DNA of 48,143 nt from Chryseosolibacter histidinae. Lineage in GTDB: Bacteria; Bacteroidota; Bacteroidia; Cytophagales; Cyclobacteriaceae. The notes under the pieces were generated by a model that made no database searches, was not told the DNA's origin, and worked only from the letters and a program-made list of their open reading frames with translations. The stretch covers positions 1 to 48,143 of the forward strand of contig NZ_JAHESF010000049.1 of NCBI RefSeq assembly GCF_018598225.1, read 5' to 3'. Position 1 is the stretch's first letter; every line of letters begins with the position of its first letter. This document shows positions 1-48,143 of this stretch, one piece after another. Made by a program: the position numbers and the translations under genes.

Positions 1-1
1 C

Positions 2-1654
2 CGCGACCTTGAGCATTCTGAAAAACGCGAGGTGATCCGGATCCTGAAAGCACTAACCGATGCGTTGCGTGAACAGTTGCCCCAGTTGAAGCAGGCGTTC
101 CAGTTTCTGGCACAGATCGACTTCATCAGGGCCAAAGCAAAATTCGCTTTAGAGATCAACGCCGACCTGCCCATCATTGAAAGCAAACCGGAGCTCGTGT
201 GGTATAATGCCAGGCATCCGCTGCTGTACCTGAGCCTGAAAGGCAAACGTGAGGTGGTGCCCCTGAACATTACACTGGATTCGGTCAACAGGTTGTTGCT
301 TGTTTCAGGCCCGAATGCTGGCGGAAAATCCGTAACGCTCAAAACCATCGGCCTGCTTCAGTACATGGTGCAGTGCGGACTGCTCATTCCACTGTCTGAC
401 CGTTCAAAGGTGGGCATCTTCCAGGATATTTTCCTCGACATCGGTGACCAGCAGTCTATCGAGAACGACCTGAGCACATATAGCAGCCACCTCAGGAACA
501 TGGCAGCCTTTATCCAGCATGCCGGCGAAAGGTCGCTGGTGTTGCTCGACGAGTTGGGCTCGGGCACCGACCCGAACTTTGGAGGCGCCATTGCCCAATC
601 GGTGCTGGAAGCTTTGCTGAAGAAACGGGTGTGGGGTGTTGCCACCACGCACTATTATAATTTGAAATTGTTTGCCGGCCAGCGCCAGGGGATCACGAAC
701 GCAGCCATGCGCTTTGACGATAAGAACCTGGTGCCCCTGTATGTGCTTGACATCGGAAAGCCGGGAAGCTCGTTTGCCCTTGAGATCGCCAGAAAAACCG
801 GGCTGCCGAAAGACACGTTGGAAGAAGCAGAGAAGCTGGTAGGAAAAGACCTCGCAGGTTTTGAGACCCTGGTGCGCAGCCTGGAGAAAGAACGGCAGGA
901 GTTGAGTGAAAAGATCAAACGTATGGAGCGGCAGGAGGCGGAGCTGAAGCAATCGCTGGCCAAATACCAGTCGCTTTCAGCCGACCTCGAATCGCGCAAG
1001 AAAGAGATCATCACCAAGGCAAAAGAAGAAGCCGCCGCCCTGTTGAAATCGACCAACCGCGAGATCGAAAAAACGATCCGGCATATCCGTGAGAACAAGG
1101 CCGAGCGCAAGGAGACACTCAGGGTGCGCAAAGATCTCGAGTCGCTGCAGCAACGTGTGGCCCAGCGGCCCGCGGAAAAGAAAGAGAAAGCAAAGGAGCC
1201 CATCAAGGAAGGAGACCGCGTGAGGATCATCGGGCAGGAAGGAAGCGGTGTGGTATTATCCGTGAAGGGTAAAACGGCATCCATACAGTTTGGTGAGCTT
1301 AAATCGATGGTCGATATCAGCAAGCTTGAAAAGATCACCGCTGCTGTGGAGAAAGAGATCAGCAAAAGGCTGCGGTCTGTGGGCATCAATATCAACGAAA
1401 AGCAGGCTCACTTCAACAGTACGCTCGATGTGCGGGGAAAACGTGTGGAGGAAGTGGTGCCGTTGCTGGATCAGTTCATGGACACAGCCATATTGCTGGG
1501 CCAGGGTGAAGTAAGGATCCTCCACGGTAAAGGCGAAGGTGTGTTGCGAAAAGTGATCCGTGAGCAATTGAGAAAATACAAAGAAGTGGCCTCGGTTGCC
1601 GATGAGCACATTGAACGCGGCGGCGATGGTATCAGTGTAGTAGTACTCAAGTAG
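2..1654 (+). CDS. mutS2: Endonuclease MutS2, C-terminal part (5' end outside window)
   Basis: The reading frame is open from base 2, so the start lies upstream of the window; the GTG at 32 is internal. The protein has the MutS-type ATPase: Walker A GPNAGGKS near nt 308-331 and a Walker B region LVLLDELGSGTDP near 538-576. A long charged coiled coil follows (about 840-1200). The C-terminal Smr domain has the LDVRG motif (about 1423) and HGKGEG (about 1523). The order MutS core, coiled coil, Smr defines MutS2 and separates it from mismatch-repair MutS. Family knowledge: MutS2 acts on branched DNA, suppresses homologous recombination, and in some bacteria rescues collided ribosomes through Smr nuclease activity. 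It converges on the next gene, with a shared terminator between them. Confidence 0.95.
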   Translation, partial: RDLEHSEKREVIRILKALTDALREQLPQLKQAFQFLAQIDFIRAKAKFALEINADLPIIESKPELVWYNARHPLLYLSLKGKREVVPLNITLDSVNRLLLVSGPNAGGKSVTLKTIGLLQYMVQCGLLIPLSDRSKVGIFQDIFLDIGDQQSIENDLSTYSSHLRNMAAFIQHAGERSLVLLDELGSGTDPNFGGAIAQSVLEALLKKRVWGVATTHYYNLKLFAGQRQGITNAAMRFDDKNLVPLYVLDIGKPGSSFALEIARKTGLPKDTLEEAEKLVGKDLAGFETLVRSLEKERQELSEKIKRMERQEAELKQSLAKYQSLSADLESRKKEIITKAKEEAAALLKSTNREIEKTIRHIRENKAERKETLRVRKDLESLQQRVAQRPAEKKEKAKEPIKEGDRVRIIGQEGSGVVLSVKGKTASIQFGELKSMVDISKLEKITAAVEKEISKRLRSVGININEKQAHFNSTLDVRGKRVEEVVPLLDQFMDTAILLGQGEVRILHGKGEGVLRKVIREQLRKYKEVASVADEHIERGGDGISVVVLK

Positions 1655-1709
1655 TCGCCGGACCACCGACCGCGCGCCGGCTGTGTGCGCAGTGCCGTGA
1701 CGACATAAA

Positions 1710-1740
1710 AAAGGCCTCGTGAAGAGGCCTTTATATTTTT
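1710..1740. terminator. Bidirectional intrinsic terminator between mutS2 and lipoprotein gene
   Basis: A 9-bp perfect stem (1710-1718 with 1724-1732, core AAGGCCTC/GAGGCCTT) closes a five-base loop. It has an A-run on the left and a T-rich run on the right, so it can end transcripts from both converging genes. Confidence 0.85.
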
Positions 1741-1749
1741 ATACAATTC

Positions 1750-2265
1750 TTATTGCTGTTTTGTGAACTCGAATCTCCAGTTGCCTTTTACGGCTTTAGC
1801 ACGGGTTGCGCCACCGGCCCATCCAAGGCTTCCGTCAGGGATGACGAAGGTGATGATCAGCTGGGTATCGGTCACCTCATAGTTCATGTCTATTTCGCTG
1901 TTGGGATTGGTGCTGCTGGAGGATACAGGGTCTCTGATGATCTCCGTCAATGGGTTGGCTCCGAACTTCCAGGTTCCGTACTTGGGCCACGGGCTGGGAT
2001 TGGGGAGCGTTCCGCCTGAAGCGAATTTGTAATTATAAGTACCATCCTGGGCATACGTTCCGGTGATCTCCAGTTTAATATTCAGAAAATCGTTCCGGTC
2101 AGTTCCGTCATTGTTAACTTTTGACAAGGCCCAGGTGCTGTTCAGCTTGATCAGCTGCTTTTCCTGTTGTGTTTTGTCTTCTCCACCGCCGCCATCGCAG
2201 CCCATGAAAAAGACAGCTATGCCAGTCATGACCAGGAGGGAGAGAGTTCTAGATACAAGTTTCAT
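1750..2265 (-). CDS. Small lipoprotein, lipocalin-like fold possible
   Basis: A 171-residue protein with a lipoprotein signal peptide: a basic start, a hydrophobic stretch, then the lipobox-like FMGC with Cys near residue 23. A glycine run (DGGGGE) follows the Cys, a common tether after lipidation. The rest has short beta-like segments with repeated W and G (STWALSKV, YGTWKFG, NWRFEF). This resembles the small lipocalin-like or DUF5004-type lipoproteins of Bacteroidota, but I could not assign a family with certainty. It is a single gene between two terminator or spacer regions and converges on mutS2. A surface or periplasmic location is expected; function unknown. Confidence 0.75.
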   Translation of the reverse strand: MKLVSRTLSLLVMTGIAVFFMGCDGGGGEDKTQQEKQLIKLNSTWALSKVNNDGTDRNDFLNIKLEITGTYAQDGTYNYKFASGGTLPNPSPWPKYGTWKFGANPLTEIIRDPVSSSSTNPNSEIDMNYEVTDTQLIITFVIPDGSLGWAGGATRAKAVKGNWRFEFTKQQ

Positions 2266-2466
2266 TGTTTAAAGATTAGTCGTAAAGTCTTAGAAGCGGT
2301 AAAAATAGTAAAATCAGTCACAAAATATGCTGGTTGCGGCCAGCCGTAAGCTTTTATCTCGCAAACAGGCTCTTTGTAACCCTCGTCCATTTTCGGTATC
2401 CGAAAGAGGCCGTTCCTGTCCTGAACGTAAAAGCTGCTTTTTTAGCTTAAAAATCAATGCCGACGC

Positions 2467-3108
2467 TTATGATTTATGCGCTAATACGTTAATTACCGTA
2501 CAATCGGCCGGGTATTCGTCCTTATCGTTCGACGCAATGAGCGTCAGCACCCCTTCCGGCAGCTTCGCAAGCTCCCGTTTATACCAGGCGAATGCCTGTT
2601 CATCCAGGTTCGTACCGGGCTCATCGAAAAAAAGCAGGTCTGCCGCTGTATAAAAGGCCAGGCCCAGCTTCACCCGCTGTTTCATACCCGACGAAAAATT
2701 GCCGATATACTTGTCTTTGGCGTGGGTTAAATACATGATCTCCAGCAGCTCGGAAGGCGAAACTTTGCCCCGGGCGGGCTTCAGGCTGAAGTGAAAATCT
2801 AGTTGCTCCCGGAGGGTGAATTCCTCAACCAGGTCCATATAAGGAGCGGCAATGGCAATGTGCTGTGAGATCTTTTCAACGGGTATTTCGGCCGACGGAG
2901 CGGTGTAGTGGAGGTCTCCTGACGTTTGTGGCACCTGCCCCCACAGCACCTGAAGCAGGGTGGATTTCCCTGACCCATTAGGCCCTGTAATGGCGTAAGT
3001 AGTGCCATTGTTGAATTGGTAGCTGAAATTCCTGAATATCCACTCGCGGTTGAAACGTTTGCTCAGCCCTTCTGTGGTGATCGAAATTCCGCTGGTGCGC
3101 TTATCCAT
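2467..3108 (-). CDS. ABC transporter ATP-binding protein (orphan)
   Basis: A 213-residue single nucleotide-binding domain. Walker A is GPNGSGKST (residues 42-50), the signature is FSSGMKQR (138-145) and Walker B is LLFFDEP (158-164). Two usual positions look changed. The Q-loop Gln is not visible around residues 87-92 (AAPYMDLVEE), and the switch His after the D-loop appears to be Asn (IASNDKDE). No permease or substrate-binding gene lies nearby, so the substrate is unknown; the short size resembles CcmA-like exporters' ATPases. It lies 24 bp downstream of lpxA on the same strand and may be the last gene of the lpx transcript. Confidence 0.85.
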   Translation of the reverse strand: MDKRTSGISITTEGLSKRFNREWIFRNFSYQFNNGTTYAITGPNGSGKSTLLQVLWGQVPQTSGDLHYTAPSAEIPVEKISQHIAIAAPYMDLVEEFTLREQLDFHFSLKPARGKVSPSELLEIMYLTHAKDKYIGNFSSGMKQRVKLGLAFYTAADLLFFDEPGTNLDEQAFAWYKRELAKLPEGVLTLIASNDKDEYPADCTVINVLAHKS

Positions 3109-3132
3109 GGAAGGTAATGGCTACTGAATCGC

Positions 3133-3921
3133 TCAGTCATTTCCCCCGTAACCTTTCATAATGCCCCGCTCGGAGGTCTTGATGAAGTCAAGGATGTAAT
3201 CCCGCTCTACGCTGGAAGAGAATTCTTTTTCAACAAGCTCGATGGCCTTCGATATGTTCATCCCGCGAAGGAAAACATAACGGTAGATGTCCTGGATTTC
3301 GCTGATCTTGTCCTGGCTGTAACCCCGCCTGCGCAGGCCAACGGTGTTGATGCCGGCGTAAGAGATCGGCTCACGTGCCGCTTTGGTGAAAGGAGGAATA
3401 TCTTTTCTCACCAGCGAGCCGCCTCCGATGTAAGCGTGCGCGCCGATCTTGGAGAACTGCTGCACAGCACAGGCGCCACCGAAGATAGCGAAATCATCGA
3501 TCAGCACATGGCCGGCAAGTTGTACCGTGTTTCCAAGGATACAGTTGTTGCCGATGATGCAGTCGTGGCCGATGTGGGCATACGCCATGATGAGGCAGTT
3601 GGCACCTACCACGGTCTTGTATTTATCGATGGTACCGCGATTGATGGTGACGCATTCGCGGATGGTGGTGTTGTCACCGATCTCTGTGGTTGTTTTTTCA
3701 CCTTTGAATTTCAGGTCCTGCGGAATGCCGGAGATCACTGCGCCGGGGAAAACCTTGCAGTTCTTTCCAAGCCTGGCGCCATCCATGATGATTGCGTTGG
3801 GTCCTATCCAGCAGTCGTCACCGATGACAACATCTTTTTGAACAGTAGCGAAGGGCTCTATGATAACGTTATTACCAATCGTGGCCTCGGGGTGGACATT
3901 TGCTAAAGGGAATCGGCTCAT
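3133..3921 (-). CDS. lpxA: Acyl-ACP--UDP-N-acetylglucosamine O-acyltransferase
   Basis: LpxA transfers a 3-hydroxyacyl chain from acyl carrier protein to the 3-OH of UDP-GlcNAc, the first step of lipid A synthesis, in the cytoplasm. The 262-residue length is typical. The first two thirds are hexapeptide repeats of a left-handed beta-helix (IGNNVIIEPFATV, IGDDCWIGPNAII). The catalytic His region is AYAHIGHDC, and the LpxA-typical segment TIRECVTINRGT is present. A helical C-terminal domain follows (SQDKISEIQDIYRYVF). The start overlaps the stop of lpxC-fabZ by 4 bp, pointing to translational coupling in one transcript with the enzyme that acts next. Confidence 0.97.
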   Translation of the reverse strand: MSRFPLANVHPEATIGNNVIIEPFATVQKDVVIGDDCWIGPNAIIMDGARLGKNCKVFPGAVISGIPQDLKFKGEKTTTEIGDNTTIRECVTINRGTIDKYKTVVGANCLIMAYAHIGHDCIIGNNCILGNTVQLAGHVLIDDFAIFGGACAVQQFSKIGAHAYIGGGSLVRKDIPPFTKAAREPISYAGINTVGLRRRGYSQDKISEIQDIYRYVFLRGMNISKAIELVEKEFSSSVERDYILDFIKTSERGIMKGYGGND

Positions 3922-5315
3922 GAATCTTTGCGAACAATACTGGCGGTCATAGTTCCTTCACATACTAATGTATTGCCTACGAATGCACGACCGTACATTT
4001 TGGCGATACCACGTTTGATCGGCGCAACAAGGTCGCACTGGATCACCAATGTGTCGCCCGGAAGCACCATTTTTCTGAATTTGATATTTTCAATTCCCAG
4101 GAAGTAGGTCCAGTAATTTTCAGGATCGGGAACGGTGTTCAACACAAGGATCCCGCCGATCTGTGCCATCGCTTCGATCTGGAGCACGCCAGGGAACACC
4201 GGGTTTCCGGGGAAATGTCCCTGGAAGAAATATTCATTGGCGGTCACGTTCTTCACCCCGGCAACACTTTCATTATCCAGGTAAATGATCTTGTCGATCA
4301 GCAAAAACGGGTAACGGTGGGGGAGGGTAGCCGTGATCTTGTTGATGTCCATGACCGGCGGCAGGCTGGGATTGTATTTCGGTCTTCCCTGCTTGTCGGC
4401 CTCATGCATGGCCTTTTTCAGTTTTTTGGCGAAGGCAACATTGGCGGCGTGGCCCGGGCGGGCTGCCAGCACCTGTGCTTTCAGGGGGCGTCCGGCAAGG
4501 GCGAGGTCGCCCACAATATCCAGCAGCTTGTGGCGTGCCGGCTCATTCTTATAACGAAGCTCGATGTTGTTCAGGATGCCTTCCTGCTTTACGGCGACCT
4601 TGGGTTTTCCCAGCATCTTCGCAATGTTGTCAAGCTCGTCGTCTTTCACCACCCGGTCAACGATCACGATGGCGTTGTTCAGATCGCCGCCGCGGATCAG
4701 GTTGTTTTTATAGAGCATCTCCAGCTCATGCAGAAAACAGAAGGTGCGACACGATGCGATCTCCTTCTCGAACTGCCGGATGTCTGTAATGGATGCGTGT
4801 TGGCTTCCCAGCACGGGTGAGTTATAATCGATCATCACCGTAACCCTGTAATCGTCAAGGGGTAAGGCGGCTATTTCAACGTTGCGGGCAGCTTCGCGGT
4901 AAAAGAGCGGCTCCTGCACTTCAAAGAAATCACGAATAGCGTTCTGCTCTTCTGTGCCCGCTTCCTTGAGGGTCTCCACAAACTGGATGGAGCTGCCGTC
5001 CATGATGGGGCACTCCGGACCGTCAAGCTGGATGAGCACGTTGTCTATCTCAAGGCCTACGAGGGCGGCCAGGGTATGTTCGATGGTGCTGACCTTGGCG
5101 CCGCTCTGTTCGATGGTGGTTCCCCTGGAAACATCCACTACATTATCGCAGTCGGCATCGATGATGGGCGAGCCGGGCAGGTCTGTTCGCTGGAATTTGA
5201 TCCCATGGTTGGGCTTGGCTGGCATAAAGGTCATGGTGGTCTGAACACCTGTATGAAGCCCGACACCTGAGAGTGTCACAGATTTTTGTATCGTCTGCTG
5301 TTTAATATTGAGCAT
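3918..5315 (-). CDS. lpxC-fabZ: Bifunctional UDP-3-O-acyl-GlcNAc deacetylase / 3-hydroxyacyl-ACP dehydratase
   Basis: A 465-residue natural fusion. Residues 1 to about 300 are LpxC, the zinc deacetylase that commits the cell to lipid A. Zinc ligands are seen as H80 (STIEH), H262 and D266 (RHKLLDIVGD), with the catalytic His in PGHAANVAF (H289). Residues about 322-465 are FabZ, a hot-dog fold dehydratase, with LPHRYPFLLIDKI, the catalytic His in QGHFPGNPVFPG (H367) and Glu at about 381. FabZ uses the same 3-hydroxyacyl-ACP pool that LpxA and LpxD draw on, so the fusion joins competing steps. This arrangement is known in Bacteroidota. A likely promoter lies just upstream at 5332-5364. Confidence 0.97.
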   Translation of the reverse strand: MLNIKQQTIQKSVTLSGVGLHTGVQTTMTFMPAKPNHGIKFQRTDLPGSPIIDADCDNVVDVSRGTTIEQSGAKVSTIEHTLAALVGLEIDNVLIQLDGPECPIMDGSSIQFVETLKEAGTEEQNAIRDFFEVQEPLFYREAARNVEIAALPLDDYRVTVMIDYNSPVLGSQHASITDIRQFEKEIASCRTFCFLHELEMLYKNNLIRGGDLNNAIVIVDRVVKDDELDNIAKMLGKPKVAVKQEGILNNIELRYKNEPARHKLLDIVGDLALAGRPLKAQVLAARPGHAANVAFAKKLKKAMHEADKQGRPKYNPSLPPVMDINKITATLPHRYPFLLIDKIIYLDNESVAGVKNVTANEYFFQGHFPGNPVFPGVLQIEAMAQIGGILVLNTVPDPENYWTYFLGIENIKFRKMVLPGDTLVIQCDLVAPIKRGIAKMYGRAFVGNTLVCEGTMTASIVRKDS

Positions 5316-5331
5316 AGTTCTGCAAAGTCGG

Positions 5332-5364
5332 CAAATTTAATCCCAAATATCCGGATTATCCAAT
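5332..5364 (-). promoter_or_regulatory. Bacteroidota-type promoter for lpxC-fabZ
   Basis: On the minus strand a perfect -7 element TAAATTTG (consensus TAnnTTTG) lies at 5339-5332. An ATTG resembling the -33 TTTG lies 21 bases upstream (5364-5361). The ATG of lpxC-fabZ at 5315 follows about 17 bases after the element, so the leader would be very short. Confidence 0.55.
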
Positions 5365-5422
5365 TATGAACGAGGTATGAATTCGGGGTCACCGAAATCG
5401 TTTGAAGCGGGCAGAAGGATGT

Positions 5423-6493
5423 TTATTTGGTATTGATCTCCTGAACGGGTCGGCTTTCGAGGTGGCGGATCTTGTTTTCAAGCTCCCGTAACCGCGAATT
5501 CAGGTCGGGCAGCTTTTTAAATACGGCATAGGCCCTGAAATACTCCTTCACGTCGAAAGCTGGTGATCCGAGGATCTGTCCGCCTTCTTCTGTGATCGAT
5601 TTGAGGATGCCTGCCTGAGCTCCAATGCTTGTGTTATTGGTGATCACCAGGTGGCCGGCAACACCTACCTGCCCCGCGATGATACAATTGTCGCCGATCC
5701 GGGTAGAGCCTGAGATGCCGGTCTGAGCCGCGATCACGGTATTTTTTCCGATCTCCACATTATGGGCAACCTGGATGAGGTTATCGAGCTTCACACCCTG
5801 CCGCACAACGGTTGAGTCGCCAAACATGGTGGCGCAGTCGATCACGGTGTTGGCGCCGATGGCCACATTGTCTTCAACGATCACGTTGCCCAGCTGTGGT
5901 ATGGTCTTGTAGGTTCCGTCTCCCTGGGGTGCAAAGCCAAAGCCATCGCTGCCGATCACAGTGCCGGAATGGATCACGCAGTTGCTGCCGATGCGCGTGC
6001 CCGAGTACAGTTTAACACTGGCATGCAGCACGGTGTTGTCGCCGATCACCACGTCGTCGCCGATATAGGTGTGCGGGTAGATCTTAACGTTGTTGCCGAT
6101 CTTCACATTGCCGCCGATGTAGGAGAAAGCGCCGCGGTAAATACCGGTGCCCACCGTGCTGTTGTCTCCGATGAACGAAGGTTGCTCCACGCCCGACTTC
6201 TGAAAGCTGATCATTTTGTGATATTCTTCCAGCAGCGCAGTGAAGCTCGAGTAGGGGTCCTCCACCAGGATCAGCGTTGCACTGATCTCTTTCTTAGGCG
6301 CAAAGTCTTTTTTTACAATAACAGCAGAAGCCTGCGTTGTATAAATGTATTGCTCGTATTTGGGATTGGAGAGAAATGCTATCTGGCCTTTTTTAGCATC
6401 CTGAATTTTGGCCAGCATATTGATCTTTTCGTTGCCATTGCCCTTCACCTCTCCACCCAACATCCCGGCTACTTGATTGATGGTAAATTCCAT
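5423..6493 (-). CDS. lpxD: UDP-3-O-(3-hydroxyacyl)glucosamine N-acyltransferase
   Basis: LpxD adds the second, N-linked 3-hydroxyacyl chain in lipid A synthesis, acting after LpxC. The 356-residue protein has the LpxD layout. An N-terminal uridine-binding domain (to about residue 100) begins [12 protein letters not shown]. Hexapeptide repeats then form the left-handed helix, with the signature [20 protein letters not shown] and the active-site His in [10 protein letters not shown]. The C-terminal helix ([17 protein letters not shown]) is amphipathic. It is followed after 107 bp by lpxC-fabZ on the same strand, and that gap contains a separate promoter. Upstream is a repeat-rich spacer after the HD gene. 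Confidence 0.96.
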
Positions 6494-6504
6494 GTGGTTG
6501 ATAT

Positions 6505-6654
6505 TAGGTATTGCCTGTCAGGCCTGGCGAAACTTTGTTGAATCACGGAGGCGTAAGCGCGGGTGATTGCAGCAGTTAGCGAGCACGGACAGGGGCGCCA
6601 GGCATGCGCATGGGAGTTTCAAAGATCCCGATACCCGATACCTAATGCCTAAAG
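6505..6654. repeat. Repeat-rich spacer with heptamer block next to the HD gene stop codon
   Basis: The right end (6627-6654) consists of four in-phase 7-bp units, two of them CCCGATA, then CCTAATG and CCTAAAG, ending one base before the HD gene stop (6656). The left side has a related TTAGGTA word. The middle has other inverted repeats: GCCTGGCG at 6522 with CGCCAGGC at 6596, and AATCAC at 6541 with GTGATT at 6562. The words resemble the array at 44452-44507 (TCAGGCA, TCAGGTA). Confidence 0.6.
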
Positions 6655-6655
6655 G

Positions 6656-7888
6656 TTACAAAGATACATCTTTAGGCCAGCAGAGATAGTTTTTTTTGAC
6701 GATTTTGCTCAGTGCCTTAATGGCTGGCAGGTCTGACGCCTGCGCAATATCCAGCAGCTCGCCGCCTTTGGTCATGATGTTTATTTTCTGCCCCTCGGTA
6801 TACGCTTCGTTCGATACTGTGCCATAGGAGAACAGGTACGAAGATTCTGCCCGCAAGGTATGATACTGCCTGCTCACAGAAGTCCTGATCTTGTCTATGG
6901 AACTTTTGCGGATAGGATCACTGCTGAGGATGATCTGAAAAAGATCACGCTCGAGCAGCATTCTCGAGAGCAATGCCAGAATGCGATCGTCGTGGTTGAT
7001 CCAGAGTTTGATGGCGCCCCAGATGTCGTGGTCATCGAGCTGGCCGAAAGCTTTCAGTGCTTCGGGCTTTTCGCGGAACGCCTCTATGGAAAACGCATGC
7101 TGAAGAAAGAGCAGCAACGCATCGCTTGCGGGCACAGTCTCGCCGGCACGCACCAGGGTCTGCGCCCTGCGGATGAGGTTCACCATCATGCACTCAGCGC
7201 TCACGGTAGTTTTGTGAAGGTAAACCTGCCAGTACATGAGCCTTCGTGCATTTAAAAAATTCTCAACGCTGTAAATTCCTTTTTCCTCCACCACAAGATG
7301 ATCGCGGTGCACATGCAGCATGGAGATGATCCGGTCAATGCCGATGGTGCCTTCCATGACACCGGTGAAAAAACAGTCGCGCTTCAGGTAATCCAGCCTG
7401 TCTATGTCGAGTTGGCTGGAGACGAGCTGATGAAAGAATTTTCGTTTATAACTGTTGCGGAAGATCCTGAGCGTGAGGTCGAGTGCGCCGTTGAATTCTT
7501 TGTTCAGCACCGTCATCAGCAGGTATGAAATGCTCTCGTGCTTCACACCCTGAAGCAGGGAATGCTCCAGCGCGTGCGAGAAAGGTCCGTGGCCGAGGTC
7601 GTGAAGCAGTATCGCCAACTGGGCCGCTTCATACTCTTCGGCCGAGATCTCGATGCCTTTATAGCGCAGGTTCTCCAGCACCCGGCCCATCAGGTGCATG
7701 GCTCCCAGGGCGTGTTGAAAACGGGTGTGCAGCGCACCGGGGTAAACAAAATCAGTCAACCCCAGTTGTTTGATATGTCTTAGGCGCTGGAAGTAGGGGT
7801 GCGAGATAATGTCGAAGATCAGTTCACTTTGGATGTGGATGAACCCGTAGACAGGGTCGTTGATGATTTTCCTTTTATTCACGGGCAC
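6656..7888 (-). CDS. HD-domain phosphohydrolase (dGTPase/SAMHD1-like)
   Basis: A 410-residue cytoplasmic protein of the HD metal-dependent phosphohydrolase family. The HD metal site is complete: HTRFQH (H54), LLHDLGH (H96, D97) and a downstream Asp in SQLDIDRLDYL (about 161-166). The N-terminal YGFIHI and PYFQRLRHIKQLG segments are typical of the dGTPase-like subfamily (COG1078). The substrate cannot be read from sequence; relatives act on dNTPs or other nucleotides. It sits upstream of lpxD on the same strand but is separated by a 162-bp repeat-bearing spacer, so co-transcription is uncertain. It diverges from porX. The repeat array at its 3' end starts one base after the stop codon. Confidence 0.9.
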   Translation of the reverse strand: MPVNKRKIINDPVYGFIHIQSELIFDIISHPYFQRLRHIKQLGLTDFVYPGALHTRFQHALGAMHLMGRVLENLRYKGIEISAEEYEAAQLAILLHDLGHGPFSHALEHSLLQGVKHESISYLLMTVLNKEFNGALDLTLRIFRNSYKRKFFHQLVSSQLDIDRLDYLKRDCFFTGVMEGTIGIDRIISMLHVHRDHLVVEEKGIYSVENFLNARRLMYWQVYLHKTTVSAECMMVNLIRRAQTLVRAGETVPASDALLLFLQHAFSIEAFREKPEALKAFGQLDDHDIWGAIKLWINHDDRILALLSRMLLERDLFQIILSSDPIRKSSIDKIRTSVSRQYHTLRAESSYLFSYGTVSNEAYTEGQKINIMTKGGELLDIAQASDLPAIKALSKIVKKNYLCWPKDVSL

Positions 7889-8052
7889 TTCTGATTTCAG
7901 GTCTGATTTTTCCCTAAAAATACAGGTATTAACCGATCGGCCTACGTGGCACCATTATTTCCTCCTTATGAATCAACAAATTACCCTTTGAACCAGTGAA
8001 CCAAAAGGGGGTTAACAACGTGATTATTCTGTAAATTGTAAAAAATTAGCCT

Positions 8053-9609
8053 ATGCAACGATACAGTATACTTTGGGCGGATGACGAGATCGACCTGCTG
8101 AAACCTCACATCATGTTCCTTGAGCAACGCGGATATGATATTACGCCTGTCAACAATGGCGCCGAAGCCGTGGAGCTTTCGGACGAGAAGAACTTCGACG
8201 TGGTTTTCCTCGACGAGCATATGCCCGGCATGTCTGGACTGGAGGCCCTGAGCCAGATCAAGAACAACAAGCCCAACCTGCCGGTGGTGATGATCACCAA
8301 GAACGAGGAGGAGCAGATCATGGAAGAGGCTATCGGCTCGAAAATAGCCGACTACCTCATCAAGCCGCTTAACCCCAGCCAGATCCTGCTTTCGGTGAAG
8401 AAGATCCTGGACAACAAAAGACTGGTGATCGAAAAGACCAACCTCAACTACCAGCAGGAGTTCCGGAAGATCAGCATGGCCTTTCAGGATGTGATGAACC
8501 ACGAGCAGTGGGCCGATATTTACAAAAAACTTATCTACTGGGAGCTCCAGATGGACGACAACCAGGACATGGCCGAGGTGCTCGATATGCAGAAGACAGA
8601 GGCCAACGCCAATTTTGCAAAATTTGTGATCCGCAACTACGATAGCTGGCTGAACGATCCGAAAGCCGACAAGCCCCTGCTCTCGCACCAGCTGATGAAA
8701 CGAAAAGTTTTTCCCGAGCTTGGCCAGGGCAAACCCGTGTTTGTGATCCTTATCGACAACCTTCGCTTCGACCAGTGGAAGGTGATCGAGCCGGTGCTCA
8801 GCGAGTATTTTGTTGTTGATAAGGAAGAGCACTATTACTCCATATTGCCCACCACCACGGCGTATGCACGCAACTCGATCTTCTCCGGGCAGCTTCCGTC
8901 AGAGATGGCCAAAAGTCACCCCGACCTGTGGGTAGGCGAAGATGAGGAGGAGGGGAAGAACAACTTCGAAGACGAGTTCCTGAACAAACAGGTGCGCCGT
9001 AACAACCTGCAGGTGAAAACCTCTTACCACAAGATCAAGAACCTGGAAGAAGGACGCAACCTGGTTGATACTGTCAACAATCTTTTTAAGAACGATCTGA
9101 ACGTGATCGTTTACAACTTCGTGGATATGCTCTCGCATGCCCGCACCGATATGGCGATGGTACGCGAGCTGGCGCCCGATGAGTCGGCTTACCGTTCCAT
9201 TACACGATCATGGCTGATGCACTCACCCCTGCTGGATGTGCTCAAGAAGATCGCCGAGAAGAACGCCAGGGTTGTGCTTACCACCGACCATGGTACCATC
9301 CGGGTGAAACGGCCGTTCAAGATCATCGGCGACCGTAATGTGAACACAAACCTCCGCTACAAGCAAGGCAAGAACCTGGGTTACGAAGGCGACAAGGTGA
9401 TGGTAGCCCCAAAACCGGAGCGGCTTTTCCTGCCCAAAATGAACGTGTCTACAACGTATGTTTTCGCTATTGAGGACCAGTTTTTTGCCTATCCCAACAA
9501 CTTTAACTATTACGTCAATTTTTATAAAGATACTTTCCAGCACGGCGGCGTGAGCATGGAAGAGATGATCATTCCCATAATTTTCTTAAATTCGAAGAAT
9601 GTGGTGTGA
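8053..9609 (+). CDS. porX: T9SS response regulator PorX (receiver plus PglZ phosphodiesterase domain)
   Basis: A 518-residue two-domain protein. Residues 1-120 are a response-regulator receiver, with acidic D10/D11, phospho-acceptor D54 in VVFLDEHMPG, T82 and K104 (YLIKPL). The C-terminal PglZ domain of the alkaline phosphatase superfamily starts near 225. Likely metal and active-site positions are D235 (LIDNLRFD), the TTTAYARNS segment (267-275), D358/H362 (FVDMLSHAR), D412/H413 (TTDHGT) and the His in QHGGVSMEE. Family knowledge: PorX works with the PorY kinase and sigma factor SigP to control type IX secretion, and its PglZ domain cleaves oligonucleotides. The end overlaps tsaE by 11 bp. 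Length and layout match PorX of Porphyromonas and Flavobacterium. Confidence 0.95.
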   Translation: MQRYSILWADDEIDLLKPHIMFLEQRGYDITPVNNGAEAVELSDEKNFDVVFLDEHMPGMSGLEALSQIKNNKPNLPVVMITKNEEEQIMEEAIGSKIADYLIKPLNPSQILLSVKKILDNKRLVIEKTNLNYQQEFRKISMAFQDVMNHEQWADIYKKLIYWELQMDDNQDMAEVLDMQKTEANANFAKFVIRNYDSWLNDPKADKPLLSHQLMKRKVFPELGQGKPVFVILIDNLRFDQWKVIEPVLSEYFVVDKEEHYYSILPTTTAYARNSIFSGQLPSEMAKSHPDLWVGEDEEEGKNNFEDEFLNKQVRRNNLQVKTSYHKIKNLEEGRNLVDTVNNLFKNDLNVIVYNFVDMLSHARTDMAMVRELAPDESAYRSITRSWLMHSPLLDVLKKIAEKNARVVLTTDHGTIRVKRPFKIIGDRNVNTNLRYKQGKNLGYEGDKVMVAPKPERLFLPKMNVSTTYVFAIEDQFFAYPNNFNYYVNFYKDTFQHGGVSMEEMIIPIIFLNSKNVV

Positions 9610-10063
9610 CGACGGAGGCTGGGTGGTGCATGAAGCCGACCTGGCCGACCTTAACAAGGTTGCAAAAGATTTTATCGAAAGGGCCGGAAACCGCAGGGTC
9701 TGGCTATTATACGGCGAGATGGGTTCCGGCAAAACAACGTTCATCAAGGATCTGTGCAGCCAGCTGGGTGTTGCTGACGTGATGAGCAGTCCTACCTTTT
9801 CCATTGTGAACGAGTACCTGACCCGCAGCAACACCAAAGTTTTTCATTTTGATTTTTACAGAATAAAAAATGAGGCGGAAGCTTATGACATCGGGGCAGA
9901 AGAGTATTTTTATTCCGGAAATTATTGCTTCGTGGAATGGCCGGAAAAGATTCCATCGCTGATTCCCTCCGAACATGTTGAAGTGTCTATACTATCCGAA
10001 AATCAAACCCATAGAACCTTAGCCCTTTCTGTTCATGACGGAAAAGAAAAAAACAGGATTTGA
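9599..10063 (+). CDS. tsaE: tRNA threonylcarbamoyladenosine biosynthesis ATPase TsaE
   Basis: A 154-residue P-loop protein. TsaE is the ATPase that works with TsaB-TsaD to make the t6A37 base of ANN-decoding tRNAs. Walker A is GEMGSGKTT (residues 39-47). The TsaE-typical SSPTFSIVNEY follows at about 61-71, and FVEWPEK near residue 112 is the conserved EWP motif. The ATG at 9599 lies inside the end of porX (11-bp overlap), and the 3' end overlaps ald by 29 bp, so the three genes are translated from one message. Expression may therefore be tied to PorX. Confidence 0.93.
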   Translation: MWCDDGGWVVHEADLADLNKVAKDFIERAGNRRVWLLYGEMGSGKTTFIKDLCSQLGVADVMSSPTFSIVNEYLTRSNTKVFHFDFYRIKNEAEAYDIGAEEYFYSGNYCFVEWPEKIPSLIPSEHVEVSILSENQTHRTLALSVHDGKEKNRI

Positions 10064-11261
10064 AGCCCTTGCTACCAAAACCAGCCTGTATCCACAGGAG
10101 CAGCTCCAGAAAGTGAGTAAAGGCAAGCATTCTTTTTTCATTGGCCTTCCTAAAGAGATCTCCCTGCAGGAGAACCGTATCAGCCTCACACCCGATGCCG
10201 TGGCCTTGCTGGTGAACAATGGCCATGAAGTGTGGGTGGAGACCAAAGCCGGAGCGGGTTCTAAATTCTCCGATAAGCTTTACAGCGATGCCGGTGCCAA
10301 GATCGTATACTCGCCGCAGGAGGTTTACAAGGCGGAGGTCATCCTCAAGATAGAACCTCCCACCACAGACGAAATAGAAATGATGCGGCCGGGCCAGGCG
10401 CTGATCTCAGCCATCCAGCTGGGGCACCTGAAGGCTGAATACATCCAGGCGCTGCTGAAAAAGAAGGTCACGGCCCTGGCATACGAGTTCATTGAAGACA
10501 AAGTGGGTGGTATGCCCATCATCAGGGCCATGAGCGAGATTGCCGGCAGCACCGTGATGCTGATCGCGGCAGAATACCTGAGCACCGCCAACAACGGCAA
10601 AGGGGTGATCCTCGGAGGCATTACCGGTGTTCCACCCACCAAAGTGATCATTATCGGCGCCGGAACGGTAGCAGAGTATGCCGCCCGTGCCGCCCTCGGG
10701 CTGGGTGCTGACGTTCAGATCTTCGACAACCACCTGTATAAGCTCAGGCGGGTAAAACACCTGCTGGGCCAGCAGCTATACACGTCCACCATCGACACCG
10801 TTACGATGGGCGAGACCCTCAAAACAGCCGATGTGGTGATCGGCGCGCTGCGGGCGGAGAAGGGGCGCGCAAGACATGTGGTGACCGAAGAAATGGTGAG
10901 CCGCATGAAGCCCGACTCGCTGATCATAGACCTCAGCATCGATCAGGGGGGATGTATCGAAACCTCTGAGATCACCACGCTGAGCAAACCCGTTTTCAGG
11001 AAACACGGTGTGATCCATTACTGTGTACCCAACGTGGCCTCGCGTGTAGCCCATACCGCTACCAACGCGCTGAGCAATATTTTTACACCCACCATCCTCA
11101 GGGCTGCCGAAGAAGGCGGCATCGAAGAGATGATCTTCACGCACAAATGGTTCATGAAGGGTGTGTATACCTACAAGGGAGGTCTCACCAAAGAGCACGT
11201 AGCCCGCAAGTTCGGGCTCAAGTATAAGAACATCGATCTGCTGATCGCGGCGAGGTTTTAG
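10035..11261 (+). CDS. ald: Alanine dehydrogenase
   Basis: A 408-residue NAD-dependent dehydrogenase of the alanine dehydrogenase/transhydrogenase family (reversible L-alanine to pyruvate plus ammonia). The N-terminal substrate domain has IGLPKEISLQENRISLTP, and the Rossmann fold has VIIIGAGTVAEYAARAALGLGA. HYCVPNVASRVAHTAT matches the conserved family segment. It is about 35 residues longer than Bacillus Ald, with extra N-terminal sequence and a C-terminal extension ending KNIDLLIAARF, as in other Bacteroidota. The start at 10035 overlaps tsaE by 29 bp. An alternative start downstream of the overlap is possible, but residues before KEHSFF-like sequence are also plausible coding sequence. Confidence 0.92.
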   Translation: MTEKKKTGFEALATKTSLYPQEQLQKVSKGKHSFFIGLPKEISLQENRISLTPDAVALLVNNGHEVWVETKAGAGSKFSDKLYSDAGAKIVYSPQEVYKAEVILKIEPPTTDEIEMMRPGQALISAIQLGHLKAEYIQALLKKKVTALAYEFIEDKVGGMPIIRAMSEIAGSTVMLIAAEYLSTANNGKGVILGGITGVPPTKVIIIGAGTVAEYAARAALGLGADVQIFDNHLYKLRRVKHLLGQQLYTSTIDTVTMGETLKTADVVIGALRAEKGRARHVVTEEMVSRMKPDSLIIDLSIDQGGCIETSEITTLSKPVFRKHGVIHYCVPNVASRVAHTATNALSNIFTPTILRAAEEGGIEEMIFTHKWFMKGVYTYKGGLTKEHVARKFGLKYKNIDLLIAARF

Positions 11262-11286
11262 TCGTCGCCTCACCTCATCGAACCAA

Positions 11287-11315
11287 CCCTCAAAGGGTTC
11301 GAAACCCTTTGAGGG
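11287..11315. repeat. 29-bp near-perfect palindrome after ald
   Basis: A 13-bp arm at 11287-11299 (CCCTCAAAGGGTT) is repeated inverted at 11303-11315 around a 3-base centre. Each arm is itself partly self-complementary. There is no T-run after it, so it is not a standard terminator. It lies 25 bp after the ald stop. Confidence 0.75.
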
Positions 11316-11344
11316 ATAATCGTAGAAAGGTCTGACGACTGGCC

Positions 11345-11369
11345 CATGTTGGTGTTCTTCACCAACATG
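11345..11369. repeat. Second hairpin in the ald-valS convergent gap
   Basis: A 10-bp perfect stem, CATGTTGGTG at 11345-11354 with CACCAACATG at 11360-11369, closes a TTCTT loop. It may serve as a terminator or a block to read-through between the convergent genes. No T-run follows on either side. Confidence 0.65.
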
Positions 11370-11385
11370 CTCCCAATATGCACGG

Positions 11386-14022
11386 TCAAAGCCTGCTCAG
11401 GCTTTCTTCCAGCGCTTTGATCTTGGCTTCGGCATCCGCTTTTTTCTTGCGTTCACCTTCCACCACTTCCGGTTTTGCGCCGCTCACGAATTTTTCGTTT
11501 GAAAGCTTTTTATCTACAGATGCTAAAAATCCTTTCTGGTACTCGATGTCTTTCAAAATAGCCTCGCGCTCTTTGGCCACATCCACTTTTCCTTCGAAAG
11601 GAATGAAGAATTCAATCGACCTTACCAGGAACGGCGTGGCGTTCGTGGCAGGAGCCTGTGCTGCAAAGCTGATCTCCGTGAGGTTGGAAAGTTTTTGGAT
11701 CACCGGCCAGAACGACTTCAACGGAACCTGCTCGCCGTTCTTCACCACAAGCTTCAGCGCTTCTTTGGGCGAGATACCTTTATTGTTGCGTGTGTTCCTG
11801 ATCTCCGTCACCACCTCGAAGCTCAGCGATGCCTCGTCGAGGATCTTCTGATCGAAAGATCCGGATACAGGGTATGATGCTATCAGGATGCAATCTTTTT
11901 CTTTTCGTTGCTGCAGCTCGTGCCAGAGCTCTTCGGTAATAAAAGGCATGAAAGGATGCAGTGCTTTCATCAGCGTTTCAAAGAAGCCGATGGTTTTATC
12001 GTAAGTGATCTTGTCTATCGGTTTTTCGAACTCAGGCTTGACCATCTCCAGGTACCATGCGCAGAAGTCATCCCAGATCAGCTTATATAATGTATGCAGC
12101 GCATCAGAGATCCGGAATTTGCCGAAATGATCTTCCAGCTCTGTTAACGACTGCTGCAGCCTGGACTCGAACCATGTTATGGCCACCTTATTCACTTCAG
12201 GTTGGTTGCCGTCAACGGTCCAGCCCTTTACAAGCCTGAACGCATTCCAGATCTTGTTGGTGAAATTCCTTCCCTGCTCGATCAGTTTCTCGTCGTAGAG
12301 AAGGTCATTGCCGGCGGGTGCGCTGAAGAGCATACCTGCCCGCACCGCGTCGGCGCCGTGTTGCGAGATCAGGTCGAGCGGATCAGGTGAATTGCCCAGC
12401 GACTTCGACATCTTTCTGCCCAGCTTATCGCGAACGATCCCTGTGAGGTAAACATTTTTGAAGGGCTGTACCCCACGGTATTCATATCCGGCAATGATCA
12501 TCCGCGCCACCCAGAAGAAAAGGATCTCCGGAGCGGTAACCAGATCGTTGGTAGGATAGTAATAGTTCAGGTCCTTGTTGCCTTTGTTGTTCTTCGAATC
12601 CTTGAATATGGTGGTATCGAAGACAGCGATCGGCCACAGCCAGCTCGAGAACCAGGTATCCATCACGTCAGGGTCCTGCACGAGGTCTTCGGCTTTCAGA
12701 CTTGCGTGATCTGCTTTCAATTTCTGGTATGCCTCTTCTCTTGTTTTCGCTACCGCGAATTTTCCGTCGGGCGCGTACCATGCCGGGATCTGGTGGCCCC
12801 ACCAAAGCTGCCGGGAGATACACCAGTCGCGCACGTTAGACATCCAGTGATTGTATGTGTTCTTGAACTTTGCCGGGATCAGCTGTACGGTGTCATCCAT
12901 CACGGCCTTGTGCGCGGGCCGGGTGATGGCATCCATCTTCACCCACCACTGCAGTGAAAGGCGTGGCTCTATCACAGCGTCGGTGCGCTCGGAGAAACCT
13001 ACGTTGCTGTTGTAATCTTCTACCTTGGCCAGGTTCCCTTTTGCTTCGAGCTCTTTGGCGATCTTCTTGCGGGCGATGAAACGGTCTTCGCCGATGAAGA
13101 TCTTTGCCTTTTCATTGAGTGTGCCGTCGTCATTGAGGATGTCGATCACTTCGAGGTTGTGCTTTCTGCCCAGCTCGTAGTCGTTCATGTCGTGGGCAGG
13201 GGTCACCTTCAGGCAGCCTGTTCCGAAATCCATGGCCACGTAGTCATCTTCGATCACGGGGATCGCACGATCGATCAGCGGAATAAGAACTTTCTTTCCT
13301 TTGAGGTGTTTGTAACGTTCGTCTTTCGGGTTCACGCAGATGGCGGCGTCGGCCATGATGGTCTCCGGGCGTACGGTAGCGATGGTAATAAAATCGTTGC
13401 TGCCTTCGATCCGGTATTTGATGTAATACAGTTTGGACTGAACATCCCGGTGGATCACTTCGTCATCCGAAAGCGCGGTCTTGCCGGCAGGGTCCCAGTT
13501 CACCATGCGCAGCCCGCGGTAGATGTTGCCCTTGTTATAGAGATCGATGAAAACGTCGATCACGGCCTCATAATAATCGGGGTCCATGGTGAATTTCGTG
13601 CGGTCCCAGTCGCAGGAGGCGCCGAGCTTCTTGAGCTGCTCGAGGATAATTCCACCATACTTTTCTTTCCACTCCCAGGCGTATTTCAAAAACTCTTCGC
13701 GGGTGAGGTCAGATTTTTTGATACCGCGCTCGCGCAGCATGGCTACTACTTTTGCTTCGGTGGCGATGGAAGCGTGGTCGGTGCCGGGTACCCAGCAGGC
13801 TTCTTTGCCTTGCATACGGGCTCTGCGCACCAGTACATCCTGGATCGTATTGTTCAGCATGTGCCCCATGTGCAGCACCCCGGTTACGTTGGGTGGGGGT
13901 ATGACGATACAGAATGGCTCTTTTTGTGGATCAGGCTCTGAATGGAAGAAACGCTGGCTGAGCCAGTAACTGTACCATTTATCTTCTACAGCAGATGGGT
14001 TGTATTTAGTAGATAGTGACAT
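11386..14022 (-). CDS. valS: Valyl-tRNA synthetase
   Basis: An 878-residue class I aminoacyl-tRNA synthetase that charges tRNA-Val. The HIGH-like motif is HMGH at residues 51-54 within [14 protein letters not shown], and the second signature is KMSKS within [14 protein letters not shown]. The editing domain (CP1) lies between them, with [10 protein letters not shown]. An anticodon-binding helical domain follows, and the C-terminal coiled coil ([20 protein letters not shown]) ends the protein as in other ValRS. Length is normal. It is transcribed alone, converging with ald and diverging from the MFS gene. A possible -7 element is at 14067-14074. Confidence 0.98.
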
Positions 14023-14066
14023 GCTGAAATTTGCTTAAAAACCTTGCTAAAAGGGCAAGGGGAGGG

Positions 14067-14074
14067 CAAAAATA
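14067..14074 (-). promoter_or_regulatory. Possible -7 promoter element for valS
   Basis: The minus strand reads TATTTTTG, a perfect TAnnTTTG, 45 bases upstream of the valS ATG. No TTTG is found at the usual 19-21 base spacing, so support is partial. Confidence 0.4.
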
Positions 14075-14163
14075 AGGAAAATAGACACAATAGCCATTTT
14101 TTGAGCGCGTCACATCCAAGCGGCCATATTAGTTCGTAAATTCATTTCGAAACCAAAATTCTC

Positions 14164-15300
14164 ATGGAAGCAATTTCTGTCACCGAAACCGAAGTATCAG
14201 CCGTCCCCGATATCCGGTGGAAACAATTGTGGAGCCTCGCGGCCCTTTATGCATCGATTATCATTGGCTGGATCGCTTACGCGAACTATCAGCCCAAGCT
14301 GCTGGTGCAATTCCAGTTTACGGATTTTGCCTTTTTCCTCGCCGTCTCACAAGCCATCATCCTCGTGCTTACACCCCCGGTTGCCGGGTTAATGGGCGAT
14401 CGTTATCGTTTTGAAAAGGGGCATCGCATACCGGTGATCTCTTCCGGCATCAGCTTCGCTGCCATGGTGTTCATGGCGGTGGCCTTCACGCTGTTCACCA
14501 ATCCCGGTGAGATCTTTAAATGGATCCTGCCGGTGCTGATCGTCTTCTGGCTCATCTCCATGAGTATTTTTACAAGTCCCGCATTGTCTACCGTAGAACT
14601 TTTCACGCCGGTAGACCGTCTGCCGAAAGCCATGGCCCTGCTGACGATCGTGGCCAACCTCATCTATGCCATCGAACCTGTGATCGTGGATATTATCGAC
14701 TACCTCGGCGCTCCATTGACATTCATCGCAGGAGGTGTGGTGACGCTTGCGTCGGGTTATGCCATGAAGAAGAACTCGCTCGGGCTCTTCAAACAAACGG
14801 GTAATAAAGAGGGAAGCGCTGAACCCGGCCAGCATACCGCTGCGAAGTCGGCCTACGGATTTATTTTCTTCCTGGGGGTTATCCTCGGCATCTCTACCAC
14901 TGTGATGTTCAATCTTTTCCCCGATGCGCTGGCCCTGAAGTTTGCGGCGATCTCTAACAATGCCGATGGCAAGATCCTGCTCGTGGCAATGCTTGTGCTC
15001 TCCGCGCTGATCTCATGGCCCATCAGCAACTTCATCAACCGTTACAGCATGGAGCGGGTATTCTGGATCAGCGGTGCACTGATCGTGTTGAGTACTGCAA
15101 TTATATTCTTGGCACAGCCCGCATGGATCGTAGCGCTCATGGCCATTGTGTTCACCGTTACCTTTACGTCACTCTCCGTAAGCTCCCTTCCGCTGGCCCT
15201 CAGTCGCTCGGGATATTATGAGAAAGTATTCTGCGTAGGTGTGTTCTTCAGCGGCGCTGCGTTGCCGGAGGGGATATTTGAGTCGATACAAGCGTTCTGA
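14164..15300 (+). CDS. MFS-like membrane transporter
   Basis: A 378-residue polytopic inner-membrane protein with about 10-12 hydrophobic segments (for example around residues 25-45, 55-78, 90-112, 120-142, 150-200, 232-255, 272-290, 298-320, 322-345 and 350-370). A loop after the third segment region is charged (GDRYRFEKGHRIP), as in major facilitator transporters where GD-R sits between helices 2 and 3. A polar loop at about 205-230 separates two halves. The GDRYRFEKGHRIPVI stretch recalls the sugar/H+ symporter (GPH/SUT) branch, but the substrate is unknown. It is a single gene, divergent from valS. Its 3' end runs into the 15305-15465 repeat array within five bases of the stop. Confidence 0.75.
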   Translation: MEAISVTETEVSAVPDIRWKQLWSLAALYASIIIGWIAYANYQPKLLVQFQFTDFAFFLAVSQAIILVLTPPVAGLMGDRYRFEKGHRIPVISSGISFAAMVFMAVAFTLFTNPGEIFKWILPVLIVFWLISMSIFTSPALSTVELFTPVDRLPKAMALLTIVANLIYAIEPVIVDIIDYLGAPLTFIAGGVVTLASGYAMKKNSLGLFKQTGNKEGSAEPGQHTAAKSAYGFIFFLGVILGISTTVMFNLFPDALALKFAAISNNADGKILLVAMLVLSALISWPISNFINRYSMERVFWISGALIVLSTAIIFLAQPAWIVALMAIVFTVTFTSLSVSSLPLALSRSGYYEKVFCVGVFFSGAALPEGIFESIQAF

Positions 15301-15304
15301 GTAA

Positions 15305-15465
15305 AGTTGCCAGTTGCCGGTTTCCGGATGGCCGGTTGAGGAGGGCACGACCTTCACAACTGAGCGCTGAAAGAGTTTAAGCACCGAAAACGAACTGGTA
15401 ACTGGCAACTAACCGTACCTCGTAAATCGTACCTCGTACTTTTGTCAATTGCCCTTTGTCAACTG
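15305..15465. repeat. Heptamer array and hairpin filling a convergent gap
   Basis: From 15393 up to the stop codon at 15466 the sequence is a run of in-phase 7-bp units in three word families: AACTGGY (15393 and 15400), CGTACCT (15414, 15428) and TTGTCAA (15442, 15456, variant at 15463). The left arm at 15305-15323 is complementary to 15393-15410, counting two G-U pairs, giving a large hairpin. The left arm and the segment AGCACCGAAA (15380) are shared with the element at 27554-27745. The array's phase continues a few bases into the coding end. Confidence 0.85.
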
Positions 15466-16821
15466 TCAACTGGTTTTCTGCATCCTGATCCGCCACTCAA
15501 CCGGGTACATGTTGTTGAAACGGTTTCCCAGGCTGTTCACCCATCCCAGGGCCACGTCTTCGAACACGATGAGGTGATAACCCTTGTCGGTCTCCGGAAG
15601 TGTGAGCGGATCGCGCCTTAAATAACGGATCGCTTCGTCATGGCCGACAGAAAGTGTCTTGAAGTTTTCTCTGCGAAGATCGGTGCTCATGGCCAGCGCG
15701 TGTTCCGGTATCAGCTTATCATGTTTTACAGTAGCCGTAGCGATGCCAGCATTTACCACCTTGAGGTGCTGGTGAAGCATGCCCAGGTGCAGCGTATGTG
15801 CCTCCGGGAAAAAGTAGAGGAGGTCTTTCCACTGGAAAAAACTGACGCGCTCGGGATGATGGATCCATGACTGCAGCGTGTTAACGATCTTCGCCGGTGC
15901 CGGGGTGAGATCGCGGTTTGCTTTGAGGCGCAACGATGGGCTTACCTGTTTTTTGCGGATCACCGACATGAAGAAACCTTCACCCTCCACACGGTGCGGG
16001 AAGAACCGGTAGCCGATCACATCATTTTTTTTTGTTTCCTGGATGTTCCAGCCATCGATGCTGACTTTCAGGAATTCAACGTCGTGTTGTTCCCGGAGCC
16101 ATAACAAATTATCTTCATTCTCCTGTTCGTTGTACGTGCAGGTGCAGTAGATGAGAATACCATCTTCTTTCAGCGCTGGCCATGCATCTGCAACGATCCG
16201 TTTCTGGCGGCTTGCACAGAGCGCTACATGCTGCGGCGACCATTCTTCCGCAGCTTCGTGATCTTTTCTGAACAATCCTTCACCGGAGCAGGGAGCATCG
16301 ATCACCATCACATCGAAAAAACCGGGAAGCGATTGAAAGTGATCCGGGTCGCTGTTGGTAACCACTGAGTTTTGATAACCCCACTTTTGCAGGTTCTCTG
16401 CCAGCACCGAGGCGCGTGACCTGATCACCTCGTTAGACACCAGCAAGCTCTGGTCTGAAAGCAAGCTCAAAATATGAGTCGACTTGCCACCGGGTGCGGC
16501 ACAGAGGTCGAGAACATTCAACGGAGCATGGAGGTCGGTCAGCTGCCGGAAAGCTTGTTCGATGAACATGGAGCTTGCTTCCTGCACGTAGTAGGCACCT
16601 CCATGAAGGCGCGGATCGAGCGTGAACGAAGGCCTGGTTTCCAGGTATCTTCCGAAGGCGGACCAGGGTACCGGTTTACCTGGCAGCGGCAGTGCATTTT
16701 TTGCGGGGTTCTGCCGGATGCTCACCGGGGCCGCGCCATTCAGGCTTTCCATAAAGAGCCCGAAATCATTACCCAACCGCTTCCTGGTCTCCTCCTGAAA
16801 TGCTTCCGGAAATCTGCTCAT
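15466..16821 (-). CDS. RNA m5C methyltransferase, RsmB/NOP (RsmF-like) family
   Basis: A 451-residue SAM-dependent RNA cytosine-5 methyltransferase, probably acting on rRNA. The SAM-binding motif is LDLCAAPGGKST (about 104-115). Motif IV DAPCSGEG (175-182) and motif VI CTCTY (226-230) carry the two catalytic cysteines. A C-terminal domain of about 150 residues contains FFPHRVEGEGFF, as in RsmF/YebU. I chose the ATG at 16821 (MSRFPEAF). The frame stays open further upstream to 17034, but that would run into the divergent fahA gene and adds non-conserved sequence. The exact rRNA target cannot be told from sequence. Confidence 0.92.
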   Translation of the reverse strand: MSRFPEAFQEETRKRLGNDFGLFMESLNGAAPVSIRQNPAKNALPLPGKPVPWSAFGRYLETRPSFTLDPRLHGGAYYVQEASSMFIEQAFRQLTDLHAPLNVLDLCAAPGGKSTHILSLLSDQSLLVSNEVIRSRASVLAENLQKWGYQNSVVTNSDPDHFQSLPGFFDVMVIDAPCSGEGLFRKDHEAAEEWSPQHVALCASRQKRIVADAWPALKEDGILIYCTCTYNEQENEDNLLWLREQHDVEFLKVSIDGWNIQETKKNDVIGYRFFPHRVEGEGFFMSVIRKKQVSPSLRLKANRDLTPAPAKIVNTLQSWIHHPERVSFFQWKDLLYFFPEAHTLHLGMLHQHLKVVNAGIATATVKHDKLIPEHALAMSTDLRRENFKTLSVGHDEAIRYLRRDPLTLPETDKGYHLIVFEDVALGWVNSLGNRFNNMYPVEWRIRMQKTS

Positions 16822-16897
16822 AAGCGCGAAGTTAAACTTTCCGCCCGGCTTGCTGACTTGAATCGAAAAATATAGGTTTACTCCCCAAACTTCCCGT

Positions 16898-18175
16898 ATG
16901 GTGACGGCAAACGATCCAAAGTTAAAAAGCTGGGTAGAGGTTCCTAAGGAATCCGATTTCCCTATCCAGAATCTTCCCTTCGGAATATTCAAGACCAAGT
17001 ACCTGACACCGGTGGCAGGTGTGGCCATTGGCAACTATGTGCTCGACCTGGTTTACCTTCACGAGAACGGGTATCTTGATGGCCTGGGCTTGCCCCCAGG
17101 TATTTTCAACCAGAAATTCCTGAACGATTTTTTTACCCTCGGCAGGATGAAGATCCGGGAAGTGAGAGAAAGGATCTCTGAGCTGCTGCGCCATGATAAC
17201 GACGAGCTTCAGGGTGATGCTGCGGGCCGCGAAATTGCGCTGGTGCCCATGGACGAAGTGCAGATGCTGATGCCGGTGAAGATCAGCAACTATTCGGATT
17301 TTTACAGCAGCGAAGAGCACGCCACCAATGTTGGCTCCATGTTCCGCGATCCGAAGAACGCCTTGTTACCTAACTGGAAACACCTGCCTGTTGCCTACCA
17401 CGGCAGGGCTTCTTCCATTGTTGTTTCAGGAACAGCCATTCATCGTCCGAAAGGACAGATCAAATATCCCGATCAGGAGTTTCCCGCTTTTGCGCCTACC
17501 CGGAAGCTAGACTTTGAGCTTGAGGTAGGATTCATCACCTGTGGCGAAACAAGGCTGGGCCAGTCCATCCACACCGCGCAGGCTGAAGATTATATCGCAG
17601 GCTTTGTGTTGTTCAACGATTGGTCTGCACGCGATATTCAGCAATGGGAGTACGTGCCACTGGGACCTTTCCTGTCAAAGAATTTCGGGTCTACCATTTC
17701 TCCGTGGATCGTAACACTCGATGCGATGGAACCTTTCCGCGCACAAGGCCCTGAGCAACTTCCCCATGTGCTTCCGTATCTTGCGTTTGAAGGCAAGAAG
17801 AATTTTGACATTGTGCTGGAGGTGCTTCTTCAATCGGAAAAAACGGAGCAGACAACGGTGTGTCGCTCGAACTTCAAATACATGTACTGGAACGTGAGTC
17901 AGCAGTTGGCGCACCATACGGTGAACGGATGCAACATCCAGGTGTGTGATCTGTATGCTTCAGGCACCATCAGTGGTCCATCTCCGGGCTCTTATGGCTC
18001 GTTGCTGGAGCTCACCTGGAATGGTCAGAAGCCATTGACCCTGCCTGATGGAAGTGAACGTACCTTCATTGAAGACGGCGATACCATCACGATGCATGGC
18101 TACGCCAAAAAAGATGGCGTGCGCATCGGCTTCGGTGAATGCAAAGGAAAGATCCTGCCTCCCATTCAAGGATGA
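16898..18175 (+). CDS. fahA: Fumarylacetoacetase
   Basis: A 425-residue enzyme that splits fumarylacetoacetate into fumarate and acetoacetate, the last step of tyrosine/homogentisate breakdown. An N-terminal SH3-like domain (to about 120) precedes the FAH fold. Metal-site and family segments include SDFYSSEEHATNVG, LDFELEVGF, GFVLFNDWSARDIQQWE and SKNFGSTISPW. Length matches bacterial and eukaryotic FAH. It diverges from the RsmF-like gene with a 76-bp gap and is followed 45 bp later by a flavin reductase gene. The stop codon lies inside a 33-bp palindrome (18168-18200). Other genes of the pathway (HPPD, HmgA) are not in the window. Confidence 0.95.
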   Translation: MVTANDPKLKSWVEVPKESDFPIQNLPFGIFKTKYLTPVAGVAIGNYVLDLVYLHENGYLDGLGLPPGIFNQKFLNDFFTLGRMKIREVRERISELLRHDNDELQGDAAGREIALVPMDEVQMLMPVKISNYSDFYSSEEHATNVGSMFRDPKNALLPNWKHLPVAYHGRASSIVVSGTAIHRPKGQIKYPDQEFPAFAPTRKLDFELEVGFITCGETRLGQSIHTAQAEDYIAGFVLFNDWSARDIQQWEYVPLGPFLSKNFGSTISPWIVTLDAMEPFRAQGPEQLPHVLPYLAFEGKKNFDIVLEVLLQSEKTEQTTVCRSNFKYMYWNVSQQLAHHTVNGCNIQVCDLYASGTISGPSPGSYGSLLELTWNGQKPLTLPDGSERTFIEDGDTITMHGYAKKDGVRIGFGECKGKILPPIQG

Positions 18176-18200
18176 CATCCTTTAAAAGGATGTCATCCTT
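18168..18200. repeat. 33-bp perfect palindrome containing the fahA stop codon
   Basis: Arms of 16 bp at 18168-18183 and 18185-18200 are exact reverse complements around a single A. The core word is GGATGACATCC. The TGA stop of fahA (18173-18175) lies in the left arm. It could be an RNA hairpin that limits read-through to the next gene. Confidence 0.85.
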
Positions 18201-18220
18201 ACAATATAAATTTCGTTTAG

Positions 18221-19093
18221 ATGCTTACGCTGAACCCCAAAGAGATACCCGTTGCAAAAATGCACAGCTATTTGCTGGGTGCTGTTACACCACGCCCGAT
18301 AGCTTTTGCGAGCACGGTGGATAAAGCCGGGAACGTGAACCTGAGTCCATTCAGTTTCTTCAATTGCTTTGGCGCCAATCCTCCGATCCTGATCTTTTCT
18401 CCTGCCAGAAGAGGACGTGATAACACCACCAAGCACACGTATGAGAATCTCAGGGAAGTGCCCGAGGTGGTGATCAATGTGGTAACCTATAACATGGTGC
18501 AACAGACCTCGCTGGCCAGCACGGAATATCCGAAGGGTGTGAATGAGTTTATCAAGGCAGGTTTTACTGCTGCACCTTCCGTTGTGGTAACACCGCCGAG
18601 GGTATCAGAGTCGCCCATTTCTATGGAGTGCAAGGTGCTGCAGATCATTCAAACGGGAGACCAGGGTGCGGCAGGCAACCTCGTGATCTGTGAGGTGTTG
18701 CGCATGCACATCAATGAGCAAGTACTCGATGCAGAGGGAAAGATCGACCCCTGGAAGCTCGATGCCGTTGCACGTCTTGGCGCTGACTACTACTGCAGGG
18801 TGCAGGGCGATTCGATCTTTAAAGTACCCAAGCCCCTGGACAAGATGGGAATAGGCATTGACAGCCTACCTGAAAATATCCGAAGAAGTAAAATACTCAC
18901 CGGCAACGACCTGGGCCTGCTCGGCAATGTTGAACGACTGCCCGACCAGGCTTCTATCGATGAATTCAGCAACCGCTACGAAGTAAAGGCCGCGCTTCAG
19001 CATGGCGAAGTGGCACTGCATCAGCTCGCACATCAGTATCTGAAAGACGAGAATGTGAACGATGCATGGAAGGTGTTGCTTGCGGGCCGGTAG
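18221..19093 (+). CDS. Flavin reductase family protein
   Basis: A 290-residue protein whose first ~200 residues match the flavin reductase-like FMN-binding split-barrel. The characteristic N-terminus is GAVTPRPIAFASTVD, followed by NLSPFSFFNCFGANPPILIFSP. The C-terminal 80 residues (from about DSLPENIRRSKIL) are an extension seen in a subset of Bacteroidota members. It probably binds FMN and acts as an NAD(P)H:flavin oxidoreductase; the partner enzyme is unknown. It follows fahA closely on the same strand, suggesting a link to aromatic amino acid breakdown, though a stable palindrome separates the two. It converges on pdhB. Confidence 0.87.
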   Translation: MLTLNPKEIPVAKMHSYLLGAVTPRPIAFASTVDKAGNVNLSPFSFFNCFGANPPILIFSPARRGRDNTTKHTYENLREVPEVVINVVTYNMVQQTSLASTEYPKGVNEFIKAGFTAAPSVVVTPPRVSESPISMECKVLQIIQTGDQGAAGNLVICEVLRMHINEQVLDAEGKIDPWKLDAVARLGADYYCRVQGDSIFKVPKPLDKMGIGIDSLPENIRRSKILTGNDLGLLGNVERLPDQASIDEFSNRYEVKAALQHGEVALHQLAHQYLKDENVNDAWKVLLAGR

Positions 19094-19167
19094 GGTCTCC
19101 GTTCGCAGATGGGTTGCGGAAGAACTTCCGCTTCAGGATTCTGACTACGAATCGGTTTTATGAAAAT

Positions 19168-19239
19168 GAGGCCGGAAGAAACTTCCGCCTCAGCGGGAAA
19201 AAGAAACGGGCAGAATCTCTTCCACCCGTTTATATTTTC
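19168..19239 (+). terminator. Hairpins after the flavin reductase gene, likely terminator
   Basis: A first hairpin at 19168-19191 pairs GAGGC and GGAAG with CTTCC and GCCTC. A second pairs AAACGGG (19204-19210) with CCCGTTT (19225-19231) and is followed by TATATTTT. The second has the usual layout of an intrinsic terminator, although its loop is long. A related GGAAGAACTTCC motif lies earlier, at 19118-19129. Confidence 0.55.
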
Positions 19240-19240
19240 A

Positions 19241-19318
19241 TTCTAAAATTCTAACTACTCAATTCTAGTTTTCCTCTGCATTTCTCCTGGCTCCTTACTC
19301 CTGGCTTCTGACTCCTTT
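19241..19318. repeat. Heptamer array flush with the pdhB stop codon
   Basis: From 19284 to 19318 there are five in-phase 7-bp units (CTCCTGG at 19284 and 19298, with variants at 19291, 19305 and 19312), ending exactly at the pdhB stop (19319-19321). A second block of AT-rich 7-bp words (TTCTAAA at 19241, ATTCTAG at 19262) runs from 19241 to 19282, with one slipped base at 19283. Confidence 0.8.
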
Positions 19319-20299
<981 letters not shown>

Positions 20300-20317
20300 A
20301 GCTTTTAATAAAGTCCG

Positions 20318-20348
20318 TAAAAATAGTATGTGAGGTGGGATTGGCAAA
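20318..20348 (-). promoter_or_regulatory. Promoter for pdhB
   Basis: On the minus strand a TTTG (20348-20345) is followed after exactly 19 bases by TATTTTTA (20325-20318), one base from the TAnnTTTG consensus. It lies between the upstream gene's terminator and the pdhB ATG at 20299. Confidence 0.6.
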
Positions 20349-20375
20349 ACCCAAGGCAGGAAAGGTGCTAAATAA

Positions 20376-20408
20376 AAAACCCCGTCCGGGTGAACCGGAC
20401 GGGGTTTT
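20376..20408 (-). terminator. Strong intrinsic terminator after the OmpA/TPR lipoprotein gene
   Basis: A 14-bp perfect stem (20376-20389 with 20395-20408, core CCCCGTCCGG) closes a five-base loop. Read on the minus strand it is followed by TTTTTTATTTA. It separates the lipoprotein transcript from pdhB. Confidence 0.92.
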
Positions 20409-20429
20409 CTAAAAATCCAATGAAATCTC

Positions 20430-22205
20430 TTATTTCAGCGCGTTTCTGAAAGGTTCAGTGGCTGAAAACTTGGCAAACTCCAGGTCAGTGAGGGCCGCCT
20501 GCTTCAGTTCAGGATCAGCTTTAACGGCACTGGTCAGGTTGCTCACCACACCTTCGGCGTTGCCAAGGCGGGCAGAAGCAATAGCAGCGCCGTAGAAGGC
20601 TACAGCCAGGTTGCTGTTTTTGCGCGTTGCTTCAGTGAAAGAAGTAAGTGCGTTCTGATAGTCTTTGTTCAGGATCTGAGCAAGACCTTTGTTGAACAGG
20701 TTGTCTGCGTTGTCAGCAGCAGCTGATTCAGAACGAACAGCGTCAGCATATTTTGCAGTGATGATCTCGGCTGCACCTTTCACACCGTTAACACCGGCAG
20801 CGTTGTCGCCAGTGAGTCCGGAGCTCAAAGCTTTGCTGGCAGCGGCATAAGCGGCGCGAGCGTTGCCTTTGATCATGTGAACAGAAGCGAGGTTAGCGTT
20901 CACTTCAGGAGCGTCTTGCAGCTTGGCAGCGATCTCGAGCTGGGCCTGAGCCTTGTCAGCCAAAGCAGCGGCGTTTGCTGAGTTTTCGATAGCCTGTGCA
21001 ATGTATACAGCGCCCAGGTTGTTATGAGCAGTCCAGTTAGTGCCTTTTTTAGTAGCAGCTTCGTAGATAGCGGCTTTCTCTTCCAGTGAAGGAGTCAGTG
21101 TACCAGCGTACATCAGCTCATCGAAAGTAAGGGTATCGGCGCTGGTCTGGCCTTGTGTGATCTGTTTAGCGAGTACAGAGATCTCTGCGTCGGTCTTCTT
21201 GTCTTTGATCGTGAGGATCTCGGTCTTGGCAGTTCTCAACTTAGGATATACGTCTTTGAATACTTTCTTGTAAGTAGAAAGTCTCTTCATTTGTCTTTCC
21301 TGATCTTCGAAAGTACCACCAGCATTGATGATGTTCAGGTATTCAGTTTTTTGCTCTGAAGTGATGCCTTCATAAGAAGACAAAACATTCTTGAACTCAT
21401 TCCAGTCCTGGATAACAGGCTTCAGGATAAACTTGATAGAATCAGCCATGCCTTTGTAGTCATACTTCTTCATTTGCTGACGATAGTATTTTTCGATGGC
21501 AGCGGCACGATCCGGAGACAGTCTGCTGTTGATCCGCTCAGCACCTTCAGGTGAGTGGGTACCGGTGATGGTCACAGTGCGGGTAGCGTTTTTAGAAGCG
21601 ATGAAGGCGTCGAGTTCTTTGCCTTTGGCGCTTTTGATCTCAGAGGTCCTGAGTACAGATCTTCCCTGTTCGAAGATGAAGTCAGGGATGATCACAGGCT
21701 CGAGTTCTTCCTGATTGTTGTATGAGTGTCCTGTGAAAGCGGCATAGTAAACGGGCTTCACAAGCTTTGAGGTTGTGATCACACCGGTTGCCACCTGCAT
21801 GCGTTCAGTGTTCTTTGACTTGGTGCCTTTAGAGGCAACGCCCTGAACTTCGAGTACGCCCGATTTCATGGCCGGAGCGTAAGCAAAGGAGAAATTCTTC
21901 GTTACTTTAGGCTGTTCTGTACCAGCGTTCGGATAATCTTCAGCCTTGAAAGGAATAGGATCCAGCGCTAGTTCCTGCTCGCCGTATTTGTAGAAAGTGT
22001 TCACGGTGTAAACAGTACCTTTCTTCAGCATTTTAACAGGAAGATTAGCAGCCATGTCAAAAGCAACGGTGTCCTTGTGCACTTCCAGTGGATTAGGAGT
22101 TACAGTCAGTTGCTGCTCTTTTGACATCTTCACCATCTTGGGCAGAGTACAGCCCGCCATGGTCAGTGCACCGGTGATCAGAAATGAGTAAACGATTTTT
22201 CTCAT
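20430..22205 (-). CDS. Outer-membrane lipoprotein with OmpA-like and TPR domains
   Basis: A 591-residue lipoprotein. The signal peptide ends in the lipobox MAGC (Cys about 19). A beta-rich region of about 150 residues follows. An OmpA-like peptidoglycan-binding segment is visible near 175-250, with [11 protein letters not shown] and [26 protein letters not shown]-type spacing of the conserved N, LS and RA. The last ~200 residues are alanine-rich TPR-like helices ([41 protein letters not shown]). It should anchor the outer membrane to peptidoglycan from the periplasmic side. It is not PorE by layout: no beta-propeller is seen. It is a single gene with a strong terminator. Confidence 0.8.
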
Positions 22206-22322
22206 TGGATTTTGAGTTATGTTGTTTATAATCAGGGTTTAAAACTAAACTTATGTGTATTTTTTTGCAATTATACTCAAAAAAATAAGAATCCAGCCAT
22301 TAGATCACATTGTGGCAGGCCT

Positions 22323-22330
22323 TATATTTG
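22323..22330 (+). promoter_or_regulatory. Likely -7 element for the PspC-domain gene
   Basis: The plus strand reads TATATTTG, a perfect TAnnTTTG, 66 bases upstream of the ATG at 22396. No matching -33 TTTG at normal spacing was found. Confidence 0.45.
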
Positions 22331-22395
22331 TAAGCCGGATTTTTGGTCGATAAATCAACTTTTAAACAAGTTGAAAGTTAAATAATGACAGGAAT

Positions 22396-22623
22396 ATGGG
22401 TGAATTAGCAAATAAAATCCAGCATTTCTTTGAAGGTTATGCCTTTGGAGTATGTACCCGGCTGGGTGAAAAGCTGGGAATGGCAACGTCCAGCATCAGA
22501 TTGTTCTTCATATACGCCTCGTTCATCACCTTTGGCTCACCGGTAATTATTTACCTGGCGCTGGCCTTTGTGATGAATATCCGCAAGCATTTAAGAAAGC
22601 GTAGTCCCATCTGGGATTATTGA
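22396..22623 (+). CDS. PspC-domain membrane protein
   Basis: A 75-residue protein matching the PspC domain: FGVCTRLGEKLGMATSSIRLFFIYASF followed by a glycine turn and the second hydrophobic stretch PVIIYLALAFVMNI. (Residues quoted in two parts.) PspC proteins sit in the inner membrane and sense or respond to envelope stress in other bacteria. Here the domain stands alone with a basic tail (RKHLRKRSPIWDY). No pspA or pspB is nearby. The last 33 bp overlap the convergent glycosyltransferase gene, so both 3' ends share sequence; no terminator is seen there. Confidence 0.8.
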   Translation: MGELANKIQHFFEGYAFGVCTRLGEKLGMATSSIRLFFIYASFITFGSPVIIYLALAFVMNIRKHLRKRSPIWDY

Positions 22624-23625
22624 CCTGAAGTGTTTCCTGCTGCGGAAGTAGTAATCCAAGATAACCAGCCCTGTGTACACATTCTTCCTGGAATAGGAGG
22701 GATGCGCCCTGTGGAGATCCGCTCTCTTTCTCCTGTGCCTGCCGATATCCCTGAGAAAATGATAGTGTGCCCTGAACACACTTTTCGCGTTTGCGGGCTC
22801 TCCCTTGAGCAGGAACATCAGGGCCGCCACCCAATCGAGGCCTACACGCAGCGGTAATTTATAGATCAGCTCACCTGCATCCAGGTGCTTGAAGATCAGG
22901 ATGAGGCCGTTCCTGAAGTTGAGATAGGTTTTCATCGGGCTCTTGTAACCGAGGGTTCCGGCGCCCAGGTGATACACAACGCTCCGCCCGGTGTAGCAGA
23001 CCTTCTGAGGGATCCTGGCGATCTTCCAGCAGAGGTCTATCTCCTCCATATGTGCAAAGAGTTCCTCATCCAGGCCGTTGAATTGATGATATATTTGCGC
23101 CCTGATCATGAAGCATGCGCCGGTAGACCAGAATATCTCCCGTTCATCATTATACTGGCCGTTGTCTTCCTCCACTTTGTCGAAAATTCTTCCCCTGCAG
23201 AAAGGATAGCCCAACGCGTCGATGTAACCTCCGGCGGCACCGGCGTATTCGAACTTGTTCTTGTCAGCGTGCGAAAGGATCTTGGGTTGTACGGCAGCCA
23301 CCGCGCTATCACGGTCCATGATCTCGAGCATCGGCGCAAGCCAGCCATGGGTAACCTCAACGTCTGAGTTGAGCAGCAGGTAATACTGCGCTTCGATCTG
23401 CCGCAGGGCGCGGTTATAACCTCCGCAGAAGCCGTAATTTTGATCGAGCCGGATGAGACGCACCTGCGGGAACTCCTGCTGCAGCACCTCCAGAGAGCGG
23501 TCTGTCGATCCATTGTCGGCCACCACGATCTCGGCCTCCGCTGAATAACGGATCACCGAAGGAAGGAACTGGCGGAGCAGTTTTTCACCGTTGAAATTTA
23601 AAATGACAACCGAGAGCTTCGTCAT
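22591..23625 (-). CDS. Family 2 glycosyltransferase
   Basis: A 344-residue GT-A fold transferase. The N-terminus LSVVILNFNGEKLL and the VVADNGSTD motif bind the nucleotide sugar. The metal-binding DxD-like site is LLLNSDVEV (about residues 84-92), and FWSTGACFMIR with a following HMEEIDLCWK matches the rhamnosyltransferase-like WcaA/GT2 subgroup. It probably adds a sugar in cell-surface glycan or O-antigen synthesis; donor and acceptor are unknown. The 5' end overlaps ybaB by 4 bp (ATGA), so the two are co-translated. The 3' end overlaps the convergent PspC-like gene by 33 bp. Confidence 0.88.
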   Translation of the reverse strand: MTKLSVVILNFNGEKLLRQFLPSVIRYSAEAEIVVADNGSTDRSLEVLQQEFPQVRLIRLDQNYGFCGGYNRALRQIEAQYYLLLNSDVEVTHGWLAPMLEIMDRDSAVAAVQPKILSHADKNKFEYAGAAGGYIDALGYPFCRGRIFDKVEEDNGQYNDEREIFWSTGACFMIRAQIYHQFNGLDEELFAHMEEIDLCWKIARIPQKVCYTGRSVVYHLGAGTLGYKSPMKTYLNFRNGLILIFKHLDAGELIYKLPLRVGLDWVAALMFLLKGEPANAKSVFRAHYHFLRDIGRHRRKRADLHRAHPSYSRKNVYTGLVILDYYFRSRKHFRSIIPDGTTLS

Positions 23626-23957
23626 CCCATCATGCCCGTAAGATCCAGGCCCGGAATGTTGGGGATAAGGCCTTCTGTGCTTTTCCTCAGTTCTTCCTTC
23701 GCTTTGATGTCTGCTTCTTCCGCAGCCTTGTTCACGGCGGCGATCACCAGATCCTGAACCACACCCGAATCCTCGGGCTTAAGCAGCGTCGGATCGATCT
23801 CGAGCGATACCAGTTGGCGTTTGCCGTTGACGGTAGCCTTCACCATGCCGCCACCGGACTCGCCCGTTGCCCGCACATGCACAAGATTATCCTGGGCCTC
23901 TTTCAGACGGGATTGAACCTCTTTCATCTTTCCCATCATTTTCATCATATCGAACAT
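23622..23957 (-). CDS. YbaB/EbfC family nucleoid-associated protein
   Basis: A 111-residue member of the YbaB/EbfC family. The N-terminal methionine-rich helix (MFDMMKMMGKMKEVQSRLKEA) and the VKATVNGKRQLVSLEIDPTLL strand region are typical. These small dimers bind DNA with little sequence preference and are often near dnaX or recR. Here the partner is a glycosyltransferase gene, overlapping by 4 bp. A possible promoter (24091-24098) lies in the loop of the upstream repeat hairpin. Confidence 0.92.
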   Translation of the reverse strand: MFDMMKMMGKMKEVQSRLKEAQDNLVHVRATGESGGGMVKATVNGKRQLVSLEIDPTLLKPEDSGVVQDLVIAAVNKAAEEADIKAKEELRKSTEGLIPNIPGLDLTGMMG

Positions 23958-24011
23958 ACGCGTAGTAGTTTAAAAGTTTATCAAGCTGCAATGTACATGC
24001 CCGTTAGTGAA

Positions 24012-24149
24012 AAGTCCACAGTCGACGGTCCACAGTCCACAGACGTGCAGTGTGAAATCACCGCGCTGTGCTTCGTAGCCTGGGCGTAGACAAAAATACG
24101 GATATAACGCTGAACTGCTGTGGACTGTCGACTGTGGACCGTGGACTAT
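24012..24149. repeat. Heptamer inverted-repeat array after the T9SS cargo gene
   Basis: The left arm (24013-24054) and right arm (24115-24149) are each built of in-phase 7-bp units, such as AGTCCAC (24013 and 24034) and GGACTGT (24122). The arms pair in register over about five units to form a long imperfect stem with a ~65-base loop. The array ends two bases before the stop codon of the convergently read minus-strand gene (24152). Confidence 0.85.
24091..24098 (-). promoter_or_regulatory. Possible -7 element for ybaB and the glycosyltransferase
   Basis: The minus strand reads TATTTTTG, a perfect TAnnTTTG, in the loop of the heptamer hairpin and 134 bases upstream of the ybaB ATG. No -33 TTTG at proper spacing is visible. 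Confidence 0.35.
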
Positions 24150-24151
24150 TT

Positions 24152-26053
24152 TCATTTTTTTCGGAGCAGCAGCACGGATCCGGATTTCTTGAATGACCGG
24201 CCTGCCTGATCGGTGATCTGTGCCACGAAGGCATAGGTTCCTTCGGGCATGGGGTTACCCTTGAAGGTGCCGTCCCACCCCTGCTCGATCTCGGTAGTGG
24301 TGTACATCAGCTCTCCCCAGCGGTTGAAGATATTCATTTCAAAGGTCACGATGTATTGGCCGTACACATTGAAGATGTCGTTCAGCGCATCACCGTTCGG
24401 TGTGAAGCTGGTGGGATGAAACAGATTCGGGTTCTTGATGATGACCACACGGTTGGAGATCGCCTGGGGCAATCCGGGCTCCGCGGCATTGACCTTCACC
24501 ACATACACAAATAACTGGTTACTGAGATCCTGGCCATCGTCTATAAAGCTCAGGGTGTTGCCCACCGCAAAGGTCTGCAGCAACTGTCCCTGTTCGTTGT
24601 ATTTTTCAACCACGTAGCTGGCAACGCCACCGGTCCATCCCGTGTAGGCGCTCCACGATAAACTGATGGCATTGTCACGCTGCAGGGTCCCGCTGAGGCG
24701 CACAGGACAGGCTTCTGCCGTGAGCGGACTTTGATTGCCGCATACGTCCTTGTACGATATCTTGTAACAGGTTTCGTTTTCTGTGCGGTAGGTCTCGTCA
24801 CGTGCCTGGAGGCCGGTAGTGGTTGTCAGCAGATCGTAGGTGTTGCCCGTTGATCTGAAAATAGAATAGGCTTCGGGCGCCGCCCCTGATGAATGCTGCC
24901 ACTGCAGGTCTACTGCATCCTGGCCTACAACAGCGGTGATATTTTCTACCGGCGCCGGTATGTCTGTGGAGATGGCAGTACCACATTTCTGCAAGGAGAT
25001 GCTCCTGCTTCCGTTAGGATAATTGGTAGTGAGCTGATAGCAGTATTCTGTTCCGCACACAATGTCGGTATCCGAATACGGAGAACTGGATGCAGTCCAT
25101 GTGGTCGCGTTGCCACCTTGTACGGTACGGCTGATCCTGAAATTGGATACACCCGCTGAGCTCGTGCTCCAGAGCGAGTTGTTGGCGTTGTTCACCACGC
25201 TGAGGTCGAAGTTGGCGCTGCAGATGATGTTGGAGTATTGTGGAGGAGCTGCATTGTTACACGCATCCACCGTACCCAGCCTGAAGCAGTAATAGTTGTC
25301 GTCAGGCTTCAGGTTTGTCAGGGTCTCCGTGGCGAGATTATAGCTGGTCTTGAAGGCCTGAAACGACACGGCATTGTTGCCGGCGATCTCGAGCCTGTAA
25401 GGAATGTTAGGTGCAGCGTTGTAGTTCAACTGTATGGAGGCATTGTCCACAACCTGCAGCTGTGAAACCGTGGGTGCCGAAAGGGAGGGCACTGCTGTAA
25501 CATTCTGCGGTACTGTCGGACAGTTGTCGCGAGCGTCGATATTCCTGCCTCTCACGGTTACGGTATGCGGCCCCGCAGCGTATAAGTGCTGATCTTTGAC
25601 GAGGTTCCCTTTCGGTTTTACCACATCCGGACTCCCATCGTTGTAATTGATCACATATTGATCATAATTTGAGTCTTTGATGTTGACGGAGACCTGGTTG
25701 CCGCTGCAGGTATAGACTTCAAACTGCGGCCTAAGTGTATCCGCAGTAACCACGATCACGATATCATCAAACTGGGTTCCGCCCTGGAACAGCACCTGCA
25801 GTGTATAGGTGCCTGGCTTTGTATACGTATGCTGAAAAACATTGCCTTGCCCTCTGTCTCCGGGAGGGCCATCGCCAAAGATCATGTTGCAGTCGCCCGA
25901 TGCGCACTGTGCTGAGGTAAGGTTGACCACGAGATTATTGCATCCTTTTTTCTGGTCTACCTGGAAATTACCAAGACGGCTTGTGTACTGAGCCTGTGCG
26001 CAAATAGATATGCACATGACCATCCATACGATATAACAAGCCCTAGATTTCAT
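24152..26053 (-). CDS. Secreted PKD/FN3-like protein with T9SS type B sorting domain
   Basis: A 633-residue exported protein. The signal peptide is MKSRACYIVWMVMCISICAQA, shown here with its cut near residue 20. PKD-like strands follow (FQHTYTKPGTYTLQVLF), then several fibronectin-III-like modules with paired cysteines. The C-terminus (about 550-633) is a gliding-motility-associated C-terminal domain: LFHPTSFTPNGDALND, FNRWGELMYTTTE, GWDGTFKGNPMPEGTY. That domain is the type B signal for the type IX secretion system. The ATG at 26053 is chosen because the signal peptide begins there; an ATG three codons earlier is also possible. The start overlaps the end of hutH by 11 bp. Likely an adhesin or surface protein. 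Confidence 0.88.
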   Translation of the reverse strand: MKSRACYIVWMVMCISICAQAQYTSRLGNFQVDQKKGCNNLVVNLTSAQCASGDCNMIFGDGPPGDRGQGNVFQHTYTKPGTYTLQVLFQGGTQFDDIVIVVTADTLRPQFEVYTCSGNQVSVNIKDSNYDQYVINYNDGSPDVVKPKGNLVKDQHLYAAGPHTVTVRGRNIDARDNCPTVPQNVTAVPSLSAPTVSQLQVVDNASIQLNYNAAPNIPYRLEIAGNNAVSFQAFKTSYNLATETLTNLKPDDNYYCFRLGTVDACNNAAPPQYSNIICSANFDLSVVNNANNSLWSTSSAGVSNFRISRTVQGGNATTWTASSSPYSDTDIVCGTEYCYQLTTNYPNGSRSISLQKCGTAISTDIPAPVENITAVVGQDAVDLQWQHSSGAAPEAYSIFRSTGNTYDLLTTTTGLQARDETYRTENETCYKISYKDVCGNQSPLTAEACPVRLSGTLQRDNAISLSWSAYTGWTGGVASYVVEKYNEQGQLLQTFAVGNTLSFIDDGQDLSNQLFVYVVKVNAAEPGLPQAISNRVVIIKNPNLFHPTSFTPNGDALNDIFNVYGQYIVTFEMNIFNRWGELMYTTTEIEQGWDGTFKGNPMPEGTYAFVAQITDQAGRSFKKSGSVLLLRKK

Positions 26054-27545
26054 ATATGCCAAGATCCAGATCTTTCAGGAATTTTTCAGCGCGGATAATG
26101 TCTTCATGCAGGATGCGGTCATCTTCTATAAACGGTACAGATTGCCGGAAAGTATCCACGAGCTTTTCCAGGCGGGCAGAAGTTTTCAGGGGCCTCCTGA
26201 AGGTGAGGGCCTGTGCTGCGGTGATCAGCTCGATGGCCAGGATAGAATACAGATTGTTCACCAGACGATAGGCTTTTGTTGCCGCATTGGCACCCATGCT
26301 CACGTGGTCTTCCTGCCCGTTAGACGACACAATGGAATCTACCGAAGCGGGCGTGCACAACTGTTTATTCTGGCTTACAAGCGAAGCTGCTGTATATTGT
26401 GGGATCATCAATCCTGAATTGATACCGGGATTGGCCACGAGGTAATTCGGCAGCTCTCGTGCGCCCGAAATGAGCTGATAAGTTCTTCGTTCTGAGATAT
26501 TTCCAAGCTCCGAAAGTGCGATGGCTAAAAAATCGAGCGCCAAGGCCAGGGGCTGCCCGTGAAAATTACCCGCAGAAATGATGGAATCTTCTTCGGGAAA
26601 AACGTTAGGGTTGTCGGTGACACTGTTCACTTCCGTGAGAAATACCTGGGTGACATAGTCGATCGAATCAGCGCTGGCACCGTGCACCTGGGGTATGCAC
26701 CTGAAAGAGTAGGGGTCCTGCACGTGCTTTTTGGCCTGCACGATCAGCTCGCTGCCCTCCAGTATTTTTTTGATCTGCGCAGCCACGTTCATTTGCCCTG
26801 CATGCGGACGTATTTTGTGGACCTGTGGCAGAAACGGTTCTATCCTTCCATCGAAGACATCAAGCGATAAAGCGCCAACAATGCCAGAGAGCTTCAACAG
26901 TCGGTGAGCGTGCAGCACACACCATGTGCCGTAAGCGCTCATGAACTGAGTTCCGTTCAGCAGCGCCAGTCCTTCCTTGGCTTCCAGGTGAATGGCGGAC
27001 CATGAAAGTGTTTCATTGACCTTCAGTGCTGGCAAAAGTTTGCCGTCGTGGTATACTTCTCCCTCACCGATCAGTGGTAATGAAAGGTGCGCCAGCGGGG
27101 CGAGATCGCCGGAAGCGCCAAGAGAGCCCATCTCAAAGATTCGCGGCAGCACGCGGTTGTTGTACATGGCTACCAGCCGTTCTACCGTGGCCAGCTGAAC
27201 GCCCGAATAACCGTAGGCGAGCGATTGCACTTTGAGAAAAAGCATCAGGCTTACGATCTCATGCGGAACTTCAGGACCTGTGCCACAGGCGTGTGACTTC
27301 ACAAGATTCTCCTGCAACTTCTCCAGCTGATCGTGTGAGATGTTCCTGTTGTATAAAGAACCGAAGCCGGTGTTAATGCCGTAAATAGCATTCCGGGAAG
27401 TGGCAAGTTTCTGATCAAGGTAGTCACGGCACCGGATGATCCTGCTCCTGGCTTCATCAGACAGCGCAATGTGCAGTTTGCCCGCGTGCACTGCAGCAAG
27501 ATCGGCCAGCGTAAGTTTTTTATCAGAGATAACGTGCTTAGTCAT
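26043..27545 (-). CDS. hutH: Histidine ammonia-lyase
   Basis: A 500-residue aromatic amino acid lyase that converts histidine to urocanate plus ammonia. The MIO cofactor is formed from A144-S145-G146 in GSLGASGDLAPLAHL. The catalytic Tyr lies in YGINTGFG. The substrate-pocket motif LVKSHACGTG carries Ser-His, as in histidine rather than tyrosine or phenylalanine lyases. Other family segments are GLALLNGTQ and EDSIISAGNFHGQP. No hutU, hutI or hutG is adjacent. It overlaps the T9SS cargo gene by 11 bp at its 3' end, an odd pairing that suggests co-transcription. Its 5' side faces a large repeat array. Confidence 0.92.
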   Translation of the reverse strand: MTKHVISDKKLTLADLAAVHAGKLHIALSDEARSRIIRCRDYLDQKLATSRNAIYGINTGFGSLYNRNISHDQLEKLQENLVKSHACGTGPEVPHEIVSLMLFLKVQSLAYGYSGVQLATVERLVAMYNNRVLPRIFEMGSLGASGDLAPLAHLSLPLIGEGEVYHDGKLLPALKVNETLSWSAIHLEAKEGLALLNGTQFMSAYGTWCVLHAHRLLKLSGIVGALSLDVFDGRIEPFLPQVHKIRPHAGQMNVAAQIKKILEGSELIVQAKKHVQDPYSFRCIPQVHGASADSIDYVTQVFLTEVNSVTDNPNVFPEEDSIISAGNFHGQPLALALDFLAIALSELGNISERRTYQLISGARELPNYLVANPGINSGLMIPQYTAASLVSQNKQLCTPASVDSIVSSNGQEDHVSMGANAATKAYRLVNNLYSILAIELITAAQALTFRRPLKTSARLEKLVDTFRQSVPFIEDDRILHEDIIRAEKFLKDLDLGIYEI

Positions 27546-27553
27546 GTTACAAG

Positions 27554-27745
27554 TGCCGGTTACCAGTTGCCAGGTTCTAGTTTCAAGTTAGAAGTTTAAA
27601 GTTTAAAGTTTGAGTCCGGTTGCCAGTTGCCGGTTTCCGGGTAGCCGGTTGGTGAGGTGTCCCTTGCGCTTAACATAGGTTGAAAGTTCATATTCATTAG
27701 CACCGAAACAAACCGGTAACAGGCAACTGGTAACCGGCAACCTTT
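27554..27745. repeat. Heptamer array between hisS and hutH, second copy of the 15.3-kb element
   Basis: The right arm (27711-27745) is five in-phase 7-bp units (AACCGGT at 27711, AACTGGT at 27725), ending exactly at the hisS stop (27746). An 18-bp exact inverted repeat pairs 27554-27571 with 27722-27739. The middle has a run of units of the form TNNNAGT (27561-27616). The segment from 27618 and AGCACCGAAA (27700) match the element at 15305-15410. Confidence 0.87.
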
Positions 27746-29122
27746 TCACGCCTGACTTCTTATTCTTTCAATGATCTTCTCAATCTCCAGTTTCTCCTGC
27801 TCTCCTGTTCCCATGTTTTTGAAGGGAAGCACGCCGCTGTTCATTTCGTCTGAGCCGATCACGATGGTATAAGGGATCATTTTTTTATTGGCGAAGTCGA
27901 GTTGCTTTTTCAGTTTTGCCTGGTCGGGATAGATCTCCGAGGCGATGCCTGCTGCACGCAGCTTTGACAATACGCTCAAACCATATCTGAGGCTGGCTTC
28001 ATCGAAGTGGCAGAGCAACACTTTCGAAGAGATCTGTGCGTCTTTGGGGAAGAGGCCCAGTTCCTCCATGGCATCGTAAATGCGGTCTACGCCGAAGGAG
28101 AAACCAACACCGGAGAGGTTCTCTTTATCGCCGAAAGCCTGTGTGAGATTGTCGTAACGGCCACCGCCGCTCACGCTGCCGATGCTTACGTTGTTGATCT
28201 TCACTTCAAAGATACAGCCTGTATAATAGCTCAGGCCACGCGCCAGGGCAATGTCAAACTCCACATGGTTGTCATCGGTGCCGTAGCTCTCCAGCAATTC
28301 AAACACTTCTTCCAGGTCGTGCAAACCTTTTTGTCCAGACCTCGTACCTTCGAACTTCGAGAACAGAAAGGCGAGCTTGTTCCTGTTCGAACCTTTCACA
28401 TTCAGGATCTCGAACAGTGACGTGAGACTTTTTTCTGTAAAGTCCTTCGTGCGCAGTTCTTCCTTTACTTTTTCTTCACCGATCTTATCGAGCTTGTCGA
28501 TGGCTACGAACATCGGTGTTTCATTTCCGGTGGCGCCGATCACATCGGCAATGCCGTTGAGTACACCGCGGTGGTTGATCTTGATGGTATAGTCGTTGAT
28601 GCCGATTCTGCCGAACACTTCTTTGATCATGAGGATGATCTCCGCTTCGCAGAGCAGGGAGTTTGTTCCCACAACATCAGCATCGCACTGATAAAATTCA
28701 CGGTAACGTCCCTTCTGCGGGCGGTCCGCCCTCCATACGGGCTGGATCTGGTAACGCTTGAAAGGGAAACCTATTTCGTGGCGGTTCATTACCACATACC
28801 GTGCGAAGGGAACAGTGAGATCGTAGCGCAGACCTTTTTCAGAGATCGCTGGCGTTACAAGTTTCGAGTTACGGGCTTCTAGCTTCTGGTTATCAACATC
28901 TTTCAGGAAGTCGCCGGAGTTCAGGATCTTGAACAGCAACTGATCGCCTTCCTCTCCATATTTTCCTGTTAAGGTTGAAAGGTTCTCCATGGCCGGAGTT
29001 TCCAGTGGCTGAAATCCATAGGCCTGAAAAACTTTGCGGATGTTATCGAAAATAAATTGCCGCTTGGCCATGGTGGCCGGTCCGAAATCACGGGTTCCTT
29101 TGGGTAATGTGGGTTTTTCCAT
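27746..29122 (-). CDS. hisS: Histidyl-tRNA synthetase
   Basis: A 458-residue class II aminoacyl-tRNA synthetase that charges tRNA-His. Motif 1 region is GTRDFGPATMAKR, motif 2 is FYQCDADVVGTN preceded by PVWRADRPQKGRYREF, and the histidine-binding segment is LARGLSYYTGCIFE. Motif 3 is SGVGFSFGVDRIY. The C-terminal anticodon domain begins about residue 365 with VLLCHFDEA. Length is slightly above the common 420-430. It is transcribed alone toward hutH, but the intervening 200 bp is a heptamer array beginning at its stop codon. Confidence 0.97.
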   Translation of the reverse strand: MEKPTLPKGTRDFGPATMAKRQFIFDNIRKVFQAYGFQPLETPAMENLSTLTGKYGEEGDQLLFKILNSGDFLKDVDNQKLEARNSKLVTPAISEKGLRYDLTVPFARYVVMNRHEIGFPFKRYQIQPVWRADRPQKGRYREFYQCDADVVGTNSLLCEAEIILMIKEVFGRIGINDYTIKINHRGVLNGIADVIGATGNETPMFVAIDKLDKIGEEKVKEELRTKDFTEKSLTSLFEILNVKGSNRNKLAFLFSKFEGTRSGQKGLHDLEEVFELLESYGTDDNHVEFDIALARGLSYYTGCIFEVKINNVSIGSVSGGGRYDNLTQAFGDKENLSGVGFSFGVDRIYDAMEELGLFPKDAQISSKVLLCHFDEASLRYGLSVLSKLRAAGIASEIYPDQAKLKKQLDFANKKMIPYTIVIGSDEMNSGVLPFKNMGTGEQEKLEIEKIIERIRSQA

Positions 29123-29250
29123 AAAAAAATCGCGGCAAGTTAATGCTTATGGGCTGATGTGAAAACGGGCGGGAGATCAATATGTACAAGTGTTACGAAA
29201 AGTGATCGAAATAGCGTGTTCGCGGGGAATTTGTTGTAAATGAAGCGTGT

Positions 29251-29517
29251 ATGCCCTTGTTTTACATAGGCCTCAAAAATAACGACTCTCTCAAGTTGAC
29301 AGACGAGGATAAAGAACGTGTTAAGTTTAATACTGAGATCATCAAGACTCTCATTATCTTATTTTTGGCAACAGGCGGAGGCACCATTTCGCTGATACTT
29401 GAGGGGTTGCCCCGTGGGCGGCATGTGGTTTTCGCGGCATGTGGAATAATACTGGCGCTTATCTCTGGCGTTATGACTTATGTGATTTATAAAAACACCA
29501 AAAAGCTCATTAAATGA
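29251..29517 (+). CDS. Small two-helix membrane protein
   Basis: An 88-residue protein with a charged N-terminus (LTDEDKERVKFNTEI), two hydrophobic helices at about 32-52 (TLIILFLATGGGTISLIL) and 58-80 (VVFAACGIILALISGVMTYVIY), and a basic tail (KNTKKLIK). I do not recognise a named family. The TGA stop overlaps the ATG of the next tiny gene (ATGA), so the two should be translated together. Base composition is more AT-rich than the flanking housekeeping genes, hinting at accessory origin. Such small membrane pairs occur next to toxin, phage-defence or stress genes elsewhere, but no such partner is present here. Confidence 0.65.
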   Translation: MPLFYIGLKNNDSLKLTDEDKERVKFNTEIIKTLIILFLATGGGTISLILEGLPRGRHVVFAACGIILALISGVMTYVIYKNTKKLIK

Positions 29518-29660
29518 TGGACATGGATATATTCAGCTGGGTTGTAGTCTTAACCCTTTTTTTAACCTGCTTTACCCTGCTGGTGGCTGGTATTATTGAT
29601 GCCGTACGCGATGGCAAGCGGATTGATGAGAGAAAATCCAAAGAAACCCAACACTTATAG
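29514..29660 (+). CDS. 48-residue single-helix membrane protein
   Basis: Reading from the ATG at 29514, the 48-residue product begins MMDMDIFSWVVVL, continues as one hydrophobic helix to about residue 28 and ends in a charged tail (VRDGKRIDERKSKE). The start overlaps the stop of the preceding gene by four bases, which supports it as real despite its size. The stop codon (29658-29660) lies within the first unit of the 11-bp repeat array. Confidence 0.6.
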   Translation: MMDMDIFSWVVVLTLFLTCFTLLVAGIIDAVRDGKRIDERKSKETQHL

Positions 29661-29753
29661 TGGCTTTATAGAGACCTTATACAGGCCTTATAGCGACTTT
29701 ATACAGATATTCCGTCAATGTTCGTTCAGTCTTCCTTCAATGATTCTTCAAAT
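29653..29753. repeat. Nine-unit tandem array with 11-bp period
   Basis: Five 11-bp units from 29653 to 29707 fit CYTTATANNGR (for example CTTTATAGAGA at 29664 and CCTTATAGCGA at 29686). After two bases, four more 11-bp units from 29710 to 29753 fit TTCNTTCAATG (29710 and 29732 are the clearest). The unit equals about one turn of the DNA helix. The first unit contains the stop codon of the 48-residue gene. Confidence 0.85.
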
Positions 29754-29824
29754 GCCTTAAGGGTGTCAGGCGAAACTGAAACCATCAATTCCTAAATGAT
29801 GAACGACAATTTTCAGCCTAACAG

Positions 29825-29855
29825 TTTGCAATCCCCAAAAACTGGCTTATTTTTG
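29825..29855 (+). promoter_or_regulatory. Consensus Bacteroidota promoter for the small basic protein
   Basis: TTTG at 29825-29828, 19 bases, then TATTTTTG at 29848-29855: a perfect TTTG-N19-TAnnTTTG. The ATG at 29879 follows 24 bases later, so the leader is short. Confidence 0.85.
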
Positions 29856-29878
29856 CGCTCCTTTTAACAGAAACGGCC

Positions 29879-30043
29879 ATGGCAGTAACCAGACTTAAGA
29901 GAAAAAACCGCAAAGATAAAGCAAAATCAGCGGTTAGGCGTCAGACGCTGAAGCTTCAGAACGCAAAGCCCGTAATTAAAAACGTCGATATCGAGAAGAT
30001 CAAGGAAGAATTCAAAGCTAAAGCCAAGGCGAAAAAAGCTTAA
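29879..30043 (+). CDS. 54-residue highly basic conserved-type protein
   Basis: A 54-residue product that begins MAVTRLKRKNRKDKAKSAV, has the central stretch PVIKNVDIEKIKEEF and ends in a lysine-alanine tail. About one third of residues are Lys or Arg. The N-terminal KRKNRK resembles basic tails of ribosomal proteins. I believe similar small proteins are common in Bacteroidota, with the NVD-E-IKEEF core conserved, but this is from memory. A perfect promoter and a terminator frame it as its own short transcript, which argues strongly for a real and well-expressed gene. A nucleic-acid or ribosome-associated role is a guess. Confidence 0.85.
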   Translation: MAVTRLKRKNRKDKAKSAVRRQTLKLQNAKPVIKNVDIEKIKEEFKAKAKAKKA

Positions 30044-30068
30044 TTCTGCCAGATTTTAATAAATATTG

Positions 30069-30098
30069 AAAAAAGGCCCTTTTCAGGGTCTTTTTTGT
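30069..30098 (+). terminator. Intrinsic terminator after the small basic gene
   Basis: A-rich left side, stem GGCCCT paired with AGGGTC (one G-U), TTTC loop, then a run of six T. It lies 26 bases after the stop at 30043. Confidence 0.85.
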
Positions 30099-30346
30099 TT
30101 TCCGCCCGCTTCGCCAGTTACCTCTGGGGTTATTTGACGCTCATGGCCTCTGTATTCTATCTGCTGGCCAAAGCCAATGCCGATGGCACACTACGCATCG
30201 TTAAGGCCATTGGCACAGCGGGTGAAGTATATTTGACCATCCCCCGTAAAAGAAGCAGCACCGGCAAGGTCCAGATCAAAATTCAGGGCGTTGGAAGAGG
30301 CATACCTCGCCGAGCAACGTGCGGAGGCTGCGCGTGCAGAACGTGA
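30098..30346 (+). pseudogene. Remnant of an OB-fold/NfeD-like membrane protein gene
   Basis: The frame starting at 30098 reads a hydrophobic piece (MASVFYLLAKANADGT) and then GTAGEVYLTIPRKRSSTGKVQIKIQG. (Two short pieces of one stretch.) In Bacteroidota, GxVYLTIP-x-RSGTGKVQ-x-x-VQG is a hallmark of a membrane protein with a C-terminal OB-fold. The N-terminal helices are missing, and after KIQG the frame shifts: the +1 frame continues ALEEAYLAEQRAEA before everything stops. No valid start codon with context exists. The remnant abuts the 30369-30495 repeat element. The similarity call is from memory of the family. Confidence 0.5.
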
Positions 30347-30368
30347 ACGTGCATGCAGTAAAAAACGT

Positions 30369-30495
30369 AGGCTATCTCAAAAGCGCTGCTCTTCGTTTCA
30401 CGCGCGGGTAAGCGTCCTCATTTTGAGCTTGTTAATCGGGGATGTTTCTCCGTCAGCCGGCGGATCAACATGACGGAAGACTTTTGAGATAGCCT
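30369..30495. repeat. MITE-like element with 15-bp terminal inverted repeats (copy 1)
   Basis: AGGCTATCTCAAAAG at 30369-30383 is repeated inverted, without mismatch, at 30481-30495. The interior shares CGGGGATGTTTC (30437) and a 24-base segment with one mismatch (30465-30488) with the copy at 33694-33811. The 127-bp length and absence of a coding frame fit a non-autonomous mobile or extragenic repeat. The right end is followed by CTTTTTT. Confidence 0.8.
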
Positions 30496-30547
30496 CTTTT
30501 TTATTACCCTTCTTTCGTGCTAATTCGCATGATCTAAATTACTTCTC

Positions 30548-31324
30548 ATGGCAGAGCTTCACATGGTCAACTGGAACGTAAACGGTATCAGGGCCATCAT
30601 TAAAAAGGATTTCATCAAGGACGTAAAAACCATGAACCCCGACATCCTGTGCCTGCAGGAAACGAAGGCTTCGCAGGAGGAGGTGAGATCAACGCTGGAG
30701 CTGTTCCCTGAATTCAAAGTGCACGTAAACTCATGCAAGACCAGGAAAGGATATTCCGGCACCACCATCATGACGAAGGTGGAGCCGCTGAATGTTACCT
30801 GTGACATGGGCATTGAAGAGCACGACCAGGAGGGGAGGGTAATGACGGCCGAGTTCAATGACTTTTACCTGGTAACGGTGTATGTACCCAACGCAGGCGA
30901 AGGGCTGAAGAGGCTTGACTATCGTGAGAAGTGGGATGTGGACTTCAGGAACTATCTCGTGGGGTTGCAACAAAAGAAACCGGTGATCATCTGCGGCGAC
31001 TTTAACGTGGCACACCAGCCTATTGACATTGCGCGGCCTAAAGAAAATTATAACAAGTCAGCCGGTTACACACAACGTGAGATCGACGGCTTCACAAAGC
31101 TGCTGGAGGCCGGATTTGTAGATACGTTCAGGCGCTTTTATCCTGAGGTGGTGAAGTATACGTACTGGAATTATCTGTTCAATGCTCGCGCGCGCAATAC
31201 AGGATGGCGCATCGATGGATTCCTTGTCTCTGAATCCATCATCGGAAAAGTGAAAGACGCGCTCATCTATAACGAATACCTGGGCTCCGACCATTGCCCG
31301 GTAGCCTTGAAGATCGAAATCTAA
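30548..31324 (+). CDS. xth: Exodeoxyribonuclease III (AP endonuclease)
   Basis: A 258-residue exonuclease III/APE1-family enzyme for repair of abasic sites. The metal-binding Glu lies in CLQETKAS (about residue 38), substrate-site segments are VYVPNAGEG and ICGDFNVAHQPID, and the final catalytic Asp-His pair is in SDHCPVALKI. The opening LHMVNWNVNGIRA is the family signature. Length and layout are closer to APE1/ExoA than to E. coli XthA. It is a single gene. A heptamer array begins three bases after its stop. Confidence 0.96.
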   Translation: MAELHMVNWNVNGIRAIIKKDFIKDVKTMNPDILCLQETKASQEEVRSTLELFPEFKVHVNSCKTRKGYSGTTIMTKVEPLNVTCDMGIEEHDQEGRVMTAEFNDFYLVTVYVPNAGEGLKRLDYREKWDVDFRNYLVGLQQKKPVIICGDFNVAHQPIDIARPKENYNKSAGYTQREIDGFTKLLEAGFVDTFRRFYPEVVKYTYWNYLFNARARNTGWRIDGFLVSESIIGKVKDALIYNEYLGSDHCPVALKIEI

Positions 31325-31327
31325 AGT

Positions 31328-31418
31328 AGGTACGACCCCGATAGCTATCGGGAACGAGGTACGAAGTACGTAACCCAGTCCTGCATTTCGTACCTCGTAC
31401 CTCTAACCTCGTACTTTC
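31328..31418. repeat. Heptamer array after xth, GTACGA family
   Basis: Thirteen consecutive 7-bp blocks from AGGTACG (31328) to 31418. They include GAGGTAC (31356), GAAGTAC (31363), TACCTCG (31391) and AACCTCG (31405). CGAGGTACGAA (31355-31365) pairs with TTCGTACCTCG (31387-31397), an 11-bp perfect stem. A 16-bp palindrome, CCCGATAGCTATCGGG, is embedded at 31337-31352. Confidence 0.85.
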
Positions 31419-31510
31419 TCATCACCCTATCTGGGTTGTTTAGTCTTCCTGCAATAGTATTACTATCTCCGAGAGTTGACCAGTATCTCTCAATTGGCTA
31501 ATTTTTGACT

Positions 31511-32215
31511 ATGAAAACCGGGATGATGCTTTTATTGACCGGGATGGTCATTTTGCTGACTAGCAGCTTCTGCCATGGTCAATCGAATACGCCTGCTGAA
31601 TCACAGGCAGACCTGCAGGCACTGGCTTCGGGTAACGCCATGTTCCAGTCTTTCGATCACCGCTTCAAGGGCGTTCAGGGCGGCATTACTTTACTGGAAC
31701 GTTATGCGCCCGGAAAGATCCGGATGTCGAGGGGCCAGCTCGTAAGCTACGATCAGGTTAACTATGATGCTTTCAATGATGAGCTGCTCGTGCTTCGCGA
31801 TAGCCAGGAAACCATGGTCACAGCCACGATGGTCAGGTATTTCGTTTTATCCGTGAACGGCGATACAGCCCATTTTGTGCGGCTCGCAGGACCTGAAGGT
31901 AAAATGGGATACTTTCAGAAAATGATCAATGGCAGCAAGGTCGGCTTTTATAAGAAGTACTACCGGGAGCTGCAACAACCCGACTATAAAGGCGCGTATA
32001 GCCAGGGACGTGATTACGCTGAATTTATTGCCCGGCACAAGTACTTTATCCATCAGAAGGGAAAGAAGCTGATCGAGTTCAAGAACCGCAAAACCTTCCT
32101 TGAGAATTTCCCCGAGCACGAAGAAAAACTTGAAACATTTATCAAACAGGAGAAGACGGATTTTAAGGATGAAGCAGACCTGAGGAAGCTATTTCTCTAT
32201 CTTAATGAGATCTAA
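31511..32215 (+). CDS. Exported protein of unknown function
   Basis: A 234-residue protein beginning MKTGMMLLLTGMVIL, a signal peptide ending near SSFCHGQS. No lipobox is clear (a Cys occurs near the cut site but without the usual L-A-G context). The mature part is mixed charged with no recognised motif; GGITLLERYAPGKIRMSRGQ and the Lys/Tyr-rich VGFYKKYYRELQQPDYK stand out. The final region KNRKTFLENFPEHEEKLE is helical. The ATG at 31511 is chosen over a TTG six bases earlier. It is a single gene, converging on murA across a heptamer hairpin. Function unknown; likely periplasmic. Confidence 0.7.
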   Translation: MKTGMMLLLTGMVILLTSSFCHGQSNTPAESQADLQALASGNAMFQSFDHRFKGVQGGITLLERYAPGKIRMSRGQLVSYDQVNYDAFNDELLVLRDSQETMVTATMVRYFVLSVNGDTAHFVRLAGPEGKMGYFQKMINGSKVGFYKKYYRELQQPDYKGAYSQGRDYAEFIARHKYFIHQKGKKLIEFKNRKTFLENFPEHEEKLETFIKQEKTDFKDEADLRKLFLYLNEI

Positions 32216-32219
32216 AATT

Positions 32220-32312
32220 AGGTACGAGATACGAAGTACGGAAATGCAGGTCACTGCTATATATTCAAAGTACGGTATTTACCTCGTACTTCGTACCTCT
32301 CACCTCGTACCT
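32220..32312. repeat. Heptamer hairpin filling the gap to murA
   Basis: All bases from 32220 to 32310 divide into 7-bp units, including AGGTACG (32220), AAGTACG (32234), TTCGTAC (32290) and CTCGTAC (32283 and 32304). A nested stem pairs AGGTACGAG (32220-32228) with CTCGTACCT (32304-32312) and an 11-bp arm (32230-32240) with 32285-32295. It lies four bases after one stop codon and one base before the other, so it may end both convergent transcripts. Confidence 0.87.
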
Positions 32313-32313
32313 T

Positions 32314-33621
32314 CTAATTCGTTCTTTCAATGTCTGCTCCCAGCGCTTTCAAACGGCTGTCGATGTTCTGATAGCCGCGGTCGATCTGGTCGATGTTGGA
32401 GATCTCGCTGACACCGTTGGCCGATAGCGCTGCAATGAGCAACGATACGCCTGCCCGGATATCGGGAGAGGCCATTTTGATGCCGCGGAGCGACTGCCTT
32501 CTTTCGAGACCAATCACGGTAGCACGGTGAGGATCGCACAAAATGATCTGCGCGCCCATATCGATCAGCTTATCAACGAAGAACAACCTGCTCTCGAACA
32601 TCTTCTGATGGATGAGCACGGTTCCTTTCGCCTGTGTGGCAACTACCAGCACAATGCTGAGCAGGTCAGGTGTGAAACCTGGCCAGGGAGCATCGGCGAT
32701 GGTGAGAATAGAGCCGTCGATGAAGGTCTCGATCTCGTATCGCTCCTGCGAGGGAATGTGAATATCGTCGCCCCTGAACTCCATTTTGATGCCCAGGCGC
32801 CTGAAGATCTCAGGGATGATGCCGAGCATATCGATGCGGCAGTTCTTGATGGTGATCTCGGACTGTGTCATGGCGGCAAGGCCGATGAAGCTTCCGATCT
32901 CGATCATATCGGGGAGCAGGGTATGTTCTGTGCCGCCCAGTTTGTCAACGCCCTGGATGGTGATCAGGTTAGACCCGATGCCGCTGATCTTAGCGCCCAT
33001 GCGGTTGAGCATGAGGCACAGTTGCTGCAGGTAAGGCTCACAGGCCGCGTTGTAGATGGTGGTGGTGCCTTTGGCCAGCACGGCTGCCATGATGATGTTG
33101 GCCGTACCTGTTACCGAGGCTTCGTCCAGCAGCATGTAGCTTCCTTTCAGCTCGGAGGCATCGATGTGGAAGAGGTGCTCTGCCGAATCGAAATTGAATT
33201 TGGCGCCGAGCTTCTGAAACCCGATGAAGTGGGTGTCGAGCCTTCTTCTTCCGATCTTGTCACCACCGGGTTTGGGAATGCTGGCTTTTCCGAAACGGGC
33301 CAGGATCGGGCCCAGCAACATCACGGATCCGCGCAGCGCAGCAGCTTTCTTCCGGTAGTTCTCAGTCTCGAGGAACTGGGTATTGACGGATGCTGCTGTG
33401 AACCGGTAAGATTCGGCTCCCAGTTTTTCTACTTTGCATCCCAGGTCACCGATCAGATCGATGAGCTTGTTCACATCAACGATGTTGGGGATGTTATGGA
33501 TGGTGACGGGCTCTGAAGTGAGCAATACGGCGCTCAGGATCTGTAATGCTTCGTTCTTGGCGCCTTGCGGAATGATCTCACCTTTAAGTTTTTTTCCTCC
33601 GCGGATCTTAAAAACACTCAT
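32314..33621 (-). CDS. murA: UDP-N-acetylglucosamine 1-carboxyvinyltransferase with Asp at the fosfomycin site
   Basis: A 435-residue enzyme that transfers enolpyruvyl from PEP to UDP-GlcNAc, the first committed step of peptidoglycan synthesis. The two-domain EPSP-synthase-like fold is shown by AKNEALQILSAVLL at the start (Lys22 and Asn23 bind substrate) and ADAPWPGFTPDLLS. The mobile loop reads PKPGGDKIGRRRLD: residue 121 is Asp where most MurA have Cys115 (E. coli numbering). Known Asp-bearing MurA enzymes (Mycobacterium, Chlamydia) stay active but are not inactivated by fosfomycin. It lies downstream of the DUF4290 gene on the same strand, with a repeat element between them. Confidence 0.97.
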   Translation of the reverse strand: MSVFKIRGGKKLKGEIIPQGAKNEALQILSAVLLTSEPVTIHNIPNIVDVNKLIDLIGDLGCKVEKLGAESYRFTAASVNTQFLETENYRKKAAALRGSVMLLGPILARFGKASIPKPGGDKIGRRRLDTHFIGFQKLGAKFNFDSAEHLFHIDASELKGSYMLLDEASVTGTANIIMAAVLAKGTTTIYNAACEPYLQQLCLMLNRMGAKISGIGSNLITIQGVDKLGGTEHTLLPDMIEIGSFIGLAAMTQSEITIKNCRIDMLGIIPEIFRRLGIKMEFRGDDIHIPSQERYEIETFIDGSILTIADAPWPGFTPDLLSIVLVVATQAKGTVLIHQKMFESRLFFVDKLIDMGAQIILCDPHRATVIGLERRQSLRGIKMASPDIRAGVSLLIAALSANGVSEISNIDQIDRGYQNIDSRLKALGADIERTN

Positions 33622-33693
33622 TTACTACAATTGAAGTTTATCCCGGTGGCTGCCGGGTATGCAATTGACAAAAAAATAATGCCTTGAATATGG

Positions 33694-33811
33694 AGAGAGT
33701 CTCAAAAGTCCATCCTCCGAACAGGGCACCGAGAAGATTCCACGGTCGTGTTACACAAACGGGGATGTTTCGCTGGCGCTCAACATGACGGACGACTTTT
33801 GAGGCAACCTC
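33694..33811. repeat. MITE-like element copy 2, between the DUF4290 gene and murA
   Basis: The ends CTCAAAAGTC (33701-33710) and GACTTTTGAG (33794-33803) are exact inverted repeats. The interior CGGGGATGTTTC (33760) and the 24 bases at 33780-33803 match the copy at 30369-30495. The rest of the interior differs. It sits eight bases after the DUF4290 gene's stop codon on the minus strand. Confidence 0.78.
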
Positions 33812-33819
33812 GTGACCTC

Positions 33820-34533
33820 TTACTGGTCTCTTCTTCTGCGGAAGTTGTTACCCTTATGGCCGCCGCCTTTATTGAACTGACGATGACCGCCGCCACCACC
33901 TTGTCCCTGTCTGCGCCTGTCGTTGCCTTCGTTGCTGCTGCCACCTGTTGGCTTCAGCTTCTTGCGTTCTTTGTAGAGCTTTTCGAACAGGTTGTCTTCG
34001 CGCACTTTTTCGATGGTCATGTTCAGCGCTCCGCCCGACATCTCCTGGATATCTTTCAGGATCACCGAGTCATCGATGGTTTCCTTGTTCCAGTTGCCGT
34101 AAAAGGTCTTCATCAGTTTGCCCAGGTAGATGATGGCATCTTCGCGTTCCTGCGGATCTTCCTTCTTCAGGGCTTCCTTCACCAGCTTCTCGATGTTTTT
34201 GCCGTAGTGCTTGAAACGAACCTGGCTCTGCGGATAATCCACCTTCAACGGTTTTTTGAACAGGATTTCCCGTTCAGGCGTAGGGAAAGGATTATTGACA
34301 TCAAGATTAAAGTCTGCGATAATGTACAGGTCGTCCCATACACGCTGCGGATTTTCGGGCTGTTCTTTAACGGTTGGCGTAAGCTGCTTGATGAGCTCAA
34401 TAAGCGTGTAGGCCAGTTCAGTGCGCTTCTCCTTGCTTGGATTGTTGCGGATGTACTCCACAAGCTTCTGAACGTTGCGGCCATATTCTTTCAAAATAAT
34501 GTGCGGCCGCTGGGTATTGTATTCTCCTATCAT
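33820..34533 (-). CDS. DUF4290 protein with RGG-like basic tail
   Basis: A 237-residue protein whose first ~190 residues match DUF4290, a Bacteroidota-specific helical family of unknown role that I recall as a frequent neighbour of murA. The opening EYNTQRPHIILKEYGRNVQKL is typical. The last ~43 residues are low-complexity Gly/Arg/Asn/His/Gln (GGGGGHRQFNKGGGHKG, ending FRRRRDQ), like RGG-type RNA-binding tails. A perfect promoter is 130 bases upstream (34660-34690). The gene and murA are on the same strand and may share a transcript interrupted by the repeat element. A role in RNA binding or cell-wall control is inference. Confidence 0.85.
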   Translation of the reverse strand: MIGEYNTQRPHIILKEYGRNVQKLVEYIRNNPSKEKRTELAYTLIELIKQLTPTVKEQPENPQRVWDDLYIIADFNLDVNNPFPTPEREILFKKPLKVDYPQSQVRFKHYGKNIEKLVKEALKKEDPQEREDAIIYLGKLMKTFYGNWNKETIDDSVILKDIQEMSGGALNMTIEKVREDNLFEKLYKERKKLKPTGGSSNEGNDRRRQGQGGGGGHRQFNKGGGHKGNNFRRRRDQ

Positions 34534-34659
34534 AAAATGTGATTCGGTATGATCGATTGTGATCCGTTTGTTAAAAGATGAACTCTAAAAAGACAGGCCT
34601 TACTTACGAAAAGGGATGTATTCTTTATCCTTTTAACGAATCAATAACTTCAGGTCTGG

Positions 34660-34690
34660 CAAAGCTAAAAAATAAGGTTTACACGACAAA
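34660..34690 (-). promoter_or_regulatory. Consensus promoter upstream of the DUF4290 gene and murA
   Basis: On the minus strand TTTG (34690-34687), then 19 bases, then TAGCTTTG (34667-34660): a perfect TTTG-N19-TAnnTTTG. It begins four bases after the helicase stop codon and leaves a leader of about 120 bases before the DUF4290 ATG. Confidence 0.8.
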
Positions 34691-34693
34691 ATA

Positions 34694-36970
34694 CTAAGGA
34701 TTAGCTTCTTTTACAATCCTCAGCTTGGCAAAGCTCAAAAGCAGGGTTTTTTCGCCTGCTTCATTGAAGTTGATCTTCGCTTTTTTATCGGCTCCTGACA
34801 TATCCATCAGCACCACGGTTCCAAAACCGAACTTGGGGTGCTCCACTTTCATGCCGGCTTGCAGCGCCGAAGTATCGCTCGGTATAAAATCAGCTGGCGG
34901 TGTATAGGCTGCGGGTTTGGCCTTGGCCACGGGAGCGGATGAGATCGTCTTTTTGATACCGTTCACCAGGTTTTTAGCATACTGGCTCGACGGTGGCGGA
35001 GCAGATTCGATGCCCGCATATTTGGAGCTTACCTTGATAAACCGCTGATCCACATCGTCGAGGAAACGGCTGGGCTCGCAGTTCTTCAGTCGCCCGAAAC
35101 GATATCGGCTGAGGGCATAAGACAGGTACAGCCTTTTTTCGGCACGGGTAATGGCAACGTAGAAAAGCCTTCTTTCCTCTTCCAGGTCGGCACGGCTGCT
35201 CAGCATCATCTGCGAGGGAAAAAGATCCTCTTCCAACCCCACAATGTATACGTATTTGAACTCAAGCCCCTTGGCCATGTGAATGGTCATCAGCGTGACC
35301 TTGTCAGGATCCTTATCCTTGTCTTCATCCTGGCCGGTGACGAGTGACACTTCCTGGAGGAAAGCGCCGAGACTCCTGTCTTCCCGGTCGGGTGTATCGG
35401 TAAATTCCTTGATGGCGTTCAGCAATTCCTGTACGTTCTCGTACCGGCTCAGGCCTTCAACGGTTTTGTCTTCGTACAGCTCACGCAGCAATCCCGATCC
35501 TTTGGCGATCTCGAAAGCGGCTTCATAGGCATCTTTCCGACCGAGCTCCATGCTGAAGCGTTTGATCATAGCCACAAAATCCTCGATCGGCGCGGCAGCC
35601 CTTCCGCCGACAAAAGGTGAAGGATTCTGCAATATTTCCCAGATGGAGGTGCCGTGATCGTTGGCAGCGACTACGATCTTGTCTACAGTGCTGTCGCCGA
35701 TGCCACGCTTGGGCAGGTTGATGATCCTCCGGAAGGAAGCTTCATCCTGCTGGTTGAGTGAAAAGCGCAGGTACGCCAGCAGGTCCTTGATCTCCTTTCG
35801 CTGATAGAATGAGAGACCGCCAATGACCTTGTACTTGATATTCATTCTGCGCAGCGATTCTTCAATGGCCCTCGACTGGCTGTTGGTTCTATAGAGAATG
35901 GCAAAGTCGCTGAACTTCAGCTGGTGCTGCATCCGCTCTTCAAAAATGGAGGAAGCAACCAGGCGACCTTCTTCATTGTCGGATACTGCCTTGATCAGCT
36001 CGATGAGATTTCCTTCTTCGTTTTGGGTCCATACGTTTTTGGGAAGCTGTGCCCGGTTGCGCTTGATCACCGAGTTGGCAGCATTCACAATATTTTGTGT
36101 AGACCGGTAGTTCTGTTCGAGCTTGTAAACTTTAAGATCGGGATAGTCGCGCTCGAAGTTCAGGATGTTGGTGATGTCTGCGCCGCGGAATGCGTAAATG
36201 CTTTGGGCGTCATCTCCCACCACACAGATGTTCTGCCTCACGGCGGCCAGCTTGCGGATGATGAAGTACTGGCACAGGTTGGTATCCTGGAACTCATCCA
36301 CCATCACATAATGAAAACGATGCTGGTATTTGTTGAGCACCTCGAGGTGTTCTTTAAAAAGTTTGTCGGTATTGAAGAGCAGGTCGTCAAAATCCATGGC
36401 GCCCGACTTGAAGCAGCGCGTAGCATAGATCTTGTAGATCTTTCCCATCTCCGGCCGCATGTTCGCTGCATCGTCGCCCATGAGCTCGGCATTGGTCAGA
36501 TACTCAGACCAGCTGATGAGCCTGTTTTTGGCTGCAGAGATACGGTTATAGACGGTGTTCGCTTTGTAGATATTGTCATCCAGTCCCTGTTCTTTCACGA
36601 TAGACCTGATGAGCGACTTCGAATCGTCGGTATCATAGATGGTGAAGTCGTTCGGGTAACCCAGGTGATGGCCTTCTGCACGCAGAATGCGGGCAAATAC
36701 TGAGTGAAAGGTTCCCATCCAGAGGTTTCTGGCTTCGTGGCCTACCACCTTCTCGATGCGTTCGCGCATTTCACGAGCCGCTTTGTTGGTAAAAGTGAGC
36801 GCCATAATGTTGAAGGGATCAACATTTTTGCTCTGGATCAGGTGAGCAATGCGGTAAGTCAGCACCCGTGTCTTGCCAGAGCCGGCACCGGCAATGAGCA
36901 TACAGGGTCCATCGGTATTCAATACCCCTTGACGCTGGGGTTCATTCAGGCTCTCTAGATATTCTAACAT
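34694..36970 (-). CDS. pcrA: UvrD/PcrA-type 3'-5' DNA helicase
   Basis: A 758-residue superfamily 1A helicase for repair and for clearing proteins from DNA. Motif I is GAGSGKTRVLTYRIAHL (Walker A GAGSGKT), motif II is VDEFQDTN, motif III GDDAQSIYAFRGAD, motif IV LEQNYRST, motif V TIHMAKGLEFKYV, and motif VI VAITRAEKRLYLSY. A C-terminal Tudor-like segment (GMKVEHPKFGFGTVV) as in PcrA, which binds RNA polymerase, ends the protein. The ATG at 36970 (MLEYLESLNEPQR) is preferred over a GTG 21 bases earlier. It is transcribed alone, and the promoter for the next gene starts four bases after its stop. Confidence 0.95.
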   Translation of the reverse strand: MLEYLESLNEPQRQGVLNTDGPCMLIAGAGSGKTRVLTYRIAHLIQSKNVDPFNIMALTFTNKAAREMRERIEKVVGHEARNLWMGTFHSVFARILRAEGHHLGYPNDFTIYDTDDSKSLIRSIVKEQGLDDNIYKANTVYNRISAAKNRLISWSEYLTNAELMGDDAANMRPEMGKIYKIYATRCFKSGAMDFDDLLFNTDKLFKEHLEVLNKYQHRFHYVMVDEFQDTNLCQYFIIRKLAAVRQNICVVGDDAQSIYAFRGADITNILNFERDYPDLKVYKLEQNYRSTQNIVNAANSVIKRNRAQLPKNVWTQNEEGNLIELIKAVSDNEEGRLVASSIFEERMQHQLKFSDFAILYRTNSQSRAIEESLRRMNIKYKVIGGLSFYQRKEIKDLLAYLRFSLNQQDEASFRRIINLPKRGIGDSTVDKIVVAANDHGTSIWEILQNPSPFVGGRAAAPIEDFVAMIKRFSMELGRKDAYEAAFEIAKGSGLLRELYEDKTVEGLSRYENVQELLNAIKEFTDTPDREDRSLGAFLQEVSLVTGQDEDKDKDPDKVTLMTIHMAKGLEFKYVYIVGLEEDLFPSQMMLSSRADLEEERRLFYVAITRAEKRLYLSYALSRYRFGRLKNCEPSRFLDDVDQRFIKVSSKYAGIESAPPPSSQYAKNLVNGIKKTISSAPVAKAKPAAYTPPADFIPSDTSALQAGMKVEHPKFGFGTVVLMDMSGADKKAKINFNEAGEKTLLLSFAKLRIVKEANP

Positions 36971-37344
36971 TTCAGGTGCAAAATAAAACACTAAGTCAGA
37001 CTATACGCTGACCAAAAACAGTTTTTTGAAGAATGATTTGAGGCAGGCCGAATAACTCACTATCGAATAGTCACTTAAGGACGTTCAGATCACCTTAAAT
37101 TTTTCCGGATAAAATATCCAAACCGGGAAGCTTTTTTCCGGCCTTACTTTCTACTCAACAACAAAAAAACTAAAAAAAATTTCCAGCGCCCCGAACAATC
37201 GATTTCCCGGGCACGGCAAACGAATGTGATTGAAATTTTATTCTGAATAAGCAATCGTTTACGATACGTTACGGTGATAATATGAATTTTTTCGGAATAT
37301 AATTCTGAATAATTTTCATTCAACCTAAATCTAAACCTATACCT
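36971..37344. other. 374-bp divergent intergenic region between pcrA and susC
   Basis: AT-rich with no gene, repeat array or tRNA. Two copies of ATTCTGAATAA lie at 37240-37250 and 37302-37312, 62 bases apart, upstream of the susC ATG; they could be regulator sites. No perfect TAnnTTTG element is present for either gene. A near match (TTATTTTG, minus strand, 36986-36979) lies just before the helicase start. Confidence 0.5.
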
Positions 37345-40300
37345 ATGAAGAGGATTCTACTACTGCACCTCGCGGTGGCCTTGCCTATTATTATGGCCTG
37401 GGCCCAGGAACGTACCATTACCGGAAAGGTAACATCAACAGACGATGGCTCTGCTTTACCGGGTGTCAACGTAATCTTAAAGGGAACTACTACCGGAACT
37501 GTAACGGATGCCGATGGCCGTTTTTCCCTGACGCTTTCAGGAGCGCAGGGTGGTGTGCTCGCTTTTTCGTTCATCGGCCTGGAGACGAAGGAAGTGCCGA
37601 TTACCGAAAGCGCTGTGCTGGATGTTGCCATGGCCTCGGATATTACGCAGCTTTCTGAAGTAGTTGTTACCGGTGTGGGCGTTGCAACGGATAAGCGACG
37701 GATCGCTATTTCGGTCGAGTCTGTAACCTCAGAGCAATTGCCACAAGCTCCATCTGCGTCCATCGATCAGGCGCTGGTGGGCAAGATCGCCGGCGCACAA
37801 ATATCCAGCGTAAGCGGTACACCGGGCGCAGATGTGAATATTCTGCTTCGTGGTATCAACACACTCAACCGCGGTACGTCGCCCATGATCATGATCGACG
37901 GGATCCAGGTGGGTGCCACCAGTCTTCAGACCATCGACCTCAACTCGATTGAAAGGGTGGAAGTGGTGCAGGGCGCTGCGGCGGCTACCATCTACGGCGC
38001 GCAGGGTGCCAACGGTGTGATCCAGCTGTTCACCAAAAAAGGAAAGAGTGGCAAGCTCAGCATCGATATTTCTTCGAGCATTGCCGAGAACACGTACCTG
38101 AACGTGGGCGGATTGAGCAAGGCACGTTACCACGCCTTTGCAACCGATGCAAGCAACAACGTGATCGGCTCTTCGGGCAATCCCATTACTTTCGATGAAG
38201 TGAACGGTGTGTACACAGAAAATGTGCAGTACAACTCCACCGATCCCACCATCAAGAATGACAAGGCTTACGATGCCAACCTGAAATACATCGATCATTT
38301 CGCCTTCTTTTTTAAACCAGCCAACACCATCAACAACAGCATCGCTATTTCAGGTGGTGGTGAGAAATCTGATTTCAGCATCTCCGCTTCGAACAGTCAC
38401 CAGGAAAGCAACGTGATCGATAATGGTTATTGGGAACGGAGCAACCTGACAGCCAACATCGGCACTGATTTGTTCAAGGGACTTAAGCTGAGAAGCATCA
38501 CGCAGCTGGCTTATACCAAGAGCACGCTGAAGACGGATGACCGCACCATCGTTTATGGATTGCTGAACGCGTACCCATTTGCCGATTTCGGACGCAGAAC
38601 CACCGATGGCACCATTCCCTTCAACCTGAATCAGACCATCGGCATCAATGCTTCGAACCCGTTGTACCGCCAGGAGTATGTTGACAACAACGACAATACG
38701 GTTGACATCATCCAGAATTTCAACCTCAACTACAAGTTCCCGAAATTCCTGGAGCTAGATGCCAAATACGGGTTGAACTATCAGACCAAGGACCGCGTGC
38801 TGGAATACAGGAACCAGTCTAACAACGCCAACATCAAATACTGGCTCACGCAGAGCACAGCGCGTTATATCTCCAACTACAACACAAACAACGCGGGAGA
38901 CCTCACCAAGTATGCCAACAGCAAGGTGTTCCAGAATTTTTTGAGCACGGCCACGCTGGTGTTTGATCTCAAAGATGATTTTGGAAGCAACATTCCTTTG
39001 AGAACAGTAACACAGGCAGCGTTCGACTGGCGCAAGAATGTGATCAAGGAATACACGGTTGCAGCCATGGGCCTGCCCGCCAGTTATGAACCCTACAACG
39101 GTGCGTATGCCAGCTCGTGGCGTGTGTACCGCGACTATGAAGAGCCATTTGTTACCTATGGTTACCTGATCAATCAGCGTTTGGAGTATGATGACTTCGT
39201 AGGAGTTTCCGGCGGTTTCCGCAGCGATTATTCTTCAGCCTTCGGCAGGGGATCGAAGCCCTTTACTTTTCCACGGGGCGATGTATACTTCAGGTTATCG
39301 GGGCTTGACTTCTGGGAGTCGACTGCTGTGAACAGCTTTTTGCCGGAGTTAAAGCTCAGGGCTGCCTATGGAGAAGCGGGCATCCAACCGAAACCTTTCG
39401 ATCGTTATGTAACGCTCACGCCACTGGTGATCGGTACTTCCACGGGCTTCTATTACAAGTACAATCAAAGCAACCCTGACCTCAGCGTGGAGGTTTCAAA
39501 AGAGTTTGAGCTGGGTGCTGATCTCGTGTTCTCTTTGTTCAAGAGCGCCAGCTGGCTGAATGAGGTCGCGTTATCTGCTACCTACTGGGACCGCAAAACC
39601 GAAGATGCGATCTATCCTGTGGACCTTGCGCCTTCCACCGGTCTGGGTACACTGCTTGATAATACCTTTTCGCTGGGATCGCACGGCTTTCAGTTCTCCA
39701 TCAACTCAACGGCTTACCAGGGAGGTGCCATTACCTGGAATACCACCGTTAACTACGGAAAGCAGACCTCTGAGATCCTGTCGATCAACACGGGTCAGCC
39801 CATCGTGATCCTCTCGAGCGCCGGAAGCACGAACTATGTGCTGAAGGCTGGTGACAAGGTAGGGCAGCTTTACGGATACAAGACGCTGAGCCGTGTGGAT
39901 GCCAAGGCTCCGAACGGGTCGTACTTTATACCCGAAAGCGACCAGAGCTTATATACCGTTGCGAGTAACGGATACGTTGTGAACAAGGCTACCAAACAAC
40001 CCTATTTTACGGCCGACAAGTTCAGCTTCGGTGACCCGAATCCGAAATTCAACATGTCGTTCATCAATGACATTACGTATAAAAGCTTCCTCACGTTTTC
40101 ATTCCAGTTCGATTGGGTCTATGGAAGCCATCTCTACAACCAGACCAAGGAGTGGATGTATCGCGACGGGATCCATGCTGACTATGCTGTTCCCATCACC
40201 ATCGAAAACCCCAGCGGCGAACGTGAGACCGGCGCCTGGACCGCCTTCTATCGTGGCGTCTATGCGCAGAGAACTGCTAATGGCACGAAGGACTACTTCT

Positions 40301-40554
40301 ACGAAGATGCATCTTTCCTGCGCCTGCGGAACATTGCTGTAGGATTTGACCTGGCGAAAGCATTCAATATGCCTGCGTTCAAAAAACTTCAGCTGGTTCT
40401 TTCAGGAAGAAACCTGTGGACCGTAACAGACTATACAGGCTTTGATCCGGAGATCAGCTCGGGTACGGCCAACTCTGCCTGGGACCGCGGTACGGATCAC
40501 AGCACCATGCCGAACTTCAAATCGTATCAGGCAACGCTGAACATCGGTTTCTAA
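37345..40554 (+). CDS. SusC/RagA-type TonB-dependent outer-membrane transporter
   Basis: A 1069-residue outer-membrane beta-barrel. The signal peptide is MKRILLLHLAVALPIIMAWA. A carboxypeptidase-regulatory-like domain follows at about 22-105 (TITGKVTSTDDGSALPGVNV, VTDADGRFSLT). The TonB-box-like and plug regions are LSEVVVTGVG and VEVVQGAAAATIYGAQGANGVI. (Quoted in short pieces.) A barrel of about 22 strands ends at SYQATLNIGF. SusC proteins form sealed import complexes with a SusD lid, here the next gene (24-bp gap). No glycan-degrading enzyme, FecR or sigma factor is adjacent, so the substrate may be a peptide or other nutrient rather than a polysaccharide. Confidence 0.93.
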   Translation: MKRILLLHLAVALPIIMAWAQERTITGKVTSTDDGSALPGVNVILKGTTTGTVTDADGRFSLTLSGAQGGVLAFSFIGLETKEVPITESAVLDVAMASDITQLSEVVVTGVGVATDKRRIAISVESVTSEQLPQAPSASIDQALVGKIAGAQISSVSGTPGADVNILLRGINTLNRGTSPMIMIDGIQVGATSLQTIDLNSIERVEVVQGAAAATIYGAQGANGVIQLFTKKGKSGKLSIDISSSIAENTYLNVGGLSKARYHAFATDASNNVIGSSGNPITFDEVNGVYTENVQYNSTDPTIKNDKAYDANLKYIDHFAFFFKPANTINNSIAISGGGEKSDFSISASNSHQESNVIDNGYWERSNLTANIGTDLFKGLKLRSITQLAYTKSTLKTDDRTIVYGLLNAYPFADFGRRTTDGTIPFNLNQTIGINASNPLYRQEYVDNNDNTVDIIQNFNLNYKFPKFLELDAKYGLNYQTKDRVLEYRNQSNNANIKYWLTQSTARYISNYNTNNAGDLTKYANSKVFQNFLSTATLVFDLKDDFGSNIPLRTVTQAAFDWRKNVIKEYTVAAMGLPASYEPYNGAYASSWRVYRDYEEPFVTYGYLINQRLEYDDFVGVSGGFRSDYSSAFGRGSKPFTFPRGDVYFRLSGLDFWESTAVNSFLPELKLRAAYGEAGIQPKPFDRYVTLTPLVIGTSTGFYYKYNQSNPDLSVEVSKEFELGADLVFSLFKSASWLNEVALSATYWDRKTEDAIYPVDLAPSTGLGTLLDNTFSLGSHGFQFSINSTAYQGGAITWNTTVNYGKQTSEILSINTGQPIVILSSAGSTNYVLKAGDKVGQLYGYKTLSRVDAKAPNGSYFIPESDQSLYTVASNGYVVNKATKQPYFTADKFSFGDPNPKFNMSFINDITYKSFLTFSFQFDWVYGSHLYNQTKEWMYRDGIHADYAVPITIENPSGERETGAWTAFYRGVYAQRTANGTKDYFYEDASFLRLRNIAVGFDLAKAFNMPAFKKLQLVLSGRNLWTVTDYTGFDPEISSGTANSAWDRGTDHSTMPNFKSYQATLNIGF

Positions 40555-40578
40555 GTTTCACCATTTAAGATTACGATC

Positions 40579-42261
40579 ATGAACAAACTAAAAATATTAT
40601 TCTCAACGCTTCTGTTCGCCGGGATTGTCAGCGCGTGCAAGGACGACCTCGATGTGCTCAATCCCAATCAGCCCGATTCCAAGGCCATCCGCACCGAAAC
40701 GGGTATTATTTCCTTCGGTGAAGGTGTCTACATCACGGGATTCAAGGACGTGAAATATTACGACGGTGTTCCCGGCTATTTCTGGTCTGGCGCCATTGCC
40801 AATCACGAGCTCATGGGTGATGTGATCGGCACAGACATCGCCAACATATTCATTAACCAGATCGGCTGCCCCGACGAGGTTACGCTTGATAACGGAAGCG
40901 TTCTTGTGAACCCCAATGCACCCAGCAAGCAGGTCGACTTCATCCGCATCACGGCCAACGTGAACTCTACCGGTTACCAGAACTCGATCTACTATGAATG
41001 GGCTTACATGTACAACATCAACAACCTGTGTAACACCATTCTCAGCAATGTTGATCTTGTTAATTATTCAGGCGATGCTGAAACCAAAAAGAGTGTGCTC
41101 CGCGCATGGGCGTACTGGTGGAAGGGTTATGCGTATTCACGGATCGGCTCGATCTATTACGCCGGCCTGATCCTTGACAACGCCAACGGTGAAGCGGTGA
41201 CGGGCACCAACGGCAATTATGTAACGAAGGAGGCGATGATCGCAGAAGCCAACAGCAACCTGGATAAAGCCGCGGGCATCCTCAGCGGGCTTACGGTGAA
41301 CAGCGATTATACTGCTACGATGCAGGGACTGATTCCTGCTTTTAACCGCGTGGGCAGAGGCGGTGTGCTGAGCCCGGCAATGTGGGTGCGGAACATCAAC
41401 ACCTTAAAGGCCCGCAATGTGCTGGTGAACACCCGGGTGAAGGATATGACCCCTGCCAAGTGGAACGAAATACTGACACTGACGGCGAGCGGCGTAACCA
41501 GCTCGGATTATGTTTTTACAGGACGTACGAACGCCACAGGAGATTTTCTAGCACCCACCACCGGATCTGTTTCGGCAAAAACTGCCGGAACGTCTACCTA
41601 CAAAATTTCCGAGCGCCTGATCCAGGATTTCAAGGCGGGCGATAAACGATTCACCAACAATTTCAAGATCAGGGTGAAGTCGGCTACTGACCCTACCGTT
41701 ACGCCTTACATCGGCGAGACCTCACGTGGCAATGCGTTCTTTACGCGATGGGAGCTCATCAACCGCGGTGCGGCAGGCTCTGAAGGTGAAGCAGGCGTGA
41801 TCAAATTTGCCGATCAGAATGCGGGCGGTTATGAGCTTTTCCTGGCCAGCTCTTACGAGGAAAATGCACTGATGCGTGCTGAAGCGTTGATCCATACCGC
41901 TTCGATCGATGATGGCCTGGCGTTGGTCGACGCTGTTCGTACGTACCAGGGCTCAGCACTGGCCGCCGTGTCAGCAACAGGGCTTACCTTCGACCAGGCG
42001 GTAGAAGAGCTGCGGAAAGAAAGAAGAATTGGTCTTTTGTTCCGGGCGTTGTCGTTCTATGATGCACGGCGCTGGGGTGTGATCGATCCGGTATCGGCGG
42101 GTGGTGGTCGTAAGAATGCCATCGCGTTGAGCAAAACAGGGGTGGTCAGCACCAATGCTACGATCAATTACAACTTCCTCGATTACTGGGATGTTCCTGA
42201 TAATGAGATCGTGTACAATCCACCGGCTGCCGGAAGCGCGCCAACCACAAACCCGAGATAA
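40579..42261 (+). CDS. SusD/RagB-type nutrient-binding lipoprotein
   Basis: A 560-residue surface lipoprotein that acts as the substrate-binding lid on the SusC transporter upstream. The lipobox is VSAC (Cys about 20). The N-terminal part has the SusD-typical LNPNQPD and a TPR-like helical set (YYEWAYMYNINNLCNTIL, RAWAYWWKGYAYSRIGSIYYA). The C-terminal family motif is EELRKERRIGLLFRALSFYDARRWG. A terminator follows at 42281, so the SusCD transcript ends before the amidohydrolase gene. No clue in the sequence names the ligand. Confidence 0.92.
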   Translation: MNKLKILFSTLLFAGIVSACKDDLDVLNPNQPDSKAIRTETGIISFGEGVYITGFKDVKYYDGVPGYFWSGAIANHELMGDVIGTDIANIFINQIGCPDEVTLDNGSVLVNPNAPSKQVDFIRITANVNSTGYQNSIYYEWAYMYNINNLCNTILSNVDLVNYSGDAETKKSVLRAWAYWWKGYAYSRIGSIYYAGLILDNANGEAVTGTNGNYVTKEAMIAEANSNLDKAAGILSGLTVNSDYTATMQGLIPAFNRVGRGGVLSPAMWVRNINTLKARNVLVNTRVKDMTPAKWNEILTLTASGVTSSDYVFTGRTNATGDFLAPTTGSVSAKTAGTSTYKISERLIQDFKAGDKRFTNNFKIRVKSATDPTVTPYIGETSRGNAFFTRWELINRGAAGSEGEAGVIKFADQNAGGYELFLASSYEENALMRAEALIHTASIDDGLALVDAVRTYQGSALAAVSATGLTFDQAVEELRKERRIGLLFRALSFYDARRWGVIDPVSAGGGRKNAIALSKTGVVSTNATINYNFLDYWDVPDNEIVYNPPAAGSAPTTNPR

Positions 42262-42280
42262 TAATAAAAGCCACTTACAT

Positions 42281-42312
42281 AAAAGGGTAGTCTGATGAAC
42301 TACCCTTTTTAC
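42281..42312 (+). terminator. Intrinsic terminator after susD
   Basis: A 10-bp perfect stem, AAAAGGGTAG (42281-42290) with CTACCCTTTT (42300-42309), closes a nine-base loop. The stem's own final Ts run on into TA. Confidence 0.85.
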
Positions 42313-42332
42313 TTAAATTACTTCAAAAAAAT

Positions 42333-43757
42333 ATGCGATTAACTTTTATAACATTGCTGGCCTGCCTGTCCGCAGCATACGCGCAGCCGGCAAAAGAAGA
42401 TATCATCAAAGTCATTGACTCCAAATATGATGTTTATGCCTCCATGGCACATAAGATCTGGGAATTTGCAGAGGTGGGATACCAGGAAGAGAAGAGCTCG
42501 GCCATTTTACAAAAGGAGCTGGCGAAAGAAGGTTTTAAAATAGAGGCCGGTGTTGCAGGTATGCCAACCGCTTTTATCGCCAGCTACGGCCAGGGCAAAC
42601 CTGTGATCGGTGTGCTGGGAGAGTTTGATGCACTGCCGGGCATTTCGCAGGAGGCGGTGCCGGAGCTCAAGCCCATTGCCGGAAAGGAAGCAGGGCACGC
42701 GTGCGGCCATCACCTGTTCGGAACGGCATCTGCCGCAGCTGCGATCGCGGTAAAGAACTGGATGATCAAAAACAAAATAGCCGGCACGTTAAGATTCTAT
42801 GGAACGCCGGCAGAAGAGGGTGGATCGGGAAAAGTGTATATGGTGCGCGATGGGTTGTTCAAAGATGTGGATGCGGTTTTACACTGGCATCCTTCTGCAG
42901 CCAACGATGCAAGCGCGGGATCATCGCTGGCCAACAAAAGTGGAAAGTTCAGGTTCTATGGTGTAGCCTCTCACGCTGCCGGGTCGCCTGAGCGTGGCCG
43001 TTCAGCGCTTGATGGTGTGGAAGCCATGAACAACATGGTGAACATGCTTCGTGAGCACGTGCCGCAGGAGACACGCATCCATTATGTGATCACCAGCGGT
43101 GGCGAAGCGCCGAACGTTGTGCCGGCCTACGCGGAAGTATACTATTACGTGCGGCATCCGCGCCGTGATGAAGTGAAATCGATCTGGGAACGTGTTGAGA
43201 AAGCGGCTCAGGGTGCGGCGCTTGGAACAGGAACGCGCGTGGAGGTGGAGGTTACCGGTGGTGTATATGATCTTCTTCCCAACGAAACACTGGCCCGCCT
43301 GATGGATGCTAACCTCAGAACTGTTGGCGGTTATACCTATACGGAGCAGGAGAAAGAGTTTGGCCAGAAGATCCAGCAGAGCTTCACCGGAAAGATCCCG
43401 TCGCTTGAAATTACCAATCAGATCTCAGCTTTTCAGATGCGGGGTGGCCTGGGCGGCTCTACGGATGTGGGAGATGTAAGCTGGGTGGTGCCTACTGCAG
43501 GACTGGGAACGGCCACCTGGGTACCTGGAACAGCGGCCCATAGCTGGCAGGCCGTTGCGGCGGGTGGCATGAGCATTGGCCACAAAGGTATGATGGTGGC
43601 AGCCAAAACCATCGCCCTGACCCTGACGGACCTTTTCACAAATCCGGAACAGATCCAAAAGGCGATCAAAGAGCTGAAAGAACGTACTGGCAGTGATTTC
43701 AAATACGAAGCGCTGCTGGGCGACCGCAAGCCGGCGTTGAATTACCGGATGAAATGA
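42333..43757 (+). CDS. Secreted M20 family amidohydrolase (AbgB-like)
   Basis: A 474-residue metallopeptidase/amidase with a signal peptide (MRLTFITLLACLSAAYAQ). Metal-site residues are ACGHHLFG (Cys/His pair, about 129-131), GTPAEEGG (Glu about 163), LHWHPS (His about 186) and GTAAHSWQ near the C-terminus. A dimerisation lid lies between (about 205-320). The family hydrolyses acyl-amino acid or p-aminobenzoyl-glutamate type amide bonds. Being exported and downstream of SusCD, it may process imported N-acyl or peptide substrates in the periplasm. A terminator separates it from susD, so it probably has its own promoter, not seen. Confidence 0.88.
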   Translation: MRLTFITLLACLSAAYAQPAKEDIIKVIDSKYDVYASMAHKIWEFAEVGYQEEKSSAILQKELAKEGFKIEAGVAGMPTAFIASYGQGKPVIGVLGEFDALPGISQEAVPELKPIAGKEAGHACGHHLFGTASAAAAIAVKNWMIKNKIAGTLRFYGTPAEEGGSGKVYMVRDGLFKDVDAVLHWHPSAANDASAGSSLANKSGKFRFYGVASHAAGSPERGRSALDGVEAMNNMVNMLREHVPQETRIHYVITSGGEAPNVVPAYAEVYYYVRHPRRDEVKSIWERVEKAAQGAALGTGTRVEVEVTGGVYDLLPNETLARLMDANLRTVGGYTYTEQEKEFGQKIQQSFTGKIPSLEITNQISAFQMRGGLGGSTDVGDVSWVVPTAGLGTATWVPGTAAHSWQAVAAGGMSIGHKGMMVAAKTIALTLTDLFTNPEQIQKAIKELKERTGSDFKYEALLGDRKPALNYRMK

Positions 43758-43760
43758 CAT

Positions 43761-43833
43761 TTCCCGCAGATCGCGCTGATTTTCGCAGATAAAATCATAA
43801 AATGTCTGCGCTCATCTGCGTAATCTGCGGGAA
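43761..43833. repeat. Inverted repeat of TCTGCG words after the M20 gene
   Basis: Arms of about 31 bases (43761-43791 and 43803-43833) pair imperfectly; the outer 11 bases (TTCCCGCAGAT) pair perfectly. The right arm has TCTGCG at 43805, 43815 and 43824, spaced 10 and 9 bases. It begins three bases after the stop at 43757. I recall very similar TCTGCG inverted repeats from many bacterial genomes, so this one may be of a known kind. Confidence 0.8.
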
Positions 43834-43837
43834 CCCC

Positions 43838-43845
43838 TATCTTTG
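43838..43845 (+). promoter_or_regulatory. -7 element overlapping an upstream GTG of the DUF3109 gene
   Basis: TATCTTTG matches TAnnTTTG perfectly. Its final G is the first base of an in-frame GTG. Transcription would start after this GTG, so translation should begin at the ATG at 43860, giving a nearly leaderless message. Confidence 0.6.
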
Positions 43846-43859
43846 TGGAAAAATTCGAG

Positions 43860-44450
43860 ATGCTCAAAGTAGGAGAAGTTTTGGTTTCAGATGATATCCG
43901 CGACAAGGAGTTTGTCTGCAACCTGGAAAAATGCAAAGGGGCCTGTTGTGTGGAAGGCGATTTTGGCGCGCCGCTGGATGAAAGTGAGCTGGAGATCCTG
44001 AAAGAGATCTATCCGGTGGTAAAGCCTTATTTATCCAAAGCGGGTATCAAGGTCATTGAGAAAGAGGGAACCCACACCACTGACGATGATGGCGAGCTGT
44101 GCACACCGGTGATCGATGGTCGCGAGTGCGTTTACGCCATTTACGATAAACAGGGCATCCTGAAATGTGGCATCGAGCAGGCTTACAACGACGGCAAAAT
44201 AAGCTGGAAGAAACCGATCTCCTGTCACCTGTATCCTATCCGCATCACCACCAAGAAGAGTTTCGAAGCACTGAACTACCATAAATGGCACATTTGCTCG
44301 CCTGCCTGTGCGCTGGGCAAAGAATTGCAGGTGCCTGTTTATAAATTCCTGAAAGATCCGCTGATCAGAAAATATGGTGAGCAGTGGTACGGTGAACTTG
44401 TTAAGCTCATCGAAGAGGAAGAACCCAAGAAGAAGCCATCCAAAAAGTAA
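43860..44450 (+). CDS. DUF3109 cysteine-rich protein (YkgJ-like)
   Basis: A 196-residue protein of the DUF3109 family, which carries a cysteine cluster like the YkgJ zinc/iron-binding proteins. The cluster is seen as [11 protein letters not shown] near the start, then single Cys in ELCTPV, RECVY, LKCGIE, SCHLYP and the pair CSPAC. These likely bind a metal or Fe-S centre. [17 protein letters not shown] follows the first cluster. The C-terminus is acidic then lysine-rich ([12 protein letters not shown]). The ATG at 43860 is chosen because the promoter -7 box covers the earlier GTG. Function is unknown; a heptamer array starts two bases after the stop. Confidence 0.88.
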
Positions 44451-44451
44451 A

Positions 44452-44507
44452 ATCAGGCATCAGGTATTCGTGCACCCTGCATTTTCCAATGCCTGATGTC
44501 CGATGCC
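44452..44507. repeat. Eight-unit heptamer array filling a convergent gap
   Basis: Exactly eight 7-bp units (56 bp) span from two bases after the DUF3109 gene stop to the base before the next gene's stop (44508-44510). ATCAGGC (44452) and ATCAGGT (44459) on the left mirror GATGCC-containing units (44487-44507) on the right, giving a hairpin. The words match the family beside the HD gene (6627-6654). Confidence 0.85.
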
Positions 44508-46259
44508 TCACAACTTCGGTACTAACCAAAGGAATCCCGCGCTGAATACGAAAAGAAGATAAAAGATCCAGGCAGGGATTGGCGTGAAGGTTACAGTCAT
44601 TTTTTTCTCCGGTAACGTTTTTACGCTTTGCTCCGAAGTTTGTATCATGGCATTGGTGGCAGCGAGTGACGTCCAGTCTTTTTTATTAGAAACGTAGTAC
44701 TTCAGGCGGGTAGAGTCGCCGGCTGTTAATGTGTGCCAGCCTGGTTCTCCCGGCCAGAATTTCCCCGTCCATCGATCGTCAACAAAAAGATCTTCTGTCA
44801 GGGATATGGGCACGCTGTCGTTTAACACAACGGGAGCAGTACCTGCGGAGATCGCCTCAACGGTTAACGGCTCGTCTGTGTAATAAGGAAACTCGCTGAT
44901 GATCCTTAGGGAGAAGGGTTTGCTTTTGGTTCTTGCTGTTTTACCGATCAGCTCTGCCCACAGCTCACTGTAGGCAAGCGAATCACCCTCGAGCATCAAC
45001 CGGTACGTTTCCTGCAGCAGTTGAAAGCCCGTTTTTCCGAAGCCATTGTACCGGTATCCCGACAGGATCCTGTTCCTGTTTTTCAATGTGGTAACAACAT
45101 CGGCATCCGGGTTTACTTTGAATGCCCATGCAGGCAAGGTGAATTTTTTTGACCTGATGCCAACCTGCGCAGTATCCGATGCATAAGACGCGAATACACC
45201 TGGAAAGAAGGACTGTACCGGTTTTATTTTTAGCGGCGAGTCATTCAGCAGGGTCAGTATGCCCAGTCCTTCGCTCACAGATCTTTTTACTTGTGCAAGC
45301 TCGGTTGACGAGAGCGCTTGAAGGGCATCTGAATCAATGATGAGCAGGTCGAAAGCCGCAAGGGCCTCAGCGGTAAGACGGTCTATCGATTGTGGCTTCC
45401 GATTGATGAACTCATAACGGTACCTGTTTTGCGAAAGCTGGTAACGGAAAAGAATGCGGTGATGATCTCCCAAAAAATCCTTGAGCGAGCGCGATTCGAA
45501 AGTTGGAAAATGTTGAATGAACAAGATGTCAGACGATGGCTGTTCCTCCATGCAGATGGGGAGAGTCTCATTTATACCATTGCTTCCCGTCAGCATATAC
45601 AGGAATGTGCCGGATTGTTTGGGTGTAAAAGTGAATGAGAAAGTTTCCACAGGTTTGCCCGTCAACCTCACCGAGTCTACTTTTCCACCTGGCCCGGAAA
45701 GCAAGAGCTTTTCGTTGGCAGGAGCATTTAGGATCACGCCTTCGATGATGTTGTTTTTTTCTGGTACCACGGGATTCTGCACGCGGATGGAAGATATACC
45801 TGAAGGATCAATGGATGGGACAAAAATGTAACGCGTATCGTGAAGAATGTCCAGTGCGTCGCGTGATAATCCCTTACCCACAACATACCTGATTTGCTGC
45901 TGATAGGCTGAAAGCTCATGTGCCGATCCGAGTGGCTTCGATCCTTTATAACCTTTCGTATCGACGGTATGGATCATCACCGCGCCGGGTTCCAGGCGCA
46001 GCAGGCTGTCAACTTTTTTTGAATCGTAGCCTGCGGTGAGCAGAATAACAGATGTTGACACTTCCGTACGTAACGAAGGCCGGAATAATATCGCCGCCAA
46101 CGATAACATCAGCATGACCACGGCCACGATCCTGAAAGTGAAATAACGCAATGCCCTTTTGCGCTCGGCCCAAACGAGAACGATGGTAACACCGGCCAAT
46201 ACGGCAAGCAACAGAAGGGTTGGAATTACAGGATGAAAGGTCAGCAGGGGATCACTCAT
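44508..46259 (-). CDS. Large membrane protein, BatA/VWA-region-like N-terminus
   Basis: A 583-residue protein with two N-terminal membrane helices (about 10-30 and 40-60; VIPTLLLLAVLAGVTIVLVW, FRIVAVVMLMLSLAAILF), a large periplasmic region, and one C-terminal helix (IPAWIFYLLFVFSAGFLWLV). The two-helix start resembles BatA-type and glutamine-amidotransferase-like membrane proteins found with MoxR and DUF58 genes. A central FDLLIIDSDAL segment fits a Rossmann-like fold. No catalytic residues can be named. It overlaps the upstream gene by 8 bp, so the two are co-translated and probably act in one envelope complex. The array at 44452-44507 starts at its stop codon. Confidence 0.7.
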   Translation of the reverse strand: MSDPLLTFHPVIPTLLLLAVLAGVTIVLVWAERKRALRYFTFRIVAVVMLMLSLAAILFRPSLRTEVSTSVILLTAGYDSKKVDSLLRLEPGAVMIHTVDTKGYKGSKPLGSAHELSAYQQQIRYVVGKGLSRDALDILHDTRYIFVPSIDPSGISSIRVQNPVVPEKNNIIEGVILNAPANEKLLLSGPGGKVDSVRLTGKPVETFSFTFTPKQSGTFLYMLTGSNGINETLPICMEEQPSSDILFIQHFPTFESRSLKDFLGDHHRILFRYQLSQNRYRYEFINRKPQSIDRLTAEALAAFDLLIIDSDALQALSSTELAQVKRSVSEGLGILTLLNDSPLKIKPVQSFFPGVFASYASDTAQVGIRSKKFTLPAWAFKVNPDADVVTTLKNRNRILSGYRYNGFGKTGFQLLQETYRLMLEGDSLAYSELWAELIGKTARTKSKPFSLRIISEFPYYTDEPLTVEAISAGTAPVVLNDSVPISLTEDLFVDDRWTGKFWPGEPGWHTLTAGDSTRLKYYVSNKKDWTSLAATNAMIQTSEQSVKTLPEKKMTVTFTPIPAWIFYLLFVFSAGFLWLVPKL

Positions 46260-48143
46260 TTTTCAATGCGTCCAGATTTTTGATAAATGCGCGATCCAGG
46301 TGATGCGTTGTGTTGTTGCGTTGCGAGGCGGTGACTTTTTCATCGGGTAATACCTGCCAGAAAGCTTTTCTGATACCCATCAATTTTTGCATAGTGTCAT
46401 TCGTTTCATTTTCTTCCAGCGCCTTGATCATCGAAAGTGCTTCGAGGAATTGTCCCGGTTTTTCCAGCGCAACACTGGCGAGCTCGCGTCCTGCCTCGTG
46501 TAATGTTCGCTTGTCGCCACCCGTGAGCCGCAGGTTTTTTTGTTGAAGTTTCTCTTCGATCAGCTGAAGGCCTTTTCTGATGGCCGGATAAGTTTGATCG
46601 GTGATCAGCGAAGATTGATGCCGTGAGCTTTTGATCTCTGAAAGATCGCCCGTCAACCGTTTCTCTTCTTTTAACGGTGGCGGGTCGAAGCCTGTCTTGT
46701 GAACGTAGATGCGTGAATCGTTGCTCACTTCTTTCAGGATCTTCAGCGCTTTGTACTGGTACGGCAGCGATTTCTCGGGCTCATACAATCTTAGGTAAAG
46801 CTCCGCATCCCACATGATGGTCAAAGCGGTTTTTAGCTTGGTGCGGATGCTCTGGTTAAAGAACGTAGCTTCTTCCGGGTCGTCGTGCTGATGTTTGTAA
46901 GAATCCATCAGCTCCTTGGTTTTGTCTCCACCTTCGCCCTCGTGATCGTGCCCATGATCATCCGCATGTTTTTTTTCGGCTACCAGGTTGTGCTCGTTGT
47001 CTTTGTCGTGGGCATGGCCATATTTCGCGGCAATGTCTTCGGTGGACTCTGATTCTTCCTCGCCTGCATGGGTCTCGCCGATCTGTGTTTCAAATTCCTC
47101 TCCCAGAAACTCTCCGTATTTCAAACGCAGTACTTTCTGATCGTAACCCAGCTCGTTGCTCTTGAAATTGAAATCATGTTTGCTGATCTTCTTTTTGTCC
47201 CTCAGCAGTTTTTCTGTATCGATGATGATCTGGCGCTGGCTTCTGAAATATTCAGGCATGAGGTCAACGCCAAGCCCTCCTTCAACAGAAAGGCTTTGAG
47301 AAGCCGTATCTTGTAAGGTGATGAAGAAGGTTTCAGTGCGCGACCTGTTTGGGATGGGCTGCTTGTTGTCAAGAGCCTCCGCGTAAAAATACAATTCATC
47401 ACCGGGTTCGAGTCCAAGCTTCAATATATCGATGGTACGGGAGGCACTGATCTGCTGGCCGGAAATGCGGGCAGGGGAGGTGAACTTCAGTTTTTCTTCT
47501 CTGAATTTTACAGATTCCCCGCTGCCTTTGCTCACCGTGGCGATGATGTATGCGTCATTGACATGATAGTCGTCTTTGATGGTTGACTTAACATCGATCA
47601 CAAGCTTGTCTTTGATGGAAAGCTCCAGCGATTGCTCCAGGTTGGTTACGGCGATCTCCGGCGCCTGGTCACGGACTACCTCGATCTTGTAATAGTCTGA
47701 CGACCTGGTTTTGCCGGAGCGGTCAGTCCACTGGATCTGGTAAAAGGCTGGTGACGTGAATTTTCTGGTAACAGTTTTAGTCTCGCCCTGCTGCCGGAGC
47801 TTCACCGTTTCTTTGGCGGAAAAGATGAGCGCTGCTGCTGACACCGAATCGGTAAACGAGATCTTCCATTGGATCTCACTTCCTTCCGGAACGCTGAGCT
47901 GGGGTGTTGCCGTAGTATAGGCTCGTACGCTGGTGTAAGCAGGTGGTGTAATGGTAATGGTCAGCGCCTTGACGGCCACTGGTAGAGTTACTTCGGGCGA
48001 ATCTTTTACCCGTTCACTTTTTGCTGATTTTTCCGTTGGGCCTGTTTCTCTGACGAAGTTAAAAGCGGAAAGTGCAAAGGTCACCAGCACACTTCCAACA
48101 AAGACCAGCGCTGCCGTTGCAAGCCGGTTCGGGAGCTTCAGAT
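46252..48143 (-). CDS. DUF4175-like membrane/periplasmic protein with His-rich segment (5' end outside window)
   Basis: The frame is open to the window edge at 48143, and the last visible upstream residues (LATAALVFVGSVLVTF) form a membrane helix, so the start is beyond the window. After the helix comes a beta-rich segment with ITPPAYTSVRAYT, typical of the DUF4175-type proteins found near bat/moxR genes. A C-terminal helical half follows. Between about 46882 and 47075 lies an acidic His-rich stretch (HAHDKDNEHN, HADDHGHDHEGEGG, HQHDD) that may bind metal. The overlap with the following gene suggests joint function. The exact role is unknown. Confidence 0.72.
   Translation of the reverse strand, partial: LKLPNRLATAALVFVGSVLVTFALSAFNFVRETGPTEKSAKSERVKDSPEVTLPVAVKALTITITPPAYTSVRAYTTATPQLSVPEGSEIQWKISFTDSVSAAALIFSAKETVKLRQQGETKTVTRKFTSPAFYQIQWTDRSGKTRSSDYYKIEVVRDQAPEIAVTNLEQSLELSIKDKLVIDVKSTIKDDYHVNDAYIIATVSKGSGESVKFREEKLKFTSPARISGQQISASRTIDILKLGLEPGDELYFYAEALDNKQPIPNRSRTETFFITLQDTASQSLSVEGGLGVDLMPEYFRSQRQIIIDTEKLLRDKKKISKHDFNFKSNELGYDQKVLRLKYGEFLGEEFETQIGETHAGEEESESTEDIAAKYGHAHDKDNEHNLVAEKKHADDHGHDHEGEGGDKTKELMDSYKHQHDDPEEATFFNQSIRTKLKTALTIMWDAELYLRLYEPEKSLPYQYKALKILKEVSNDSRIYVHKTGFDPPPLKEEKRLTGDLSEIKSSRHQSSLITDQTYPAIRKGLQLIEEKLQQKNLRLTGGDKRTLHEAGRELASVALEKPGQFLEALSMIKALEENETNDTMQKLMGIRKAFWQVLPDEKVTASQRNNTTHHLDRAFIKNLDALKNE

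Follow-up and report, generated by a model that had tools for sequence, protein, structure and literature searches.

Stop-codon-anchored heptanucleotide arrays as arms of large imperfect hairpins in the genome of Chryseosolibacter histidinae

The convergent gap at 15.3 kb

The window analysed here, namely the whole stretch of 48,143 bp, corresponds to contig C66 of an 8.04-Mb genome. At 15301-15465, the gap between two convergent genes is occupied, from stop codon to stop codon, by a hairpin with arms of 7-bp units (heptads) and by two further heptad arrays, as can be read from the sequence and its inverted repeat. The flanking genes are (i) a plus-strand gene for an MFS transporter-like protein (14164-15300; Pfam PF07690, 1.1e-09); and (ii) a minus-strand gene for an RsmF-like 16S rRNA methyltransferase (15466-16821; Pfam PF01189, PF17125 and PF13636). 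The 5' arm of the hairpin (15305-15322, plus strand), which belongs to the AGTTGCC family, starts 4 bp past the stop codon of the transporter-like gene, and the 3' arm (15393-15410, plus strand), composed of GGCAACT units, is at the same time the start of a 12-unit array. Both arms are supported by the inverted repeat and by the predicted RNA: they are 89% complementary, with 70 nt between them, and form a predicted 19-pair stem in the RNA of the gap (-57.7 kcal/mol, z -2.39).

Two more heptad families fill the space between the 3' arm and the opposite stop codon. The first is a CGTACCT-family array (15414-15441, plus strand; CGTACCTCGTAAATCGTACCTCGTAC) with a variant pattern that recurs at other loci of the genome. 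The second, a GTCAACT-family array (15442-15476, plus strand), extends into the last codons of the methyltransferase gene (stop 15466), the final 11 bases of the whole array (15466-15476) lying within the minus-strand ORF. A preliminary description of this window had reported twelve 7-bp units at 15393-15476, and the array does parse in this manner: of the 77 positions compared at lag 7, 45 are identical, whereas 20,000 shuffles gave 19.6 on average and never more than 36. The phase across the word families is, however, undefined, since the three words have no letter position in common.

Other elements in the window

Lag 7 is the strongest of lags 2 to 30 in the window, and heptad arrays adjoin several other stop codons. 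The arrays at 24 kb, 27.6 kb, 31.3 kb and 32.2 kb are also inverted pairs: (i) an AGTCCAC/GTGGACT hairpin at 24010-24150, whose 50-nt arms are 78% complementary (RNA z -4.58) and whose right arm lies 1 bp off the stop codon of a minus-strand CHU_C gene; (ii) a nested AGTTGCC/GGCAACT hairpin with an AGTTTAA array (27579-27611), detected as an inverted repeat at 27554-27742 (RNA z -5.09) between hisS and an aromatic amino acid lyase gene; (iii) an AGGTACG/CGTACCT hairpin at 31328-31414, located 3 bp past a stop codon, with a left arm broken by the palindrome CCCGATAGCTATCGGG (31337-31352); and (iv) a further AGGTACG/CGTACCT hairpin at 32220-32312, between convergent stop codons. The best named relative of the hisS protein (27749-29122) is that of Chryseolinea serpens, with 81% identity.

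A solo CTCCTGGCTCCTGA array (19284-19316, plus strand) lies 2 bp off the stop codon of a minus-strand gene. Within 6494-6652, the array at 6627-6652 adjoins the stop codon at 6656, and its partner (TTAGGTATTGCC) was recognised by eye only, as no inverted repeat of score 11 is found there. A short inverted pair with two units per side, also seen by eye, lies between two stop codons at 44451-44507. Of the arrays previously listed at stop codons, those at 6654, 19318, 24149, 27745, 31328 (interrupted) and 32220/32312 were recovered, but the one at 44452/44507 falls under both thresholds (9 for the array score, 11 for the inverted-repeat score). The gaps with terminator-like hairpins at 1710, 20376, 30069 and 42281 are array-free. 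The window contains no match to known RNA families or tRNAs (0 Rfam, 0 tRNA), and a terminator scan of 14000-33700 gave 19 candidates vs. 19.9 in shuffles.

Some other small repeats were observed. The palindrome CCCGATAGCTATCGGG looks inserted into the left heptad arm, and a near copy, CCCGATAGCTACCGGG, occurs within the element C45:26104-26292 on another contig. A hairpin repeat of CGCAGAT-like words (TTCCCGCAGATCGCGCTGAT...ATCTGCGGGAA), which is not 7-periodic, is present at 43761-43833 of the window, C45:195522-195599 and C11:115400-115601. A REP-like family of short hairpins, AGTCGTCRGACCACTGC, with loops of 18-19 nt, is found at C45:41798-41852, C45:65212-65263 and C45:112330-112382. Finally, small hairpins around GATGACATCCTT / AAGGATGTCATC are alike at 18168-18200 of the window and at C45:8846-8886.

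Abundance and words of the arrays

The genome sample comprises 1,648,143 bp (about 1.65 Mb of the 8.04 Mb, window included), in which segments with a score of at least 12 were counted. Gene borders were set by a codon-usage caller, not by annotation and, in consequence, gap lengths at start codons are approximate. The sample holds 403 lag-7 segments, 384 of them intergenic. Each remaining lag between 4 and 13 yields 2-27 segments, and lag 15 yields 36; lags 14 and 21, which are harmonics of 7, yield 242 and 115. By extrapolation, the whole genome would contain about 2,000 arrays.

The word families include RGTTRCC, RGTCCAY, RGTTTAA, RGGTACG and GGTAATC, and identical words with identical internal variants recur at unlinked loci. 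The 14-mer AGTTGCCRGTTGCC, with one mismatch allowed, has 499 matches in this genome (248+251 on the two strands) vs. 9 (4+5) for its reversed control; in 59 other genomes of the family it has 0-9 matches per strand.

Placement and polarity at stop codons

Among gaps of at least 30 bp in the 1.65 Mb, arrays are carried by 78 of 168 convergent, 151 of 542 tandem and 33 of 187 divergent gaps. For gaps of 30-200 bp, the proportions are 54/115 (convergent) vs. 2/80 (divergent; p 3e-13). The divergent gaps of the window had been described as free of arrays, and they are; in the larger sample, some divergent gaps do carry them, although 31 of the 33 are longer than 200 bp.

The anchoring to stop codons noticed in the window holds in the 1.65 Mb. 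Compared with a placement null, the array block lies within 8 bp of the upstream stop codon in 86 of 171 tandem gaps (33.5 expected) and is stop-anchored in 66 of 82 convergent gaps (41.7 expected); it lies within 8 bp of the downstream start codon in 22 of the 171 tandem gaps (33.5 expected). Where convergent gaps contain at least two arrays (n=53), their outer ends are within 10 bp of both stop codons in 27 cases, of one in 20 and of neither in 6. Furthermore, the arrays have a polarity: among 200 that abut a stop codon, RGT/AGG words read in the sense of the gene in 165 and in reverse in 6, with 29 unlabelled, the polarity labels having been set after the arrays were seen. Both the periodicity and the stop-codon anchoring are real and strong.

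Anatomy of the hairpins

Most arrays are arms of large imperfect hairpins, a property that the preliminary description had missed: 272 of 425 arrays are within an arm of an inverted repeat and 153 are in none. The 897 gap regions contain 171 inverted repeats with heptads, which are present in both arms of 137 and in a single arm of 34. Neighbouring arrays separated by under 220 bp (n=189) are inverted in 106 cases, direct in 3, both in 11 and neither in 69, while random pairs of arrays from different gaps (n=4,987) are inverted in 264, direct in 239, both in 69 and neither in 4,415. Over the initial 448 kb, neighbours for which both members could be labelled are inward-facing in 20 cases, same-facing in 1 and outward-facing in 0, with 16 more partly labelled. 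The predicted RNA hairpins are stable (median z -5.66), with 40 of the 40 sampled below -2.

The loops measure mostly 10-150 nt, and the commonest class is 80-100 nt; median lengths are 83 nt for RGTTRCC, 76.5 nt for RGTCCAY and 20-30 nt for the other families. Irrespective of the word family, a GTGCGGTGT-like motif points inward immediately inside the arms (62 pairs, compared with one shuffled control). The centres, in turn, are mostly unrelated between copies, as 53 of 66 loops in the 1.65 Mb lack any other match at E<0.01. Loops of the GGTACGA family resemble each other, and weak loop similarity exists in three of the five families. A blast of whole elements returned 582 rows of full-length similarity, duplicates included, with 60-69% identity where inspected, to which no weight was given. 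At C34:120370-124463, three AGTTGCC hairpins lie within about 4 kb and their loops are 76-83% identical, perhaps due to a local gene duplication.

Within a locus, the two arms do not match each other better than they match permuted arms of their word family (own 1784.5; mean of the permutations 1794.6, sd 36.0), and the same applies to the outer 21-bp version of the arms (own 1498.0; permuted 1490.6, sd 30.3). In the unpermuted test, own pairs scored below cross pairs (17.93 vs. 19.13; n=99). By family, AGTCCAC and GGTACGA lean to their own locus and three families lean the opposite way. As the arms do not co-vary locus by locus, the words are maintained at the level of the genome and not of the single hairpin.

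Comparison with relatives

Parts of the genomes of eight relatives were compared; among the genomes available, two belong to the genus of this one. The 49 comparisons of gaps with an array here are not independent, since they correspond to 25 distinct gaps; the relative lacks an array in 38 of them (median gap 194 bp here vs. 79 bp). Per distinct gap, the median excess here is 84.5 bp for array gaps vs. 4.5 bp for 60 array-free gaps (p 2e-4). The gap between hisS and the lyase gene, of 200 bp with the element here, is array-free in the eight relatives and measures 3, 3, 18, 24, 26, 41, 80 and 102 bp.

For a relative of another species (G002), the comparison covers 880 kb with 164 conserved gene pairs, including 37 gaps that carry arrays in this genome. 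G002 is array-free in 26 of the 37, where the median excess here is 106.5 bp (tenth percentile -55). Reciprocally, 10 gaps have arrays only in G002, with a median excess there of 115 bp. The length excess is clear only where G002 lacks an array, since the medians for all 37 gaps are 173 bp here vs. 141 bp in G002. In G002, the convergent genes that flank the 32.2-kb element have a 4-bp overlap. Orthologous gaps are thus mostly without the element and then about 100 bp shorter, sometimes with the genes 3 bp apart or overlapping; these are lineage-specific gains of hairpin units of about 100-200 bp.

In 11 gaps, both genomes have arrays, and the words differ in 11/11. The orthologue of the 15.3-kb gap in G002, of 106 bp, contains an array of a different word (AGGTTCA/AGGTTTA). 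It follows from these comparisons that units come and go, and that one site can carry hairpins in two different words in two species. G002 has arrays at 11/37 gaps with arrays here vs. 9/80 that are array-free here (p 0.018), modestly above chance; a sample of G002 smaller by 400 kb had given 9/22 vs. 4/49 (p 0.002), and the weaker figure is used.

Lag 7 also ranks first in G002 (127 segments; lag-14 harmonic 77, lag 8 28) and in a set of 80 named Bacteroidota loci (84 segments, the next lag giving 43). Within 480 kb of G002, arrays are present in 9/31 convergent, 32/161 tandem and 4/48 divergent gaps; both the pairing of neighbours (8 inverted, 5 direct, 5 both, 13 neither) and the polarity (8 to 3, 22 unlabelled) are far less marked than in this genome. 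For the 80 named loci, the gap counts are 9/138 convergent, 38/542 tandem and 4/158 divergent, neighbours are inverted in 6 cases, direct in 3, both in 1 and neither in 7, polarity is 14 to 1 (13 unlabelled), and 23 segments of score at least 12 lie in coding DNA. In view of these counts, the claim for other Bacteroidota is weaker than for this genome. Separately, lag 8 is raised in G002 (28) and in the 80 named loci (43), and some relatives may carry 8-bp arrays.

Possible role at the 3' end of transcripts

The arrays had been proposed to act as terminators or protectors of mRNA 3' ends, in gaps complementary to those with ordinary terminators. Like intrinsic terminators, they provide a stable hairpin just after a stop codon, frequently from stop to stop. 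In addition, short gaps with arrays hold fewer canonical terminators: terminator-like hairpins are found in 6/43 short convergent gaps with arrays vs. 16/42 without (p 0.014), and in 0/36 short tandem gaps with arrays vs. 17/154 without (p 0.046), both p values being uncorrected for four comparisons. This scarcity suggests that the elements are used at the 3' end.

Other results do not favour such a role. Among longer gaps (150-400 bp), those with arrays show no difference from those without in the frequency of canonical terminators (8/32 vs. 2/20; 14/95 vs. 27/121). Complementary placement describes the four terminator gaps of the window, but of the 75 convergent gaps of 50-400 bp that carry arrays, 14 hold a terminator-like hairpin as well. 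No U-tract follows the stem: TTTT lies within 10 nt outward of 16/274 inverted-repeat ends, compared with 7.1% of 3,000 random intergenic words, although the four bases next to the inverted repeats are slightly enriched in T (0.34-0.42 vs. 0.28). Moreover, the gap that holds the element between hisS and the lyase gene here measures 3 bp in two relatives. A terminator role for the hairpins is plausible but unproven.

Origin of the elements

Several explanations can be put forward for the anatomy, abundance, polarity and stop anchoring observed, as well as for the gain or loss of whole units between relatives. The best of them, to which a probability of about 0.55 can be assigned, is that the arrays are the arms of a high-copy family of non-coding hairpins, similar to MITEs or REPINs, which spread as insertions and are kept or used at gene 3' ends. 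An element measures about 80-200 bp and has arms made of short runs of degenerate heptads (sense consensus RGTNNNN), often with the inner GTGCGGTGT-like motif; this genome possesses several word families, and G002, the other species sampled in depth, has its own words. According to this explanation, the units would spread through the genome as short insertions, like MITEs or REPINs. Insertions in promoters would be lost, whereas those at the very end of genes would persist, being nearly harmless in that position and providing a hairpin able to assume a 3'-end function, in which it could block 3' exonucleases and help to end transcription from both sides. The copying process would generate no target duplication and would not be clearly tied to Y1 transposases or to an integron integrase.

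As in MITEs, there are terminal inverted repeats (the 137 with heptads in both arms) and presence/absence at orthologous sites (26/37 G002 gaps without the element). The loops, with 53/66 unmatched and weak similarity in three of the five families, seem less conserved than those of a young MITE. Target-site duplications show no clear excess for k of 3-9, and neither does the longest word shared by the two flanks (n=137). As in REPINs, the element is an inverted doublet with a less conserved spacer. Foldback transposons of animals, which are eukaryotic, also have long inverted arms of tandem repeats, the likeness being one of general design. Integron attC sites were considered and rejected: seven matches to the integron integrase model TIGR02249 were obtained, none of them above its cut-off.

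It is possible, although on balance doubtful, that the hairpins are instead dedicated 3'-end punctuation, selected as bidirectional terminators or mRNA 3'-end protectors, with a sequence that drifts while the fold is kept. Placement from stop to stop, avoidance of short divergent gaps and fewer canonical terminators in short array gaps all fit this explanation, as does the fact that G002 carries arrays more often at the orthologous gaps (11/37 vs. 9/80), with different words in all 11. A parallel exists in the G4-forming heptads of Xanthomonas, which have more transcript starts and stops than control repeats (PMC4692102). Yet the U-tract is absent, the commonest loop class of 80-100 nt is long for intrinsic terminators, the arms do not co-vary at the level of the locus, and the element between hisS and the lyase gene lies where two relatives have 3 bp. 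Besides, purifying selection on random insertions yields identical placement, and stop-codon placement can arise from the loss of harmful insertions alone.

A bolder proposal can be made only tentatively, as it is rather improbable: that a widespread Bacteroidota repeat has both arms of its 3' hairpins rewritten together, genome-wide, in changing heptads, with place, RGT-sense polarity and fold being kept. Such joint rewriting would require machinery able to synthesise heptads, possibly through templated addition at the ends of DNA; to our knowledge, no copying machinery of this kind has been described.

Slippage of 7-nt units during replication of unconstrained DNA, as a neutral process in which strand switching would produce the inverted pairs, is already disfavoured and must be regarded as unlikely. 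The arrays are indeed intergenic, and in a survey cited in PMC4679880 heptanucleotides outnumbered the other long simple repeats in the majority of genomes. In contrast, slippage does not explain why the same words with the same internal variants appear at unlinked loci (499 matches of the 14-mer vs. 9 of its reversed control), nor the stop anchoring and polarity, nor the gain of whole units. Local slippage with compensatory change was rejected, as arms are no more complementary to their own partner than to permuted arms of the same family. At most half of the earlier suggestion, that the arrays are copied or that slippage extends them, can be upheld: whole units of about 100 bp were gained, and the arms of one locus match each other no better than they match arms of other loci.

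Mobilisation of a REPIN family by a RAYT (Y1 transposase) is very unlikely as well. Inverted pairs, a poorly conserved spacer, extragenic location and high copy number are shared with REPINs (PMC3116915), and of the four Y1 loci one (L220) lies about 460 bp from a heptad hairpin. Nevertheless, the other three, including the best-scoring one, have no heptads within 1.5 kb; this genome has four Y1_Tnp genes and seven relatives have 2-5, and of the five relatives scanned for arrays four are array-poor. Y1 counts do not track array density in those five. Lastly, formation of G-quadruplexes by the heptads as in Xanthomonas and Nostoc, despite the equal unit length and the inverted pairs and stop-codon preference also seen in Xanthomonas (PMC4692102), has practically no chance of being correct, being refuted here by three-tetrad rules since only 1/495 arrays has two or more GGG or CCC runs and 0/495 have four.

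Likeness to known repeats

In the passages cited here, the closest parallel is that of the heptads whose G4 formation is the topic of Rehm et al. (2015; PMC4692102). GGGAATC heptads of Xanthomonas form 70 and 75 convergent inverted pairs in two genomes, few being found in Nostoc; they show a sense-strand preference for stop codons and are scarce between divergent ORFs (PMC4692102). However, Xanthomonas and Nostoc use one G-rich, G4-capable word per genus (GGGAATC and GGGGA(C/T)T), whereas here there are several non-G4 words in a single genome, inverted is the commonest arrangement, and units differ between species at orthologous gaps.

REPINs are the nearest mobile parallel. REPIN/REP-RAYT systems are likewise extragenic inverted short repeats with a variable spacer, a hairpin and hundreds of copies, but their ends are conserved 16-mers linked to RAYTs, unlike the tandem-heptad arms, with several words and no clear RAYT link, seen here (PMC3116915). 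GTAG- and CGTC-tagged REPs are also palindromic repeats near genes; GTAG REP ends often provide the stop codon of the flanking ORF, and the CGTC type is found in Bacteroidetes (PMC3733652). Both, nonetheless, are described as single palindromes of 20-40 bp without heptad arms (PMC3733652).

The preliminary statement that such arrays had no description in Bacteroidota was too strong, as TAACTGA direct repeats are known from Beggiatoaceae, cyanobacteria and five Bacteroidetes (MacGregor, 2015; PMC4679880). In Flexibacter litoralis, one TAACTGA set is directly 3' of a stop codon, and Gramella and A. sublithincola have other intergenic heptamer direct repeats (PMC4679880). The likeness lies in the intergenic heptad arrays, Bacteroidetes included, with other heptamers alongside in two species. 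Still, TAACTGA arrays mostly precede start codons and are direct, and the main genome of that study has a single inverted repeat (PMC4679880); in the 171 tandem gaps analysed here, arrays are not enriched just before start codons (22 vs. 33.5 expected). The passages on Bacteroidota heptads describe no 3'-end hairpin arms, and a literature search, mostly of openly accessible journals, found no description of heptad-arm hairpins in Bacteroidota.

Two other systems have partial similarity. Geobacter metallireducens has dispersed families of four or five tandem heptads, some classes being mostly paired, but these are putative regulator sites in and between genes, and the cited passages mention no 3' hairpins (PMC2700814). 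The P6b stem of the Nostoc tRNA-Leu intron consists of complementary 7-nt repeats in which one word class replaces another, but it sits within one intron and is not a dispersed 3'-end element (PMC4476775). More generally, a 2025 survey reports a high density of tandem repeats in Bacteroidota, coding DNA included (PMC12699852).

Significance

Should the insertion reading hold, hairpin elements with species-specific words, for which the literature search found no description, would occupy a considerable fraction of the gene ends of this genome (78 of the 168 convergent gaps sampled). This would bear on how transcripts end in such bacteria, on the content of their intergenic DNA and on how the sequence of a short repeat family can change genome-wide.
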